The translations under genes and the position numbers were made by a program. 46,091 nucleotides of DNA from Okeania sp. SIO2B3 (GTDB lineage: Bacteria; Cyanobacteriota; Cyanobacteriia; Cyanobacteriales; Microcoleaceae), in the NCBI RefSeq assembly GCF_010672525.1, contig NZ_JAAHGH010000031.1, forward strand, positions 22,670 through 68,760, in the 5' to 3' direction. Positions 1 through 46,091 of the stretch are shown here, one piece after another (within the stretch, counting starts at the first letter, position 1; each line of letters opens with the position of its first letter). Below the pieces are notes generated by a model. It did no database searches, had not been told where the DNA came from, and saw only the letters and a program-made list of their open reading frames with translations.

Positions 1-485
1 AAAATCAGGAGAATGGTAGTAGTCAGCTGCGGGTATTGCCAGCACAAAAATTACGGTCTTACCTGAAGCAGAAGTTGCCAGAATATATGGTTCCGCTTAC
101 TTATGTTTTGCTTGAGGATTTACCTTTAACTGCTAATGGTAAAGTTGACCGTAAGGCATTGCCAGTAATCGATTTTGGCAGTCTGTCACAAGATTTTGTG
201 GCTCCGGAAACAGCAACGCAAAAGGAATTAGCACATATATGGGTACAAATTCTGGATCTAGAAAAGGTAGGTATACATGACAACTTCTTTGATTTGGGAG
301 ATTCCTTGATCGCGACTCAAATTGTGTCTCGAATTTGTGATACTTTTGAAGTCGAATTTCCTTTGATAAATTTGTTTGAGTCACCTACTATTCAAGAATT
401 ATCCAACATCATTGATAATATGATTTGGGCAGATTCGGCTACAGTTTCAGGCGATCGCGATATTTTAGAATCAGGAGAAATTTAA
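1..485 (+). CDS. NRPS, C-terminal fragment (end of A domain, PCP)
   Basis: This is the 3' end of a non-ribosomal peptide synthetase gene that starts left of the window. The frame is open back to base 3, so the TTG at 36 is not a real start. It shows the end of an adenylation domain (LPEYMVP, then core A10 NGKVDRKALP) and one peptidyl carrier domain (GIHDNFFDLGDSLIATQIV, whose Ser would carry phosphopantetheine). There is no epimerase or thioesterase after it, so the chain must pass to another protein. The last residues (DRDILESGEI) are acidic and could be the short linear motif that binds a TubC-type docking domain; such a domain opens the next protein. The carrier motif reads LGDSL where LGGDSL or LGGHSL is usual, so one glycine is missing just before the attachment Ser. 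The substrate cannot be read because the A-domain core lies outside the window. Confidence 0.93.
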   Translation, partial: NQENGSSQLRVLPAQKLRSYLKQKLPEYMVPLTYVLLEDLPLTANGKVDRKALPVIDFGSLSQDFVAPETATQKELAHIWVQILDLEKVGIHDNFFDLGDSLIATQIVSRICDTFEVEFPLINLFESPTIQELSNIIDNMIWADSATVSGDRDILESGEI

Positions 486-486
486 T

Positions 487-510
487 GAAGTCAGAAGTCA
501 GAAGTCAGAA
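487..510. repeat. Short tandem heptamer repeat (AGTCAGA)
   Basis: About three copies of AGTCAGA directly follow the stop of the upstream NRPS gene. Heptanucleotide short tandem repeats of this kind are common in filamentous cyanobacterial intergenic DNA. Similar arrays with other units recur here (740-768, 28089-28140, 39150-39178). Confidence 0.7.
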
Positions 511-612
511 GCGAGTGTGTAATTCTGAGGTTCCCTCAGAATGTAAGACACACTCAAGACAGTCAGAAGTGATTTTTGTAACGGGTATTTGAGCAAGGAT
601 TCAAAAAAAATT

Positions 613-626
613 CGCCTTTTAAGGCG
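613..626. other. Short hairpin (CGCCTT/AAGGCG)
   Basis: CGCCTT-TT-AAGGCG forms a 6-bp stem. Read on the - strand it is followed by GAA and eight Ts, which is terminator-like, but no - strand gene ends here. On the + strand it is followed by GGGTTTT and might weakly terminate the upstream NRPS transcript. Function unknown. Confidence 0.35.
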
Positions 627-664
627 GGGTTTTAGACCCTTATGATTTTGATAACCTAAAGAGG

Positions 665-831
665 TAATATCATGTCCGGTTGAACAGTTATAAATAAATA
701 ATATCATGTCCGGTTGAATAATTAGACTTTGGTGGAAGGAAGGCAGGAGGCAGGAGGCAGGAGGCAGGAGGTTTTCTCAAGAGTGTCACCTTAATTTTAT
801 ACACGCTCCGATGCTACCGGACATGATATAA
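665..831. mobile_element. MITE-like element, family A (TATCATGTCCGG ends)
   Basis: The left end TAATATCATGTCCGGTTGAA occurs twice in direct orientation (665-684 and 699-718). The right end ACCGGACATGATATA (816-830) is its inverse complement. The interior is non-coding and holds four GGCAGGA-type heptamers (about 742-768). Two more elements with the same termini lie at 11594-11727 and 35209-35345. The duplicated left end suggests one element inserted beside or into another, or slipped duplication of the terminus. No transposase is encoded. Confidence 0.65.
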
Positions 832-833
832 CT

Positions 834-874
834 AACCCACCCCTCCCCCTCCCAGGAGGGGCGAGGGGTGGGTT
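834..874. repeat. GC-rich inverted repeat (ACCCACCCCT..AGGGGTGGGT)
   Basis: A palindromic C-run/G-run element centred on CCTCCCAGGAGGGG lies about 60 bp before the next NRPS start. Related hairpins occur at 11830-11858, 22338-22418 and 39240-39325. It could fold strongly in RNA and act as a partial terminator, but it is a dispersed repeat and that role is inferred. Confidence 0.65.
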
Positions 875-936
875 GACTCCTTAGATATGACCTCGAAAAA
901 CTAGATCAATAAACAATTCAATTATTAAAGGTAAAA

Positions 937-3900
937 ATGAATCAAGAAAATAGCAATATACAAACTTTTTTAACTGAACTTCGTAATCTTCAAATCAAAT
1001 TGTGGCTGGAAGGTGAACGTTTACGTTACACTGCACCTCAAGGGACAATGACTCCTGAATTACTACAACAAATTAAGGAGAAAAAGCCAGAGATTATTGA
1101 TTTTCTCAAACAGGTTAGTCGGAAAACAGTAACATCTATTAAACCTGTATCAAGAGAACAAGAATTACCATTGTCATTTGCTCAACAAAGACTGTGGTTT
1201 ATCGAAAAAACCGGGTTAAGTGGTAATGCCTACAATATGCCTTTAACTCTACATTTAGTGGGTAAATTAGACAAAATTGCTTTACAACAAAGTCTCGATC
1301 AAATCATTGCTCGCCATGAAACTCTCAGAACTACTTTTAGTTCTATCAAGGATAAAGCAGTACAAGTAATTAGACCTCCTTTTGCACTTTTACTACCATT
1401 ACAAGACCTCAGTGAGTTAACCCCTTCTCAACAAATTGCACAAATACAACCTTTACTTCAACAAGAAATTGAGCAACCATTCAATATTGAAGTAGAACCA
1501 CCTATAAGGGCAAGACTATTTCAACTAGGAGCTACCGAACACGTACTCTTAATTACATTACATCACATCGCCTCTGACGGTTGGTCTCTGAATGTATTGA
1601 CATCTGAACTATCAGCTAATTACACTTCAGCAGTAACTAAAAAACCATCCCCTCTGTCACAACTCCCCATACAATATGCTGATTTTGCGGTCTGGCAGCG
1701 GAATTATTTACAAGGTCAGACTCTGGAAACACAAATAGACTACTGGAAACAAAAGCTCAAAGAAATACCTCAACTGCAACTACCCACAGACTATCCTCGT
1801 CCCGCAGTGGAAAGCTTCAAAGGAGCAGGTTTACCAATAAATTTATCACCATCACTAACCTCAAAATTAAAACAACTGACTCAACAGCAGGGTGTAACTC
1901 TATTTATGACCCTCTTAGCAGGGTTCAAAGTATTACTACATCGGTATAGTGGTCAAGAAAAAATAGCAGTAGGTTCACCCATTGCGAACCGTAACCGCAG
2001 TGAAATAGAAGGGTTAATCGGTTTTTTTGTTAACTCCCTAGTTATGTATACAGACTTGGAGGGAGAACCAAGTTTTATAGAAGTTATCAAAAGAGTGCGG
2101 CAGACAGCTTTAGAAGCTTATGCTCACCAAGACTTGCCTTTTGAGAAACTGGTAGAAGAGTTACAACCAGAACGTTCTCTCTCGAAAAATCCTCTATTTC
2201 AGGTATCATTTGCTGTGCAGCAGTCTGGAGTAGGAAAGCCATCCTTTAGCTTACCGAATTTAGACGTGAGTTGGTATCAAGGAACAGGGGGAGAAATGAC
2301 TGTGCGGTTGGATTTGGAATTACACCTGTGGGTAGAGGGAGAAGAAATCAAAGGATTATGTGCTTACAATAGAGATTTATTTGAGGCGGAAACTATTAAC
2401 CGAATGTTGTCACATTATCAAAACTTGTTATCGGCAGCAGTGGAGAACCCAGAGTTACCTATTGGGAAACTGCCTTTGATGAGTCAGACAGAGCAGCAAC
2501 AGTTGTTGGTAGAATGGAATAATACAAAAACAGATTACTCATCGGAAAAATGTATCCATGAATTATTTGAGAGCATTGTAGAAACAACGCCCGATGCAGT
2601 AGCAGTAGCATTTGGAGCAGAAAAGCTCACTTATTCTCAGTTGAATAGGAAAGCTAACAAACTAGCTCATTATTTGCAAAAGTTGGGCGTAGGCCCAGAA
2701 GTGCTAGTGGGTATCTGTGTCGAGCGTTCGGTGGAGATGATAATCGGTATACTCTCCATACTCAAAGCCGGAGGAGCTTATGTGCCATTAGATCCAAGTT
2801 ATCCACAATTGCGCCTCAATTATATGATTGAAGACGCACAACTGTCTGTATTGCTAACTCAACAACAATGGCTAAATTATTTGCCAGATACCATAGAATC
2901 TGTCATTTGTCTAGATACAGATTGGGAAATGATTAGTCAAGAAAGCACTGAAAATTTAGGAACTCTGGTAACAGTCGATCGGTTTGCTTACGTCATTTAT
3001 ACTTCAGGTTCTACAGGTCAACCAAAGGGAGTAACCATTCCCCATCAAGGATTATTAAATCTAGTTTTCTGGCATCAACGTACTTTTGAAGTATCTCCAT
3101 CAGATAGAGCATCTCAAATAGCTGGAGTAGGTTTTGATGCTTCTGTATGGGAAATCTGGCCTTACTTAAGTGCTGGTGCTAGTTTACACTTGATCGACTC
3201 TGAAACTCGTCTTTCAGCAGAAGAACTTAGAGATTGGCTAATTTCAGAAAAAATCAGTATTAGTTTCGTACCAACCCCTCTATTAGAAAACTTGTATGTC
3301 CTGGAATGGCCGGCAAACATCCCATTGAGAACTGTGTTAACAGGTGGGGATAAGCTTCATCATCGTCCACCTGCTTCCTTACCTTTTCGTGTAGTTAATA
3401 ACTACGGCCCGACAGAGAATACAGTTGTTACTACTTCGGTATGGGTATCTCCCGATCCACTTAGTAAATTATCACCTCCTATCGGTAAACCCATATCTAA
3501 TACCCAAGTATATATTCTAGATTCATGTTTACAACCAGTACCTGTAGGAGTGCCAGGAGAACTACATATTGCTGGAGATGGACTAGCAACAGGCTACTAT
3601 AATCGCCCCGAACTCACAACAGCTAAATTTATTTCTAATCCCTTCGATCGCTCAAAAGTTACAAAATTATATAAGACAGGAGATTTAGTACGTTATTTAT
3701 CTGATGGAAATATCGAATTTCTCGGTCGCATTGACCAGCAAGTAAAAATTCGTGGATTCCGTATTGAAATAGGGGAAGTTGAAGCGACTCTCAGTCAAAA
3801 TCCCACGGTTAAAGAAACAGTAGTCGTAGCTAGGGAAGACAACCCTGGGGACAAACGTTTAGTAGCATATATAGTGCCGGAAAACGAAACTACTACTGCT

Positions 3901-6900
3901 AACCTAGAATTATCAGATACTCAACTTAAAAGTTGGCAAGAAATATTCAACCAGCAAGTCTACTCTCAACTTACTCAAATCACCGATCCTCTGTTTAATA
4001 GCGAAGGTTGGTTAAGCCACTATGATAACCAACCCATACCAGAAGTTCAAATGCGAGTTTGGGCTAAAGATATTGTCAGCCAAGTATTAGCCAACAAACC
4101 TCAGAGGGTATGGGAAGTAGGATGCGGCACCGGAATGCTACTATTCCAAATTGCACCCCACGCGGAAGTTTATTATGGTACAGATATTTCTAATGTGTCT
4201 CTGGAGTATATTCAAAAACAAATAGCACAACATCCAGATAAATATGCTCATGTAACTCTGGCTCAGAAAGAAGCACAAGATATGGCAGATGTTAGTGACA
4301 ATAGCTTTGATGTAGTGCTTCTGAGTTCTATTGTTCAGTATTTCCCCAGTACAGATTATCTGTTGGAAGTTATAGAAAACAGCATTCGGGTAGTTAAGTC
4401 TGGTGGAGTAATTGTACTCGCAGATATTCGTAGTCTGCCACTAATGAAAGCATTTCATAGTTCAGTGGAACTCTATAAAGCTACCCCATCTCTGTCAGCG
4501 AACCAACTAAAAGAACGCATAGACAGACTTATCCAGCAGGAAAATGAATTGTTTGTATCGCCGGAATTTTTTGTCGCCCTCAAAGAGAAATATCCAGAAA
4601 TTACTCATGTACAAATACGTTTACAGAGAGGCAGTGAACTTAATGAACTTAATAAATATCGCTATAGTGTGTTCTTACACATTCAATCGCAAAATAAATC
4701 GGCGATCGCTACACAAATCTCGGAAAAAACTGGTATGTCAACAGGGGAAATTGAGACATATCTGAGAGAAAAGCAACCAGAATCGATCTGTTTTAGTAGT
4801 CTAGTTAATAGTAGGGTAGCTGCTGACATGAGTACAGTAGAATTACTCTCACAACCAGATTTAAAACTGAACGTGCAACAGTTTAGACAAAAATTACACC
4901 AACAGCAAATTGAGACAGTAGATCCGGAACAACTACATCAACTAAGCACTAAACTGGGGTATAAACTAGAGTTATGTTGGTCGCCCGAGGGTAAAATAGG
5001 AGATTTTGATGCAGTGTTCGTGCGCGATGAGTTAGCAGCAGAAGCAATAGTGTTAACACCATTAACTCAACAATTGATCGCAGAAACTAACTGGCATCGT
5101 TACGGCAATAATCCCTTGCAGACTCAGACTGTGAAACAACTCATACCAGAATGGAGAGAATATCTGGAACAGAGGTTGCCAGATTATATGGTGCCTTCTG
5201 CATTTGTAGTCTTGGCACAACTACCACTGACTCCCAATGGCAAAATCGACCGCAAAGCATTGCCAGCACAAGATAACACCAGTACCATCTCCACAGATTT
5301 TGTCGCACCTCAGACTCCTACTCAAGAATCTTTAGCTCAGATTTGGCAACAGGTATTAGGGTTAGAACAGATAGGTATTCATGACAATTTCTTTGAAATA
5401 GGTGGAGACTCAATTATTAGCATTCAAATAGTAGCTCTGGCTCAAAAAGCCGGAATAAAACTGACAACCAAACAGCTATTCCAAAATCAAACCATCGCCG
5501 AACAAGCAGCAGTAGCAGGTACGATCGATATTGTTCAACATCAACAGGGTTTAGTCACAGGAGAAATACCTCTAATTCCTATTCAGCATTGGTTTTTTGA
5601 GCAAAATCTTGCTGAAATGCACCACTTCAACCAATCTTTCATGTTGTCAGTTTCACCCCAACTCGATCCCGAGCTACTATCAACAGCAGTAGGAAAAATT
5701 CTAGAGCATCACGATGTTTTGCGTCTGCGCTTCCATAAAACCTCCAAATCTTGGCAGCAAATCAATTATGGTAAACCTGAAAGTATTCCATTTCAGGTGG
5801 TAGACTTATCAAAACTATCAACGCCAGAACAATTCAACCTGTTAGGGCAAACCGCAATAGAACAACAGGCAAGTTTAGACCTCAACAATGGTCCTTTAAT
5901 TAAAGTAATATTGTTTAAGTTGGGTAGCCAAACTCCAGGACGTTTACTAATTATCGTTCATCATTTAGCAGTCGATGGTGTTTCGTGGCGCATTTTGTTG
6001 GAAGACTTATTTGAGGTATACCAACAACTGGAGCAGAAACAAACCGTACAACTGCCAGGAAAAACAACAGCGTTTCAAGACTGGGCGGTTCGTTTGCTGG
6101 AGTACGGACAATCTCAGGAACTCCAAGCACAACTTGATTATTGGTTAAATCAACCTTGGGATAATGTAGTTTCCTTACCTGTAGATAATGCAGACAAAAA
6201 GGCAGATAACATTGTAGGCAATGCAGTTAATATTAGCAAATCATTAACTAAAGAGCAAACAACAGCTTTACTACAGGAAGTTCCCTCAACTTACAATACT
6301 CAAATCAATGATGTATTACTTACTGCCTTAGTTATAAGTTTAGCCGACTGGATGGGAACTAAAACAGTGTCGATCAACTTAGAGGGACACGGACGAGAAG
6401 AGTTGTTTCCAGAGGTAGATTTATCTCGGACAGTAGGTTGGTTTACCAGTATATTTCCAGTGCAACTGCAACTTTCATCAGCAGATATAGGAGAAGCACT
6501 CAAATCAGTCAAAGAACAATTAAGAAGGATTCCCGATCGCGGCATTGGCTATGGTATTTTGCGGTACATGAGTCAGGATGAAAAAATCCGCACTCAGTTA
6601 GCAGCATTACCCCACCCTGAAATTAGTTTTAACTATCTGGGGCAGTTTAATAACGATCGATTCCAACAGTTGAGTTGGCAAGGAACAGAAGAGTCGGCAG
6701 GAGCAAATCAAAGTCCTCAAGGAAATCGTGCCCATTTATTAGATATTAATGCTTTAATTGTCGAAGGTGAGTTACAAATTATCTGGACTTACAATAATTC
6801 CATTCATCAAGATGCAACTATTACTAATCTGCTAGAAAAGTATACAGAGGCTCTGCAAAATATAATTGTTCACTGTCAGTCTTCCCTCACGGGAGGATTT

Positions 6901-9900
6901 ACCCCTTCCGACTTTTCAGCAGTCGATCTGACTCAACCAGAGCTTGACAAGATAGTTGCCAAAATTAACAGCAAGAATATTGAATCGATCTACTCCCTTT
7001 CTCCAGGGCAAAAGGGGATACTATTTCACACTCTTTATGCTCCCGATACAGGAGTGTACATCGAGCAAATGTTAATCGGGTTTTCTGGAGAAGTGAATGT
7101 AGAAGCATTCAAACAAGCTTGGCAACAAGTAGTGCAGCGACATGGAGTTTTGCGTACTTTGTTTGTTTGGCAAGGTATTCGACAACCTTTGCAGGTAGTG
7201 CAAAAACAGGTTGAGTTGCCTTGGAGCTATCTAGATTGGCAAAACCTACCCTCCACAGAGCAAGAGCAAAACCTGGAAATGTTATTGAAAGCAGACCGTC
7301 AGCAAGGCTTTCAACTGGATCTGCCACCTCTAATGCGATTTACATTCATTCGGTTGAGCAATCTCAATTATAAGTTGCTCTGGAGCATAAACCATACCAT
7401 AATAGATGGTTGGTGCTGGCCGATAATTTTTAAAGATTTTCTCAGCTACTACCAATCTGATAACCAAGCTCAGAGTATTAATTTACCCCCTGTGCGCCCC
7501 TATCAAGATTATATTGCTTGGCTACAGCAACAAAACTCCAAGAATGCAGAAGAGTTTTGGCGAGAAAGTTTGCGAGGGTTTACAGAAGCTACACCATTAG
7601 CAGTAGAGCGATCGCCCAGACAGAGTTTATCACAACAATCTTCATCTTACAAAGAACAAAAACTGAGTCTAGGCACAACAACTACTCAACTCCTCCAATC
7701 ATTAGCTCGGCAGAATCGTCTGACAATGGCCACTCTAGTGCAAGGAGCTTGGGCTTTATTACTCAGTCGCTATAGTAACACATCAGATGTCCTTTTTGGG
7801 TTAACTGTTTCTGGTCGTCCAGCCAATTTGGTGGGAGTAGAAAATATGGTAGGAATGTTTATCAATACCTTGCCACTACGGGTGCAAGTACCAGCACAGA
7901 CAAAACTGATCGCCTGGTTACAGCAGTTAAACCAAAAACAGTTAGAGTTACAAGAATATTCTTACACTCCCTTAGTTGAAATTCAACGGTTGAGTGACAT
8001 TCCCGCTGGAGTTGCTCTATTTGATAGCATTTTAGCTTTTGAAAACTATCCCATAGATAGCTCTGGAGTACAGTCTAATTCTCCTCTACAGATAACAGGA
8101 TTAGAACCTTTTACAGAAACTCACTACCCCCTAACAGTAACATCAGTAGTAATGAATGCAGATTTACTGTTGAAGATTAGTTATGATACCAGTCGTTTTG
8201 CAACTGATACTATTGAGCGGATGTTAGGCCATCTCAAAACTTTGTTGACAGCAATGGTAACGACCCCAGATGTGGAGTTAGCTCAATTACCGCTGTTAAC
8301 AGAAGCAGAGCAACAGCAGTTGTTGGTAGAATGGAATCAAACAACAATAAATCCTTCAAATGATTCTAAGTGCATCCATCAGTTATTTGAGGAACAAGTG
8401 GAACGAACTCCCGATGCAATAGCAGTAGTATTTGAGGAACAAAAGCTAACTTACTTTGAGTTAAATAGTAAAGCAAATCAACTAGCTTGTTATCTGCAAA
8501 CCCTTGGTGTTCAATCAGATATGCCAGTTGGCCTTTGTGTAGAGCGGTCATTAGAAATGCTGATTGGCATTCTTGGTATTCTCAAAGCTGGAGGAGGCTA
8601 TGTTCCCATAGACCCCAACTATCCGGTAGAACGCATTGCATACATGATTGCTGATGCTGCTGTGCCAGTACTCCTGACGCAACAAAAATTAGTAGAAAAA
8701 TTACCAAGTCACGAGGCACAAATAATTTGTTTAGATGCCGCTTGGTCGGAAATTGCTCAAAATAATCCAGCTAATCTTCATAGTAACGTACAACCCCATC
8801 ATCTATCCTATATCATTTATACCTCTGGCTCCACAGGTCAACCTAAAGGGGTAATGATTCAACATGAAAATGTTACTCATCTATTTTCGGCAACGGAAAG
8901 TTGGTGTTCATTTAATTCTCAAGATGTCTGGACTCTGTTCCACTCCTTCGCTTTTGATTTCTCCGTTTGGGAAATCTGGGGACCATTATTGTATGGTGGA
9001 CGATTAGTTATCGTACCTTACTGGATTAGCCGTTCCCCTGATGCTTTCTATGAGTTACTTTGCCAAGAAAAAGTCACCATACTCAACCAAACACCTTCTG
9101 CTTTTGAGCAACTGATTTATATTGAGCAAAATTTGATTAAGTCAAGTAATCTTTCATTGCGACTGGTCATATTTGGCGGAGAAGCTTTAGACTTTCACAG
9201 TCTGCAACCCTGGTTTGAAAGCCACGGGGATCTTTCACCCCAGTTAGTTAATATGTATGGGATTACGGAAACAACAGTACACGTCACCCACTACCCTATT
9301 ACTTTGGCAAAACTTCAGGAGAACAAAGGCAGTGTCATTGGTCGCCCCATTGACAATATGCAAGCTTATGTGTTAGATCGGAACAGTCAGCTAATGCCAG
9401 TGGGCGTTCCTGGAGAGTTGTACATTGGTGGTGGTGGTGTGGCCAGGGGTTATCTGAATCGCCCTACACTCACTCAAGAAAAATTCATTCCTCATTTATT
9501 TAGTCAGCAACCAAATGCTCGCCTCTATAGGACGGGAGACTTAGCACGTTATTTACCAGATGGGAATATTGAATTTTTAGGTCGCATCGATCATCAAGTG
9601 AAGATTCGGGGTTTCCGCATTGAAACAGGAGAAATTGAAGCAACATTGGCTCAACATCCTCTAGTCAAACAAGTGGTTGTCGTTGCCCAAGAATATGAAA
9701 TCGGTAAAAAACAACTGGTGGCTTATATTGTTAGTGAGGATCTAACTTTCAATTCCCAAGAAATGCGTCAATTTTTACAAGAGCAAGTACCAGATTATAT
9801 GGTGCCATCAGCTTTTGTCAGGTTAGATGCTATACCTCTGACTCCTAATGGTAAAGTAGACCGCAAAGCTTTACCGCAACCAGACCGAAATTTGATGCAG

Positions 9901-11592
9901 ACAGAAGAATTTGTGGCTCCCAGCAATACAATAGAAAAAACTTTAGCTTCAATTTGGCAAGATATTCTTAATCTCCAAAAAGTTGGTATCCACGATAATT
10001 TCTTTGAGCTAGGAGGGGATTCTATTATTAGCATTCAAGTAGTCGCTCGCGCTCAAGAAGCAGATATTTCAATTACTGTTAAACAAGTCTTGGAATGTCA
10101 GACGATCGCTAAATTAGCAACTGTAGCTGGTTCGACAACTAAAATTTCTGCTCAACAAGGTTTAGTTACTGGAGAAGTACCTATAACTCCCATTCAACAT
10201 TGGTTTTTTGCCCAAAATCTACCTCAATCTCACCATTATAATCAATCTTTTCTCCTGAAAGTGTCTGCGAATCTTCAGCCAGAATTATTATCTATAGCTG
10301 TAGATAAATTATTAACTCACCATGATGCTTTACGGATGCGATTTTTGATGAAAGATACAACTTGGCAACAAATTAATGAGGCACAAGATGATAATACTAT
10401 TTTCCATCTTGTAGATTTATCCGAGGTGTCGCCAATAGAACAAACAAGTGTTTTAGAGGCAGCGATCGCCGAGCAACAACAAAGTCTGAATCTCTCCCAC
10501 GGTCCTCTGGTGCGAGTAGTTTTATATCAATTAAATCAAACAGAAGCTCGTTTACTATTAGTCATTCATCACCTAGCTGTGGATGGTGTCTCATGGCGAA
10601 TTTTGCTGGCAGACCTATTTTCAGCTTATGAACAATTGGAGAAAGGAGAACAGATACAACTACCCCCGAAAACTACAGCTTTTCAAGATTGGTCGATGCG
10701 TCTTTTAGACTACGGTCGTTCAGAAGCACCGCTAGAAGAATTAGATTATTGGTTGCACCACTCTGAGTCAAGTAAAACTCACTTACCCGTAGATTATACT
10801 GATGGCAAACCCAAGAATATTGTAGGCAGTACCAACTATGTATCTGTAAAACTCAGTGTAGAACAGACAACTGCGCTGTTGCAGGAAGTTCCCTCTGCTT
10901 ATAATACTCAGATTAATGATGTACTCTTGACTGCTTTAGTACAATGCTTAACTGAGTGGACAGGAGAATCAAATATTATTATCGATTTAGAAGGACATGG
11001 GCGAGAAGAACTGTTTGTGGATGTAGATTTATCACGCACAGTAGGTTGGTTTACCAGTATTTTTCCCGCAAGATTACAACAGTCCGCAAACAACGATCCT
11101 GGGGAAAGTCTAAAATCCATCAAAGAACAATTGCGAGCCATTCCTAATCGTGGCATTGGGTATGGAATTTTACGTTATCTGAGTACAGACAGCGAAATTC
11201 GTCGCCAATTAACAGATATTCCTCAAGCAGAAGTTAGTTTTAATTACTTGGGTCAATTTAACCAAGACCAGTCTCAAGAAGAAAGTTGGCAGTTTGCCTC
11301 TGAGTCAACGGGTTTAATCCAAAATTCTCAAGGCATTCGTTCCTATATATTAGATGTAACTGGATTGGTAGTAGAGGGTCAGTTAGGAATTAATTGGATT
11401 TACAGTAGTTATATCCATAAGCGTTCTACAATTGAAACTCTTGCACAAAAGTATATAGAAAATTTACAGGCATTGATTAGCCACTGTCAATCTCCAAATA
11501 CCGGAGGGTATACTCCTTCAGATTTTTCCGATCTAGATTTAACTCAAGAAAAACTAGACCAGATTTTAGCAGAAATAGAATTAGGGGAGTAA
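937..11592 (+). CDS. Two-module NRPS: TubC-C-A(Leu)-NMT-PCP-E-C-A(Thr)-PCP-E
   Basis: A 3551-aa megasynthase. In order: TubC-like docking domain (about 5-58); LCL-type condensation domain (77-510, HHIASDG near 209); adenylation domain 1 (from 539) with an N-methyltransferase (999-1250, EVGCGTG) inserted between cores A8 and A9; carrier 1 (Ser1492); epimerase 1 (1540-1985, HHLAVDG). Module 2 has a DCL-type condensation domain (2016-2450, NHTIIDG, first His replaced by Asn); adenylation domain 2 (2479-2975); carrier 2 (Ser3029); epimerase 2 (3075-3518). The C-terminus (TPSDFSDLDLTQEKLDQIL) looks like a communication-mediating donor segment. Aligning the binding pockets by eye with the GrsA positions gives DAWFLGNVV for A1 (the classic Leu code) and DFWNIGMVH for A2 (the classic Thr code). 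Predicted additions are N-methyl-D-Leu and D-Thr or D-allo-Thr. The ATG is preceded by AAAGG at normal spacing. Both DCL condensation domains in the cluster follow an epimerase, as expected. Confidence 0.96.
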   Translation: MNQENSNIQTFLTELRNLQIKLWLEGERLRYTAPQGTMTPELLQQIKEKKPEIIDFLKQVSRKTVTSIKPVSREQELPLSFAQQRLWFIEKTGLSGNAYNMPLTLHLVGKLDKIALQQSLDQIIARHETLRTTFSSIKDKAVQVIRPPFALLLPLQDLSELTPSQQIAQIQPLLQQEIEQPFNIEVEPPIRARLFQLGATEHVLLITLHHIASDGWSLNVLTSELSANYTSAVTKKPSPLSQLPIQYADFAVWQRNYLQGQTLETQIDYWKQKLKEIPQLQLPTDYPRPAVESFKGAGLPINLSPSLTSKLKQLTQQQGVTLFMTLLAGFKVLLHRYSGQEKIAVGSPIANRNRSEIEGLIGFFVNSLVMYTDLEGEPSFIEVIKRVRQTALEAYAHQDLPFEKLVEELQPERSLSKNPLFQVSFAVQQSGVGKPSFSLPNLDVSWYQGTGGEMTVRLDLELHLWVEGEEIKGLCAYNRDLFEAETINRMLSHYQNLLSAAVENPELPIGKLPLMSQTEQQQLLVEWNNTKTDYSSEKCIHELFESIVETTPDAVAVAFGAEKLTYSQLNRKANKLAHYLQKLGVGPEVLVGICVERSVEMIIGILSILKAGGAYVPLDPSYPQLRLNYMIEDAQLSVLLTQQQWLNYLPDTIESVICLDTDWEMISQESTENLGTLVTVDRFAYVIYTSGSTGQPKGVTIPHQGLLNLVFWHQRTFEVSPSDRASQIAGVGFDASVWEIWPYLSAGASLHLIDSETRLSAEELRDWLISEKISISFVPTPLLENLYVLEWPANIPLRTVLTGGDKLHHRPPASLPFRVVNNYGPTENTVVTTSVWVSPDPLSKLSPPIGKPISNTQVYILDSCLQPVPVGVPGELHIAGDGLATGYYNRPELTTAKFISNPFDRSKVTKLYKTGDLVRYLSDGNIEFLGRIDQQVKIRGFRIEIGEVEATLSQNPTVKETVVVAREDNPGDKRLVAYIVPENETTTANLELSDTQLKSWQEIFNQQVYSQLTQITDPLFNSEGWLSHYDNQPIPEVQMRVWAKDIVSQVLANKPQRVWEVGCGTGMLLFQIAPHAEVYYGTDISNVSLEYIQKQIAQHPDKYAHVTLAQKEAQDMADVSDNSFDVVLLSSIVQYFPSTDYLLEVIENSIRVVKSGGVIVLADIRSLPLMKAFHSSVELYKATPSLSANQLKERIDRLIQQENELFVSPEFFVALKEKYPEITHVQIRLQRGSELNELNKYRYSVFLHIQSQNKSAIATQISEKTGMSTGEIETYLREKQPESICFSSLVNSRVAADMSTVELLSQPDLKLNVQQFRQKLHQQQIETVDPEQLHQLSTKLGYKLELCWSPEGKIGDFDAVFVRDELAAEAIVLTPLTQQLIAETNWHRYGNNPLQTQTVKQLIPEWREYLEQRLPDYMVPSAFVVLAQLPLTPNGKIDRKALPAQDNTSTISTDFVAPQTPTQESLAQIWQQVLGLEQIGIHDNFFEIGGDSIISIQIVALAQKAGIKLTTKQLFQNQTIAEQAAVAGTIDIVQHQQGLVTGEIPLIPIQHWFFEQNLAEMHHFNQSFMLSVSPQLDPELLSTAVGKILEHHDVLRLRFHKTSKSWQQINYGKPESIPFQVVDLSKLSTPEQFNLLGQTAIEQQASLDLNNGPLIKVILFKLGSQTPGRLLIIVHHLAVDGVSWRILLEDLFEVYQQLEQKQTVQLPGKTTAFQDWAVRLLEYGQSQELQAQLDYWLNQPWDNVVSLPVDNADKKADNIVGNAVNISKSLTKEQTTALLQEVPSTYNTQINDVLLTALVISLADWMGTKTVSINLEGHGREELFPEVDLSRTVGWFTSIFPVQLQLSSADIGEALKSVKEQLRRIPDRGIGYGILRYMSQDEKIRTQLAALPHPEISFNYLGQFNNDRFQQLSWQGTEESAGANQSPQGNRAHLLDINALIVEGELQIIWTYNNSIHQDATITNLLEKYTEALQNIIVHCQSSLTGGFTPSDFSAVDLTQPELDKIVAKINSKNIESIYSLSPGQKGILFHTLYAPDTGVYIEQMLIGFSGEVNVEAFKQAWQQVVQRHGVLRTLFVWQGIRQPLQVVQKQVELPWSYLDWQNLPSTEQEQNLEMLLKADRQQGFQLDLPPLMRFTFIRLSNLNYKLLWSINHTIIDGWCWPIIFKDFLSYYQSDNQAQSINLPPVRPYQDYIAWLQQQNSKNAEEFWRESLRGFTEATPLAVERSPRQSLSQQSSSYKEQKLSLGTTTTQLLQSLARQNRLTMATLVQGAWALLLSRYSNTSDVLFGLTVSGRPANLVGVENMVGMFINTLPLRVQVPAQTKLIAWLQQLNQKQLELQEYSYTPLVEIQRLSDIPAGVALFDSILAFENYPIDSSGVQSNSPLQITGLEPFTETHYPLTVTSVVMNADLLLKISYDTSRFATDTIERMLGHLKTLLTAMVTTPDVELAQLPLLTEAEQQQLLVEWNQTTINPSNDSKCIHQLFEEQVERTPDAIAVVFEEQKLTYFELNSKANQLACYLQTLGVQSDMPVGLCVERSLEMLIGILGILKAGGGYVPIDPNYPVERIAYMIADAAVPVLLTQQKLVEKLPSHEAQIICLDAAWSEIAQNNPANLHSNVQPHHLSYIIYTSGSTGQPKGVMIQHENVTHLFSATESWCSFNSQDVWTLFHSFAFDFSVWEIWGPLLYGGRLVIVPYWISRSPDAFYELLCQEKVTILNQTPSAFEQLIYIEQNLIKSSNLSLRLVIFGGEALDFHSLQPWFESHGDLSPQLVNMYGITETTVHVTHYPITLAKLQENKGSVIGRPIDNMQAYVLDRNSQLMPVGVPGELYIGGGGVARGYLNRPTLTQEKFIPHLFSQQPNARLYRTGDLARYLPDGNIEFLGRIDHQVKIRGFRIETGEIEATLAQHPLVKQVVVVAQEYEIGKKQLVAYIVSEDLTFNSQEMRQFLQEQVPDYMVPSAFVRLDAIPLTPNGKVDRKALPQPDRNLMQTEEFVAPSNTIEKTLASIWQDILNLQKVGIHDNFFELGGDSIISIQVVARAQEADISITVKQVLECQTIAKLATVAGSTTKISAQQGLVTGEVPITPIQHWFFAQNLPQSHHYNQSFLLKVSANLQPELLSIAVDKLLTHHDALRMRFLMKDTTWQQINEAQDDNTIFHLVDLSEVSPIEQTSVLEAAIAEQQQSLNLSHGPLVRVVLYQLNQTEARLLLVIHHLAVDGVSWRILLADLFSAYEQLEKGEQIQLPPKTTAFQDWSMRLLDYGRSEAPLEELDYWLHHSESSKTHLPVDYTDGKPKNIVGSTNYVSVKLSVEQTTALLQEVPSAYNTQINDVLLTALVQCLTEWTGESNIIIDLEGHGREELFVDVDLSRTVGWFTSIFPARLQQSANNDPGESLKSIKEQLRAIPNRGIGYGILRYLSTDSEIRRQLTDIPQAEVSFNYLGQFNQDQSQEESWQFASESTGLIQNSQGIRSYILDVTGLVVEGQLGINWIYSSYIHKRSTIETLAQKYIENLQALISHCQSPNTGGYTPSDFSDLDLTQEKLDQILAEIELGE

Positions 11593-11593
11593 T

Positions 11594-11727
11594 TATATTA
11601 TGTTCGGTTAAACACTAACTATAAAGTCATTGCGACTGGAACGCAGTGGAAGGAAGCAATCTCAAGGGCTTGAGATTTCTCTTCCATCTATACCCTAATC
11701 ATAACTATTCAACCGAACATGATATTA
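11594..11727. mobile_element. MITE-like element, family A, between two NRPS genes
   Basis: The left end (TATTATGTTCGGTTAA, from 11596) and the right end (TTCAACCGAACATGATATTA, to 11727) are inverted repeats of the family-A terminus with a C-to-T change (TGTTCGG). The element starts within two bases of the stop codon of the preceding NRPS and carries the sequence CATTGCGACTGGAACGCAG in its interior. It sits inside what should be one transcription unit. No coding capacity. Confidence 0.6.
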
Positions 11728-11829
11728 CGCACTGACAATAGATATCATTATCAGGAATTACACACTGACAATAGAGTTTCGGTGCGTTACGCTGTCGCTA
11801 ACACACCCTACTGGACTAACTTCTAACTT

Positions 11830-11858
11830 CCCCTCCCAGGAGGGGTTAGGGGTGGGTT
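11830..11858. repeat. GC-rich hairpin repeat
   Basis: CCCCTCCCAGGAGGGGTTAGGGGTGGG-type palindrome, same family as 834-874 and 22338-22418, in the 324-bp gap between two NRPS genes. Confidence 0.6.
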
Positions 11859-11880
11859 GACTCCTATCCCTAGCACTCAT

Positions 11881-11901
11881 ACTTTATTCAGCAAACCTTA
11901 A
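11881..11901. repeat. Isolated end of MITE-like family B
   Basis: ACTTTATTCAGCAAACCTTAA matches the terminus of family B (TTAGGGTTTGCTGAAAAAGT, inverted) seen at 34486-34841 and 39854-40100. Only one end is recognisable. It lies just upstream of the start codon of the terminal NRPS gene, so it may form part of that gene's leader. Confidence 0.5.
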
Positions 11902-11916
11902 TTAAAAATCTAAACA

Positions 11917-14496
11917 ATGAACACAAAAAAAATTGAAGCAATTTATCCTCTTTCTCCTTCACAACAGGGTATTCTCTTTGAGACTCTTGCCTCTCCTGGG
12001 TCAGGAATACATATTGAACAAACCGTTCTGAGTTTACAGGGAAATTTCAACCTAATAGCTTGGGAAAAAGCCTGGAAAATAATCATAGAGAGACACTCAA
12101 TTCTGAGAACTGGTTTTGTTTGGAAAAATCAAGACCAACCTGCTCAATTTGTTCTACAGACAGTGAAAATTCCACTGGAAACAGAAGACTGGCGAGAATT
12201 TTCACCCTCTCATCAAAAAGAAAAATTAACCGACTATATCCAGACAAAACGTCAGCAGGGGTTTAATCTTACTCAAGTACCGATTATGAGTTTAGCTCTT
12301 TTTCAAGTTGGTGACGATACTTATCAGTTTGTCTGGACATTTCATCACATTCTCTTGGATGGATGGTCTTTAGGAATAATTATGCAGGAAGTGCAGCAGT
12401 GCTACGAAGAATTGAGTCAGGGGCAAAATTTGTCATTAAAACCGACTCATCCTTATCGGAAATATATTACTTGGTTACAACAGCAGAATTTAGCAGCAGC
12501 TCAAACTTTTTGGCAAGACAGACTCAAGGGATTTACTAATCCAACTGCATTAGGGAAAACTGTTTCGGTAGATAATTGTGCTGTGCTAGAACAATCCTAT
12601 GGTCGGCAAACTGCTTATCTGTCAGCCTCAACTATGGCTAAACTACAGTCTTTAGTCAAACAAAATCGTCTGACTTTAAGTATTGTTTTACAAGGAGTAT
12701 GGGCTTTATTATTGAGTTGTTATAGTGGGGAGTTAGATGTAATTTTTGGTGCTTCTGTTTCTGGTCGTCCGTCTGAAATTTCTGGTATTGGATCAATGGC
12801 AGGAATGTTTATTAATACTGTTCCCATACGGTGTAAAATAGATCCTGATGCCTCTATTTGGAAATGGTTGCAAGAGATACAGCAGGAACAATTGCCACAA
12901 AAATCCTATGAATATTGTTCTCAAGGACAAATTCACAACTGGAGTGAATTATCAAGTTCTTTACCTATGTACGAGAGTATTTTGGTTGTCGAGAACTATC
13001 CAATTAATACATCAGCAGAACAAGTTCCTAGTCTGAAGATGAACCTCAATCAATCCTTTGCTCTAGGGGCGCAAACTAACTATCCTCTAACTATTCTTGC
13101 CATGCCTAGTTCTGAACTAGAGTTAGTTATGGTTTATCGCACACATCGATTTGATAATACCAGTATTATTCAAATTCTTGAGCATTTTCTGAATGTGTTA
13201 GAAAAAATTGCCCAAAAGCCAGAGTCAAACCTCTTTTCTCTCAAAAGTATAATTCCTGAAACTCAAATTCCAGAAGTCAAACCACAGCCTAAGTTAGATG
13301 GAGAACAGTTAACAGAAGGTTTTGTTCTACCTCGCGATCCGGTGGAAAGAAAATTGGCACAAATTTGGTCAGAAATTCTTGACCTGAAATTAGTAGGACT
13401 TCAAGACAATTTCTTTGCTCTTGGAGGTCATTCCATTTTAGCTGTGCGTTTAATGGCTGAAATTGAGAAACATTTTGGCAAAAATCTCCCCCTCGTCTCC
13501 TTATTTCTAGCTCCGACTATCGAACAACTTGCAGATGTTCTCCGTCAGTCAACAGATTCTATTTCTTGGTCTTCCCTTGTACCTATTCAACCTCGTGGGT
13601 CTCGGCCGCCTTTGTTTTTAGTCCCTGGAGGAGGAGGCAACGTCATCTATTTTTCTCAGTTAGCTAAATATTTTAGTTCAGACCAACCATTCTATGGTTT
13701 ACAGTCTGTTGGTCTGGATGGAGAATCAGAACCTCACACCAGAGTTGAGGACATAGCGGCTCACAATATTAGAGAAATACAATCAATTCAAGCTCAAGGT
13801 CCTTATCTTTTAGGAGGACATTCCTTTGGTGGTACAGTTGCTTTTGAAATGGCTCAACAGTTACACAAACAGGGACAAGAAGTAGCTTTATTAGCAATAA
13901 TAGATGTTGCTGCACCAGAACCTATAGAAAATCAAGTAAATCCATTTTTAGATTGTAACGATAATGCTCTGTGGTTAACTATAATTAGTGATTTTCTCGG
14001 CACTTTATTTGGCACAGATTTGATGTTGGGGGAGCCAGAAACATATTATCAAGCACTTACAAAACTGACTCCGGACGAACAATTTAACTATGTCTACGAT
14101 CGCCTGCAAGAAATTAGTTTTTTCCCTCCTGGAAAAGGCAGTAAACAACTTCATGGTTATCTGAATGTGATGAAGGGAAATGCTTTATGTTCTTATTTTC
14201 CAGAGACAGTTGCTCCTATTAAAATTAGTGTGTTTAACTGCAAAGAAAAATCGGCAGAAACGACAAAAGTTAATAGTTTGATAGCTAAAATTCTCACGGG
14301 TAAGGATAATTTTGATGAATCTATTCGTCCTAAAAATAGAAGCGCTCCTGATTTGGGATGGGGTCTTTTTTCTCCTAAAACAGTAGATATTTATGAAATT
14401 CCAGGAGATCATCTCTCAATGATAACGGAGCCAAATGTTCAAATTTTAGCTGAAAACCTGATGGCTTGCATTGAAAAAGCAAAAGCAAAAAAATAA
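11917..14496 (+). CDS. Terminal NRPS C-PCP-TE protein lacking an A domain
   Basis: An 859-aa protein. The N-terminus (IEAIYPLSPSQQGILF) is a DCL-type condensation domain that matches an upstream epimerase; HHILLDG is at 143-149 and the domain runs to about 440. A linker leads straight into a carrier domain (about 470-540, Ser506 in LGGHSILA), followed by a type I thioesterase (about 555-859). The thioesterase has GHSFGG (Ser636), a candidate Asp in IIDVAAP and a C-terminal His in GDHLSM. The region between condensation and carrier domains is only about 30 residues, so the usual 500-residue adenylation domain is truly absent and no frame carries a remnant. The protein therefore releases or cyclises the peptide, but its carrier must be loaded in trans or left unused. 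The first residues could be the acceptor for the donor tail of the preceding NRPS. The next gene starts 18 bp downstream, so the two are very likely co-transcribed. Confidence 0.95.
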   Translation: MNTKKIEAIYPLSPSQQGILFETLASPGSGIHIEQTVLSLQGNFNLIAWEKAWKIIIERHSILRTGFVWKNQDQPAQFVLQTVKIPLETEDWREFSPSHQKEKLTDYIQTKRQQGFNLTQVPIMSLALFQVGDDTYQFVWTFHHILLDGWSLGIIMQEVQQCYEELSQGQNLSLKPTHPYRKYITWLQQQNLAAAQTFWQDRLKGFTNPTALGKTVSVDNCAVLEQSYGRQTAYLSASTMAKLQSLVKQNRLTLSIVLQGVWALLLSCYSGELDVIFGASVSGRPSEISGIGSMAGMFINTVPIRCKIDPDASIWKWLQEIQQEQLPQKSYEYCSQGQIHNWSELSSSLPMYESILVVENYPINTSAEQVPSLKMNLNQSFALGAQTNYPLTILAMPSSELELVMVYRTHRFDNTSIIQILEHFLNVLEKIAQKPESNLFSLKSIIPETQIPEVKPQPKLDGEQLTEGFVLPRDPVERKLAQIWSEILDLKLVGLQDNFFALGGHSILAVRLMAEIEKHFGKNLPLVSLFLAPTIEQLADVLRQSTDSISWSSLVPIQPRGSRPPLFLVPGGGGNVIYFSQLAKYFSSDQPFYGLQSVGLDGESEPHTRVEDIAAHNIREIQSIQAQGPYLLGGHSFGGTVAFEMAQQLHKQGQEVALLAIIDVAAPEPIENQVNPFLDCNDNALWLTIISDFLGTLFGTDLMLGEPETYYQALTKLTPDEQFNYVYDRLQEISFFPPGKGSKQLHGYLNVMKGNALCSYFPETVAPIKISVFNCKEKSAETTKVNSLIAKILTGKDNFDESIRPKNRSAPDLGWGLFSPKTVDIYEIPGDHLSMITEPNVQILAENLMACIEKAKAKK

Positions 14497-14514
14497 TTGA
14501 GGCAGTGAAATAAA

Positions 14515-17500
14515 ATGTTAGACTTAATCGATCGTTATGAACAAGGTTTTGTTTCTATTCCTGTAATTTTAGTTTGCAGACAAAAAGGGTTATTTGAATT
14601 ATTAAAACGTCAAAAAATGACCCATAAGCAAATAGCTGATGTTCTGGGAGCTAATACAGATAATTTACAAGTAGCTTTAAGAATGATGGAATCTCTAGGT
14701 TGGTTATCGAGAAATGAGGCTAATGAATACTTCTTTATAGAAAAATCTCAAGCTTACCTTTCGATTCCCAAAGACATCCTAGAGTTATATAATCTGCCCC
14801 TGGATTCATATTTACTAGGCAAAGAAAAACCAGGTTTTCTCAAAAATTGGCTTGCTCGTTCCCAGGAACAATGGCATCTTAAAGATCGAATTCTGGCAGA
14901 TTTCCTAGATGGGGTGCTAATAATATCAATTATGCTAGCACTGCACAAACATAATTTGTTAGTTTACCAGGAACAAGCTCCTTTATTTCCTAATTTGAAT
15001 ATCCTGGTGCGGGAAGAGTTGTCAGCACTGTTGATGATGAAAGGATTAGCGCAACCAAATGTCAGAATAGTTGAACAACAGAAGGAAAAGTCAATTCAGG
15101 ATGAAACAGGAACTACGGAAATTAACCTTGAAAACCCCATCTGTAGGGGCGAATGGCATTCGCCCTCACCAAATTTAGCATCTGTGCGTAAGTCCGGTGA
15201 AAATTATTTAGGTTTGACTGCTGTCGGTAAATCTCTAGTAGAGAGAACTCTAATCAGGAATATTAGTTTAAATTGTTTTGAGAACAAGTTTTACCAGTTG
15301 CGCCATCCCACAATTGAAGACTTACCAGATTTAATTGCACTAGAGGCATTATGTTGGCCAGAAAATATTCGGGTTGACAATGAGGAAATCCAGAGGCGAA
15401 TTTTACAGTATCCACAAGGACAGTTTGTTTTAGCAGTTGAGAATAAAATTATAGGTGCAATCTATTCCCAACGAATTAATAGCATTCAGCTTTTGGAGGG
15501 GAAAACTTATCTACAAGTGCCATCACTACATACTGAATCAGGAGATGTTATTCAACTTTTGGCAGTGAATATCTTGCCGGAAATGCAAAGTCAGGGATTA
15601 GGTGATCGCCTGCTAGAATTTATGCTTCAGTATTGTACATTGATGGGTAATGCGGAAAAAATTGTGGCAGTGACTCTTTGTCGCAACTATCAAGACCATT
15701 CCTCAATGTCAATCACAGAATATATCCATCATAAAAGTGAATCGGGGTTATTGGTAGACCAACTTTTGCGTTTCCATCAGCTTCATGGGGCAAAAATTCA
15801 GAAAGTTATGCCTGGATATCGTCCCCAAGATATAGAAAATCAAGGTTATGGGGTTTTAGTAGAGTATGATGTTCAACACCGTCAGCGTTTTGATAGTGTA
15901 ATAGTTGCTAAAAAACAGCCTGAGAAAGTCAAGCTAATAACAAATATAGATGAAATTGTGGCTGATTGTGTCAGGAAAGTGATGAACCCAAAATTCTCTT
16001 TAGACTCAAGTAGAGCGCTGATGGAGATGGGGATTGAATCCTTAGAATTATTAGAATTAAAATATTTATTAGAGAAAAAGCTTGAGGTAGAAATAGAGCC
16101 AAATTTCTTCTTTAAATATGGAACAGTAGAAGCGATCGCTAGTTATTTTAAAGGGGAAACACCAGTTACACAAAAGCAGAATTTTCAGTTATTACCAGAA
16201 CAAACAGCATTAGACACTATCTCATTCTCAAGCAAAGAAGAGATGCTAATCAAAAGACCGATAGGTGAATTAGAAAACGGGATAGCAATTATTGGTATAG
16301 CTTGTCGGTTCCCTGGAGGTGCTGATAACCCCCAAAAGTTTTGGTCATTGCTCCGTGATGGTATTGATGGAATTACGGAAGTACCTCCGAGTCGTTGGGA
16401 TATTGAACAATATTACCACCCCGATAAAAATCAACCAGGAAAAATATCCAGTCGTTATGGGGGTTTCATTTCTAATGTTGACAAATTTGATGCCGAATTT
16501 TTCCAAATTTCACCTCGTGAAGCTAAATACATAGACCCACAACAGCGAATTCTATTAGAAGAGAACTGGAAAGCATTAGAAAATGCGGGAATAAATCCAC
16601 AATCTCTAGCGGGAACAGAAACAGGAGTATTTGTGGGTCTTGCTTTCCATGATTATGAACAGCTACAGTACAAATATCGTCAGGATGAAGATTTAAACCT
16701 TCATTTTGCTACAGGTAGTTCTAGCGCTATCGGTGCCGGAAGATTATCCTACTTTTTCAAATTGAACGGACCATCAATAACAGTAGATACTGCTTGTTCT
16801 TCATCCTTGAGTGCGGTTCATTTAGCTTGTCAAAGTATACGCAATGGTGAATGTGAATTAGCTTTAGCATCAGGGGTGAATTTCTTGTTGTCTCCTGAAT
16901 TGAGTATTAGTTTTTCTCAAGCAGGGATGTTATCGCCAGATGGACGCTGTAAAACTTTTGATGCTTCTGCTAATGGTTATGTGCGGAGTGAAGGGTGTGG
17001 AGTTGTAGTCCTCAAATCTTGGCAACAGGCAATAGCAGATGGAGACCAGGTTTTAGCAGTTATCAGAGGCACGGCAATTAATCAGGATGGTGCTAGCAAT
17101 GGAATAACGGCACCAAATCAATCAGCTCAAGAAGCAGTGATTCAGAAAGCTTTGTCTGTCGCAGGAATTTCGGCAAACCAAGTATCTTATCTAGAAGCTC
17201 ATGGTACTGGTACATCCTTGGGAGACCCAGTGGAAATTAAAGCTGTGGAAGCAGTGTATGGAAAGAATCGTGGCATGGATCGACCTTTAACAATTGGTTC
17301 GGTGAAAACAATTATTGGTCATGCTGAAGCAGCAGCAGGTATTGCCGGGTTAATTAAGGTAGTGTTGTCACTGCAAAATAAATATATTCCCCCTCATTTA
17401 CATTTGCAAGAATTGAATCCTTATATTAGTTTGGCAGATATTCCTGGAGCGGTCCCCACTGAGGGGAAAGTGTGGGAAAAATATGATGGAGATGAGAGTT

Positions 17501-20500
17501 GTCTGGCAGCAGTAAGTTCTTTTGGTTTTAGTGGAACAAATGCTCACGTTATTGTGGAGGAAGTACCAACTCAGGTTAAGAGTCAAAAGCAAGAGAGAAA
17601 AGCTTATTTGTTAACTTTGTCAGCAAAAACTGAAAAAGCTCTGGATGAGTTAGTTAGTTGTTATCAAAATTATCTGGAAATTAATCCCGAATTAGAATTG
17701 GCAGATGTATGTTATACAGCTAACACTGGACGCGCTCACTTTAACCATCGACTCGCTGTTATTGCTTCAAACCAACAACAGTTAAGGGAAAAACTACAGC
17801 AACAAAAAGTAGGGGAAGAACTGGTGGGGGTGTTTTCAGGAAAACTATCCAATAGCAGTAGTTCTATACAAGTAGGATTTTTATTCACAGGTCAAGGTTC
17901 CCAGTATATCAACATGGGAAGGGAACTTTATCAAACTCAGCCTACTTTTCGTCAAGCTTTAGATAAATGTGACCAAATCCTAAGTCAGTATCTAGAACAT
18001 CCGCTCCTAGAAATTCTGTATCCTCAAGATGTACAAAACTTAAGTTCTTCTTTGCTAGACCAGACCGCTTATACTCAACCTGCTTTGTTTGCTATTGAGT
18101 ATGGTCTAGCTAAATTATGGGAATCTTGGGGGATTAAACCTAATGTAGTGATGGGTCACAGCGTGGGCGAATATGTGGCAGCTTGCGTTGCAGGAGTTTT
18201 CAGCTTGGAAGATGGTTTGAAATTAATTGCTACCCGCGGACAGTTGATGCAGCAGTTGCCCAGTGGTGGAGAAATGGTTTCTGTGATGGCATCAGAGTCT
18301 CAGGTAACAGAGGTTATAGGGAATTATAGTTCCCAAGTAACAAAAGCTGCTATTAATGGACCAGAAAGTGTGGTAATTTCTGGTGAGAGTCGAGCGATCG
18401 CTACTATTTGTAGTAAGCTAGACAGTATGGGAATCAAGACTAAGCGTTTACAGGTTTCTCATGCTTTCCATTCGCCGTTGATGGAACCTATGTTGTCTGA
18501 ATTTGAGGAAGTAGCGAAAGAAATTAGCTATAGTTTGCCTCAGATACCACTAATATCTAATGTCACTGGAGAACAAGTAACAGAGGAGATAACTCAAGCT
18601 GAATATTGGGTAAATCATGTTCGACAACCAGTGATGTTTGTCAAAAGCATGAAAACATTACACCAACAGGGGTATGAGTTATTTCTAGAAATCGGACCGA
18701 AACCAATATTATTGGGGATGGGAAGGCAATGTTTGCCTGGGGATGTAGGTTTATGGTTGCCTTCTTTGCGTCCGCAAAAAGGAGATTGGCAGCAGATGTT
18801 GGAGAGTTTGGGGCAGTTGTATGTCAAAGGGATGAAGATAAATTGGTTAGAATTTTACAAAGATTATCCTCACCAGAAAGTAGTGTTACCGACTTATCCA
18901 TTCCAGGGAAAACGGTATTGGTTGGATATTCAAACGAGCAATTATTGGAGTGAAGACAAAGGAACAAATTTAGAACAAAATACCTTACCTATTCAAGATA
19001 AATTTATGGAAATGAAAACACCAATAGAAACACACAAACGCCAAGAGAAAATCATAGCAGAAATTTGTGAAATTATCGCCAAGGAGTTAGGTTTTGAGGA
19101 ATCATCACAAATAGATATTCATAATCAACTGTTGGCGTTGGGAGCAGATTCCTTAACTTTCATAGCATTAGGAAAGAAGATAGAAAAAAACTATGGAATT
19201 AATATTACTATTCGCGAATTTTTTGAAGAATTAACAACAGTTGCTAATTTAGCAGAGTACATAGATAAAAATTTACCGCCTGAGTCAGAGGAAAAAGAGA
19301 CTCCTGAGCAGCGATCGCTACAACCGAAATCAGAAGAAGTTGTTGTGTTACAACAACTTCCCTCATCTAATCTAAAATTGACACCTGTCAAATCGGAGAT
19401 ATCGGGAGTACCAACTGTTATCGAAAGAATTATGGAGCAGCAACTCCAGGTTATGTCTCAGCAGTTAGAAGTTTTACAACAGAAGCAGATTTATGTATCG
19501 AACAATGAGCAACCTGTCTTAGATGATTCTCTTCACGAAATTCCACAACCAAAACTCAATCAGAACAAAAGAGAATATTCTGCTCCTCCAGTCAAACCAA
19601 AATCAAAATCTACTCCAACATCTCCTAAACTCCAACAAGAAATTTCAACCGTTAGTTTTGATAAATTATCACCCAGAGATTATTTACGAACTCCAGTAGA
19701 AATTGAGCAGCGACTCAACTCAATTCTGCCAGAATTAATTGCTCAGTCAGATTTAGACAGTTATCGGGAAATGCCAACTGAGCTAGAAAATTTGAGTGTA
19801 GATTACATAGTGCAGGGACTACAAGAAATGGGTTGGTCTTACCAACTAGGAGAAAGCTTTTCTACAGAATCAGCATTCCAAAAATTAGGTATAGTCAGCA
19901 ATCATCAGCGGTTGTTCAAACGTCTCCTAGAAATACTAGCAGAAGTAGGAATCTTACAGTTAAACCAGCAGCAATGGCAAGTAATGAAAACTTTAGAGGG
20001 AAATAATCCCAAAGAAAAAAGTCAAAAGTTATTGAACCAATATCCCAATGCTCACGCTGAACTTACCCTACTTCATCGCTGTGCTTCACAATTAAGTAGT
20101 GTACTGCAAGGAAAATTAAATCCATTAGAACTAATTTTCCCAGATGGAGACTTAACTACTGCAACTCAATTCTATCAAGAATCTCCTCCATCTCAGGTAA
20201 TGAACAATATTGCACAAAAAGCGATCGCTATAGCTATAGAGAAATTACCATCAGATCGTGGAGTAAGATTTTTGGAAATAGGAGCAGGTACTGGAGGGAC
20301 TACAAGTCATATTCTGCCTCATCTCAATCCCAGTCAAACCAAATATGTATTCACAGATATAGGAGGTTTTTTCAATGCCAGAGCTAGAGAGAAATTCCCA
20401 GATTACCCTTATATCTCTTATCAAACTCTAGACATTGAGAAAAATCCAAAAAATCAAGGGTTTGAGTCTCAGTCCTATGATATAATTATTGCTGCCAATG

Positions 20501-22305
20501 TGCTTCACGCTACCACTTCCATGAGCGAGACCTTATCCCACGTGCGACAACTGTTAGCACCAGGAGGAATATTAGTGTTGTGGGAAAAGACAACTCCCCA
20601 GAGGTTCTTAGATTTAATCTTTGGGTTATTAGAAGGATGGCAGAAATTCAGCGATCGAGACTTACGTCCTAATTATCCCTTACTAAGTAAATCCAAGTGG
20701 AAGCAATTCCTAAGTGAAAATGGTTTTACTCAAGTTGTCATTGTTCCTCAAATTGAGGGAACATCTACAGCTTTATCTCAAGAAGCAGTGATTATTGCTC
20801 AAGCAGAAGCAATGGGAGAAAAAAAAGTTCGTTCTCAGACTAGAACTGCCAATAAAATAGCACTGAATCAACAGCAACAGAGTTATCTAGAGAAATTTAT
20901 TACTACCTACACCAAAAAAACTCAAAAATCTAAGCAAACAGCTATAACTTGTCGTCCAGTGCTAGCGGATAAAAGACCAGCAGTAGGATTTCGCATTGAA
21001 CTCAAAGAAATCAAATATCCTATTATTGGAGAATCTTCCAGTGGTTCTCGAATATGGGATATTGACGGTAACGAATATATAGATATTTCTATGGGGTTTG
21101 GCGTACATCTTCTGGGTCATCAACCACCATTTATTACTGAAGCTCTGCAAAATCAAATCAAACAAGGAATGCAAATTGGTCCACAAGCTAAACTTGCTGG
21201 AGAAGTAGCGCAGTTAATTCACGAACTAACAGGTATGGAACGAGTTGCCTTCTGTAATTCTGGTACAGAAGCAGTTATGACTGCATTACGTTTAGCCAGA
21301 CTAGCTACAGGTCGTGACAAAATTGTGATCTTTAATGATTCTTATCACGGTCAATTTGATGGAGTTTTAGCTATGGCAACAAGCAACGAAAAAGAGATAG
21401 CATCAATGCCAGTACTACCTGGGATATTGCAACGTATGGTTGATGATGTAATAGTTCTAACTTATGGTACAAACGAATCCCTAGACATTCTCAAAACTCA
21501 TAGCGATGAATTAGCTGCTGTTCTGGTTGAACCCGTTCAAAGTCGGCGACTAGATTTACAACCAAAAGAATTTTTGCAACAAGTGAGACAATTTACGAAA
21601 AAAGCTGGTATTCCGCTAATTTTTGATGAAATAGTCACTGGTTTTCGTATTCATCAGGGAGGATCTCAGGCGTGGTTTGGTGTTGAAGCAGACATTGCTA
21701 CCTATGGTAAATGCGTAGGTGGTGGTACACCTATTGGGGTAATTGCTGGTAAAGCAAATTATATGAATGGTATAGATGGAGGTTTGTGGAATTATGGAGA
21801 TGACACCTATCCAGAAGCACTACAGACATTTTTCGCTGGAACTTTCAATAAAAATCCTTTAACCATGGCAGCAGCACGAGCAGTACTGCAACATTTGAAA
21901 AGTCAAGGAAAAGTATTACAAGAAAATCTAAATCAACGTACCTCAAAGTTTATAACAAGACTAAATACTTATTTTGAACAAGAGTATTTACCAATAAAAA
22001 TGATAAATTTTGGCTCAGTATTTAGGTTTGTACCATTAAGTAATTATAGCTATCTATCTCAACCAATAGAATTAGACATACTATTCTATAAACTAATAGA
22101 AAAGGGTGTTTATATGTGGGAAGGAAGAAACGGACCAGCTTGTTTTATTTCTACAGCTCATACAGATGAGGATATTGATTATATTATTTCTGCTGTCAAA
22201 GAAAGTGTATCAGAAATGCGTCAGGGCGGTTTTTTTCATAACAATAATCAGCAAAATTCTCAAACTAATGTCAGACAAACTGAGCGAGTCAAAGGAGCAT
22301 TATAG
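14515..22305 (+). CDS. PKS: AR-GNAT-ACP-KS-AT-ACP-CMT-aminotransferase
   Basis: A 2596-aa protein. A winged-helix adaptor region (about 1-240) and GNAT domain (258-465; Trp281, Thr387, FHQLHGA around 421-426, GYRP) followed by an ACP (Ser509) form a loading unit like that of CurA; related GNAT units occur in SxtA and AprA. In that family malonyl-CoA is decarboxylated and acetyl is put on the ACP. Next come a ketosynthase (589-1010; Cys761 in DTACSSS, HGTGT, GHAEAAAG), an acyltransferase (1121-1440; GHSVGEY Ser1216, HAFH 1316-1319, the malonyl signature), an ACP (Ser1546), a Pro/Gln-rich linker, a C-methyltransferase (about 1750-2085, EIGAGTGGTT) and a class III PLP aminotransferase (about 2150-2570; CNSGTEA, FDEIVTGFR, Lys2399 in YGKCVGGG) of the McyE/MycA type. 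No KR, DH or ER is seen. Inferred product: 2-methyl-3-aminobutanoyl-ACP. Unlike McyE there is no condensation domain after the aminotransferase. A dispersed repeat encodes about residues 210-218. Confidence 0.95.
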   Translation: MLDLIDRYEQGFVSIPVILVCRQKGLFELLKRQKMTHKQIADVLGANTDNLQVALRMMESLGWLSRNEANEYFFIEKSQAYLSIPKDILELYNLPLDSYLLGKEKPGFLKNWLARSQEQWHLKDRILADFLDGVLIISIMLALHKHNLLVYQEQAPLFPNLNILVREELSALLMMKGLAQPNVRIVEQQKEKSIQDETGTTEINLENPICRGEWHSPSPNLASVRKSGENYLGLTAVGKSLVERTLIRNISLNCFENKFYQLRHPTIEDLPDLIALEALCWPENIRVDNEEIQRRILQYPQGQFVLAVENKIIGAIYSQRINSIQLLEGKTYLQVPSLHTESGDVIQLLAVNILPEMQSQGLGDRLLEFMLQYCTLMGNAEKIVAVTLCRNYQDHSSMSITEYIHHKSESGLLVDQLLRFHQLHGAKIQKVMPGYRPQDIENQGYGVLVEYDVQHRQRFDSVIVAKKQPEKVKLITNIDEIVADCVRKVMNPKFSLDSSRALMEMGIESLELLELKYLLEKKLEVEIEPNFFFKYGTVEAIASYFKGETPVTQKQNFQLLPEQTALDTISFSSKEEMLIKRPIGELENGIAIIGIACRFPGGADNPQKFWSLLRDGIDGITEVPPSRWDIEQYYHPDKNQPGKISSRYGGFISNVDKFDAEFFQISPREAKYIDPQQRILLEENWKALENAGINPQSLAGTETGVFVGLAFHDYEQLQYKYRQDEDLNLHFATGSSSAIGAGRLSYFFKLNGPSITVDTACSSSLSAVHLACQSIRNGECELALASGVNFLLSPELSISFSQAGMLSPDGRCKTFDASANGYVRSEGCGVVVLKSWQQAIADGDQVLAVIRGTAINQDGASNGITAPNQSAQEAVIQKALSVAGISANQVSYLEAHGTGTSLGDPVEIKAVEAVYGKNRGMDRPLTIGSVKTIIGHAEAAAGIAGLIKVVLSLQNKYIPPHLHLQELNPYISLADIPGAVPTEGKVWEKYDGDESCLAAVSSFGFSGTNAHVIVEEVPTQVKSQKQERKAYLLTLSAKTEKALDELVSCYQNYLEINPELELADVCYTANTGRAHFNHRLAVIASNQQQLREKLQQQKVGEELVGVFSGKLSNSSSSIQVGFLFTGQGSQYINMGRELYQTQPTFRQALDKCDQILSQYLEHPLLEILYPQDVQNLSSSLLDQTAYTQPALFAIEYGLAKLWESWGIKPNVVMGHSVGEYVAACVAGVFSLEDGLKLIATRGQLMQQLPSGGEMVSVMASESQVTEVIGNYSSQVTKAAINGPESVVISGESRAIATICSKLDSMGIKTKRLQVSHAFHSPLMEPMLSEFEEVAKEISYSLPQIPLISNVTGEQVTEEITQAEYWVNHVRQPVMFVKSMKTLHQQGYELFLEIGPKPILLGMGRQCLPGDVGLWLPSLRPQKGDWQQMLESLGQLYVKGMKINWLEFYKDYPHQKVVLPTYPFQGKRYWLDIQTSNYWSEDKGTNLEQNTLPIQDKFMEMKTPIETHKRQEKIIAEICEIIAKELGFEESSQIDIHNQLLALGADSLTFIALGKKIEKNYGINITIREFFEELTTVANLAEYIDKNLPPESEEKETPEQRSLQPKSEEVVVLQQLPSSNLKLTPVKSEISGVPTVIERIMEQQLQVMSQQLEVLQQKQIYVSNNEQPVLDDSLHEIPQPKLNQNKREYSAPPVKPKSKSTPTSPKLQQEISTVSFDKLSPRDYLRTPVEIEQRLNSILPELIAQSDLDSYREMPTELENLSVDYIVQGLQEMGWSYQLGESFSTESAFQKLGIVSNHQRLFKRLLEILAEVGILQLNQQQWQVMKTLEGNNPKEKSQKLLNQYPNAHAELTLLHRCASQLSSVLQGKLNPLELIFPDGDLTTATQFYQESPPSQVMNNIAQKAIAIAIEKLPSDRGVRFLEIGAGTGGTTSHILPHLNPSQTKYVFTDIGGFFNARAREKFPDYPYISYQTLDIEKNPKNQGFESQSYDIIIAANVLHATTSMSETLSHVRQLLAPGGILVLWEKTTPQRFLDLIFGLLEGWQKFSDRDLRPNYPLLSKSKWKQFLSENGFTQVVIVPQIEGTSTALSQEAVIIAQAEAMGEKKVRSQTRTANKIALNQQQQSYLEKFITTYTKKTQKSKQTAITCRPVLADKRPAVGFRIELKEIKYPIIGESSSGSRIWDIDGNEYIDISMGFGVHLLGHQPPFITEALQNQIKQGMQIGPQAKLAGEVAQLIHELTGMERVAFCNSGTEAVMTALRLARLATGRDKIVIFNDSYHGQFDGVLAMATSNEKEIASMPVLPGILQRMVDDVIVLTYGTNESLDILKTHSDELAAVLVEPVQSRRLDLQPKEFLQQVRQFTKKAGIPLIFDEIVTGFRIHQGGSQAWFGVEADIATYGKCVGGGTPIGVIAGKANYMNGIDGGLWNYGDDTYPEALQTFFAGTFNKNPLTMAAARAVLQHLKSQGKVLQENLNQRTSKFITRLNTYFEQEYLPIKMINFGSVFRFVPLSNYSYLSQPIELDILFYKLIEKGVYMWEGRNGPACFISTAHTDEDIDYIISAVKESVSEMRQGGFFHNNNQQNSQTNVRQTERVKGAL
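15143..15165. repeat. Dispersed palindrome inserted in frame in the PKS gene
   Basis: GGGCGAATGGCATTCGCCC (from 15147) with a leading GTAG is the same element found at 22793-22815, 25796-25818 and 27948-27970. Here it encodes part of CRGEWHSPSP in the adaptor-GNAT linker without disturbing the frame. Confidence 0.85.
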
Positions 22306-22337
22306 CTGTAGTGGCCAGCAATACTGAGGAGTCAGGA

Positions 22338-22418
22338 GTGGGTTGTCTCCCCCTCCTGGGAGGGGTTAGGGGTGGGTTGTCTCCCCCTCCTGGGAGGGGT
22401 TAGGGGTGGGTTGTCTCC
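22338..22418. repeat. 34-bp tandem GC-rich hairpin repeat
   Basis: GTGGGTTGTCTCCCCCTCC... repeats with a 34-bp period (starts at 22338, 22372 and 22406; two full units plus part of a third). Each unit contains CCCCTCCTGGGAGGGG. It lies between the convergent PKS (+) and NTPase (-) genes and may serve as a bidirectional terminator, though it belongs to a dispersed family. The flank at 22411-22440 also resembles the interior of family B elements. Confidence 0.7.
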
Positions 22419-22452
22419 TACCCCTACTAAAAGACTTTTATCGTAGAGAATA

Positions 22453-23667
22453 CTAAACCCTAAGCCGCAAAAAGTTACGGAAACTCCAATGATACAAACT
22501 ATAACACATTTCTCCCCCAATTTCTTGCTGATGTAAAAATTCCACCCAACTTTCCATCACCTCTTCTATATCATATTCATCCACATCTATGAATTGAGCA
22601 TTGCCAGAACATAGCGATCGCTCTATCGCCTCCACACAAACTGCTTCTTCTTCCTCCACTAACACTTTCAGCACTCCTAACTCAATTTCTGACAAACCCT
22701 CACCTCCCATCTTTTCCCACAAACCCTGATAATATTCCTCTAAACCTGCCGTAAGGACGTTCCATGGAACCTCCCAAGGGCGAATGCCATAAGGGCGAAT
22801 GCCATTCGCCCCTACAGTCGTCTCCCCCCCTTCCAAAAGGAGGTTAGAATTCCGGTCCCCCCCTTCCAAAGGGGGGTTAGGGGGGATAACACCCAAAACC
22901 CGACTCAAATACATAAAATTATTCCCACTCTCAACCACCAACTCTCGACAAAATTCCGCTTCACTCAGATAATTTTCAGCAACCCAAGATTTAATATTTG
23001 CTCCCACTCCCGGAATTGCCAAATAATGCTCAACATAAGCTCGTGCATCTTCCCGGTTTTGTTCTGGATATTCTTCTAAATTCAGTGTTTCCGCAGGAGT
23101 TTCAATTAATAAACCAGACTTTGCTCTCAGAAATGGTCTGCGCGCGAGGAGGAAATAGACTTGTTTCGGCAAATATCTGGGCAAGTAGAATATATTGGAG
23201 TCTCGTGGTTGACTTTGGCGATCGAGGTTGTCGCATCCATCCACTACTACGATCAATTTTTCCTCTGCTGTGAGGTTGTCGCTAATTTTCTGGAGTAATA
23301 GGGATAGATACCAACTGCCTTCCGTAACGTTATCGGGAAGGGTGGGGTTTTGGTCGTCTATTTTTTGGATGAGTTGGGTGCAAATGGTAATTAGAAATTC
23401 GTCAGCGCGGTTTTTGCCCTCAAGTTCGGCAGTGTAATAAACAGTTTGGGGGTTTTCGATGGTGTAGTTGGCGAGGATGGCACTTTTACCGCTACCGGGG
23501 GAACCGATGAGGGTGAAGTAACCGTTGTTGTGGTTTTGGAGGAAGTTGTTGATGGTGGTGGAGATGAGGGGGCGATCGAGATAATTCTCGGTTTTTTGTC
23601 GAATGAATTTTTGGAATATTTTTGGGTAGGGGGAGGGTGGAGTTGGAAGTTGAGGTTGGTTGTTCAT
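22453..23667 (-). CDS. STAND-like P-loop NTPase (second, smaller)
   Basis: A 404-aa protein starting MNNQPQLP at 23667. The open frame continues upstream, but that part only overlaps the WD40 gene in another frame. The start forms an ATGA overlap with the WD40 stop, so translation is probably coupled. Visible: a Walker A motif GSPGSGKS (Lys61), a Walker B-like strand LIVVVDGCDNLD (Asp143), an ARRPF segment and a C-terminal YSLYHWSFRNFL. The last motif parallels YSIYHASFLDFL in the neighbouring 519-aa NTPase, so the two are homologous. It lacks the N-terminal helical domain of that neighbour. In Walker B the acidic residue after the second Asp is Asn (DGCDN against DALDE), which may weaken hydrolysis. 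Residues about 260-301 are encoded by dispersed GC-rich and GGGCGAATG repeats, replacing a stretch that is ordinary sequence in the homologue. Likely a signalling or defence ATPase subunit; target unknown. Confidence 0.8.
   Translation of the reverse strand: MNNQPQLPTPPSPYPKIFQKFIRQKTENYLDRPLISTTINNFLQNHNNGYFTLIGSPGSGKSAILANYTIENPQTVYYTAELEGKNRADEFLITICTQLIQKIDDQNPTLPDNVTEGSWYLSLLLQKISDNLTAEEKLIVVVDGCDNLDRQSQPRDSNIFYLPRYLPKQVYFLLARRPFLRAKSGLLIETPAETLNLEEYPEQNREDARAYVEHYLAIPGVGANIKSWVAENYLSEAEFCRELVVESGNNFMYLSRVLGVIPPNPPLEGGDRNSNLLLEGGETTVGANGIRPYGIRPWEVPWNVLTAGLEEYYQGLWEKMGGEGLSEIELGVLKVLVEEEEAVCVEAIERSLCSGNAQFIDVDEYDIEEVMESWVEFLHQQEIGGEMCYSLYHWSFRNFLRLRV
22778..22888. repeat. Dispersed repeats embedded in the NTPase coding sequence
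   Basis: Two copies of GGGCGAATGCCAT (22778-22790 and within 22793-22815, the second a full palindrome) are followed by two related CCCCCCTTCCAAA(A)GG hairpins (about 22825-22840 and 22858-22888). All are read in frame and give the low-complexity PPNPPLEGGD, LLLEGGE and GIRPYGIRP segments. Confidence 0.8.
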
Positions 23668-25739
23668 GGTTGTGTCTCCATTCCTTCGAGGCGGAGGAAA
23701 TGTAATCTTCCTAAAGTCTCTCCTGCCACAATAGTTATTCCATCTGGGGCAACAGCACAGCATTTTATAGGACTTTCCCCAGTAAAGCTGGCAATTTCTG
23801 CCCCAGTTTCCAGGCTCCAGACTTTGATCGTATTGTCTTCTGAACCGGAAATAACTTGCTTGCCATCGGGGGTTACTGCTACAGCCATTACCCATTCGCT
23901 ATAAAGGGTATGAATTTCTGCCCCAGTTTCTAGGCTCCAGACTTTGATAGTATTGTCATGTGAAACGGAAATAACTTGCTTGCCATCGGGGGTTACTGCT
24001 ACAGTTCTTACCAATTCGCCATGACCTGTAAGGGTATGAATTTCTGCCCCAGTTTCGAGACTCCAGACTTTGATAGTATCGTCATCATATAAACCGGAAA
24101 TAACTTGCTTGCCATCAGGGGTTACTGCTACAGCCATTACCCAGTCGCTATGACCAGAAAGGGTATGAATTTCTGCCCCAGTTTCGAGACTCCAGACTTT
24201 GATAGTATTGTCATCTGAAATGGAAATAACTTGCTTGCCATCAGGGGTTACTGCTACAGCCATTACCCAGTCGCTATGACCAGAAAGGGTATGAATTTCT
24301 GCCCCAGTTTCGAGACTCCAGACTTTGATAGTATTGCCATCTGAAATGGAAATAACTTGTTTGCCATCGGGGGTAACTGCTACAGAATTTACCGAGTCGC
24401 TATGACCAGAAATGGTATGAATTTCTGCCCCGGTTTCCAGGCTTTCGAGGCTCCAGACTTTGATAGTACCGTCATCTGAACCGGAAATAACTTGCTTGCC
24501 ATCGGGGGTTACTACTACAGCATTTACCTGGTCGCTATGACCAGAAATGGTATGAATTTTTGCCCCGGTTTCCAGGGTCCAGACTTTGATCGTATTGTCA
24601 TGTGAACCGGAAATAACTTGCTTGCTATCAGGGGTAACTGCTACAGCTATTACCACATTGTGATGACCAGTAAGGGAATGAATTTCTGCCCCGGTTTCCA
24701 GGCTCCAGACTTTGATCGTATTGTCTCTTGAACCGGAAATAACTTGCTTGCCATCGGGGGTAACTGCTACAGAATTTACCGAGTCGCCATGACCAGTAAG
24801 GGAATGAATTTCTGCCCCGGTTTCCAGGCTCCAGACTTTGATCGTATTGTCTCTTGAACCGGAAATAACTTGCTTGCCATCGGGGGTTACTACTACAGAA
24901 TTTACCGAGTCGCCATGACCAGTAAGGGAATGAATTTCTGCCCTGGTTTCCAGGCTCCAGACTTTGATCGTATTGTCTCTTGAACCGGAAATAACTTGCT
25001 TGCCATCGGGGGTTACTACTACAGCATTTACCTCGTCGCTATGACCAGTAAGGGAATGAATTTCTGCCCCGGTTTCCAAGCTCCAGACTTTGATCGTATT
25101 GTCTCTTGAACGGAAAATAACTTGTTTGCCATCGGGGGTTTCTGCTACAGCCATTACCCAGTTGCTATGACCAGTAAGGGAATGAATTTCTGCCCCGGTT
25201 TCCAAGCTCCAGACTTTGATAGTATTGTCCTCTGAACAAATCAGTTGCTTGCCATCGGGGGTTACTGGTACAGCATTTACATAGCCAATATGAATTTGGA
25301 GAGTACGAATTAACGGACCACCGGGAGGCGTTAAGCTTGTTTTCAAAGGTCGCAACCAAATATTTTGTTTGTTCTGTTTTGTTTCTAACAGTAACTCCTG
25401 AATTTCTAGCCCTGCTAAATGCTGCATCCGCCCCAATAGCTGACCCGCCAGTTGTTTCTCATTCCTTGCCAAAACATGAGCAGACAGTCGCAACGCTCCT
25501 TGAATTAATTTCAAAGTTTTAACTTTCTCATTGTTATCCTTAACCAGATCGTAATCTTCAATTAACCCCTGCACGCCAAAGTCAGGATGCTTAATTTTTG
25601 CTGCCAGGAAATCAAAATTAGTCAGGAGTTTGCAATACTTCTCTAATTGCTTTGACTCCACCAGAGTATGAATATTACCCAACATCGCACGTTGACGCGC
25701 AGGCGTTGCAGAAGCTAATTTTTCAGCAAATTTCCCCAT
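23664..25739 (-). CDS. WD40-repeat protein with STAND-type helical N-terminus
   Basis: The start is placed at the ATG at 25739 (MGKFAEKLAS), because AAAGGAG lies 7 bp before it; a TTG at 25766 is possible but has no such site. Residues 1 to about 130 are helical and contain LLTNFDFLAAKIK, VQGLIEDYDLV and LIQGALRLSAHVL. In one-chain cyanobacterial STAND proteins this segment sits between the NTPase and the WD40 repeats. About thirteen WD40 repeats of 42 residues follow (VTPDGKQVISGS-DNTIKVWSLETGAEIH), enough for roughly two beta-propellers. They are nearly identical to each other except at a few positions after GH (SN, DE, DS, NV, DQ, DW, EL, EW). Repeat 7 has a small SLE duplication and the last repeat is degenerate. 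No NTPase is present in this chain. Likely the sensor or ligand-binding part of a split STAND complex with the flanking NTPases. Confidence 0.9.
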   Translation of the reverse strand: MGKFAEKLASATPARQRAMLGNIHTLVESKQLEKYCKLLTNFDFLAAKIKHPDFGVQGLIEDYDLVKDNNEKVKTLKLIQGALRLSAHVLARNEKQLAGQLLGRMQHLAGLEIQELLLETKQNKQNIWLRPLKTSLTPPGGPLIRTLQIHIGYVNAVPVTPDGKQLICSEDNTIKVWSLETGAEIHSLTGHSNWVMAVAETPDGKQVIFRSRDNTIKVWSLETGAEIHSLTGHSDEVNAVVVTPDGKQVISGSRDNTIKVWSLETRAEIHSLTGHGDSVNSVVVTPDGKQVISGSRDNTIKVWSLETGAEIHSLTGHGDSVNSVAVTPDGKQVISGSRDNTIKVWSLETGAEIHSLTGHHNVVIAVAVTPDSKQVISGSHDNTIKVWTLETGAKIHTISGHSDQVNAVVVTPDGKQVISGSDDGTIKVWSLESLETGAEIHTISGHSDSVNSVAVTPDGKQVISISDGNTIKVWSLETGAEIHTLSGHSDWVMAVAVTPDGKQVISISDDNTIKVWSLETGAEIHTLSGHSDWVMAVAVTPDGKQVISGLYDDDTIKVWSLETGAEIHTLTGHGELVRTVAVTPDGKQVISVSHDNTIKVWSLETGAEIHTLYSEWVMAVAVTPDGKQVISGSEDNTIKVWSLETGAEIASFTGESPIKCCAVAPDGITIVAGETLGRLHFLRLEGMETQP

Positions 25740-25795
25740 AATATTACTCCTTTCTAAGAAACTCAAGACTTATACAGAAGCACTATATCTAGTTA

Positions 25796-25818
25796 GGGCG
25801 AATGCCATTCGCCCCTAC
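25796..25818. repeat. Dispersed palindrome GGGCGAATG..CATTCGCCC
   Basis: A copy of the palindrome in the 124-bp gap between the 519-aa NTPase gene and the WD40 gene, inside the presumed operon. Confidence 0.8.
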
Positions 25819-25863
25819 AGATGGCGTATAATTCAGTTCCATGTAGCACTTCCAGAACAACCT

Positions 25864-27423
25864 CTAAACATCCGAATACAAATCATCAGCCATCCGTGCA
25901 TTCACTTCCTCAAACAACTTGCGAGCACTATCCAACTTCCTTTTCCCCTTGAGAAAATCAAGAAAACTAGCATGATAGATGCTGTAGCAAACCTCCCCCT
26001 CAACTTCCTGCTTACTCAAAAATTCCACCCACTCCTTCAGAACATCTTCCACATCAGACTCATCCTGTCGGGCCCACTCAGCAATCACTTCCAGACTAGG
26101 CAACGTCCGACTTTCCACCAAAATAAACAAAACAATAACCTTATCCTTCTGGGGTCTATCCTCCATTCCCATCCGCTTCCAATGGTCTTGATAATAATCT
26201 TGCAGACCATCAGGCAATTCCCTCAAACTCAAATCTCGATAAATATCTTTAGCAATATCCGGTAACACATAACGCAGATACATGAAATTATTTTCACTCT
26301 TGTCTGCCACCTGCTCAATAAAATCTTCCTTTTTAATCTTCTGCTCTTCCACCCACTTTTGCAACTTAACCCCATAGTCTGGATCTGCATTCAACATAAA
26401 ACCGATATATTCTTTCACATCATCCCGACTCAAACCCCGATATTCACTCCCCCTCAAATCTAATTCTGTCATCCCCACCCCTGGAGAAACACTCAAACGT
26501 TTGTTATCACGTTCATAAGGTCGCCTAGTCAAGAAAAAATAAACCCCATCAGGCAGCGTCGTCGGAAAATCGAGAATATTACCGCCTCCACTTTGCTCCA
26601 CCTCATCCAAAGCATCAACCACAATAACCAACTTTTGCCCCCCAAGATTTTCACTAACGTTTTGCAGCAAAGCAGACAAATTCACCTTATCCGTATTTTG
26701 CAACTCGTAGCGTCTAATTAATTGTTTGCGGATACTCTCTAGAAAAAGTTCAGGTTTATTGCGACCATCAGCACGAATATTAAAATGACAGGGAGACTTA
26801 TGGTCATAAACATATTTAGCAGCAATAGCACTTTTCCCCATCCCCGCATCCCCAACCACAGTAAAATAACCATTAGAATTTTTATTGATAAAATTCCCAA
26901 ATTCCTTAAACACAAATTCCCGACCACAAAAACCCTTAATTTTTTCCATAATTAAAGACTTAAATTCTGCCGGATATTCGTCAAAATTCCAATCTGGATA
27001 AGGGCGAAATTCTGGAGATTTAGTCCGCTTCGCCACATCAATAAATTTTCGACCAAACTCTTCTAATTCTGACCGAACATCAACCCCCAATTCTCGTATT
27101 TCATCCCCTAAAATATTCCAGTCTAGAAATTCCTCAACTTTATTATAAAAACCCATTGGATTATTAGAAGTATAGGCACTCCAAAAAGCATTTTTTATTT
27201 CCTTTTCCCGAAAAAGCTTCAAAATAGGCTCATTTTTATCCACACCATATTCCACCAAAGCATAAACATAAACCCCATCAACATCTTTCGGAGGTTGTGT
27301 GGGGTCAAGCTTTAATTTTTTTAAAGTATTAACAACAAGTTCATTTCGTTGAGCTGCATCGATCGCTTGAGGAACAGCAGATTTAGCAGTATTAATAATC
27401 GTTTTAACAATATTATCTAACAT
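25864..27423 (-). CDS. STAND/NACHT-like NTPase with N-terminal helical domain
   Basis: A 519-aa protein. Residues 1 to about 150 form a mostly helical N-terminal domain (WSAYTSNNPMGFYNKVEEF, LGVDVRSELEEFGRKFIDVA) of the kind that precedes the NTPase in many cyanobacterial STAND proteins; its biochemical role is not known to me. The NTPase has Walker A VVGDAGMGKS (Lys197), Walker B VIVVDALDE (Asp270, Glu274) and FLTRRPYE as a sensor-like strand. A helical arm ends in CYSIYHASFLDFLKGKRKL. In single-chain relatives the LLTDFDFL helical segment and WD40 repeats follow directly; here the protein stops and the next gene supplies exactly those parts. It is therefore likely the ATPase subunit of a split NLR-like system with the WD40 protein and the smaller NTPase. 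Not assigned to a named defence family. Confidence 0.85.
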   Translation of the reverse strand: MLDNIVKTIINTAKSAVPQAIDAAQRNELVVNTLKKLKLDPTQPPKDVDGVYVYALVEYGVDKNEPILKLFREKEIKNAFWSAYTSNNPMGFYNKVEEFLDWNILGDEIRELGVDVRSELEEFGRKFIDVAKRTKSPEFRPYPDWNFDEYPAEFKSLIMEKIKGFCGREFVFKEFGNFINKNSNGYFTVVGDAGMGKSAIAAKYVYDHKSPCHFNIRADGRNKPELFLESIRKQLIRRYELQNTDKVNLSALLQNVSENLGGQKLVIVVDALDEVEQSGGGNILDFPTTLPDGVYFFLTRRPYERDNKRLSVSPGVGMTELDLRGSEYRGLSRDDVKEYIGFMLNADPDYGVKLQKWVEEQKIKKEDFIEQVADKSENNFMYLRYVLPDIAKDIYRDLSLRELPDGLQDYYQDHWKRMGMEDRPQKDKVIVLFILVESRTLPSLEVIAEWARQDESDVEDVLKEWVEFLSKQEVEGEVCYSIYHASFLDFLKGKRKLDSARKLFEEVNARMADDLYSDV

Positions 27424-27472
27424 AAATTAAACCTCAAGTTAGGAATAGCAAATCGAACGCAGAAAGTTTTTT

Positions 27473-27595
27473 CTAGAATTTTTCAATTAGACCTAGAGCA
27501 AAGTTTAAGAGTTCCACCCGTTTCTCTTCCGAAAGGAAATTAATCAGAGCAGTAACTTTATCGATTGTAGTTAGAGGTTGTCTGAGAAGTCCCAT
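27473..27595 (-). CDS. Possible 40-aa helical peptide upstream of the NTPase
   Basis: ATG at 27595 to TAG at 27473 encodes MGLLRQPLTTIDKVTALINF... ending LGLIEKF, a plausible amphipathic helical peptide with ordinary codon use. An in-frame TAG lies two codons before the ATG and no clear Shine-Dalgarno sequence is seen. It ends 49 bp before the STAND NTPase start, on the same strand. It could be a tiny partner, a leader peptide, or a remnant of a larger gene. Confidence 0.35.
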   Translation of the reverse strand: MGLLRQPLTTIDKVTALINFLSEEKRVELLNFALGLIEKF

Positions 27596-27603
27596 TTGCT
27601 ACA

Positions 27604-27692
27604 TCCAAGCCCCCGCGCATCCCCCAAAATTGGGGGACTTTTAGAAGCAAATTAATTCTTGTTCCCCCCAAAGTTGGGGGGCTAGGGGGCAA
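27604..27692. repeat. CCCCCAAAATTGGGGG-type inverted repeats
   Basis: Two G/C-run palindromes (CCCCCAAAATTGGGGG near 27614-27629 and CCCCCCAAAGTTGGGGGG near 27666-27683) resemble dispersed repeats common in cyanobacteria. No gene is visible around them. Confidence 0.6.
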
Positions 27693-27947
27693 AATTCAGT
27701 ATCAAAAAACTTTTCAGAACATATAGAGTAATTAATCTATTCGTAGCTTTTTCCTCTGGCTCACCAAGAATTGAAATCCTTGGCTAATAGCTTAAATCAT
27801 CTTTTAAGATGAGTAAATTATCTATATCGTCTTTTTCTATTAAATTTCATTTGATATACCTTCCTAAATTAAAACAAGATATTATCTAACATTTTAGAAT
27901 GGTACTCCTTTTTAAATTCATTAATATTAACAACTCCACCCAGACTT

Positions 27948-27970
27948 GTAGGGGCGAATGGCATTCGCCC
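27948..27970. repeat. Dispersed palindrome GGGCGAATGGCATTCGCCC
   Basis: An intergenic copy of the 19-bp palindrome with GTAG lead, identical over this core to the copy inside the PKS gene. Confidence 0.85.
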
Positions 27971-27984
27971 TAACTAACTGACTT

Positions 27985-28140
<156 letters not shown>

Positions 28141-28143
28141 TTC

Positions 28144-28785
28144 TTACAAAACTCCCTTAGAACTAGGAATTTCCCCAACTCGCCTGGGGTCAATTTCCGT
28201 AGCCATCCGTAGAGAACGAGCAAAAGCTTTAAACCCTGCCTCAATAATATGATGAGAATTAATTCCAGCCAACTGGCGAATATGCAAAGTCATCAAACTA
28301 TTATTAGCCACAGCCACAAAAAATTCCCGCACCAACTGAGTATCATAAGTACCAACCCGTTGAGTAGGCATTTCCAAACCATAACTCAAATGTGGACGAC
28401 CAGAAAAATCCAAGGCCACCTGAACCAATGCCTCATCCAAAGGAGCCAGAAAATGACCAAAACGGACAATACCCTTGCGATCGCCCAACGCCTGTTTTAA
28501 AGCCTGGCCCAAAGTAATCCCCACATCCTCATTAGTATGATGGTCATCAATTTCAATATCCCCCACAGCATGGACATCCAAATCAATTAGTCCATGAGAA
28601 GAAATTTGATGCAACATATGGTCCAGAAAAGGAATCCCAGTATTAGCCTTACAATTGCCCACACCATCAAGATTAAGATTAACAGTTACATCAGTTTCTC
28701 CAGTAGTTCGTTTTACCGAAGCCACTCTAGCAGGTAAATCCAATTTTATCGGAGTAGATTGAGAAAGGCGATCGCTTATTTGCAT
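28144..28785 (-). CDS. hisB: Imidazoleglycerol-phosphate dehydratase
   Basis: A 213-aa cytoplasmic enzyme of histidine biosynthesis that removes water from imidazole-glycerol phosphate to give imidazole-acetol phosphate. The metal-binding signatures are intact: FLDHMLHQ near 53-60, DDHHTNED at 80-87 and SHHIIEA at 177-183. The length matches monofunctional bacterial HisB, without the phosphatase domain fused in enterobacteria. The ATG at 28785 directly precedes the conserved N-terminal region. It stands alone; neighbours are repeats and the fabI gene on the same strand about 620 bp upstream, so co-transcription is doubtful. Confidence 0.97.
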
Positions 28786-29404
28786 AATATAAATATAGAT
28801 TTTTATTTTGAATTTTGATTTTTAAAAGGAAGGTAGGTTGAGAATGATGAAAAATATCGGTGATGGTGCATTGTAATGGTCGTGCATTGTCATTATTTTT
28901 GTTACCAGAACAGTGGGAGTATCTTGCTCCCGTGCCAGATATTCCTTTTTCCTGTATACTATTACACAAGCAGGACTACCAAAATATCAAATTCTAACCT
29001 CAACTTACCAAACCCAACTTTAACTTACAGCAAATTCCATCAGGCGTGAGGTGCGTCCATAGCGGGCAAGATGTACGCACTGTAGACACTCAGTTGCTAT
29101 CTGTACTTTTTTTAATCGAATCTGCTGTAAGTCATTTAGGAAACTCTACTACTATCTACTTACTTTCTTCACTTCTGACTTCTGACTTTTGACTTACCGA
29201 AATAATTAATAATTAAACAATTAAATAATTAGATAATTCGCGCCTTGAAGCCTCCCCAATAAAGGGGAAAAAAATAAATCTTTTCCTTAAGCGTCAATCC
29301 TCTCCCTTTTAGGGAGAGGTAATTATCAATTATCCATTATCAATTATCCATTAATGAAATTTATACTTTCTTCACTTCTGAGTTCTGAGTTCTGAGTTCA
29401 ATAT
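28786..29404. other. Gene-free stretch between fabI and hisB
   Basis: No convincing gene. It contains a degenerate GCGGGCAAGATG palindrome (29061-29083), ACTTCTGACTT-type heptamers (29168-29196), an AT-rich repeat with TTACCGAAATAATTAATAATT at its left and GAGAGGTAATTATCAATTAT at its right (about 29196-29352), and GAGTTCT heptamers before the fabI stop. Confidence 0.6.
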
Positions 29405-30181
29405 CTACATTCCCATAATTTCATAACCAGCATCCACATAGATAACCTGACCAGTAATGCCACTCGCCAGATCGCTACATAGAAAAGCAGCAGTATTACC
29501 AACTTCAATTTGAGTAACAGTCCGACGCAATGGAGCTATTTGTTCCACATGATGAATCATATCCTTAATACCACCCACTGCCGAAGAAGCCAAAGTTTTA
29601 ATTGGACCAGCAGAAATAGCATTGACCCGAATATTTTTCTGGCCAAGTTCCGCTGCCAAATAACGAACATTCATTTCCAAAGCAGACTTAGCAATACCCA
29701 TCACATTATAATTAGGAACTACCCGCACGCCCCCCAAATAAGTCAGAGTGACAATACTTCCTCCCTCGGTCATCAGTTCCTTCGCCTCAGAACTCAAATC
29801 AATCAGAGAATAAGAACTAATCTCCAAAGCACGAGTAAAACCTTCACGAGTAGTATTACTAAAATCCCCAGACAATTCATCCTTACCTGCAAAGGCCAAA
29901 CAATGAATCAAAATATCCAACTTACCCCACTTTTCCCCTGCTTGGGCAAAAGTAGCCTTCACCTGTTCGTCGTCCTGAACATTACAAGGTAAATATAAAG
30001 AAGGACTCAAAGGTTCTACCAATTCCCAAACCTTCTTTTCAAATCTACCCTTATCGTCCGGCAAAAAAGTAACCCCCAAATTTGCTCCAGCTTTGTGGAG
30101 TTGTTGAGCAATTCCCCACGCAATAGAACGATTATTCGCAATACCTGTTACTAGAGCATTTTTTCCTGTTAAATCTAACAT
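29405..30181 (-). CDS. fabI: Enoyl-ACP reductase (NADH)
   Basis: A 258-aa short-chain dehydrogenase-like enzyme that reduces the trans-2-enoyl-ACP double bond, the last step of each type II fatty acid elongation cycle. The FabI signature is present: the modified nucleotide loop VTGIANNRSIAWGIA, Tyr148 in TYLGG, and the catalytic Tyr158-x6-Lys165 pair (YNVMGIAK). The size matches the family, and the C-terminal VDAGYEIMGM is typical. It is transcribed away from ntcA across a 310-bp divergent intergenic region. Confidence 0.97.
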   Translation of the reverse strand: MLDLTGKNALVTGIANNRSIAWGIAQQLHKAGANLGVTFLPDDKGRFEKKVWELVEPLSPSLYLPCNVQDDEQVKATFAQAGEKWGKLDILIHCLAFAGKDELSGDFSNTTREGFTRALEISSYSLIDLSSEAKELMTEGGSIVTLTYLGGVRVVPNYNVMGIAKSALEMNVRYLAAELGQKNIRVNAISAGPIKTLASSAVGGIKDMIHHVEQIAPLRRTVTQIEVGNTAAFLCSDLASGITGQVIYVDAGYEIMGM

Positions 30182-30386
30182 AATACCTTGATTTATAGAG
30201 AAACTATAGTAAAATTTTCAATCAAATAAAAAGTCTAAAATTTAATTTCATACTATGACGCTATAATACATAGCATCTTTGACATTAGGCAAATTTATAG
30301 ATAATATTAGCACCTATGGCCATAATTTAGAAATTAAATTTCTCAGTTTCACTGCCCTAATCTATACGAATATAAAGGTAAAGTAA

Positions 30387-30428
30387 GTATTAACAGATAT
30401 ATAGCAATATGTAGAAACTTAATAGTAT
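30387..30428 (+). promoter_or_regulatory. Candidate NtcA-activated promoter upstream of ntcA
   Basis: GTA-N8-TAT (30387-30400) is followed after exactly 22 bp by TAGTAT (30423-30428), a TAN3T -10 box. The NtcA-activated consensus is GTAN8TAC, then 22 bp, then TAN3T, so this differs at one base of the activator site. It lies 64 bp before the start codon and would fit known autoregulation of ntcA. Inferred by eye. Confidence 0.45.
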
Positions 30429-30491
30429 ATTTCAGAAACTGAGCTATTAAGGTTTAAGAGACGTTTAGTTAGTTATTAGAGAGTAAGGAAA

Positions 30492-31163
30492 TTGGTCGTG
30501 ACGCATGATAGACCGCTAGCAGCAGTTTTCCGTAATATATCTGGTGGGTCATATCCACCAGTTGTAGAAACTTTTGAACGGGGCAAGACAATATTTTTTC
30601 CAGGAGACCCTGCAGAGCGCGTCTACGTTCTCATTAAAGGCGCAGTGAAGCTATCGAGGGTGTATGAAGCAGGAGATGAAATCACAGTGGCCTTACTTCG
30701 GGAAAATAGTGTATTTGGAGTATTGTCTCTAATTACAGGCCATAAGTCTGACCGTTTTTACCATGCAGTAGCTTTTACCGCTGTAGAATTAATATCTGTG
30801 CCAATTGACCAGGTGGAGAAAGCTCTCAGAGAAGATCCAGATTTGTCAGTTGTTTTATTGCGTGGACTTTCATCTCGAATCTTACAGACAGAGATGATGA
30901 TTGAAACCTTGGCACACCGGGATATGGGGTCTAGACTGGTTAGCTTTTTGTTAATTCTTTGTCGAGATTTTGGAGTTCCTAGCAAGGATGGGATTACTAT
31001 AGACCTGAAATTGTCTCACCAAGCAATTGCAGAAGCAATTGGGTCAACAAGGGTGACAGTTACTCGTCTGCTCGGAGACCTGCGGCAAGATGGAATGATA
31101 TCTATTCACAAGAAGAAAATTACAGTACATAACCCAGTGGCTTTAAGTCAACAATTTACCTGA
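30492..31163 (+). CDS. ntcA: Global nitrogen regulator NtcA (CRP family)
   Basis: A 223-aa CRP/FNR-family transcription factor that senses 2-oxoglutarate and activates nitrogen-assimilation genes in cyanobacteria. The cNMP-type fold ([49 protein letters not shown]) and the C-terminal helix-turn-helix ([25 protein letters not shown]) are almost unchanged from Anabaena NtcA as I remember it. The start is a TTG at 30492 with TAAGGA just upstream; it gives MVVTHDRP, which lines up with the N-terminus of known NtcA. A GTG two codons later is the alternative. A NtcA-type promoter lies upstream. Confidence 0.97.
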
Positions 31164-31227
31164 TTTACAGACACAAATAATGAAATAACTTTTGAGGTAA
31201 ACTCCAATAGTTTTATAATGGCAATCT

Positions 31228-31249
31228 GAGAAAATAACATTATTTTCTC
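31228..31249 (+). terminator. AT-rich hairpin after ntcA
   Basis: GAGAAAATAA-CA-TTATTTTCTC is a perfect 10-bp inverted repeat 64 bp after the ntcA stop. The stem is AT-rich and is followed by TTAAAG rather than a T run, so a terminator role is only tentative; it could also be a protein-binding palindrome. Confidence 0.35.
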
Positions 31250-31414
31250 TTAAAGTATTAATTAAGTCACAAAGATTGCCTTATAAAAACCAGAAAATAT
31301 GATATTTATTAGCCAAATAAATAATTACTGTCTATAATTTTTAATATTAGGCATATAGCCTGAGACAATAAACTAAAGGCAACCTCAAAATCAAACTACT
31401 ACCAGCAGCCATTA

Positions 31415-32047
31415 ATGACCGCCGGTATTATCTTAGTATTAGCAATTCTGGTTTTAGGCGGTGTCATCGCTACTATTAGCGATCGCCTAGGTACAAAAGT
31501 AGGTAAAGCAAGACTACGACTTTTTAATCTTAGGCCCCGCGATACTGCCGCATTGGTGACCATGGTCACTGGCAGTATTCTTTCAGCTTTAACTTTAACT
31601 ATCCTATTTGCAACGAGCAAACCATTAAGAAAGGGTGTTTTCAGAATAGATGAAATCCAAACCAAACTTAATGAAACTCGCAAGGAAGTGACAAAAGCTG
31701 AATTTGAAACAACTCGAATCAAAAATGAATTACAAAAAGCAAGAGCTGATTTAGAATTAGCTCTAAAGCAATTGAATCAAGTTAATCAGTCTTTGGATAA
31801 AGCTTTAGTCCAAAAATCAGAAACAGAATTCCAACTACAAATAACCAAAGAGCAATTAAATCAAGTTCAAGTAGTAAAAACCCGTACTCAAGAAGAACTA
31901 AAGCAAGTTCAAAAAGCAAAAGCTAGAACTGAAGCCGAACTTAATTTAACTCAAAATCAATTGAATAGTATAATACAACAAAAAGAAACCCTGAGACAAG
32001 AAATTGAACAATTGCAAATAGAGCGTCAAAAAATATTAAAAGATTAA
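31415..32047 (+). CDS. Short DUF3084-type membrane/coiled-coil protein
   Basis: A 210-aa protein. The N-terminus has two hydrophobic segments (about 3-20 and 43-66) around ISDRLGTKVGKARLRLFNLRPRDTA, which I recognise as the start of cyanobacterial DUF3084 proteins. From residue 77 to the end it is a Gln/Lys/Glu-rich coiled coil. Family members I recall continue into a C-terminal globular part; here the frame stops at ILKD inside the coiled coil, and the next kilobase is filled with repeats. So this may be a truncated but still expressed form. In cyanobacteria this gene is often followed by the YqgF/RuvC-fold gene, as here. Function unknown; probably an inner-membrane protein. Confidence 0.75.
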   Translation: MTAGIILVLAILVLGGVIATISDRLGTKVGKARLRLFNLRPRDTAALVTMVTGSILSALTLTILFATSKPLRKGVFRIDEIQTKLNETRKEVTKAEFETTRIKNELQKARADLELALKQLNQVNQSLDKALVQKSETEFQLQITKEQLNQVQVVKTRTQEELKQVQKAKARTEAELNLTQNQLNSIIQQKETLRQEIEQLQIERQKILKD

Positions 32048-32466
32048 AAATATAGCATTTTATAGCAGAAGGAAGAAGGAAGAAGGAAAAGTATTACTTT
32101 GTCTGAGTGTTAAACTTTTGAACTGTCCTAACCTTTCCTTCGACTGCTATACCTTACCTTTATATCTACTCCCTAAAATTACATTTTTTTACCGAATTAA
32201 TCAATAATTAAGGTTTAAAGCATTTTTTTTATAGAATAAATAATATTAAATCCGGTTACCAAATAATTAAAGTTTAAAGCCTCTCCTTTCAAGGAGAAAG
32301 AGGTAATTATTAATTATTCATTATTCATTATTAATTGTTGAACATACCACCCTTATTTTAGTAGACAAAATTTTTTATATAATATGGAATAGAGTTAACT
32401 ACGATCAAGGGGTTGTTTTCAATAATTGATAATTGATAATGGATAATTGATAATTACCTCTCCCTA

Positions 32467-32593
32467 ATACCAGTTTTATATGAGGTTGCATAGAATGATG
32501 AAATTCATTAAATCGATCTATATTTATCTACGCTTACCTATGGTCAATTATGCTTTAAATATTATTCTATGCAGCTTCATTTTAATTTGGTAT
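32467..32593. mobile_element. MITE-like element with ATACCA termini
   Basis: A 127-bp non-coding element with imperfect terminal inverted repeats of about 30 bp. The left end begins ATACCAGTTTTATATG and the right end, read inverted, begins ATACCAAATTAAAATG; both continue into GCATAGAAT. It sits between two copies of a GATAATTACCTCTCCCTAA repeat. Confidence 0.6.
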
Positions 32594-32722
32594 AAAACGG
32601 ATAGGATTGAATAAAAGGAAAATTAATTCATTGTTTCTCCTTGAAAGGAGAGGATTTTTACCTTAATTATTCGGTAATCACATTTAGTATAAAAAAGCCG
32701 TTCGTCAATCCGAGAATTTTCA
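32594..32722. repeat. Perfect 129-bp direct repeat, copy 1
   Basis: Identical base for base to 32764-32892. It contains a CTCCTTGAAAGGAG hairpin and CTTAATTATTCGGTAA, shared with AT-rich repeats elsewhere in the window. Confidence 0.9.
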
Positions 32723-32763
32723 ATTGATAATTGATAATGGATAATTGATAATTACCTCTCCCT

Positions 32764-32892
32764 AAAACGGATAGGATTGAATAAAAGGAAAATTAATTCA
32801 TTGTTTCTCCTTGAAAGGAGAGGATTTTTACCTTAATTATTCGGTAATCACATTTAGTATAAAAAAGCCGTTCGTCAATCCGAGAATTTTCA
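32764..32892. repeat. Perfect 129-bp direct repeat, copy 2
   Basis: Second copy at a 170-bp offset. The 41 bp between the copies (GATAATTGATAATGGATAAT-type) also occur just before the preceding MITE (about 32426-32466), so the whole 170-bp unit is a recent local duplication. Confidence 0.9.
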
Positions 32893-33016
32893 GGAGAAGT
32901 AATTATTAACTGTTAATTATTAATTGCTTAATTTATGCAACTGAGAAAAGTTACAACAAAAAGTAAAATCTCAATAAAAAAGATTAATCTAGTCAGCAAA
33001 TTAAAGATATCCAAAC

Positions 33017-33427
33017 ATGATTTTAGGATTTGATCCAGGTAGCCAAAAGTGTGGTATTGCACTGATGGATAGAGAAAAACAACTACACTACCACCAAGTT
33101 ATAGAATCTCTAGAAGTTGTCACAACAATCAAAAACTTACATCAAAAGTTTGACATTGATTTAATAGTTATTGGCGACCAAACCACCTCAAAAACTTGGA
33201 AACAAAACCTAACAAAAATAATTTCAAAAACAGTACCAATAATCAAAATAGATGAACGTTATTCTAGCTTAGAAGCTCGCGATCGCTATTGGCAAATGTA
33301 TCCTCCTCAAGGTATTTTTCGTCTAATTCCTCTAGGAATGAGAATTCCACCTAAACCAGTAGATGATATTGTCGCGATAATTTTGATAGAAAGATACTTA
33401 AAAAATGACTCAATCTATAGTTTATAG
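33017..33427 (+). CDS. RuvC/YqgF-fold resolvase-like protein
   Basis: A 136-aa RNase H-fold protein. Visible are the first acidic strand ILGFDPGSQKCGIALMD, a central LIVIGDQTTSK strand, DERYSSLEARDRYW and the C-terminal acidic motif DDIVAIILIERYL. Together they match the YqgF/RuvX family of Holliday-junction-resolvase-like and pre-16S rRNA-processing nucleases, or the related cyanobacterial pre-16S-like group. The length is typical. The three acidic positions (Asp in FDPGS, Glu in DERYS, Asp in DDIV) look intact. It lies downstream of the DUF3084 gene but is separated from it by nearly 1 kb of repeats, so it is probably transcribed alone. Confidence 0.85.
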   Translation: MILGFDPGSQKCGIALMDREKQLHYHQVIESLEVVTTIKNLHQKFDIDLIVIGDQTTSKTWKQNLTKIISKTVPIIKIDERYSSLEARDRYWQMYPPQGIFRLIPLGMRIPPKPVDDIVAIILIERYLKNDSIYSL

Positions 33428-33538
33428 TTAATTTTATCCTATTCATACAATTAACCTATTTCTAAAATTAAGAAAGCTATAATAAAATATTAAGTAAAGA
33501 CTGAATAACTTATCATTAAAGTCAGAAAATATAGAGCC

Positions 33539-34399
33539 ATGAAAGAACAAGAACTGATCCAGCGATACGAACAAGGAGAAAGAAACTTTAGTGGCCTGAA
33601 TTTAGCGGGAGCTGACTTGAGAGGAGTAATTCTAATAGGCGTTAATCTCTCCAAAGCTAATTTAACAGGAGCAAATCTAAGTAGAGCATTCCTCACAAAA
33701 ACTCAACTCAATCAGGCATTATTACACAGAGCTAACCTCAGCTTTGCCAAAATGGCTGAAACTAAAATGGCCGATGCTAACCTGATAAAAGCTAATCTCA
33801 GTGGAACTTTTTTAATAAAATCAAAACTTCCTAGAGCTAATCTAACAGGAGCTAATTTAACAGGAGCTAATTTGACAGGAGCTAATTTATGGAGTGCCAA
33901 CCTATGTAGTTCTACTTTAGAATCTACTAATTTACGAGAATCTAATCTCACGGGTGTTAACCTTAATTGGGCTAATATGTACGACGCAAAATTAATGGCA
34001 GCTAAACTATTTGCAGCTCAAATGACAGGAGTTAACTTTAGAAAAGCTTACCTGAATGGAATAGATTTGAGTGGAGCAGACTTGAATGGAGTTAACTTTA
34101 GTGAAGCTAAGTTAAATGGGGCAAATTTAGAAGGAGCAAATTTAATCACAGCCAACTTCAGCAATGCTCTAATGCGTAGTATTAAATTAAATAGTGCAGA
34201 TTTAACAAAAGCAAATTTAACACAAGCTTATTTAGTCAGAGCAAATTTGAATTGGAGTAAACTTTATGAAGCTAATTTCAGTGAAGCTAATTTGGATGGA
34301 GCAACATTTATCGGAGCAAATCTAGAAAAAGTAAAGTTCGTAAATACAACATTACCAGAATCAACAAGGTTATATTTTAGTTTTGCTACTGCCAGATAA
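33539..34399 (+). CDS. Pentapeptide-repeat protein
   Basis: A 286-aa protein made almost wholly of pentapeptide repeats, A(D/N)LxX, from about residue 18 to 270 (for instance ANLTGANLTGANLTGANL). Such repeats fold into a right-handed quadrilateral beta-helix. No signal peptide or membrane segment is seen, so it is probably cytoplasmic. The short N-terminal helix ELIQRYEQGERNFSGLNL is common in cyanobacterial members. The family has many functions, from DNA mimicry to regulation; none can be assigned here. A TTAATCTCAA/TTGAAAGATTAA hairpin follows the stop (about 34411-34443). Confidence 0.9.
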   Translation: MKEQELIQRYEQGERNFSGLNLAGADLRGVILIGVNLSKANLTGANLSRAFLTKTQLNQALLHRANLSFAKMAETKMADANLIKANLSGTFLIKSKLPRANLTGANLTGANLTGANLWSANLCSSTLESTNLRESNLTGVNLNWANMYDAKLMAAKLFAAQMTGVNFRKAYLNGIDLSGADLNGVNFSEAKLNGANLEGANLITANFSNALMRSIKLNSADLTKANLTQAYLVRANLNWSKLYEANFSEANLDGATFIGANLEKVKFVNTTLPESTRLYFSFATAR

Positions 34400-34485
34400 T
34401 TCAGCTTTTAATTAATCTCAATTTTTCTTGAGTTGAAAGATTAACTGACAAGATAGATATACAGGTTAAATAGTTAAAAATATAG

Positions 34486-34841
34486 TTAGGGTTTGCTGAA
34501 AAAGTCTTTTTGCTGGGGTAGGAGACAGGAGACAGGAGACAGGAGTTAGGAAGAATGGGAATTATAGAGGAGGTAGTCAGAAGAATCGTCCCAAGATTGT
34601 TATGCCATAATCATTCCGAAATATAGCAATGAGCGCTGGTATATTTACAAATTGCAGGAGAGGCCAAATAGCTAAAAGTCTTATATTATCAGTAATTTAT
34701 TCCCCCAGATGAGCTGTTGCCTGCGCACAGCGCTATACTTGCTTTTTGAGCTTGAGCGACCGAAAAGCTTGCACTTTTTTCGAGCAAAAAAAGCTGAAAC
34801 CATTATCAGTCAATGCTTTGATATTTAATCAGCAAACCCTA
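34486..34841. mobile_element. MITE-like element, family B (TTAGGGTTTGCTGAA ends)
   Basis: A 356-bp non-coding element. The left end TTAGGGTTTGCTGAAAAAGT and right end AATCAGCAAACCCTA are inverted repeats. Inside are GGAGACA heptamers (34532-34552) and segments shared with the copy at 39854-40100: GGAATGGGAAT, GAGGAGGTAG, CATAATCAT and CTTTGATA-TTAATCAGCAA. No transposase frame, so probably mobilised in trans. Confidence 0.7.
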
Positions 34842-34945
34842 GTTATAACTACAAGCAATTGAGGCGTTGTTTTAGTAAATTTATTTATCTAGATAAAGCT
34901 AAGTAAATTGCCAAATCTTTAATAGAGGTAAAAGTGCCTTGCTTC

Positions 34946-35066
34946 AACAATTAATAATTAACAATTAACAATTACCTCTCCTTGAAAAGAAGAGGATTGA
35001 CTAATAATGAAAATTTTTTTTGTTTCTCCTTTAAAGGAGAGGCTTTAAACCTTAATTATTTGGTAA
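34946..35066. repeat. AT-rich repeat with CTCCTTGAAAAG and AAAGGAGAGG blocks
   Basis: AATTACCTCTCCTTGAAAAG at the left and GGAGAGGCTTTAAACCTTAA plus TTATTTGGTAA at the right frame a short AT-rich segment. Variants lie at about 29196-29352, 32190-32345, within 32594-32892 and at 39450-39612. A dispersed non-coding repeat. Confidence 0.6.
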
Positions 35067-35103
35067 ATATACAGCGTATTTCATATTAGTAAGGTACACC
35101 AGT

Positions 35104-35123
35104 CGCGGGCAAGATGCCCGCAC
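35104..35123. repeat. Palindrome GCGGGCAAGATGCCCGC
   Basis: The best-preserved copy of a small dispersed palindrome, followed by ACTACAAA; related copies at 28050-28067 and 29061-29083. Confidence 0.7.
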
Positions 35124-35208
35124 TACAAACATTTTACCTGTAATCTGCTGTATTTCCAGTTCGTTCAATTTCTAATTTAAAATGAGAGGTATATTCAGAA
35201 AGATTTCT

Positions 35209-35345
35209 ATAATATCATGTCCGGATAATTAGTTATAAAAAAACTTTCTCCTTCAACTCCAGTTCTTCCTCTTCCTTCTTTTTTCTTCCCTCCTGACTCC
35301 TCCGTAGTTATTTATTTATCACTGTTCAACTGGACATAATATAAC
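35209..35345. mobile_element. MITE-like element, family A
   Basis: TATAATATCATGTCCGGATAA at the left is matched by the inverted GTTCAACTGGACATAATATAA at the right. The interior holds a C/T-rich run (CTTCCTCTTCCTTC) and CTCCTGACTCCT. This is the third family-A member in the window. Confidence 0.6.
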
Positions 35346-35348
35346 TTA

Positions 35349-35498
35349 TTGATTAAGACAGATTTAGATAAATTTGAAACTCTAGAATCAAAATTGAAAG
35401 AATTACATTCTGATGAAATACCAGAAATAATTGCTTTACCAATCGGATCTGGTTATGGTCTTTACCGAAAAATCGAGCTGCTGATAACTGATAACTGA
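35349..35498 (+). pseudogene. Possible 49-codon gene remnant
   Basis: The frame from TTG 35349 to TGA 35498 reads LIKTDLDKFETLESKLKELH... and EIIALPIGSGYGLYRK, which looks like real protein sequence, then runs into a GATAACTGATAACTGATAAC tandem repeat. It directly abuts the preceding MITE-like element, so it may be what is left of a gene cut by insertion. No family recognised. Confidence 0.35.
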
Positions 35499-35499
35499 T

Positions 35500-35901
35500 A
35501 ACTGAAACGACATACAGCTGATGACTCAAAAGATGAACAGATAAACAGTTGATTTGAGTTAATTGAACAATATTCCTACTTATTTCCCCAGACTTGATAT
35601 TACGATCAGAACAATGATCCTCTCATAATTATTCAAACAAATATAATATTGATATGTTTTTTATTTTTAATTTTAAAAAAATCGACAAAAATCGTAATCT
35701 GCTGAAAAATCAGAAAATAATGATATAGTTATTCTATAAGGGTAACTACGCCTATACACTTGACTTTTTATTCAATATTAATACACCAACTAGGTCAACC
35801 CAAACCAAAAGTTTTAAGCATGACAATAGATTCTACGGATTTTAGAGTCACTTAACTGTACTACCTAAGTATTAGTAGGTAGACAAAAAGTATATATAAA
35901 G
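35500..35901. other. Gene-free leader upstream of the TPR-CHAT gene
   Basis: AT-rich and without an open frame. GTATATATAAAG lies immediately before the ATG. No operator or strong promoter can be singled out with confidence. Confidence 0.5.
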
Positions 35902-38900
35902 ATGAATCAAAACCGCATCCAAGCCTATATAAATCTAATTCAACAACTATTAAATAGCCCCACAGAAAGAAAAGATAAAATCCTAGCAACTAACCAAAAA
36001 TTACTAGATAAAGGATTACTCCAAACAATAATAATGATGGCACAGACATCAGCAGAAAAAGGGAAGCAGGAAGCTCAAGAACTATTACTCACCTTTGCAG
36101 TAGAACTATCAGAAAAATTAGACATTTCAATTACAGAAAACACCTCAGCAACAGCAACCCCTTTAGAATATTTAGAATTCTTAACCCAGGTATTACAAGC
36201 AACCCACGAAAGCAAAAACAATCCTCAAATTATTCACCCTATTTTGCAAGAAAACCTCAACAAACTAGACCAAGGTTTAGTAGAAATCTTACAAACTTGG
36301 GCGACCTCAACCTTAGTAGAAATTAAACCAGAAGAAGCTCATAGTATTGCTGCGGATATAGTTAACTTCAGTAACCAGATACAAGAGTTTACTCTTGGGG
36401 ATAAAGCAAATAATTTAGAAATAGCAATTACGGGATATAAAACAGCATTAACTGTATACAATAATGCTTCAAAAACTCATCATTGGGTAAGTATTATTAA
36501 CAATCTTGGTACTGCTTATCTCAACAGAATTTATGGAGATAAATCTGTAAATATTGAGAAAGCAATAGAAATTTATCAACCAGCATTAAAAGTAATAGAT
36601 AGAAAAGATAGTCCCCAAGATTGGGCAATAATTCAAAATAACTTAGGCAATGCTTATAGTCGTAGAATTGAAGGAGATAAAGCCAAAAATATTGAACAAT
36701 CAATAGTCGCTTATCAAAGAGCATTGGAAATTATTACCAAAGAAAAATTTCCCCAACAATGGGCAACTATTCAAAATAATTTAGCTAATACCTACTTAAC
36801 GCGAATTGCAGGAAAAGTCGGCGATAATATTGAATTAGCAATAGATGCTTACCAAAAAGCATTACAAATTATCGATCGGGAAGAAAATTCTCTAGACTGG
36901 GCAGTAACTCAAAGCAATCTTGGTAATGCCTATCTAAATAGAATGACAGAAAATGTAGAGAAAAATATTGAGCAAGCAATTACAACTTATCAGCAAGCAT
37001 TAAAAATTATTAATAGGGAAAATCAACCTTACCAGTGGGCAAATATTCAAAAAAATCTAGGTACTGCTTACTTAAATAGATTCATAGGAAAAAAAAGCAA
37101 AAATATTGAATTAGCTATTACAGCTTATCAACAAGCATTAACAGAAATTACTCCTATTGATTCTCTATTAGATTGGGTAATAATTTCCATAAATCTTGGC
37201 ACTGCTTACCTCCACCGAGACACAGCAGAAAGAGTGGAAAATATTGAATTATCAATTGCAGTTTATCAACAAGTGCTGCAAGTTATTAATCCAGAAAAAT
37301 TTGCTTTATGGTGGGGAATTATTCACAAAAATCTTGGTGATGCTTATAGTTATCAAGTCAGAGAAAATATAGAAAATATTGCTGATTTTTATCAAAATAT
37401 TGAATTAGCAATTACAGCATATCAACAAGCATTAAATATTTTTACTGTAGAAAATTTTCCACTTGAATGTCTACAAATTTATCGTAAATTAGGCGATTTA
37501 GGATTTCAAAAGGAAAATTGGCAACTTGCTATTGAAAGTTATCAAGTAGCAATTAAGTTGCTAGAAATAACTCAAAGTTTGGTAAATACCGAAATATCTT
37601 ACAAAGAGATGTTAGTTGAATCAATTTATATGTATGGCAACATAGTAGAATGTTATGTCAAAATTGAGGAATATGAACAAGCATTAGAATATGTAGAAGC
37701 TTCTCGCTCTCGTCGTTTAGTAGAGTTAATGATGATAAACGACATTTATAAAAATGAAGAAAAGCCAGCAGAACTAGAAGAATATTATGATTTACAACAA
37801 CAAATTAATCAGCTCAATTTTGATACTACTAGAATTAATAAACCAATTACAGTGGGAAGTCAGTTTAGCATCAAAGAAATTAAATCAGAGAATCAAGAAA
37901 AAATTTATTTACTGAAAGAAAAACAGCAAAAAATTTGGCAAAAAATTTGGAATAGCGATCGCATACTAGCAGAACAATTACAAGTTACATATCTGAGTTT
38001 TTCAGATATTCAGCAGTTCGTAAAGGATGGACAAACTGCAATTATAGATTTTTATTCAACCAGAAATAATACCTATATATTCCTTCTGACTCAGCAGCAA
38101 CTTACTGTTCATATTTGTCAAGGGGAGGGAATTGATAAATTACAAACTTGGATACATGATAATTGGTTGAAACTCCATGCAGAAAATAGCAGTGAATGGC
38201 AGAATCAAATGGAGGATTTTCTTTCAAAATTATCAGAAAAATTAGAATTAAATCAACCGATAGAACAACTGAATGAGATAAAAGAATTAATTATTATTCC
38301 CCATTTATATCTACATCAAATACCTTACGCTGCTTTACCAGTTACTAGAGAAAAAGAAACAAAGTATTTGTGTGATTATTTCCGTTTAAGAATTTTACCT
38401 AGTTGTCAAATTCTCAATTATTGCTCAGAGCGAACGCTAATTAATAATCCCCGCAAAATAGGAATTGTGGAAACTCCTATAACAAATAAGTTTTATACAA
38501 GATATGAATGTGAAACTCTAGCAAATATGTACTTAATTTCTCCCCAAAAGCGTCTGCAATATAGTCAGGCAAAAATTAATAATTACCACAACTTTATTCA
38601 GCAAGTACAAATGCTGCATTCCAGTCATACTTCTCAACTAAATATTGTCAATCCCTTAGCATCAAAACTAAAATTATTTGATGGAGATATAGTTCTTAGT
38701 AAAGTTTTTGCTTGGCGTTTACCAGAATTATTTGATGTATTTCTTTCCAGTTGCGAAATTAATCTCTATCAAACTAAAATTTATGACGAAATTCTCACAT
38801 TGGCCAGTGCTTTTATTAGTGCAGGTGCCCGTCATGTAATTAGTTCATTATGGTTAGTAGAAGATTTAGCCACAGCATTATTTTGCATTTTCTACTATCA

Positions 38901-39147
38901 ACATCGCCAAAAATATAGCCGTTCGGAAGCATTTAAAAAAGCACAAAATCAACTTCGTTATTTAACAGGAACTCAGCTTAGTAGTTATAAAAAGCAGCTA
39001 GAAAGATATCTAGAACAATACATGAAACACGAAAATTCAGAAAAAATACAACAAAAAAAAGAACTCTTATCATGGTTTTGTCAACAGAGTCTTCCATTTA
39101 CTCATCCTTACTACTGGGCAGGTTTTATTCCCCAAGGTATTTCTTGA
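35902..39147 (+). CDS. TPR-CHAT caspase-like protease protein
   Basis: A 1081-aa protein. The N-terminal 160 residues are helical. From about 165 to 560 come at least seven tetratricopeptide-type repeats on a roughly 50-residue period (NIExAIxxYQxAL...WAxIQNNLGxAYxxR), followed by a coiled linker. The C-terminal CHAT domain (about 700-1081) has the caspase-type dyad: His906 or His909 in MLHSSHTSQ and Cys951 in VFLSSCEINL, followed by LASAFISAGARHVISSLWLVED and the C-terminal HPYYWAGFIPQG. The usual HG after the catalytic His is HT here. CHAT proteases cleave partner proteins in several bacterial immune and cell-death systems. No partner gene is adjacent, so the substrate is unknown. No signal peptide; probably cytoplasmic. 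Confidence 0.92.
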   Translation: MNQNRIQAYINLIQQLLNSPTERKDKILATNQKLLDKGLLQTIIMMAQTSAEKGKQEAQELLLTFAVELSEKLDISITENTSATATPLEYLEFLTQVLQATHESKNNPQIIHPILQENLNKLDQGLVEILQTWATSTLVEIKPEEAHSIAADIVNFSNQIQEFTLGDKANNLEIAITGYKTALTVYNNASKTHHWVSIINNLGTAYLNRIYGDKSVNIEKAIEIYQPALKVIDRKDSPQDWAIIQNNLGNAYSRRIEGDKAKNIEQSIVAYQRALEIITKEKFPQQWATIQNNLANTYLTRIAGKVGDNIELAIDAYQKALQIIDREENSLDWAVTQSNLGNAYLNRMTENVEKNIEQAITTYQQALKIINRENQPYQWANIQKNLGTAYLNRFIGKKSKNIELAITAYQQALTEITPIDSLLDWVIISINLGTAYLHRDTAERVENIELSIAVYQQVLQVINPEKFALWWGIIHKNLGDAYSYQVRENIENIADFYQNIELAITAYQQALNIFTVENFPLECLQIYRKLGDLGFQKENWQLAIESYQVAIKLLEITQSLVNTEISYKEMLVESIYMYGNIVECYVKIEEYEQALEYVEASRSRRLVELMMINDIYKNEEKPAELEEYYDLQQQINQLNFDTTRINKPITVGSQFSIKEIKSENQEKIYLLKEKQQKIWQKIWNSDRILAEQLQVTYLSFSDIQQFVKDGQTAIIDFYSTRNNTYIFLLTQQQLTVHICQGEGIDKLQTWIHDNWLKLHAENSSEWQNQMEDFLSKLSEKLELNQPIEQLNEIKELIIIPHLYLHQIPYAALPVTREKETKYLCDYFRLRILPSCQILNYCSERTLINNPRKIGIVETPITNKFYTRYECETLANMYLISPQKRLQYSQAKINNYHNFIQQVQMLHSSHTSQLNIVNPLASKLKLFDGDIVLSKVFAWRLPELFDVFLSSCEINLYQTKIYDEILTLASAFISAGARHVISSLWLVEDLATALFCIFYYQHRQKYSRSEAFKKAQNQLRYLTGTQLSSYKKQLERYLEQYMKHENSEKIQQKKELLSWFCQQSLPFTHPYYWAGFIPQGIS

Positions 39148-39853
39148 AGAAGGCAGAAGGCAGAAGGCAGAAGGCAGAAGGAAAAATTGCTTACCGAATA
39201 ATACCATTTCTCAAAAACTTTTCTACATTTTGTTGAGTAGGGGACCCACCCCTAACCCCTCCCAGGAGGGGAAATAGGGGAGTGGGGGAGTGGACCCACC
39301 CCTAACCCCTCCCAGGAGGGGAAACAAACATAAGAATAATTAACATTAACGCAAGCTGAAATTAGCAAAAAAAGTGGTTTTGCTTGTACCGATCAGTTCA
39401 CAACTGAAGTCTTGCCCAAGTATAGCAATAATGCATGGGAATTGGTATAATTAATCATTATTAATTAAATAATTTAGCTTACTCTGCCTCCCCTTGGCTG
39501 CGTCGCGAGCTGTCGCTCTACAAAGGGAAAATAAAGAAATAATATTTCCTTATGTTCAATTCCGTAACGGTTTTAACCAGAGGTAATTATCCATTATCCA
39601 TTATCCATTAATGAAGGATAGTCTTCGACACGCCACTTCATGTCTTATACCAATGTGAAAAAAGAATGCTATGCTTAAGTGATACTTCAACTATTAAGTA
39701 ATTAACCCAGGCTGAATAACTTTACTTTTTTGATAATTAGCACGCCAGTTATTGTGAATTATTCTTATTTTTACTACTTCCCTACTCCCCCTCTCCCCCA
39801 CTCCACTACTCCCTTACTCCCCCACTCCCACACTCCCCTGCTCAAGAAAATAA
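39148..39853. other. Repeat-rich gene-free stretch after TPR-CHAT
   Basis: It contains AGAAGGC heptamers (39150-39178), two copies of ACCCACCCCTAACCCCTCCC-AGGAGGGG (about 39243-39270 and 39293-39323), TTGGTATAA and TATACCAA motifs facing each other around 39440 and 39650, an AT-rich repeat ending GAGGTAATTATCCATTATCC (to about 39612) and a C-rich CTCCCCCACTCC tract (39776-39840). No gene. Confidence 0.65.
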
Positions 39854-40100
<247 letters not shown>

Positions 40101-40712
40101 TTAGGTTGTTATCCGTTGATAAAGAATAGCCTTACCTTGTCTTTTTCCAGAATCTTTCCACCCTCTTTGTTCCAGATCGCCTAATCTATTAAGAGTAGTT
40201 ATATACGCAGGAGAACAACCTAAAACTTTCCCTAATTCCCGCGCAGTTTTTAATTCTTCAACACCATTATTCAACAAGTTTTTTGTCATTTCTTTTTGTT
40301 CGATAACTGTTGTCATTGATGATTGTTCATATTCATATCGATCTTTGAATGCAAGGTCTTCTTTTTCTATACTGTGTAATTTATGATTTTCTTTAGGAGT
40401 TACTAAATCTTCAGCATCATCTATTTTTTTAACTTCTTGAATCAATTTATTTTCTATATATTTGTCTATATAACTATCCAATTTATTTCCAATATACTTT
40501 CCTATTGCCACATTAATTTTAGTTTCCAAACTAAGCGACAACATACCTCGATCGCCATCTATTTCTTCTCCTAAATAAAGGTCTATAAACAAATTTAAAA
40601 CTTCAAAAGCTGTAGAATCATTCTCCTTACATTTTGCTTGGAAGCGTTGCCATTTATCGCGAGCTAATTTAAAATCGATCCGAACTTTATCTTCTCTATC
40701 ATTGCTATACAT
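40101..40712 (-). CDS. Putative RHH-type DNA-binding protein
   Basis: A 203-aa protein of unknown function. The N-terminus (KVRIDFKLARDKWQRFQAKC, then TAFEVLNLFIDLYLGEE) fits a strand-helix-helix ribbon-helix-helix fold. The middle is charged and helical (DKYIENKLIQEVKKIDD). The C-terminus (LKTARELGKVLGCSPAYITT, then LGDLEQRGW) resembles a helix-turn-helix. A perfect 20-bp palindrome lies 86 bp upstream of the start, which suggests autoregulation. Such proteins are often plasmid- or mobile-element-associated regulators in cyanobacteria. The 3' end abuts a family B element and the original C-terminus could have been altered. Function inferred from fold-like patterns only. Confidence 0.65.
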   Translation of the reverse strand: MYSNDREDKVRIDFKLARDKWQRFQAKCKENDSTAFEVLNLFIDLYLGEEIDGDRGMLSLSLETKINVAIGKYIGNKLDSYIDKYIENKLIQEVKKIDDAEDLVTPKENHKLHSIEKEDLAFKDRYEYEQSSMTTVIEQKEMTKNLLNNGVEELKTARELGKVLGCSPAYITTLNRLGDLEQRGWKDSGKRQGKAILYQRITT

Positions 40713-40797
40713 ATTAACTAAATACCTAGATAAGGGACGAAATTCAAGCAGACATCGCGCTTGAAAGCCTAAAGCCGTTTATCTACCACTTATGGTA

Positions 40798-40817
40798 TTG
40801 TCTATAATTATAGACAA
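40798..40817. promoter_or_regulatory. Perfect 20-bp palindrome, candidate operator
   Basis: TTGTCTATAATTATAGACAA is fully self-complementary and contains TATAAT, so it could overlap the -10 box of the RHH-like gene transcribed leftward. It is typical of a site bound by a dimeric repressor. Direct sequence observation; function inferred. Confidence 0.55.
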
Positions 40818-41062
40818 AAAGTCAAATATTTTTGGCAATTCTATTAATTGATAAAAATTTAATTTATCTAGGTCAAATAATTGATAATTATCATCAATAA
40901 TTTACTTAATCTGGAAGTTTCAGATTATAAATATGAATACAAGAGACTAATCAATATCTAGTAATTTTATGTTTATTTTTTATAAAAAATCATTGAGGAT
41001 TTTTATCATTAAACTTATTCAAGAAACAAAATAATTGAAAAAAGCCAAAATTTAAACCTTAT

Positions 41063-41731
41063 CTAATTTAAAAAGACACTTCCAGTTTCTTCAATTAACA
41101 AACTAGATTTATCCAAATTAAAATTATTAGTCTCAGTCATAGTTAACTTTAAAAGACCATTTTCAACAATAAACTGGGGTTGTATCAATAAAAAACCTCC
41201 CTTATCCCGATAAAAAGTAATATTGATAGGAACTTTTAATTTCCTTAAAATCACTTCAGACTTTCCTGACAACTGGCGTTGTGTAGTATCTCCAATTATC
41301 TCATAAGAAATTGTAGCAGCAGTATTATTTGCAAGTTTGATATTGACCAAACCATTTACAGGTTGAATAATTCCAATAGGCAATTGTCTGGTTCCAGGTA
41401 AAGGAGCTGTAGAGTCATTAACAATTAATTGTTTTGGAGGTTGACTAGGCTGAGTTTGAACAGTGTTTGATGGTGATACGGTCGAAGAAGGTTTTTCTGG
41501 TGAAGGTTGTTTTGAGGGTTGACTAGGCTGAGTTTGAACAGTATTTGATGGTGATATGGTCGAAGAAGGTTTTTCTGGTGAAGGTTGTTTTAAAGGTTGA
41601 GAATCAAAACGAGGCAATTGTGCTAGGCTAAGACTAGGTAAAGTTATACTTGATAGCAATATAATTATCAGCCCATAAATTTGCTTCTTTAGTCTAGTAT
41701 TTATGCTGAATAACTGATTCAAAAACTGCAT
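41063..41731 (-). CDS. Exported Pro-rich hypothetical protein
   Basis: A 222-aa protein. Residues 1-37 form a signal peptide: basic RLKKQ, hydrophobic IYGLIIILLSSITLPSLSL, and a likely cut after SLSLA. Next is a Pro/Ser/Gln-rich region with a 27-residue unit (QPSPEKPSST-SPSNTVQTQPSQP) present twice. The C-terminal 110 residues look like a beta-sandwich (GLVNIKLANNTAATISYEII, LLIQPQFIVENGLLKLTM). Probably periplasmic or cell-surface. No family recognised. It is transcribed divergently from the downstream oxidoreductase gene across an 84-bp gap. Confidence 0.75.
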   Translation of the reverse strand: MQFLNQLFSINTRLKKQIYGLIIILLSSITLPSLSLAQLPRFDSQPLKQPSPEKPSSTISPSNTVQTQPSQPSKQPSPEKPSSTVSPSNTVQTQPSQPPKQLIVNDSTAPLPGTRQLPIGIIQPVNGLVNIKLANNTAATISYEIIGDTTQRQLSGKSEVILRKLKVPINITFYRDKGGFLLIQPQFIVENGLLKLTMTETNNFNLDKSSLLIEETGSVFLN

Positions 41732-41815
41732 AATTATTTGCCTAAATAATCTAAATATTTTGTTATTAGTTAAATACCTATTATTATATCAGGAAAATGT
41801 TAGAGTAAATCGTTT

Positions 41816-43012
41816 ATGAAAAGTTACGATTGGATTGTAGTTGGTGGCGGAATAACAGGAGCAGCTGTCAGTTATGAATTAGCAAAAAAAGGTTTTACCG
41901 TACTCCTGTTGGAAAAATACCCTACTTTAAAAGGTGCAACCCGTTATAGTTATGCTATTTTACCCTACTGGTCTAGTACTACAGATTTGACCAATCAACT
42001 TTTTCAGGAAGCAAAAGAACGTTATCATTGCCTATCTGAAGAATTAGAAACAAGTACCCAATTTAGAGAGTTAGATTTATTACTAACTATCGCCCTCAAA
42101 GATGACCCAGAAAAAATAGCTGCTACCTTCAACCACTACAATACCATACCCCACCTAATAAGTGTCCAAGAAGCCTGTGAAATGGAACCCTTACTCAATA
42201 AAGAGGCGATCGCAGGAGCTTTAACTGTTCGTAACGGTCATGTTTCTCCAGAAGCAACGACTTTGGCGTACTCTCAAGCATTTACGAGGTTAGGAGGTCA
42301 AATTGAAATTGCAGAGGTAACTGGGTTAGTCAAAACTGGGGATAATGCAACCCCTCGCTATCACGAACGCATAACCGGAGTTTACACCACAGGCAAAACT
42401 CATCACGCTGCTAATGTTGTTATTTGCGCAGGTGGAATTTCTCGTCATTTCCTAAAATCAGTAGGTATCCATACCCGTATTTATTTCACCCATGCCGAGA
42501 TGTTAGAAATTCCTCCTACAGACTTACAACTACATACTAATGTAATGCCAGCAGTACAAGAACGTTTTCAATGTGAAGCTACTACAAGTACAGCTGAGTT
42601 TGAACAAATGTGGGATGAACCTGGTCACGAGTTTGTACCATTTAGCTTAGATGCTGGCGCAATTCAATTTAACAACGGTTGCATCAGAATAGGTCAAATT
42701 TCTCGCGTACTCACTGACCCTCACGCTAAAATTGATCCTGTTCAAAGTGAAGTTGCTATGCGATCGGAGATCGGGAAAATTTTACCTGCATTAGAACATT
42801 TAACCGCCACCTGGCATCACTGCTTAATAGCATACAGTGCTGATAACTTACCCCTCATCGGAGCTATTCCTAATCAAGAAGGGATACATATTTTTTCTGG
42901 GTTCAGTAGTCCCTTTGCATTTGTGCCTCCCCTAGCTAAAAGATTCGCTAATTATATAGTCGGAGAAAATGATGAAATTATCAAGCAATTATCTCCTCAT
43001 CGCTTTGTCTAA
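41816..43012 (+). CDS. FAD-dependent oxidoreductase (DAO family)
   Basis: A 398-aa flavoprotein. The N-terminal Rossmann motif VVGGGITGAAVSYELAKKGF with LLLEK downstream binds FAD. The central part (AIAGALTVRNGHVSPEATTL, VVICAGGISRHF) and the C-terminal LPLIGAIPNQEGIHIFSGFS are typical of D-amino-acid oxidase, glycine oxidase or sarcosine oxidase-like enzymes. The substrate is probably an amine or amino acid but cannot be read. No signal peptide; cytoplasmic. The length is normal for the family. A partial family B repeat follows the stop. Confidence 0.85.
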   Translation: MKSYDWIVVGGGITGAAVSYELAKKGFTVLLLEKYPTLKGATRYSYAILPYWSSTTDLTNQLFQEAKERYHCLSEELETSTQFRELDLLLTIALKDDPEKIAATFNHYNTIPHLISVQEACEMEPLLNKEAIAGALTVRNGHVSPEATTLAYSQAFTRLGGQIEIAEVTGLVKTGDNATPRYHERITGVYTTGKTHHAANVVICAGGISRHFLKSVGIHTRIYFTHAEMLEIPPTDLQLHTNVMPAVQERFQCEATTSTAEFEQMWDEPGHEFVPFSLDAGAIQFNNGCIRIGQISRVLTDPHAKIDPVQSEVAMRSEIGKILPALEHLTATWHHCLIAYSADNLPLIGAIPNQEGIHIFSGFSSPFAFVPPLAKRFANYIVGENDEIIKQLSPHRFV

Positions 43013-43016
43013 CTCA

Positions 43017-43160
43017 TTAGGGTTTGCGCTCAAAAGTCTTTTAGTAGGAGTAGGAGACAGGAGACAGGAGACAGGAGGAACGGGGAATGAGCGAGGGGTA
43101 GGAGTAAGAATTGTGCCAAGATTTTTCTGCCATAGTCAGCTCAAAAAGCTAGTATTTTGA
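43017..43160. mobile_element. Partial family B element
   Basis: It starts TTAGGGTTTGCG and contains AAAAGTCTTTTAGTAGGAG, GGAGACA heptamers, GGGGAATGAGCGAGG and TTTTCTGCCATAGTCA, all matching family B interiors at 34486-34841 and 39854-40100. The right terminal repeat is not evident. It begins five bases after the oxidoreductase stop codon. Confidence 0.55.
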
Positions 43161-43266
43161 GCGTTTTCAATTATTAATTATTAATTGTTGAACTACATTC
43201 CGTTTTTTTATGCTACATTGTAGTATGTAGTATAGATTAACAAGCAATAGTAACTTAAAATCAAAT

Positions 43267-44448
43267 ATGCCATACGAAAAACTTAAACTCTCAACCCCAA
43301 AACCAGTATTATCTTGGGCAAATCATCCCCTAGAAAATCAAGAACACCAAATGGCCAAAAATGTAGCATCCTTGCCATTTGTCTTCAAGCACGTTGCCCT
43401 AATGCCAGACGTGCATCTAGGCAAAGGTGCATTAGTAGGTTCTGTCATTGCCACAAAAGAAGCAATTATTCCTGCTGCTGTAGGCGTAGATATTGGTTGC
43501 GGAATGTGCGCAATAAAAATGCCTTTTGTTGCCGACCAACTAGAAGGCAAACTCAAAAAAATCCGACAAGATATTGAAGCAGCTATTCCTGTAGGATTTT
43601 CTGACAACAAAGAAATCGAAAAATCTGTCACCAACTGGCAGCGCTGGAAAAACTTCAAAGAGTTACATCCAGGAGTAAAAAATTTAGAAAGTAAAGCTCT
43701 CAAACAAATGGGTTCTCTTGGTGGAGGCAACCACTTCATTGAACTTTGTCTGGATACAGAGAACAATGTTTGGTTAATGCTACACTCTGGTTCTCGTCAC
43801 ATTGGAAATAAATTAGCTCAATGTCATATTAACACTGCCAAGGAATTAGCAAAACTGGCAGATACAAAATTGCCAGATTTAGATTTAGCCTATTTTGTCA
43901 CTGGAACACCAGAATTTGCAGCTTACTGGCGCGATCTACAATGGGCGCAAAATTATGCTCGGTTTAATCGAGATGTAATGATGGCTCGTTTTAAGCGAAT
44001 TGTTGAAAAGCATTTAGTAGGAGGTAAACCAACAAAACCACTATTAAATGTGAACTGTCATCACAATTATGCGGAAAAAGAAGTACATTTTGGCGAGGAA
44101 GTTTATGTAACTCGTAAAGGTGCTGTGCGAGCACAGGAAGAAGATTATGGAATTATACCTGGTTCAATGGGAGCAAAATCTTTCATTGTCAAAGGAAAAG
44201 GAAACCATGAAAGTTATTGTAGCTGTAGTCATGGAGCTGGCAGATTAATGTCTCGAACTAAAGCTAAAAAGAGTTTTTCTGTTGATGATCTAGTTAAGCA
44301 AACTGAGGGAGTAGAATGTCGGAAAGATGGAGGTGTTATTGATGAAATTCCTGGTGCTTATAAGTCTATTGAAGAAGTGATGAATCAACAAACTGATTTA
44401 GTAGAAGTTGTGGCAAGTCTTAAACAAGTTGTTTGTGTAAAAGGCTAA
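43267..44448 (+). CDS. rtcB: RNA ligase RtcB
   Basis: A 393-aa GTP- and Mn-dependent ligase that joins RNA 2',3'-cyclic phosphate (or 3'-phosphate) and 5'-OH ends, used in RNA repair and tRNA splicing. All family motifs are present: MPDVHLGKGALVGSV, VGVDIGCGMC with metal Cys78, GSLGGGNHFIE, LHSGSRHIG, NCHHNYAE, TRKGAVRA, PGSMGAKSFIVKGKG and SHGAGRLMSR, whose His322 is the expected guanylylated residue. The length matches single-domain bacterial RtcB. No archease gene or RtcR regulator is adjacent. Confidence 0.96.
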   Translation: MPYEKLKLSTPKPVLSWANHPLENQEHQMAKNVASLPFVFKHVALMPDVHLGKGALVGSVIATKEAIIPAAVGVDIGCGMCAIKMPFVADQLEGKLKKIRQDIEAAIPVGFSDNKEIEKSVTNWQRWKNFKELHPGVKNLESKALKQMGSLGGGNHFIELCLDTENNVWLMLHSGSRHIGNKLAQCHINTAKELAKLADTKLPDLDLAYFVTGTPEFAAYWRDLQWAQNYARFNRDVMMARFKRIVEKHLVGGKPTKPLLNVNCHHNYAEKEVHFGEEVYVTRKGAVRAQEEDYGIIPGSMGAKSFIVKGKGNHESYCSCSHGAGRLMSRTKAKKSFSVDDLVKQTEGVECRKDGGVIDEIPGAYKSIEEVMNQQTDLVEVVASLKQVVCVKG

Positions 44449-44472
44449 TTAATTTTTTGTGGTTTTATTGGC

Positions 44473-44561
44473 AGGACTTACGCAAAATCCTCGTGTTATA
44501 TGCTAACTGTTGTGTAAGGTAGTTGCAGGTGTCCTACAGGTATGATTGCTGCGTAAGTCCT
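44473..44561. mobile_element. 89-bp MITE-like element (AGGACTTACGCA ends)
   Basis: Perfect 12-bp terminal inverted repeats, AGGACTTACGCA and TGCGTAAGTCCT, bound an 89-bp non-coding segment 24 bp after the rtcB stop. Termini of this kind are common on IS-derived elements in cyanobacteria. Confidence 0.7.
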
Positions 44562-44564
44562 AAT

Positions 44565-44863
44565 TGACTAAAAACAAAGTTGGTTACTAAAACAATTGTT
44601 GGAGCTGATATTGGCGATTTTCCTCCAGGAGGCTAGGCGATCGCACTAGAAATGGAGCCGAAAGATTGTGGAATTCTCTAGTAGGAATATATCGACAGTG
44701 TAAGTAGCCTACAGAGATTTCTGCTCTACTTATCAATAGGTCTTTCCTTGGTTAGAAAGACTCTATTGTGGTCAAAAAAATTAGAACAACCTAATGTGGG
44801 TGATAACGAGCAAGGTTTGAAACCTAGGGTTGCTCATTTTAAGGTTACCTCGATGTTACTGAC
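44565..44863. other. Stretch without a recognised gene
   Basis: No convincing gene. A hairpin GAGCAA...TTGCTC around GGTTTGAAACC (44808-44835) lies 3' of the small gene on the - strand and could terminate it, but no T run follows. Confidence 0.4.
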
Positions 44864-45175
44864 CTATGGAAGCCCACCAATATCGGCGATAACAACTACA
44901 TCCATTATTCCACTCTCTAGGCAATCATTATCTCCGATACCTGCATTTTGGTAGGACATAGAAGCCACAAAATTGACAGTACTACCATTAACACTCGTAG
45001 AATCAATCCCAACTTTTATAAACTTTGCTTCACGATCTCTGTCATTAGTCAAAGAAAATGACTTAATCGCAACAGTTGCTTGGCTAACAGTTCCAGAAAA
45101 CGTTGCTGAAGAACTAACAGTTGGGTTGTTAGCACTAAAGCCGACTACTTTTACATCCTTAAATGTCAGAGTCAT
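44864..45175 (-). CDS. Small beta-sandwich protein, H-type-lectin-like (tentative)
   Basis: A 103-aa protein, MTLTFKDVKVVGFSANN... ending MDVVVIADIGGLP. The alternating hydrophobic pattern suggests a beta-sandwich. The order AIKSFSLTNDRDREAKFIKV, VNFVASMSYQNAG and DVVVIADI resembles short cyanobacterial proteins with an H-type-lectin-like fold, an assignment made from memory of the pattern and not certain. No signal peptide. No clear ribosome-binding site precedes the ATG at 45175. If real it may bind carbohydrate. Confidence 0.5.
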   Translation of the reverse strand: MTLTFKDVKVVGFSANNPTVSSSATFSGTVSQATVAIKSFSLTNDRDREAKFIKVGIDSTSVNGSTVNFVASMSYQNAGIGDNDCLESGIMDVVVIADIGGLP

Positions 45176-45249
45176 AATTAAAACTCAGAAATTAATTAAC
45201 AGCTTAAAGTATACTTAGATATTGTATCATAAGTTATAGGAATTTCAAA

Positions 45250-45695
45250 AAATAAAAGAGGCATTTCCCAAGATACATGGAGTAGTAGATGCTCTGGGTA
45301 ATCCCACCCATTTTTTTTAACTCCGGGTCAAGCATGCGACTTAGATGGAGCAGATATTCTCTTACCAGTTGTAGAAGCTCAAGCAGTTTTGGCTGAATTA
45401 CGCTTATGATGCTCAGGAGCGAGTAATTGGACCTTTAACCAACAGAGGAATAGAGGTAGTGATTCCACCTTACGAAAAACCGGAAAGAAAGCCGTCACAG
45501 GAAATGAGATATTGTACAAAGCACGTCTATGAATCGAAAATTTCTTCGCTAAACTCAAACAGTACCCTCGCGTTGGCGGAGCCTAGCGGCAGCTATATCG
45601 CGACTAGATATGATAAACGTTCGGTTAACTTCCTGAGGGGAATTCCTACAGGTAGCCTCAGTCATTTTACTAGCATAGCGATCGCCACGATCTCC
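45250..45695 (+). pseudogene. Decayed IS5-family (IS427-like) transposase, C-terminal part
   Basis: Fragments in shifting frames read FPKIHGVVDALGNPTHFF, then LTPGQACDLDGADILLPVVE, YDAQERVIGPLTNRGIEVVI, PPYEKPERKPS, IENFFAKLKQY and IATRYDKRSVNFL. This is the C-terminal half of an IS5-family DDE transposase of the two-frame IS427 type. It is broken by a lost T in a T run near 45316, an extra A near 45400, further frameshifts and a stop, and a GCGTTGGCGGAGCCTAGCGG-type insertion (about 45569-45598) between KLKQY and IATRYD. The N-terminal half is missing. Not functional. Confidence 0.8.
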
Positions 45696-45784
45696 ATACA
45701 TCATAAAATACTAATTTTGTCAACCTTCTTAATTGATGACACGCCCTAGTAAAAAATTGCTTATATTTTTTTTCAGGAAACAAC

Positions 45785-45819
45785 AAAACCCCCTTCCCAT
45801 AAATTGGAAAGAGGGTTTT
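45785..45819 (-). terminator. Rho-independent terminator of the rRNA operon
   Basis: Read on the - strand, AAAACCCTCTTTCC and GGGAAGGGGGTTTT pair around AATTTAT, 11 bp after the 5S end. The right arm ends in TTTT and a longer A/T-rich stretch follows. The position is right for the end of the rRNA transcript. Confidence 0.75.
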
Positions 45820-45829
45820 GCTAATTATC

Positions 45830-45949
45830 ATCCTGGCATCGAGCTATTTTCCCGTAGGGCTTCCCCTAAAGTATCTTCGCCGGTACTACGTTTCACTACC
45901 AAGTTCGAGATGGAGTTGGAGTGGAGCCATAGCCCTAGAAACACCAGGA
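45830..45949 (-). rRNA. rrf: 5S ribosomal RNA
   Basis: The - strand begins TCCTGGTGTTTCTAGGGCTA and contains CCATCTCGAACTTGGTAGTG, GGGGAAGCCCTACGGGAAAA and TCGATGCCAGGA. This is a complete cyanobacterial 5S rRNA of about 120 nt; the TCCTGG 5' end pairs with the CCAGGA 3' end. It sits about 50 bp after the 23S end in the normal 23S-5S order. Confidence 0.95.
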
Positions 45950-46001
45950 ATAAAAAAAGAATCAAAGAAGGCTGCATAGTCAGAAGTAAGAAGTGAAATG
46001 A

Positions 46002-46091
46002 TGAGGTCAAGTCCTCGGTCTGTTAGTGTGTCTAGGCTGCATACATTGCTGCATTTCCACCGAACACCTATAAACGGGTAGTCTTCCCGTG
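46002..46091 (-). rRNA. rrl: 23S ribosomal RNA, 3' end (partial)
   Basis: The - strand reads CACGGGAAGACTACCCGTTT at the window edge, through TGCAGCAATGTATGCAGCC and CTAACAGACCGAGGACTTGA to about CCTCA. This is the conserved 3' terminus of cyanobacterial 23S rRNA. The rest lies right of the window, so the exact 3' end is estimated. Confidence 0.92.

What the first reader, a model, noticed from the sequence alone, without database searches (positions are those of the whole stretch)
11917..14496. Terminal C-PCP-TE module with no adenylation domain
The condensation domain leads directly to the carrier and thioesterase. The carrier cannot load itself. Syringomycin SyrE is the known precedent: its last module lacks an A domain and is charged in trans. 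Here the gene 18 bp downstream encodes a PKS that ends with an amine-bearing acyl-ACP and has no obvious acceptor. A testable model is that this beta-amino acyl unit is the missing last residue, condensed with the D-Thr-peptidyl chain.
Basis: partly seen in the sequence, partly recalled or inferred. Interest (0 to 1): 0.75.

Follow-up and report, generated by a model that had tools for sequence, protein, structure and literature searches.

The report
Peptide release module lacking a loader
The last unit of a cyanobacterial peptide-making enzyme really has no part for choosing an amino acid; the rest of the machine appears to account for every building block of a known marine compound (grassypeptolide), so this unit probably only hands over the chain and closes the ring.

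Summary
In detail: window 11917-14496 is an intact 859-aa C-PCP-TE protein without an A domain.

Contig C183 joins the window's contig by a 127-nt exact overlap. The full line then encodes Maba, a hydroxy acid, N-Me-Val, Pro, N-Me-Phe-thiazoline, an unassigned residue with thiazoline, N-Me-D-Leu and D-Thr. Units, order and N-methyl pattern fit grassypeptolide A, and the genome shares a genus with an Okeania. Two further R centres of that compound have no E domain here.

The neighbouring PKS (Maba) most likely starts the chain: in an Okeania and a Symploca its gene overlaps the gene of the hydroxy-acid module, and both docking parts are kept here.

Unexpected: this C domain belongs to a separate clade (100/100). 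The 17 best C-domain matches in 388 genomes all follow an E domain and lack an A domain; of 14 further loci fetched, 13 have one.

Best reading: a non-elongating relay for the D-configured chain. Trans-loading stays open; internal clade members hint at it.

The parts
11917..13254 (+). Condensation domain of the A-less terminal module (HHILLDG); member of the A-less clade
13327..13551 (+). Carrier (PCP) domain, GGHS serine intact
13597..14493 (+). Thioesterase domain, GHSFGG; PCP-TE 62% identical to that of the genome's second cluster on C101
937..11592 (+). Preceding NRPS: TubC-C-A(Leu)-N-MT-PCP-E-C-A(Thr)-PCP-E; ends with the E domain (10183-11493) that precedes the A-less module
3..485 (+). 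C-terminal end (PCP) of the second thiazoline NRPS; the rest lies upstream on C175 beyond a 100-N run at C175:22570-22669
14515..22305 (+). Loading PKS: AprA_N-WH-GNAT-ACP-KS-AT-ACP-cMT-AMT; inferred 2-methyl-3-aminobutyryl (Maba) starter
22192..22302 (+). C-terminal tail of the PKS (ends ERVKGAL), conserved with Okeania and Symploca PKSs (ERVRGAL) whose genes overlap the hydroxy-acid module gene; probable docking tail

Best explanation
The C-PCP-TE protein is the release module of a grassypeptolide-type synthetase and adds no residue. Maba made by the PKS at 14515-22305 starts the chain and docks onto the C-A-KR-PCP protein on contig C183, which adds a hydroxy acid by ester bond (phenyllactate in grassypeptolide). 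The chain then passes N-Me-Val, Pro, N-Me-Phe-thiazoline, (Aba site)-thiazoline, N-Me-D-Leu and D-allo-Thr. The E domain at the end of protein 937-11592 presents the D-configured chain; the A-less C domain accepts that epimer and passes it to its own empty holo-PCP (thiol as acceptor); the TE closes the 31-membered ring by joining the Thr carboxyl to the Maba amine. Shown here by sequence: domain content, contig overlap, codes, N-MT motif states, docking conservation, clade. Inferred: the product, the thiol transfer, the D selection, the ring-closing bond.
For: Contig join: C183 (reverse) end equals C175 start over 127 nt, in frame. Codes: Val DALWLGGTFK, Pro-like DVQFIAQVVK, Phe DAWTVAAVCK, Cys DLYNLSLIWK twice, DTWWFGGTFK (no assignment, Aba position), Leu DAWFLGNVVK, Thr DFWNIGMVHK (residue names recalled, Leu also in PMC7524897, passages). 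N-MT motif I: GCG[TS]G at Val, Phe, Leu; GCRTG at Pro and at the Aba position, 5 of 5 as in grassypeptolide. E domains after Leu and Thr; grassypeptolide D has D-allo-Thr at C-7 and N-Me-D-Leu at C-11, and A is also 7R,11R (PMC7345825, passages). Grassypeptolide A: C56H79N9O10S2, 31-membered, Maba (PMC12502043, passages); my hand sum gives this formula for these ten units (Val and Pro as units are recalled). Same genus as the Okeania sp. SIO2C9 genome (G002 and G313 show the same hit coordinates); grassypeptolide A is from Okeania lorea (PMC5450538, passages). The genome's C101 cluster reads as dolastatin 12/lyngbyastatin-like (reading recalled), and both families are reported from one Leptolyngbya (PMC7600079, PMC8225149, passages). 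Starter role of Maba. A-less clade: 15 rows are one side of a 100/100 branch against 13 other DCL-type rows; the 17 best C-only places are A-less after E, 13 of 14 further fetched loci have A.
Against: I know of no C domain shown to hand a chain to a bare carrier thiol; chemistry favours an amine acceptor. In internal members of the clade (E | C-PCP-C) the next C is LCL-like (3 in the tree, the rest by best seed) and should refuse a D-configured donor, which suggests a trans-loaded L or achiral unit there. An aminotransferase like the PKS's lies on the same contig in 11 of 17 A-less loci, the window included, which a pure relay does not explain. Product match: grassypeptolide A is also R at C-25 and C-29, centres by the thiazolines for which no E domain is seen here (such centres can epimerise without enzyme; recalled); D and E carry a methyl-thiazoline for which I see no methyltransferase. 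The product of this genome is unknown.
Confidence: 0.57

Rival explanations
1. One reading: Maba is moved from the PKS ACP to this PCP, the C domain joins D-Thr-peptidyl to the Maba amine, and the TE closes the ring by ester formation onto the hydroxyl of the first unit (the hydroxy acid on C183).
For: Gives the same grassypeptolide ring; uses ordinary C chemistry (D donor, amine acceptor); PKS gene is 18 bp downstream; aminotransferases of this kind lie on the contig of 11 of 17 A-less loci, the window included.
Against: The C183 hydroxy-acid protein keeps a TubC docking domain and HHIINDG, which a first module would not need; PKS tail conserved with relatives where the PKS gene overlaps the gene of that protein; six A-less loci have no such aminotransferase on their contig, two of these genomes none at the threshold used. 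No carrier-to-carrier transferase among the seven flanking window ORFs scanned; no genome-wide search for one was made.
Confidence: 0.16
2. An A domain of another module of the line charges this PCP in trans (as CmnA-A1 charges CmnI), so the product carries one more residue than grassypeptolide, or is a relative.
For: Precedent in capreomycin (PMC12400406, passages); internal clade members followed by LCL-like C domains.
Against: The ten encoded units already match grassypeptolide A in number and formula (partly recalled).
Confidence: 0.16
3. SyrB1/SyrC type: a dedicated stand-alone A-T protein and shuttle load the PCP.
For: Same C-T-TE layout as SyrE module 9 (PMC8949500, passages).
Against: Of 38 AMP-binding places in the genome, 28 lie in NRPS modules; the other 10 match acyl-CoA ligase, acetate-CoA ligase, MenE or fatty acyl-AMP ligase models best (some below the curated cut-offs), and where TIGR01733 is listed it is below its cut-off (best 25 families per protein shown). 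An A4-like Asp motif was absent in the 7 of 10 that my pattern could evaluate.
Confidence: 0.05
4. The module is a relic: the TE acts in trans on the upstream PCP, or the A-less C domain itself closes the ring with the Maba amine.
For: C domains can release chains with free amines (glidonin module 13, PMC10587159, passages).
Against: Motifs of C, PCP and TE intact and low dN/dS in all three parts; the A-less layout is found at 17 loci.
Confidence: 0.06

Closest known systems
SyrE terminal module (syringomycin), C-T-TE charged by SyrB1/SyrC
   Same: C-PCP-TE without A at the end of a line
   Different: no stand-alone A-T partner recognised in this genome; no residue seems left to add; this module follows an E domain
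CmnI/VioI A-less module charged by another module's A domain
   Same: A-less module inside a working line
   Different: there a residue is added; here the count leaves none except Maba
Glidonin termination module 13 (C-A*-T-TE)
   Same: terminal module without a working A domain; C and T essential there
   Different: there putrescine is the acceptor and a partial A remains; here a ring product is expected and no A match is seen
KS0 non-elongating PKS modules (recalled; the term also appears in PMC12628792, passages)
   Same: works like: would pass a chain without extension
   Different: NRPS C domain, not KS; I know of no tested NRPS counterpart
Grassypeptolide family
   Same: number and kind of units, N-methyl pattern, E domains at Leu and Thr, two Cy-Cys modules, genus
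   Different: no cluster paper in the listings searched; Aba-position code unassigned; R centres at C-25 and C-29 of A without an E domain; no methyl-thiazoline step as in D/E; compound not shown in this strain

Membership tests
Grassypeptolide assembly line | Ten units incl. Maba, hydroxy acid and two thiazolines | tested here: met
   published units; Val and Pro as units recalled
Grassypeptolide assembly line | N-methylation at Val, Phe, Leu and not at Pro, Aba | tested here: met
   MT motif I intact in 3, changed in 2
Grassypeptolide assembly line | D-configured Leu and allo-Thr | tested here: met
   E domains in these two modules, in no other module seen
Grassypeptolide assembly line | R configuration at C-25 and C-29 (grassypeptolide A) | tested here: not met
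   no E domain in the Phe and Aba-position modules; non-enzymatic epimerisation beside thiazolines is possible (recalled)
Grassypeptolide assembly line | Phenyllactate as hydroxy acid; Aba at fourth residue | tested here: inconclusive
   C-A-KR-PCP present but its code was not obtained; DTWWFGGTFK has no assignment
Grassypeptolide assembly line | Compound made by this strain | not testable with these tools
   no chemistry available
SyrE-type trans-charged terminal module | C-T-TE without A | tested here: met
SyrE-type trans-charged terminal module | Stand-alone A-T partner | tested here: not met
   (draft genome)
SyrE-type trans-charged terminal module | SyrC-like aminoacyltransferase | not tested
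   no genome-wide search was made
AprA/CurA-type GNAT loading PKS with AMT (beta-amino starter) | AprA_N, GNAT, ACP, KS, AT, ACP, cMT, AMT, no KR | tested here: met
   active-site motifs
Beta-hairpin (TubC) docking pair PKS tail / hydroxy-acid protein | TubC_N on acceptor, conserved short tail on donor | tested here: met
   binding itself not testable
D-L condensation domain (DCL) after E | E domain upstream; groups with DCL rows | tested here: met
   but in its own A-less subclade

The most novel reading that the evidence does not exclude
Cyanobacteria carry a distinct clade of condensation domains that sit after an epimerisation domain in modules without an A domain. In the TE-ending branch these are non-elongating relays: an NRPS counterpart of KS0, in which the C domain moves the D-configured chain onto an empty carrier and so acts as a stereochemical gate before ring closure. 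The clade has fixed marks (Gly337, Tyr352, one inserted residue at 384 in 16 of 16 rows, against 0 of 26 ordinary DCL rows) near what I recall as C motifs 6-7.
Probability: 0.43. Interest if true: 0.75.

Novelty: new variant of a known kind. Interest (0 to 1): 0.62.

Why it matters
It links a marine cytotoxic depsipeptide family to a candidate gene cluster, which the papers listed in my searches do not report. It also suggests that the missing A domain is not an accident of one cluster but goes with a separate C-domain lineage, so that 'A domain missing' need not mean 'residue loaded in trans'. This affects structure prediction from gene clusters and can be tested by one in vitro assay.

Tried and rejected
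Rejected: A domain deleted only in this genome (Symploca has the same 859-aa layout; the apparent 3.9-kb match joined other pieces). Rejected: SyrB1-like loader. Considered and not kept: that the internal clade members are laxaphycin or cyanochelin lines; in the passages I saw of the laxaphycin, cyanochelin B, lusichelin and fatuamide papers no such A-less module is described. The first automatic code extraction gave incomplete codes and was replaced by an alignment; the hydroxy-acid A-domain code was not obtained. Whether Symploca contigs C439 (PKS-AMT) and C146 (A-less module) belong together is unproven: both end inside an A domain without overlap. E-before-C in the clade is partly expected, because homologues of a DCL domain follow E by nature; the informative part is the lack of A. 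Limits of the searches: one search scored only 2 and only 4 candidates per genome, and the 388 genomes are a sample of the order. The 14 further loci are 14 of the next 16 places (one per genome). The TE census (105 TE entries, some loci counted twice, 14 with an unidentified stretch before the carrier) shows no E directly before a TE or its carrier, but the set is biased to relatives of this TE. Fixed differences are expected to some degree in any old clade. Dropped before counts: G296:C718 (fragment, C from residue 215, contig of 3.6 kb), three places at 36-38% identity in 834-842-aa frames (G296:C381, G359, G324; A-less by span, not fetched or examined) and five PCP-TE-only places; L168 was left out. 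The tree has 15 of the 17 A-less C domains (G026 and G363:C84 not in it); its 13 other DCL rows are 10 E-C-A, 2 C-A at a start and 1 PCP-C at a locus end. No structure prediction was run.

Full report
Observation. Window 11917-14496 (+) encodes 859 aa with Condensation, PP-binding and Thioesterase matches and no AMP-binding match. Active-site motifs of the three domains are intact.

The whole line. The window is C175:22670-68760 of a 10.0-Mb, 249-contig genome. Upstream on C175 lie three more NRPS genes. The start of C175 equals the reverse end of C183 over 127 nt, in frame; two other NRPS contig ends tested (C106, C219) do not overlap it. C183 adds a 2009-aa TubC-C-A-KR-PCP protein and the front of the next module. 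The line reads: C-A-KR-PCP (hydroxy acid) | TubC-C-A(Val)-MT-PCP-C-A(Pro)-MT*-PCP | C-A(Phe)-MT-PCP-Cy-A(Cys)-PCP | C-A(unassigned)-MT*-PCP-Cy-A(Cys)-PCP | C-A(Leu)-MT-PCP-E-C-A(Thr)-PCP-E | C-PCP-TE, plus the PKS GNAT-ACP-KS-AT-ACP-cMT-AMT. MT* marks N-methyltransferases with GCRTG in motif I; the other three read GCG[TS]G.

Match to grassypeptolide. Reviews give grassypeptolide A as C56H79N9O10S2, 31-membered, with Maba (PMC12502043, passages); an N-Me-Phe-thn-Aba-thn segment (PMC7600079, passages); Pla, Maba, and in grassypeptolide D D-allo-Thr at C-7 and N-Me-D-Leu at C-11, A being 7R,11R,25R,29R (PMC7345825, passages). N-Me-Val and Pro as further units are recalled; with them my hand sum of ten units gives that formula and 31 ring atoms. 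That Maba sits between Thr and Pla is inferred from the atom numbering. The unit order and the N-methyl pattern (5 of 5) fit. E domains stand only in the Leu and Thr modules; the R centres at C-25 and C-29 of A are therefore unexplained, and D/E carry a methyl-thiazoline for which no extra methyltransferase is seen. The genome shares a genus with G313, which by identical hit coordinates is G002, the genome of Okeania sp. SIO2C9 locus L013; grassypeptolide A comes from Okeania lorea (PMC5450538, passages). A second cluster (C101: PKS-AMT fused to C-A-KR-PCP, then Gly, Leu, Gly, Val, Phe/Tyr-like, Ala, PKS, Ala, TE) looks like the dolastatin 12/lyngbyastatin family (recalled), reported with grassypeptolides D/E from one Leptolyngbya strain (PMC7600079, PMC8225149, passages). 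PMC8225149 (2021) says the clusters of these compounds had not been studied in that strain. The listings of searches (40 of 45 papers shown; 20 of 54; 12 of 32) show no title on a grassypeptolide cluster.

Maba is probably the starter. Two AprA_N PKSs were found in the genome: C101, where AMT is fused ahead of the C domain, and the window's. In Okeania L101 and Symploca L099 the PKS-AMT frame overlaps the frame of the C-A-KR-PCP protein (DNA seen for Okeania). The window PKS ends ...ERVKGAL, theirs ERVRGAL; its DNA ends gagcgagtcaaaggagcattaTAG where Okeania reads gagcgagtgagaggtgcattATGA, the ATG being the start of the next gene. This looks like a move of the PKS gene away from its old place. 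The C183 protein keeps TubC_N and HHIINDG. So the PKS has a fitting acceptor, and the terminal module seems to have no residue left to add.

The A-less clade. With P0002 as query, 22 of 388 genomes of the order match at E <= 1e-130, 26 places (2 candidates scored per genome): 17 begin at the C domain and run into the PCP without an A insert at 45-100% identity, one is a fragment, three more at 36-38% were not examined, five are PCP-TE only. With the C domain alone (4 candidates scored per genome), the best 17 places are those 17 (48-100% identity); a gap follows. Sixteen fetched loci (L150-L165) and G363:C84 (L186) show E, then C-PCP without A (in G349 about 1.1 kb lie between E and C); of 14 further fetched loci (L166-L179, 14 of the next 16 places) 13 show E-C-A and one E-C followed by a C-like domain. 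In a tree of 51 C domains the 15 A-less rows are one side of a 100/100 branch, with 13 other DCL-type rows outside, several from the same genomes. Gly337, Tyr352 and one extra residue at 384 are in 16 of 16 A-less rows and none of 26 ordinary ones. Downstream partners are TE (window, Symploca, G356, G026, G095, G078, G267, G346, G363:C34: 9) or another C (G150, G104, G349, G176, G154, G355, G203, G363:C84: 8); TauD follows that C in G176, not in G150, and by length probably in G154, G355, G203 and G363:C84.

How it may work. For the window the count leaves three main readings: relay, Maba as last unit, or an extra residue loaded by a resident A domain. The relay fits the starter evidence and the TE branch, where a compact line such as G026 (FAAL-ACP-KS-AT | ACP-AMT-C-A-PCP-E | C-PCP-TE) shows no spare loader on the stretch fetched. 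Against it stand the LCL-like C after the internal members and the aminotransferases on the same contig in 11 of 17 loci, the window included (E <= 1e-60); G095 and G078 have none in the genome at that threshold, and for Symploca, G267, G346 and G363:C34 it lies on another contig. I give the relay 0.57 for this locus and 0.43 as a rule for the TE branch.

Membership. It has SyrE's layout but the A-T partner was not found: of 38 AMP-binding places 28 lie in NRPS modules, and the other ten match acyl-CoA, acetate, MenE or fatty acyl-AMP ligase models best (best 25 families per protein shown). SyrC was not searched for. So it is not filed as a SyrE-type module.

Noticed in passing
G000:C101 (L091-L093): A second PKS/NRPS line in the same genome, GNAT-loaded beta-amino starter fused to a hydroxy-acid module, with codes and an internal PKS that fit the dolastatin 12/lyngbyastatin family.
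   Followed up: partly
L006, L010, L012 (Cyanobacteria UBA8803, Symploca SIO3C6 and SIO2E9): A different kind of stand-alone C-PCP-TE (LCL-type C, about 900 aa) with a separate AMP-binding-like ORF of 514-532 aa nearby (22-27% identity to the A seed, family not checked); a better candidate for trans-loading than the window's module.
   Followed up: partly
L142-L149, L186-L189: Lines with E | C-PCP-C (TauD in some), then a C-like domain without HHxxxDG (6 of 6 such lines checked, plus G356) ahead of an Asp-type A domain, and a free-standing class-III aminotransferase of 463-527 aa on the contig at 8 of 8 loci; look like beta-hydroxy-Asp siderophore lines of unknown product.
   Followed up: partly
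L013:10001-11189 (Okeania sp. SIO2C9): The C-A-PCP-TE gene closest to the window's PCP-TE (77% over residues 463-655) is interrupted by a frame break in the TE.
   Followed up: no
L001:6723-7400 (P0005): Tandem in-frame repeats (DGEGECHSPIQMEVSN-like units) inside the first condensation domain of P0005; a shorter run in P0004 near L001:1870-2049.
   Followed up: no
window 22338-22419: Short direct repeats (ggggttaggggtgggttgtctcc) just after the PKS stop, at the likely breakpoint of the PKS gene move.
   Followed up: no
window 22453-27423 and 35902-39147: AAA, WD40-repeat and NACHT-type (NNH5) genes on the minus strand next to the cluster; a CHAT/TPR protein further on.
   Followed up: no
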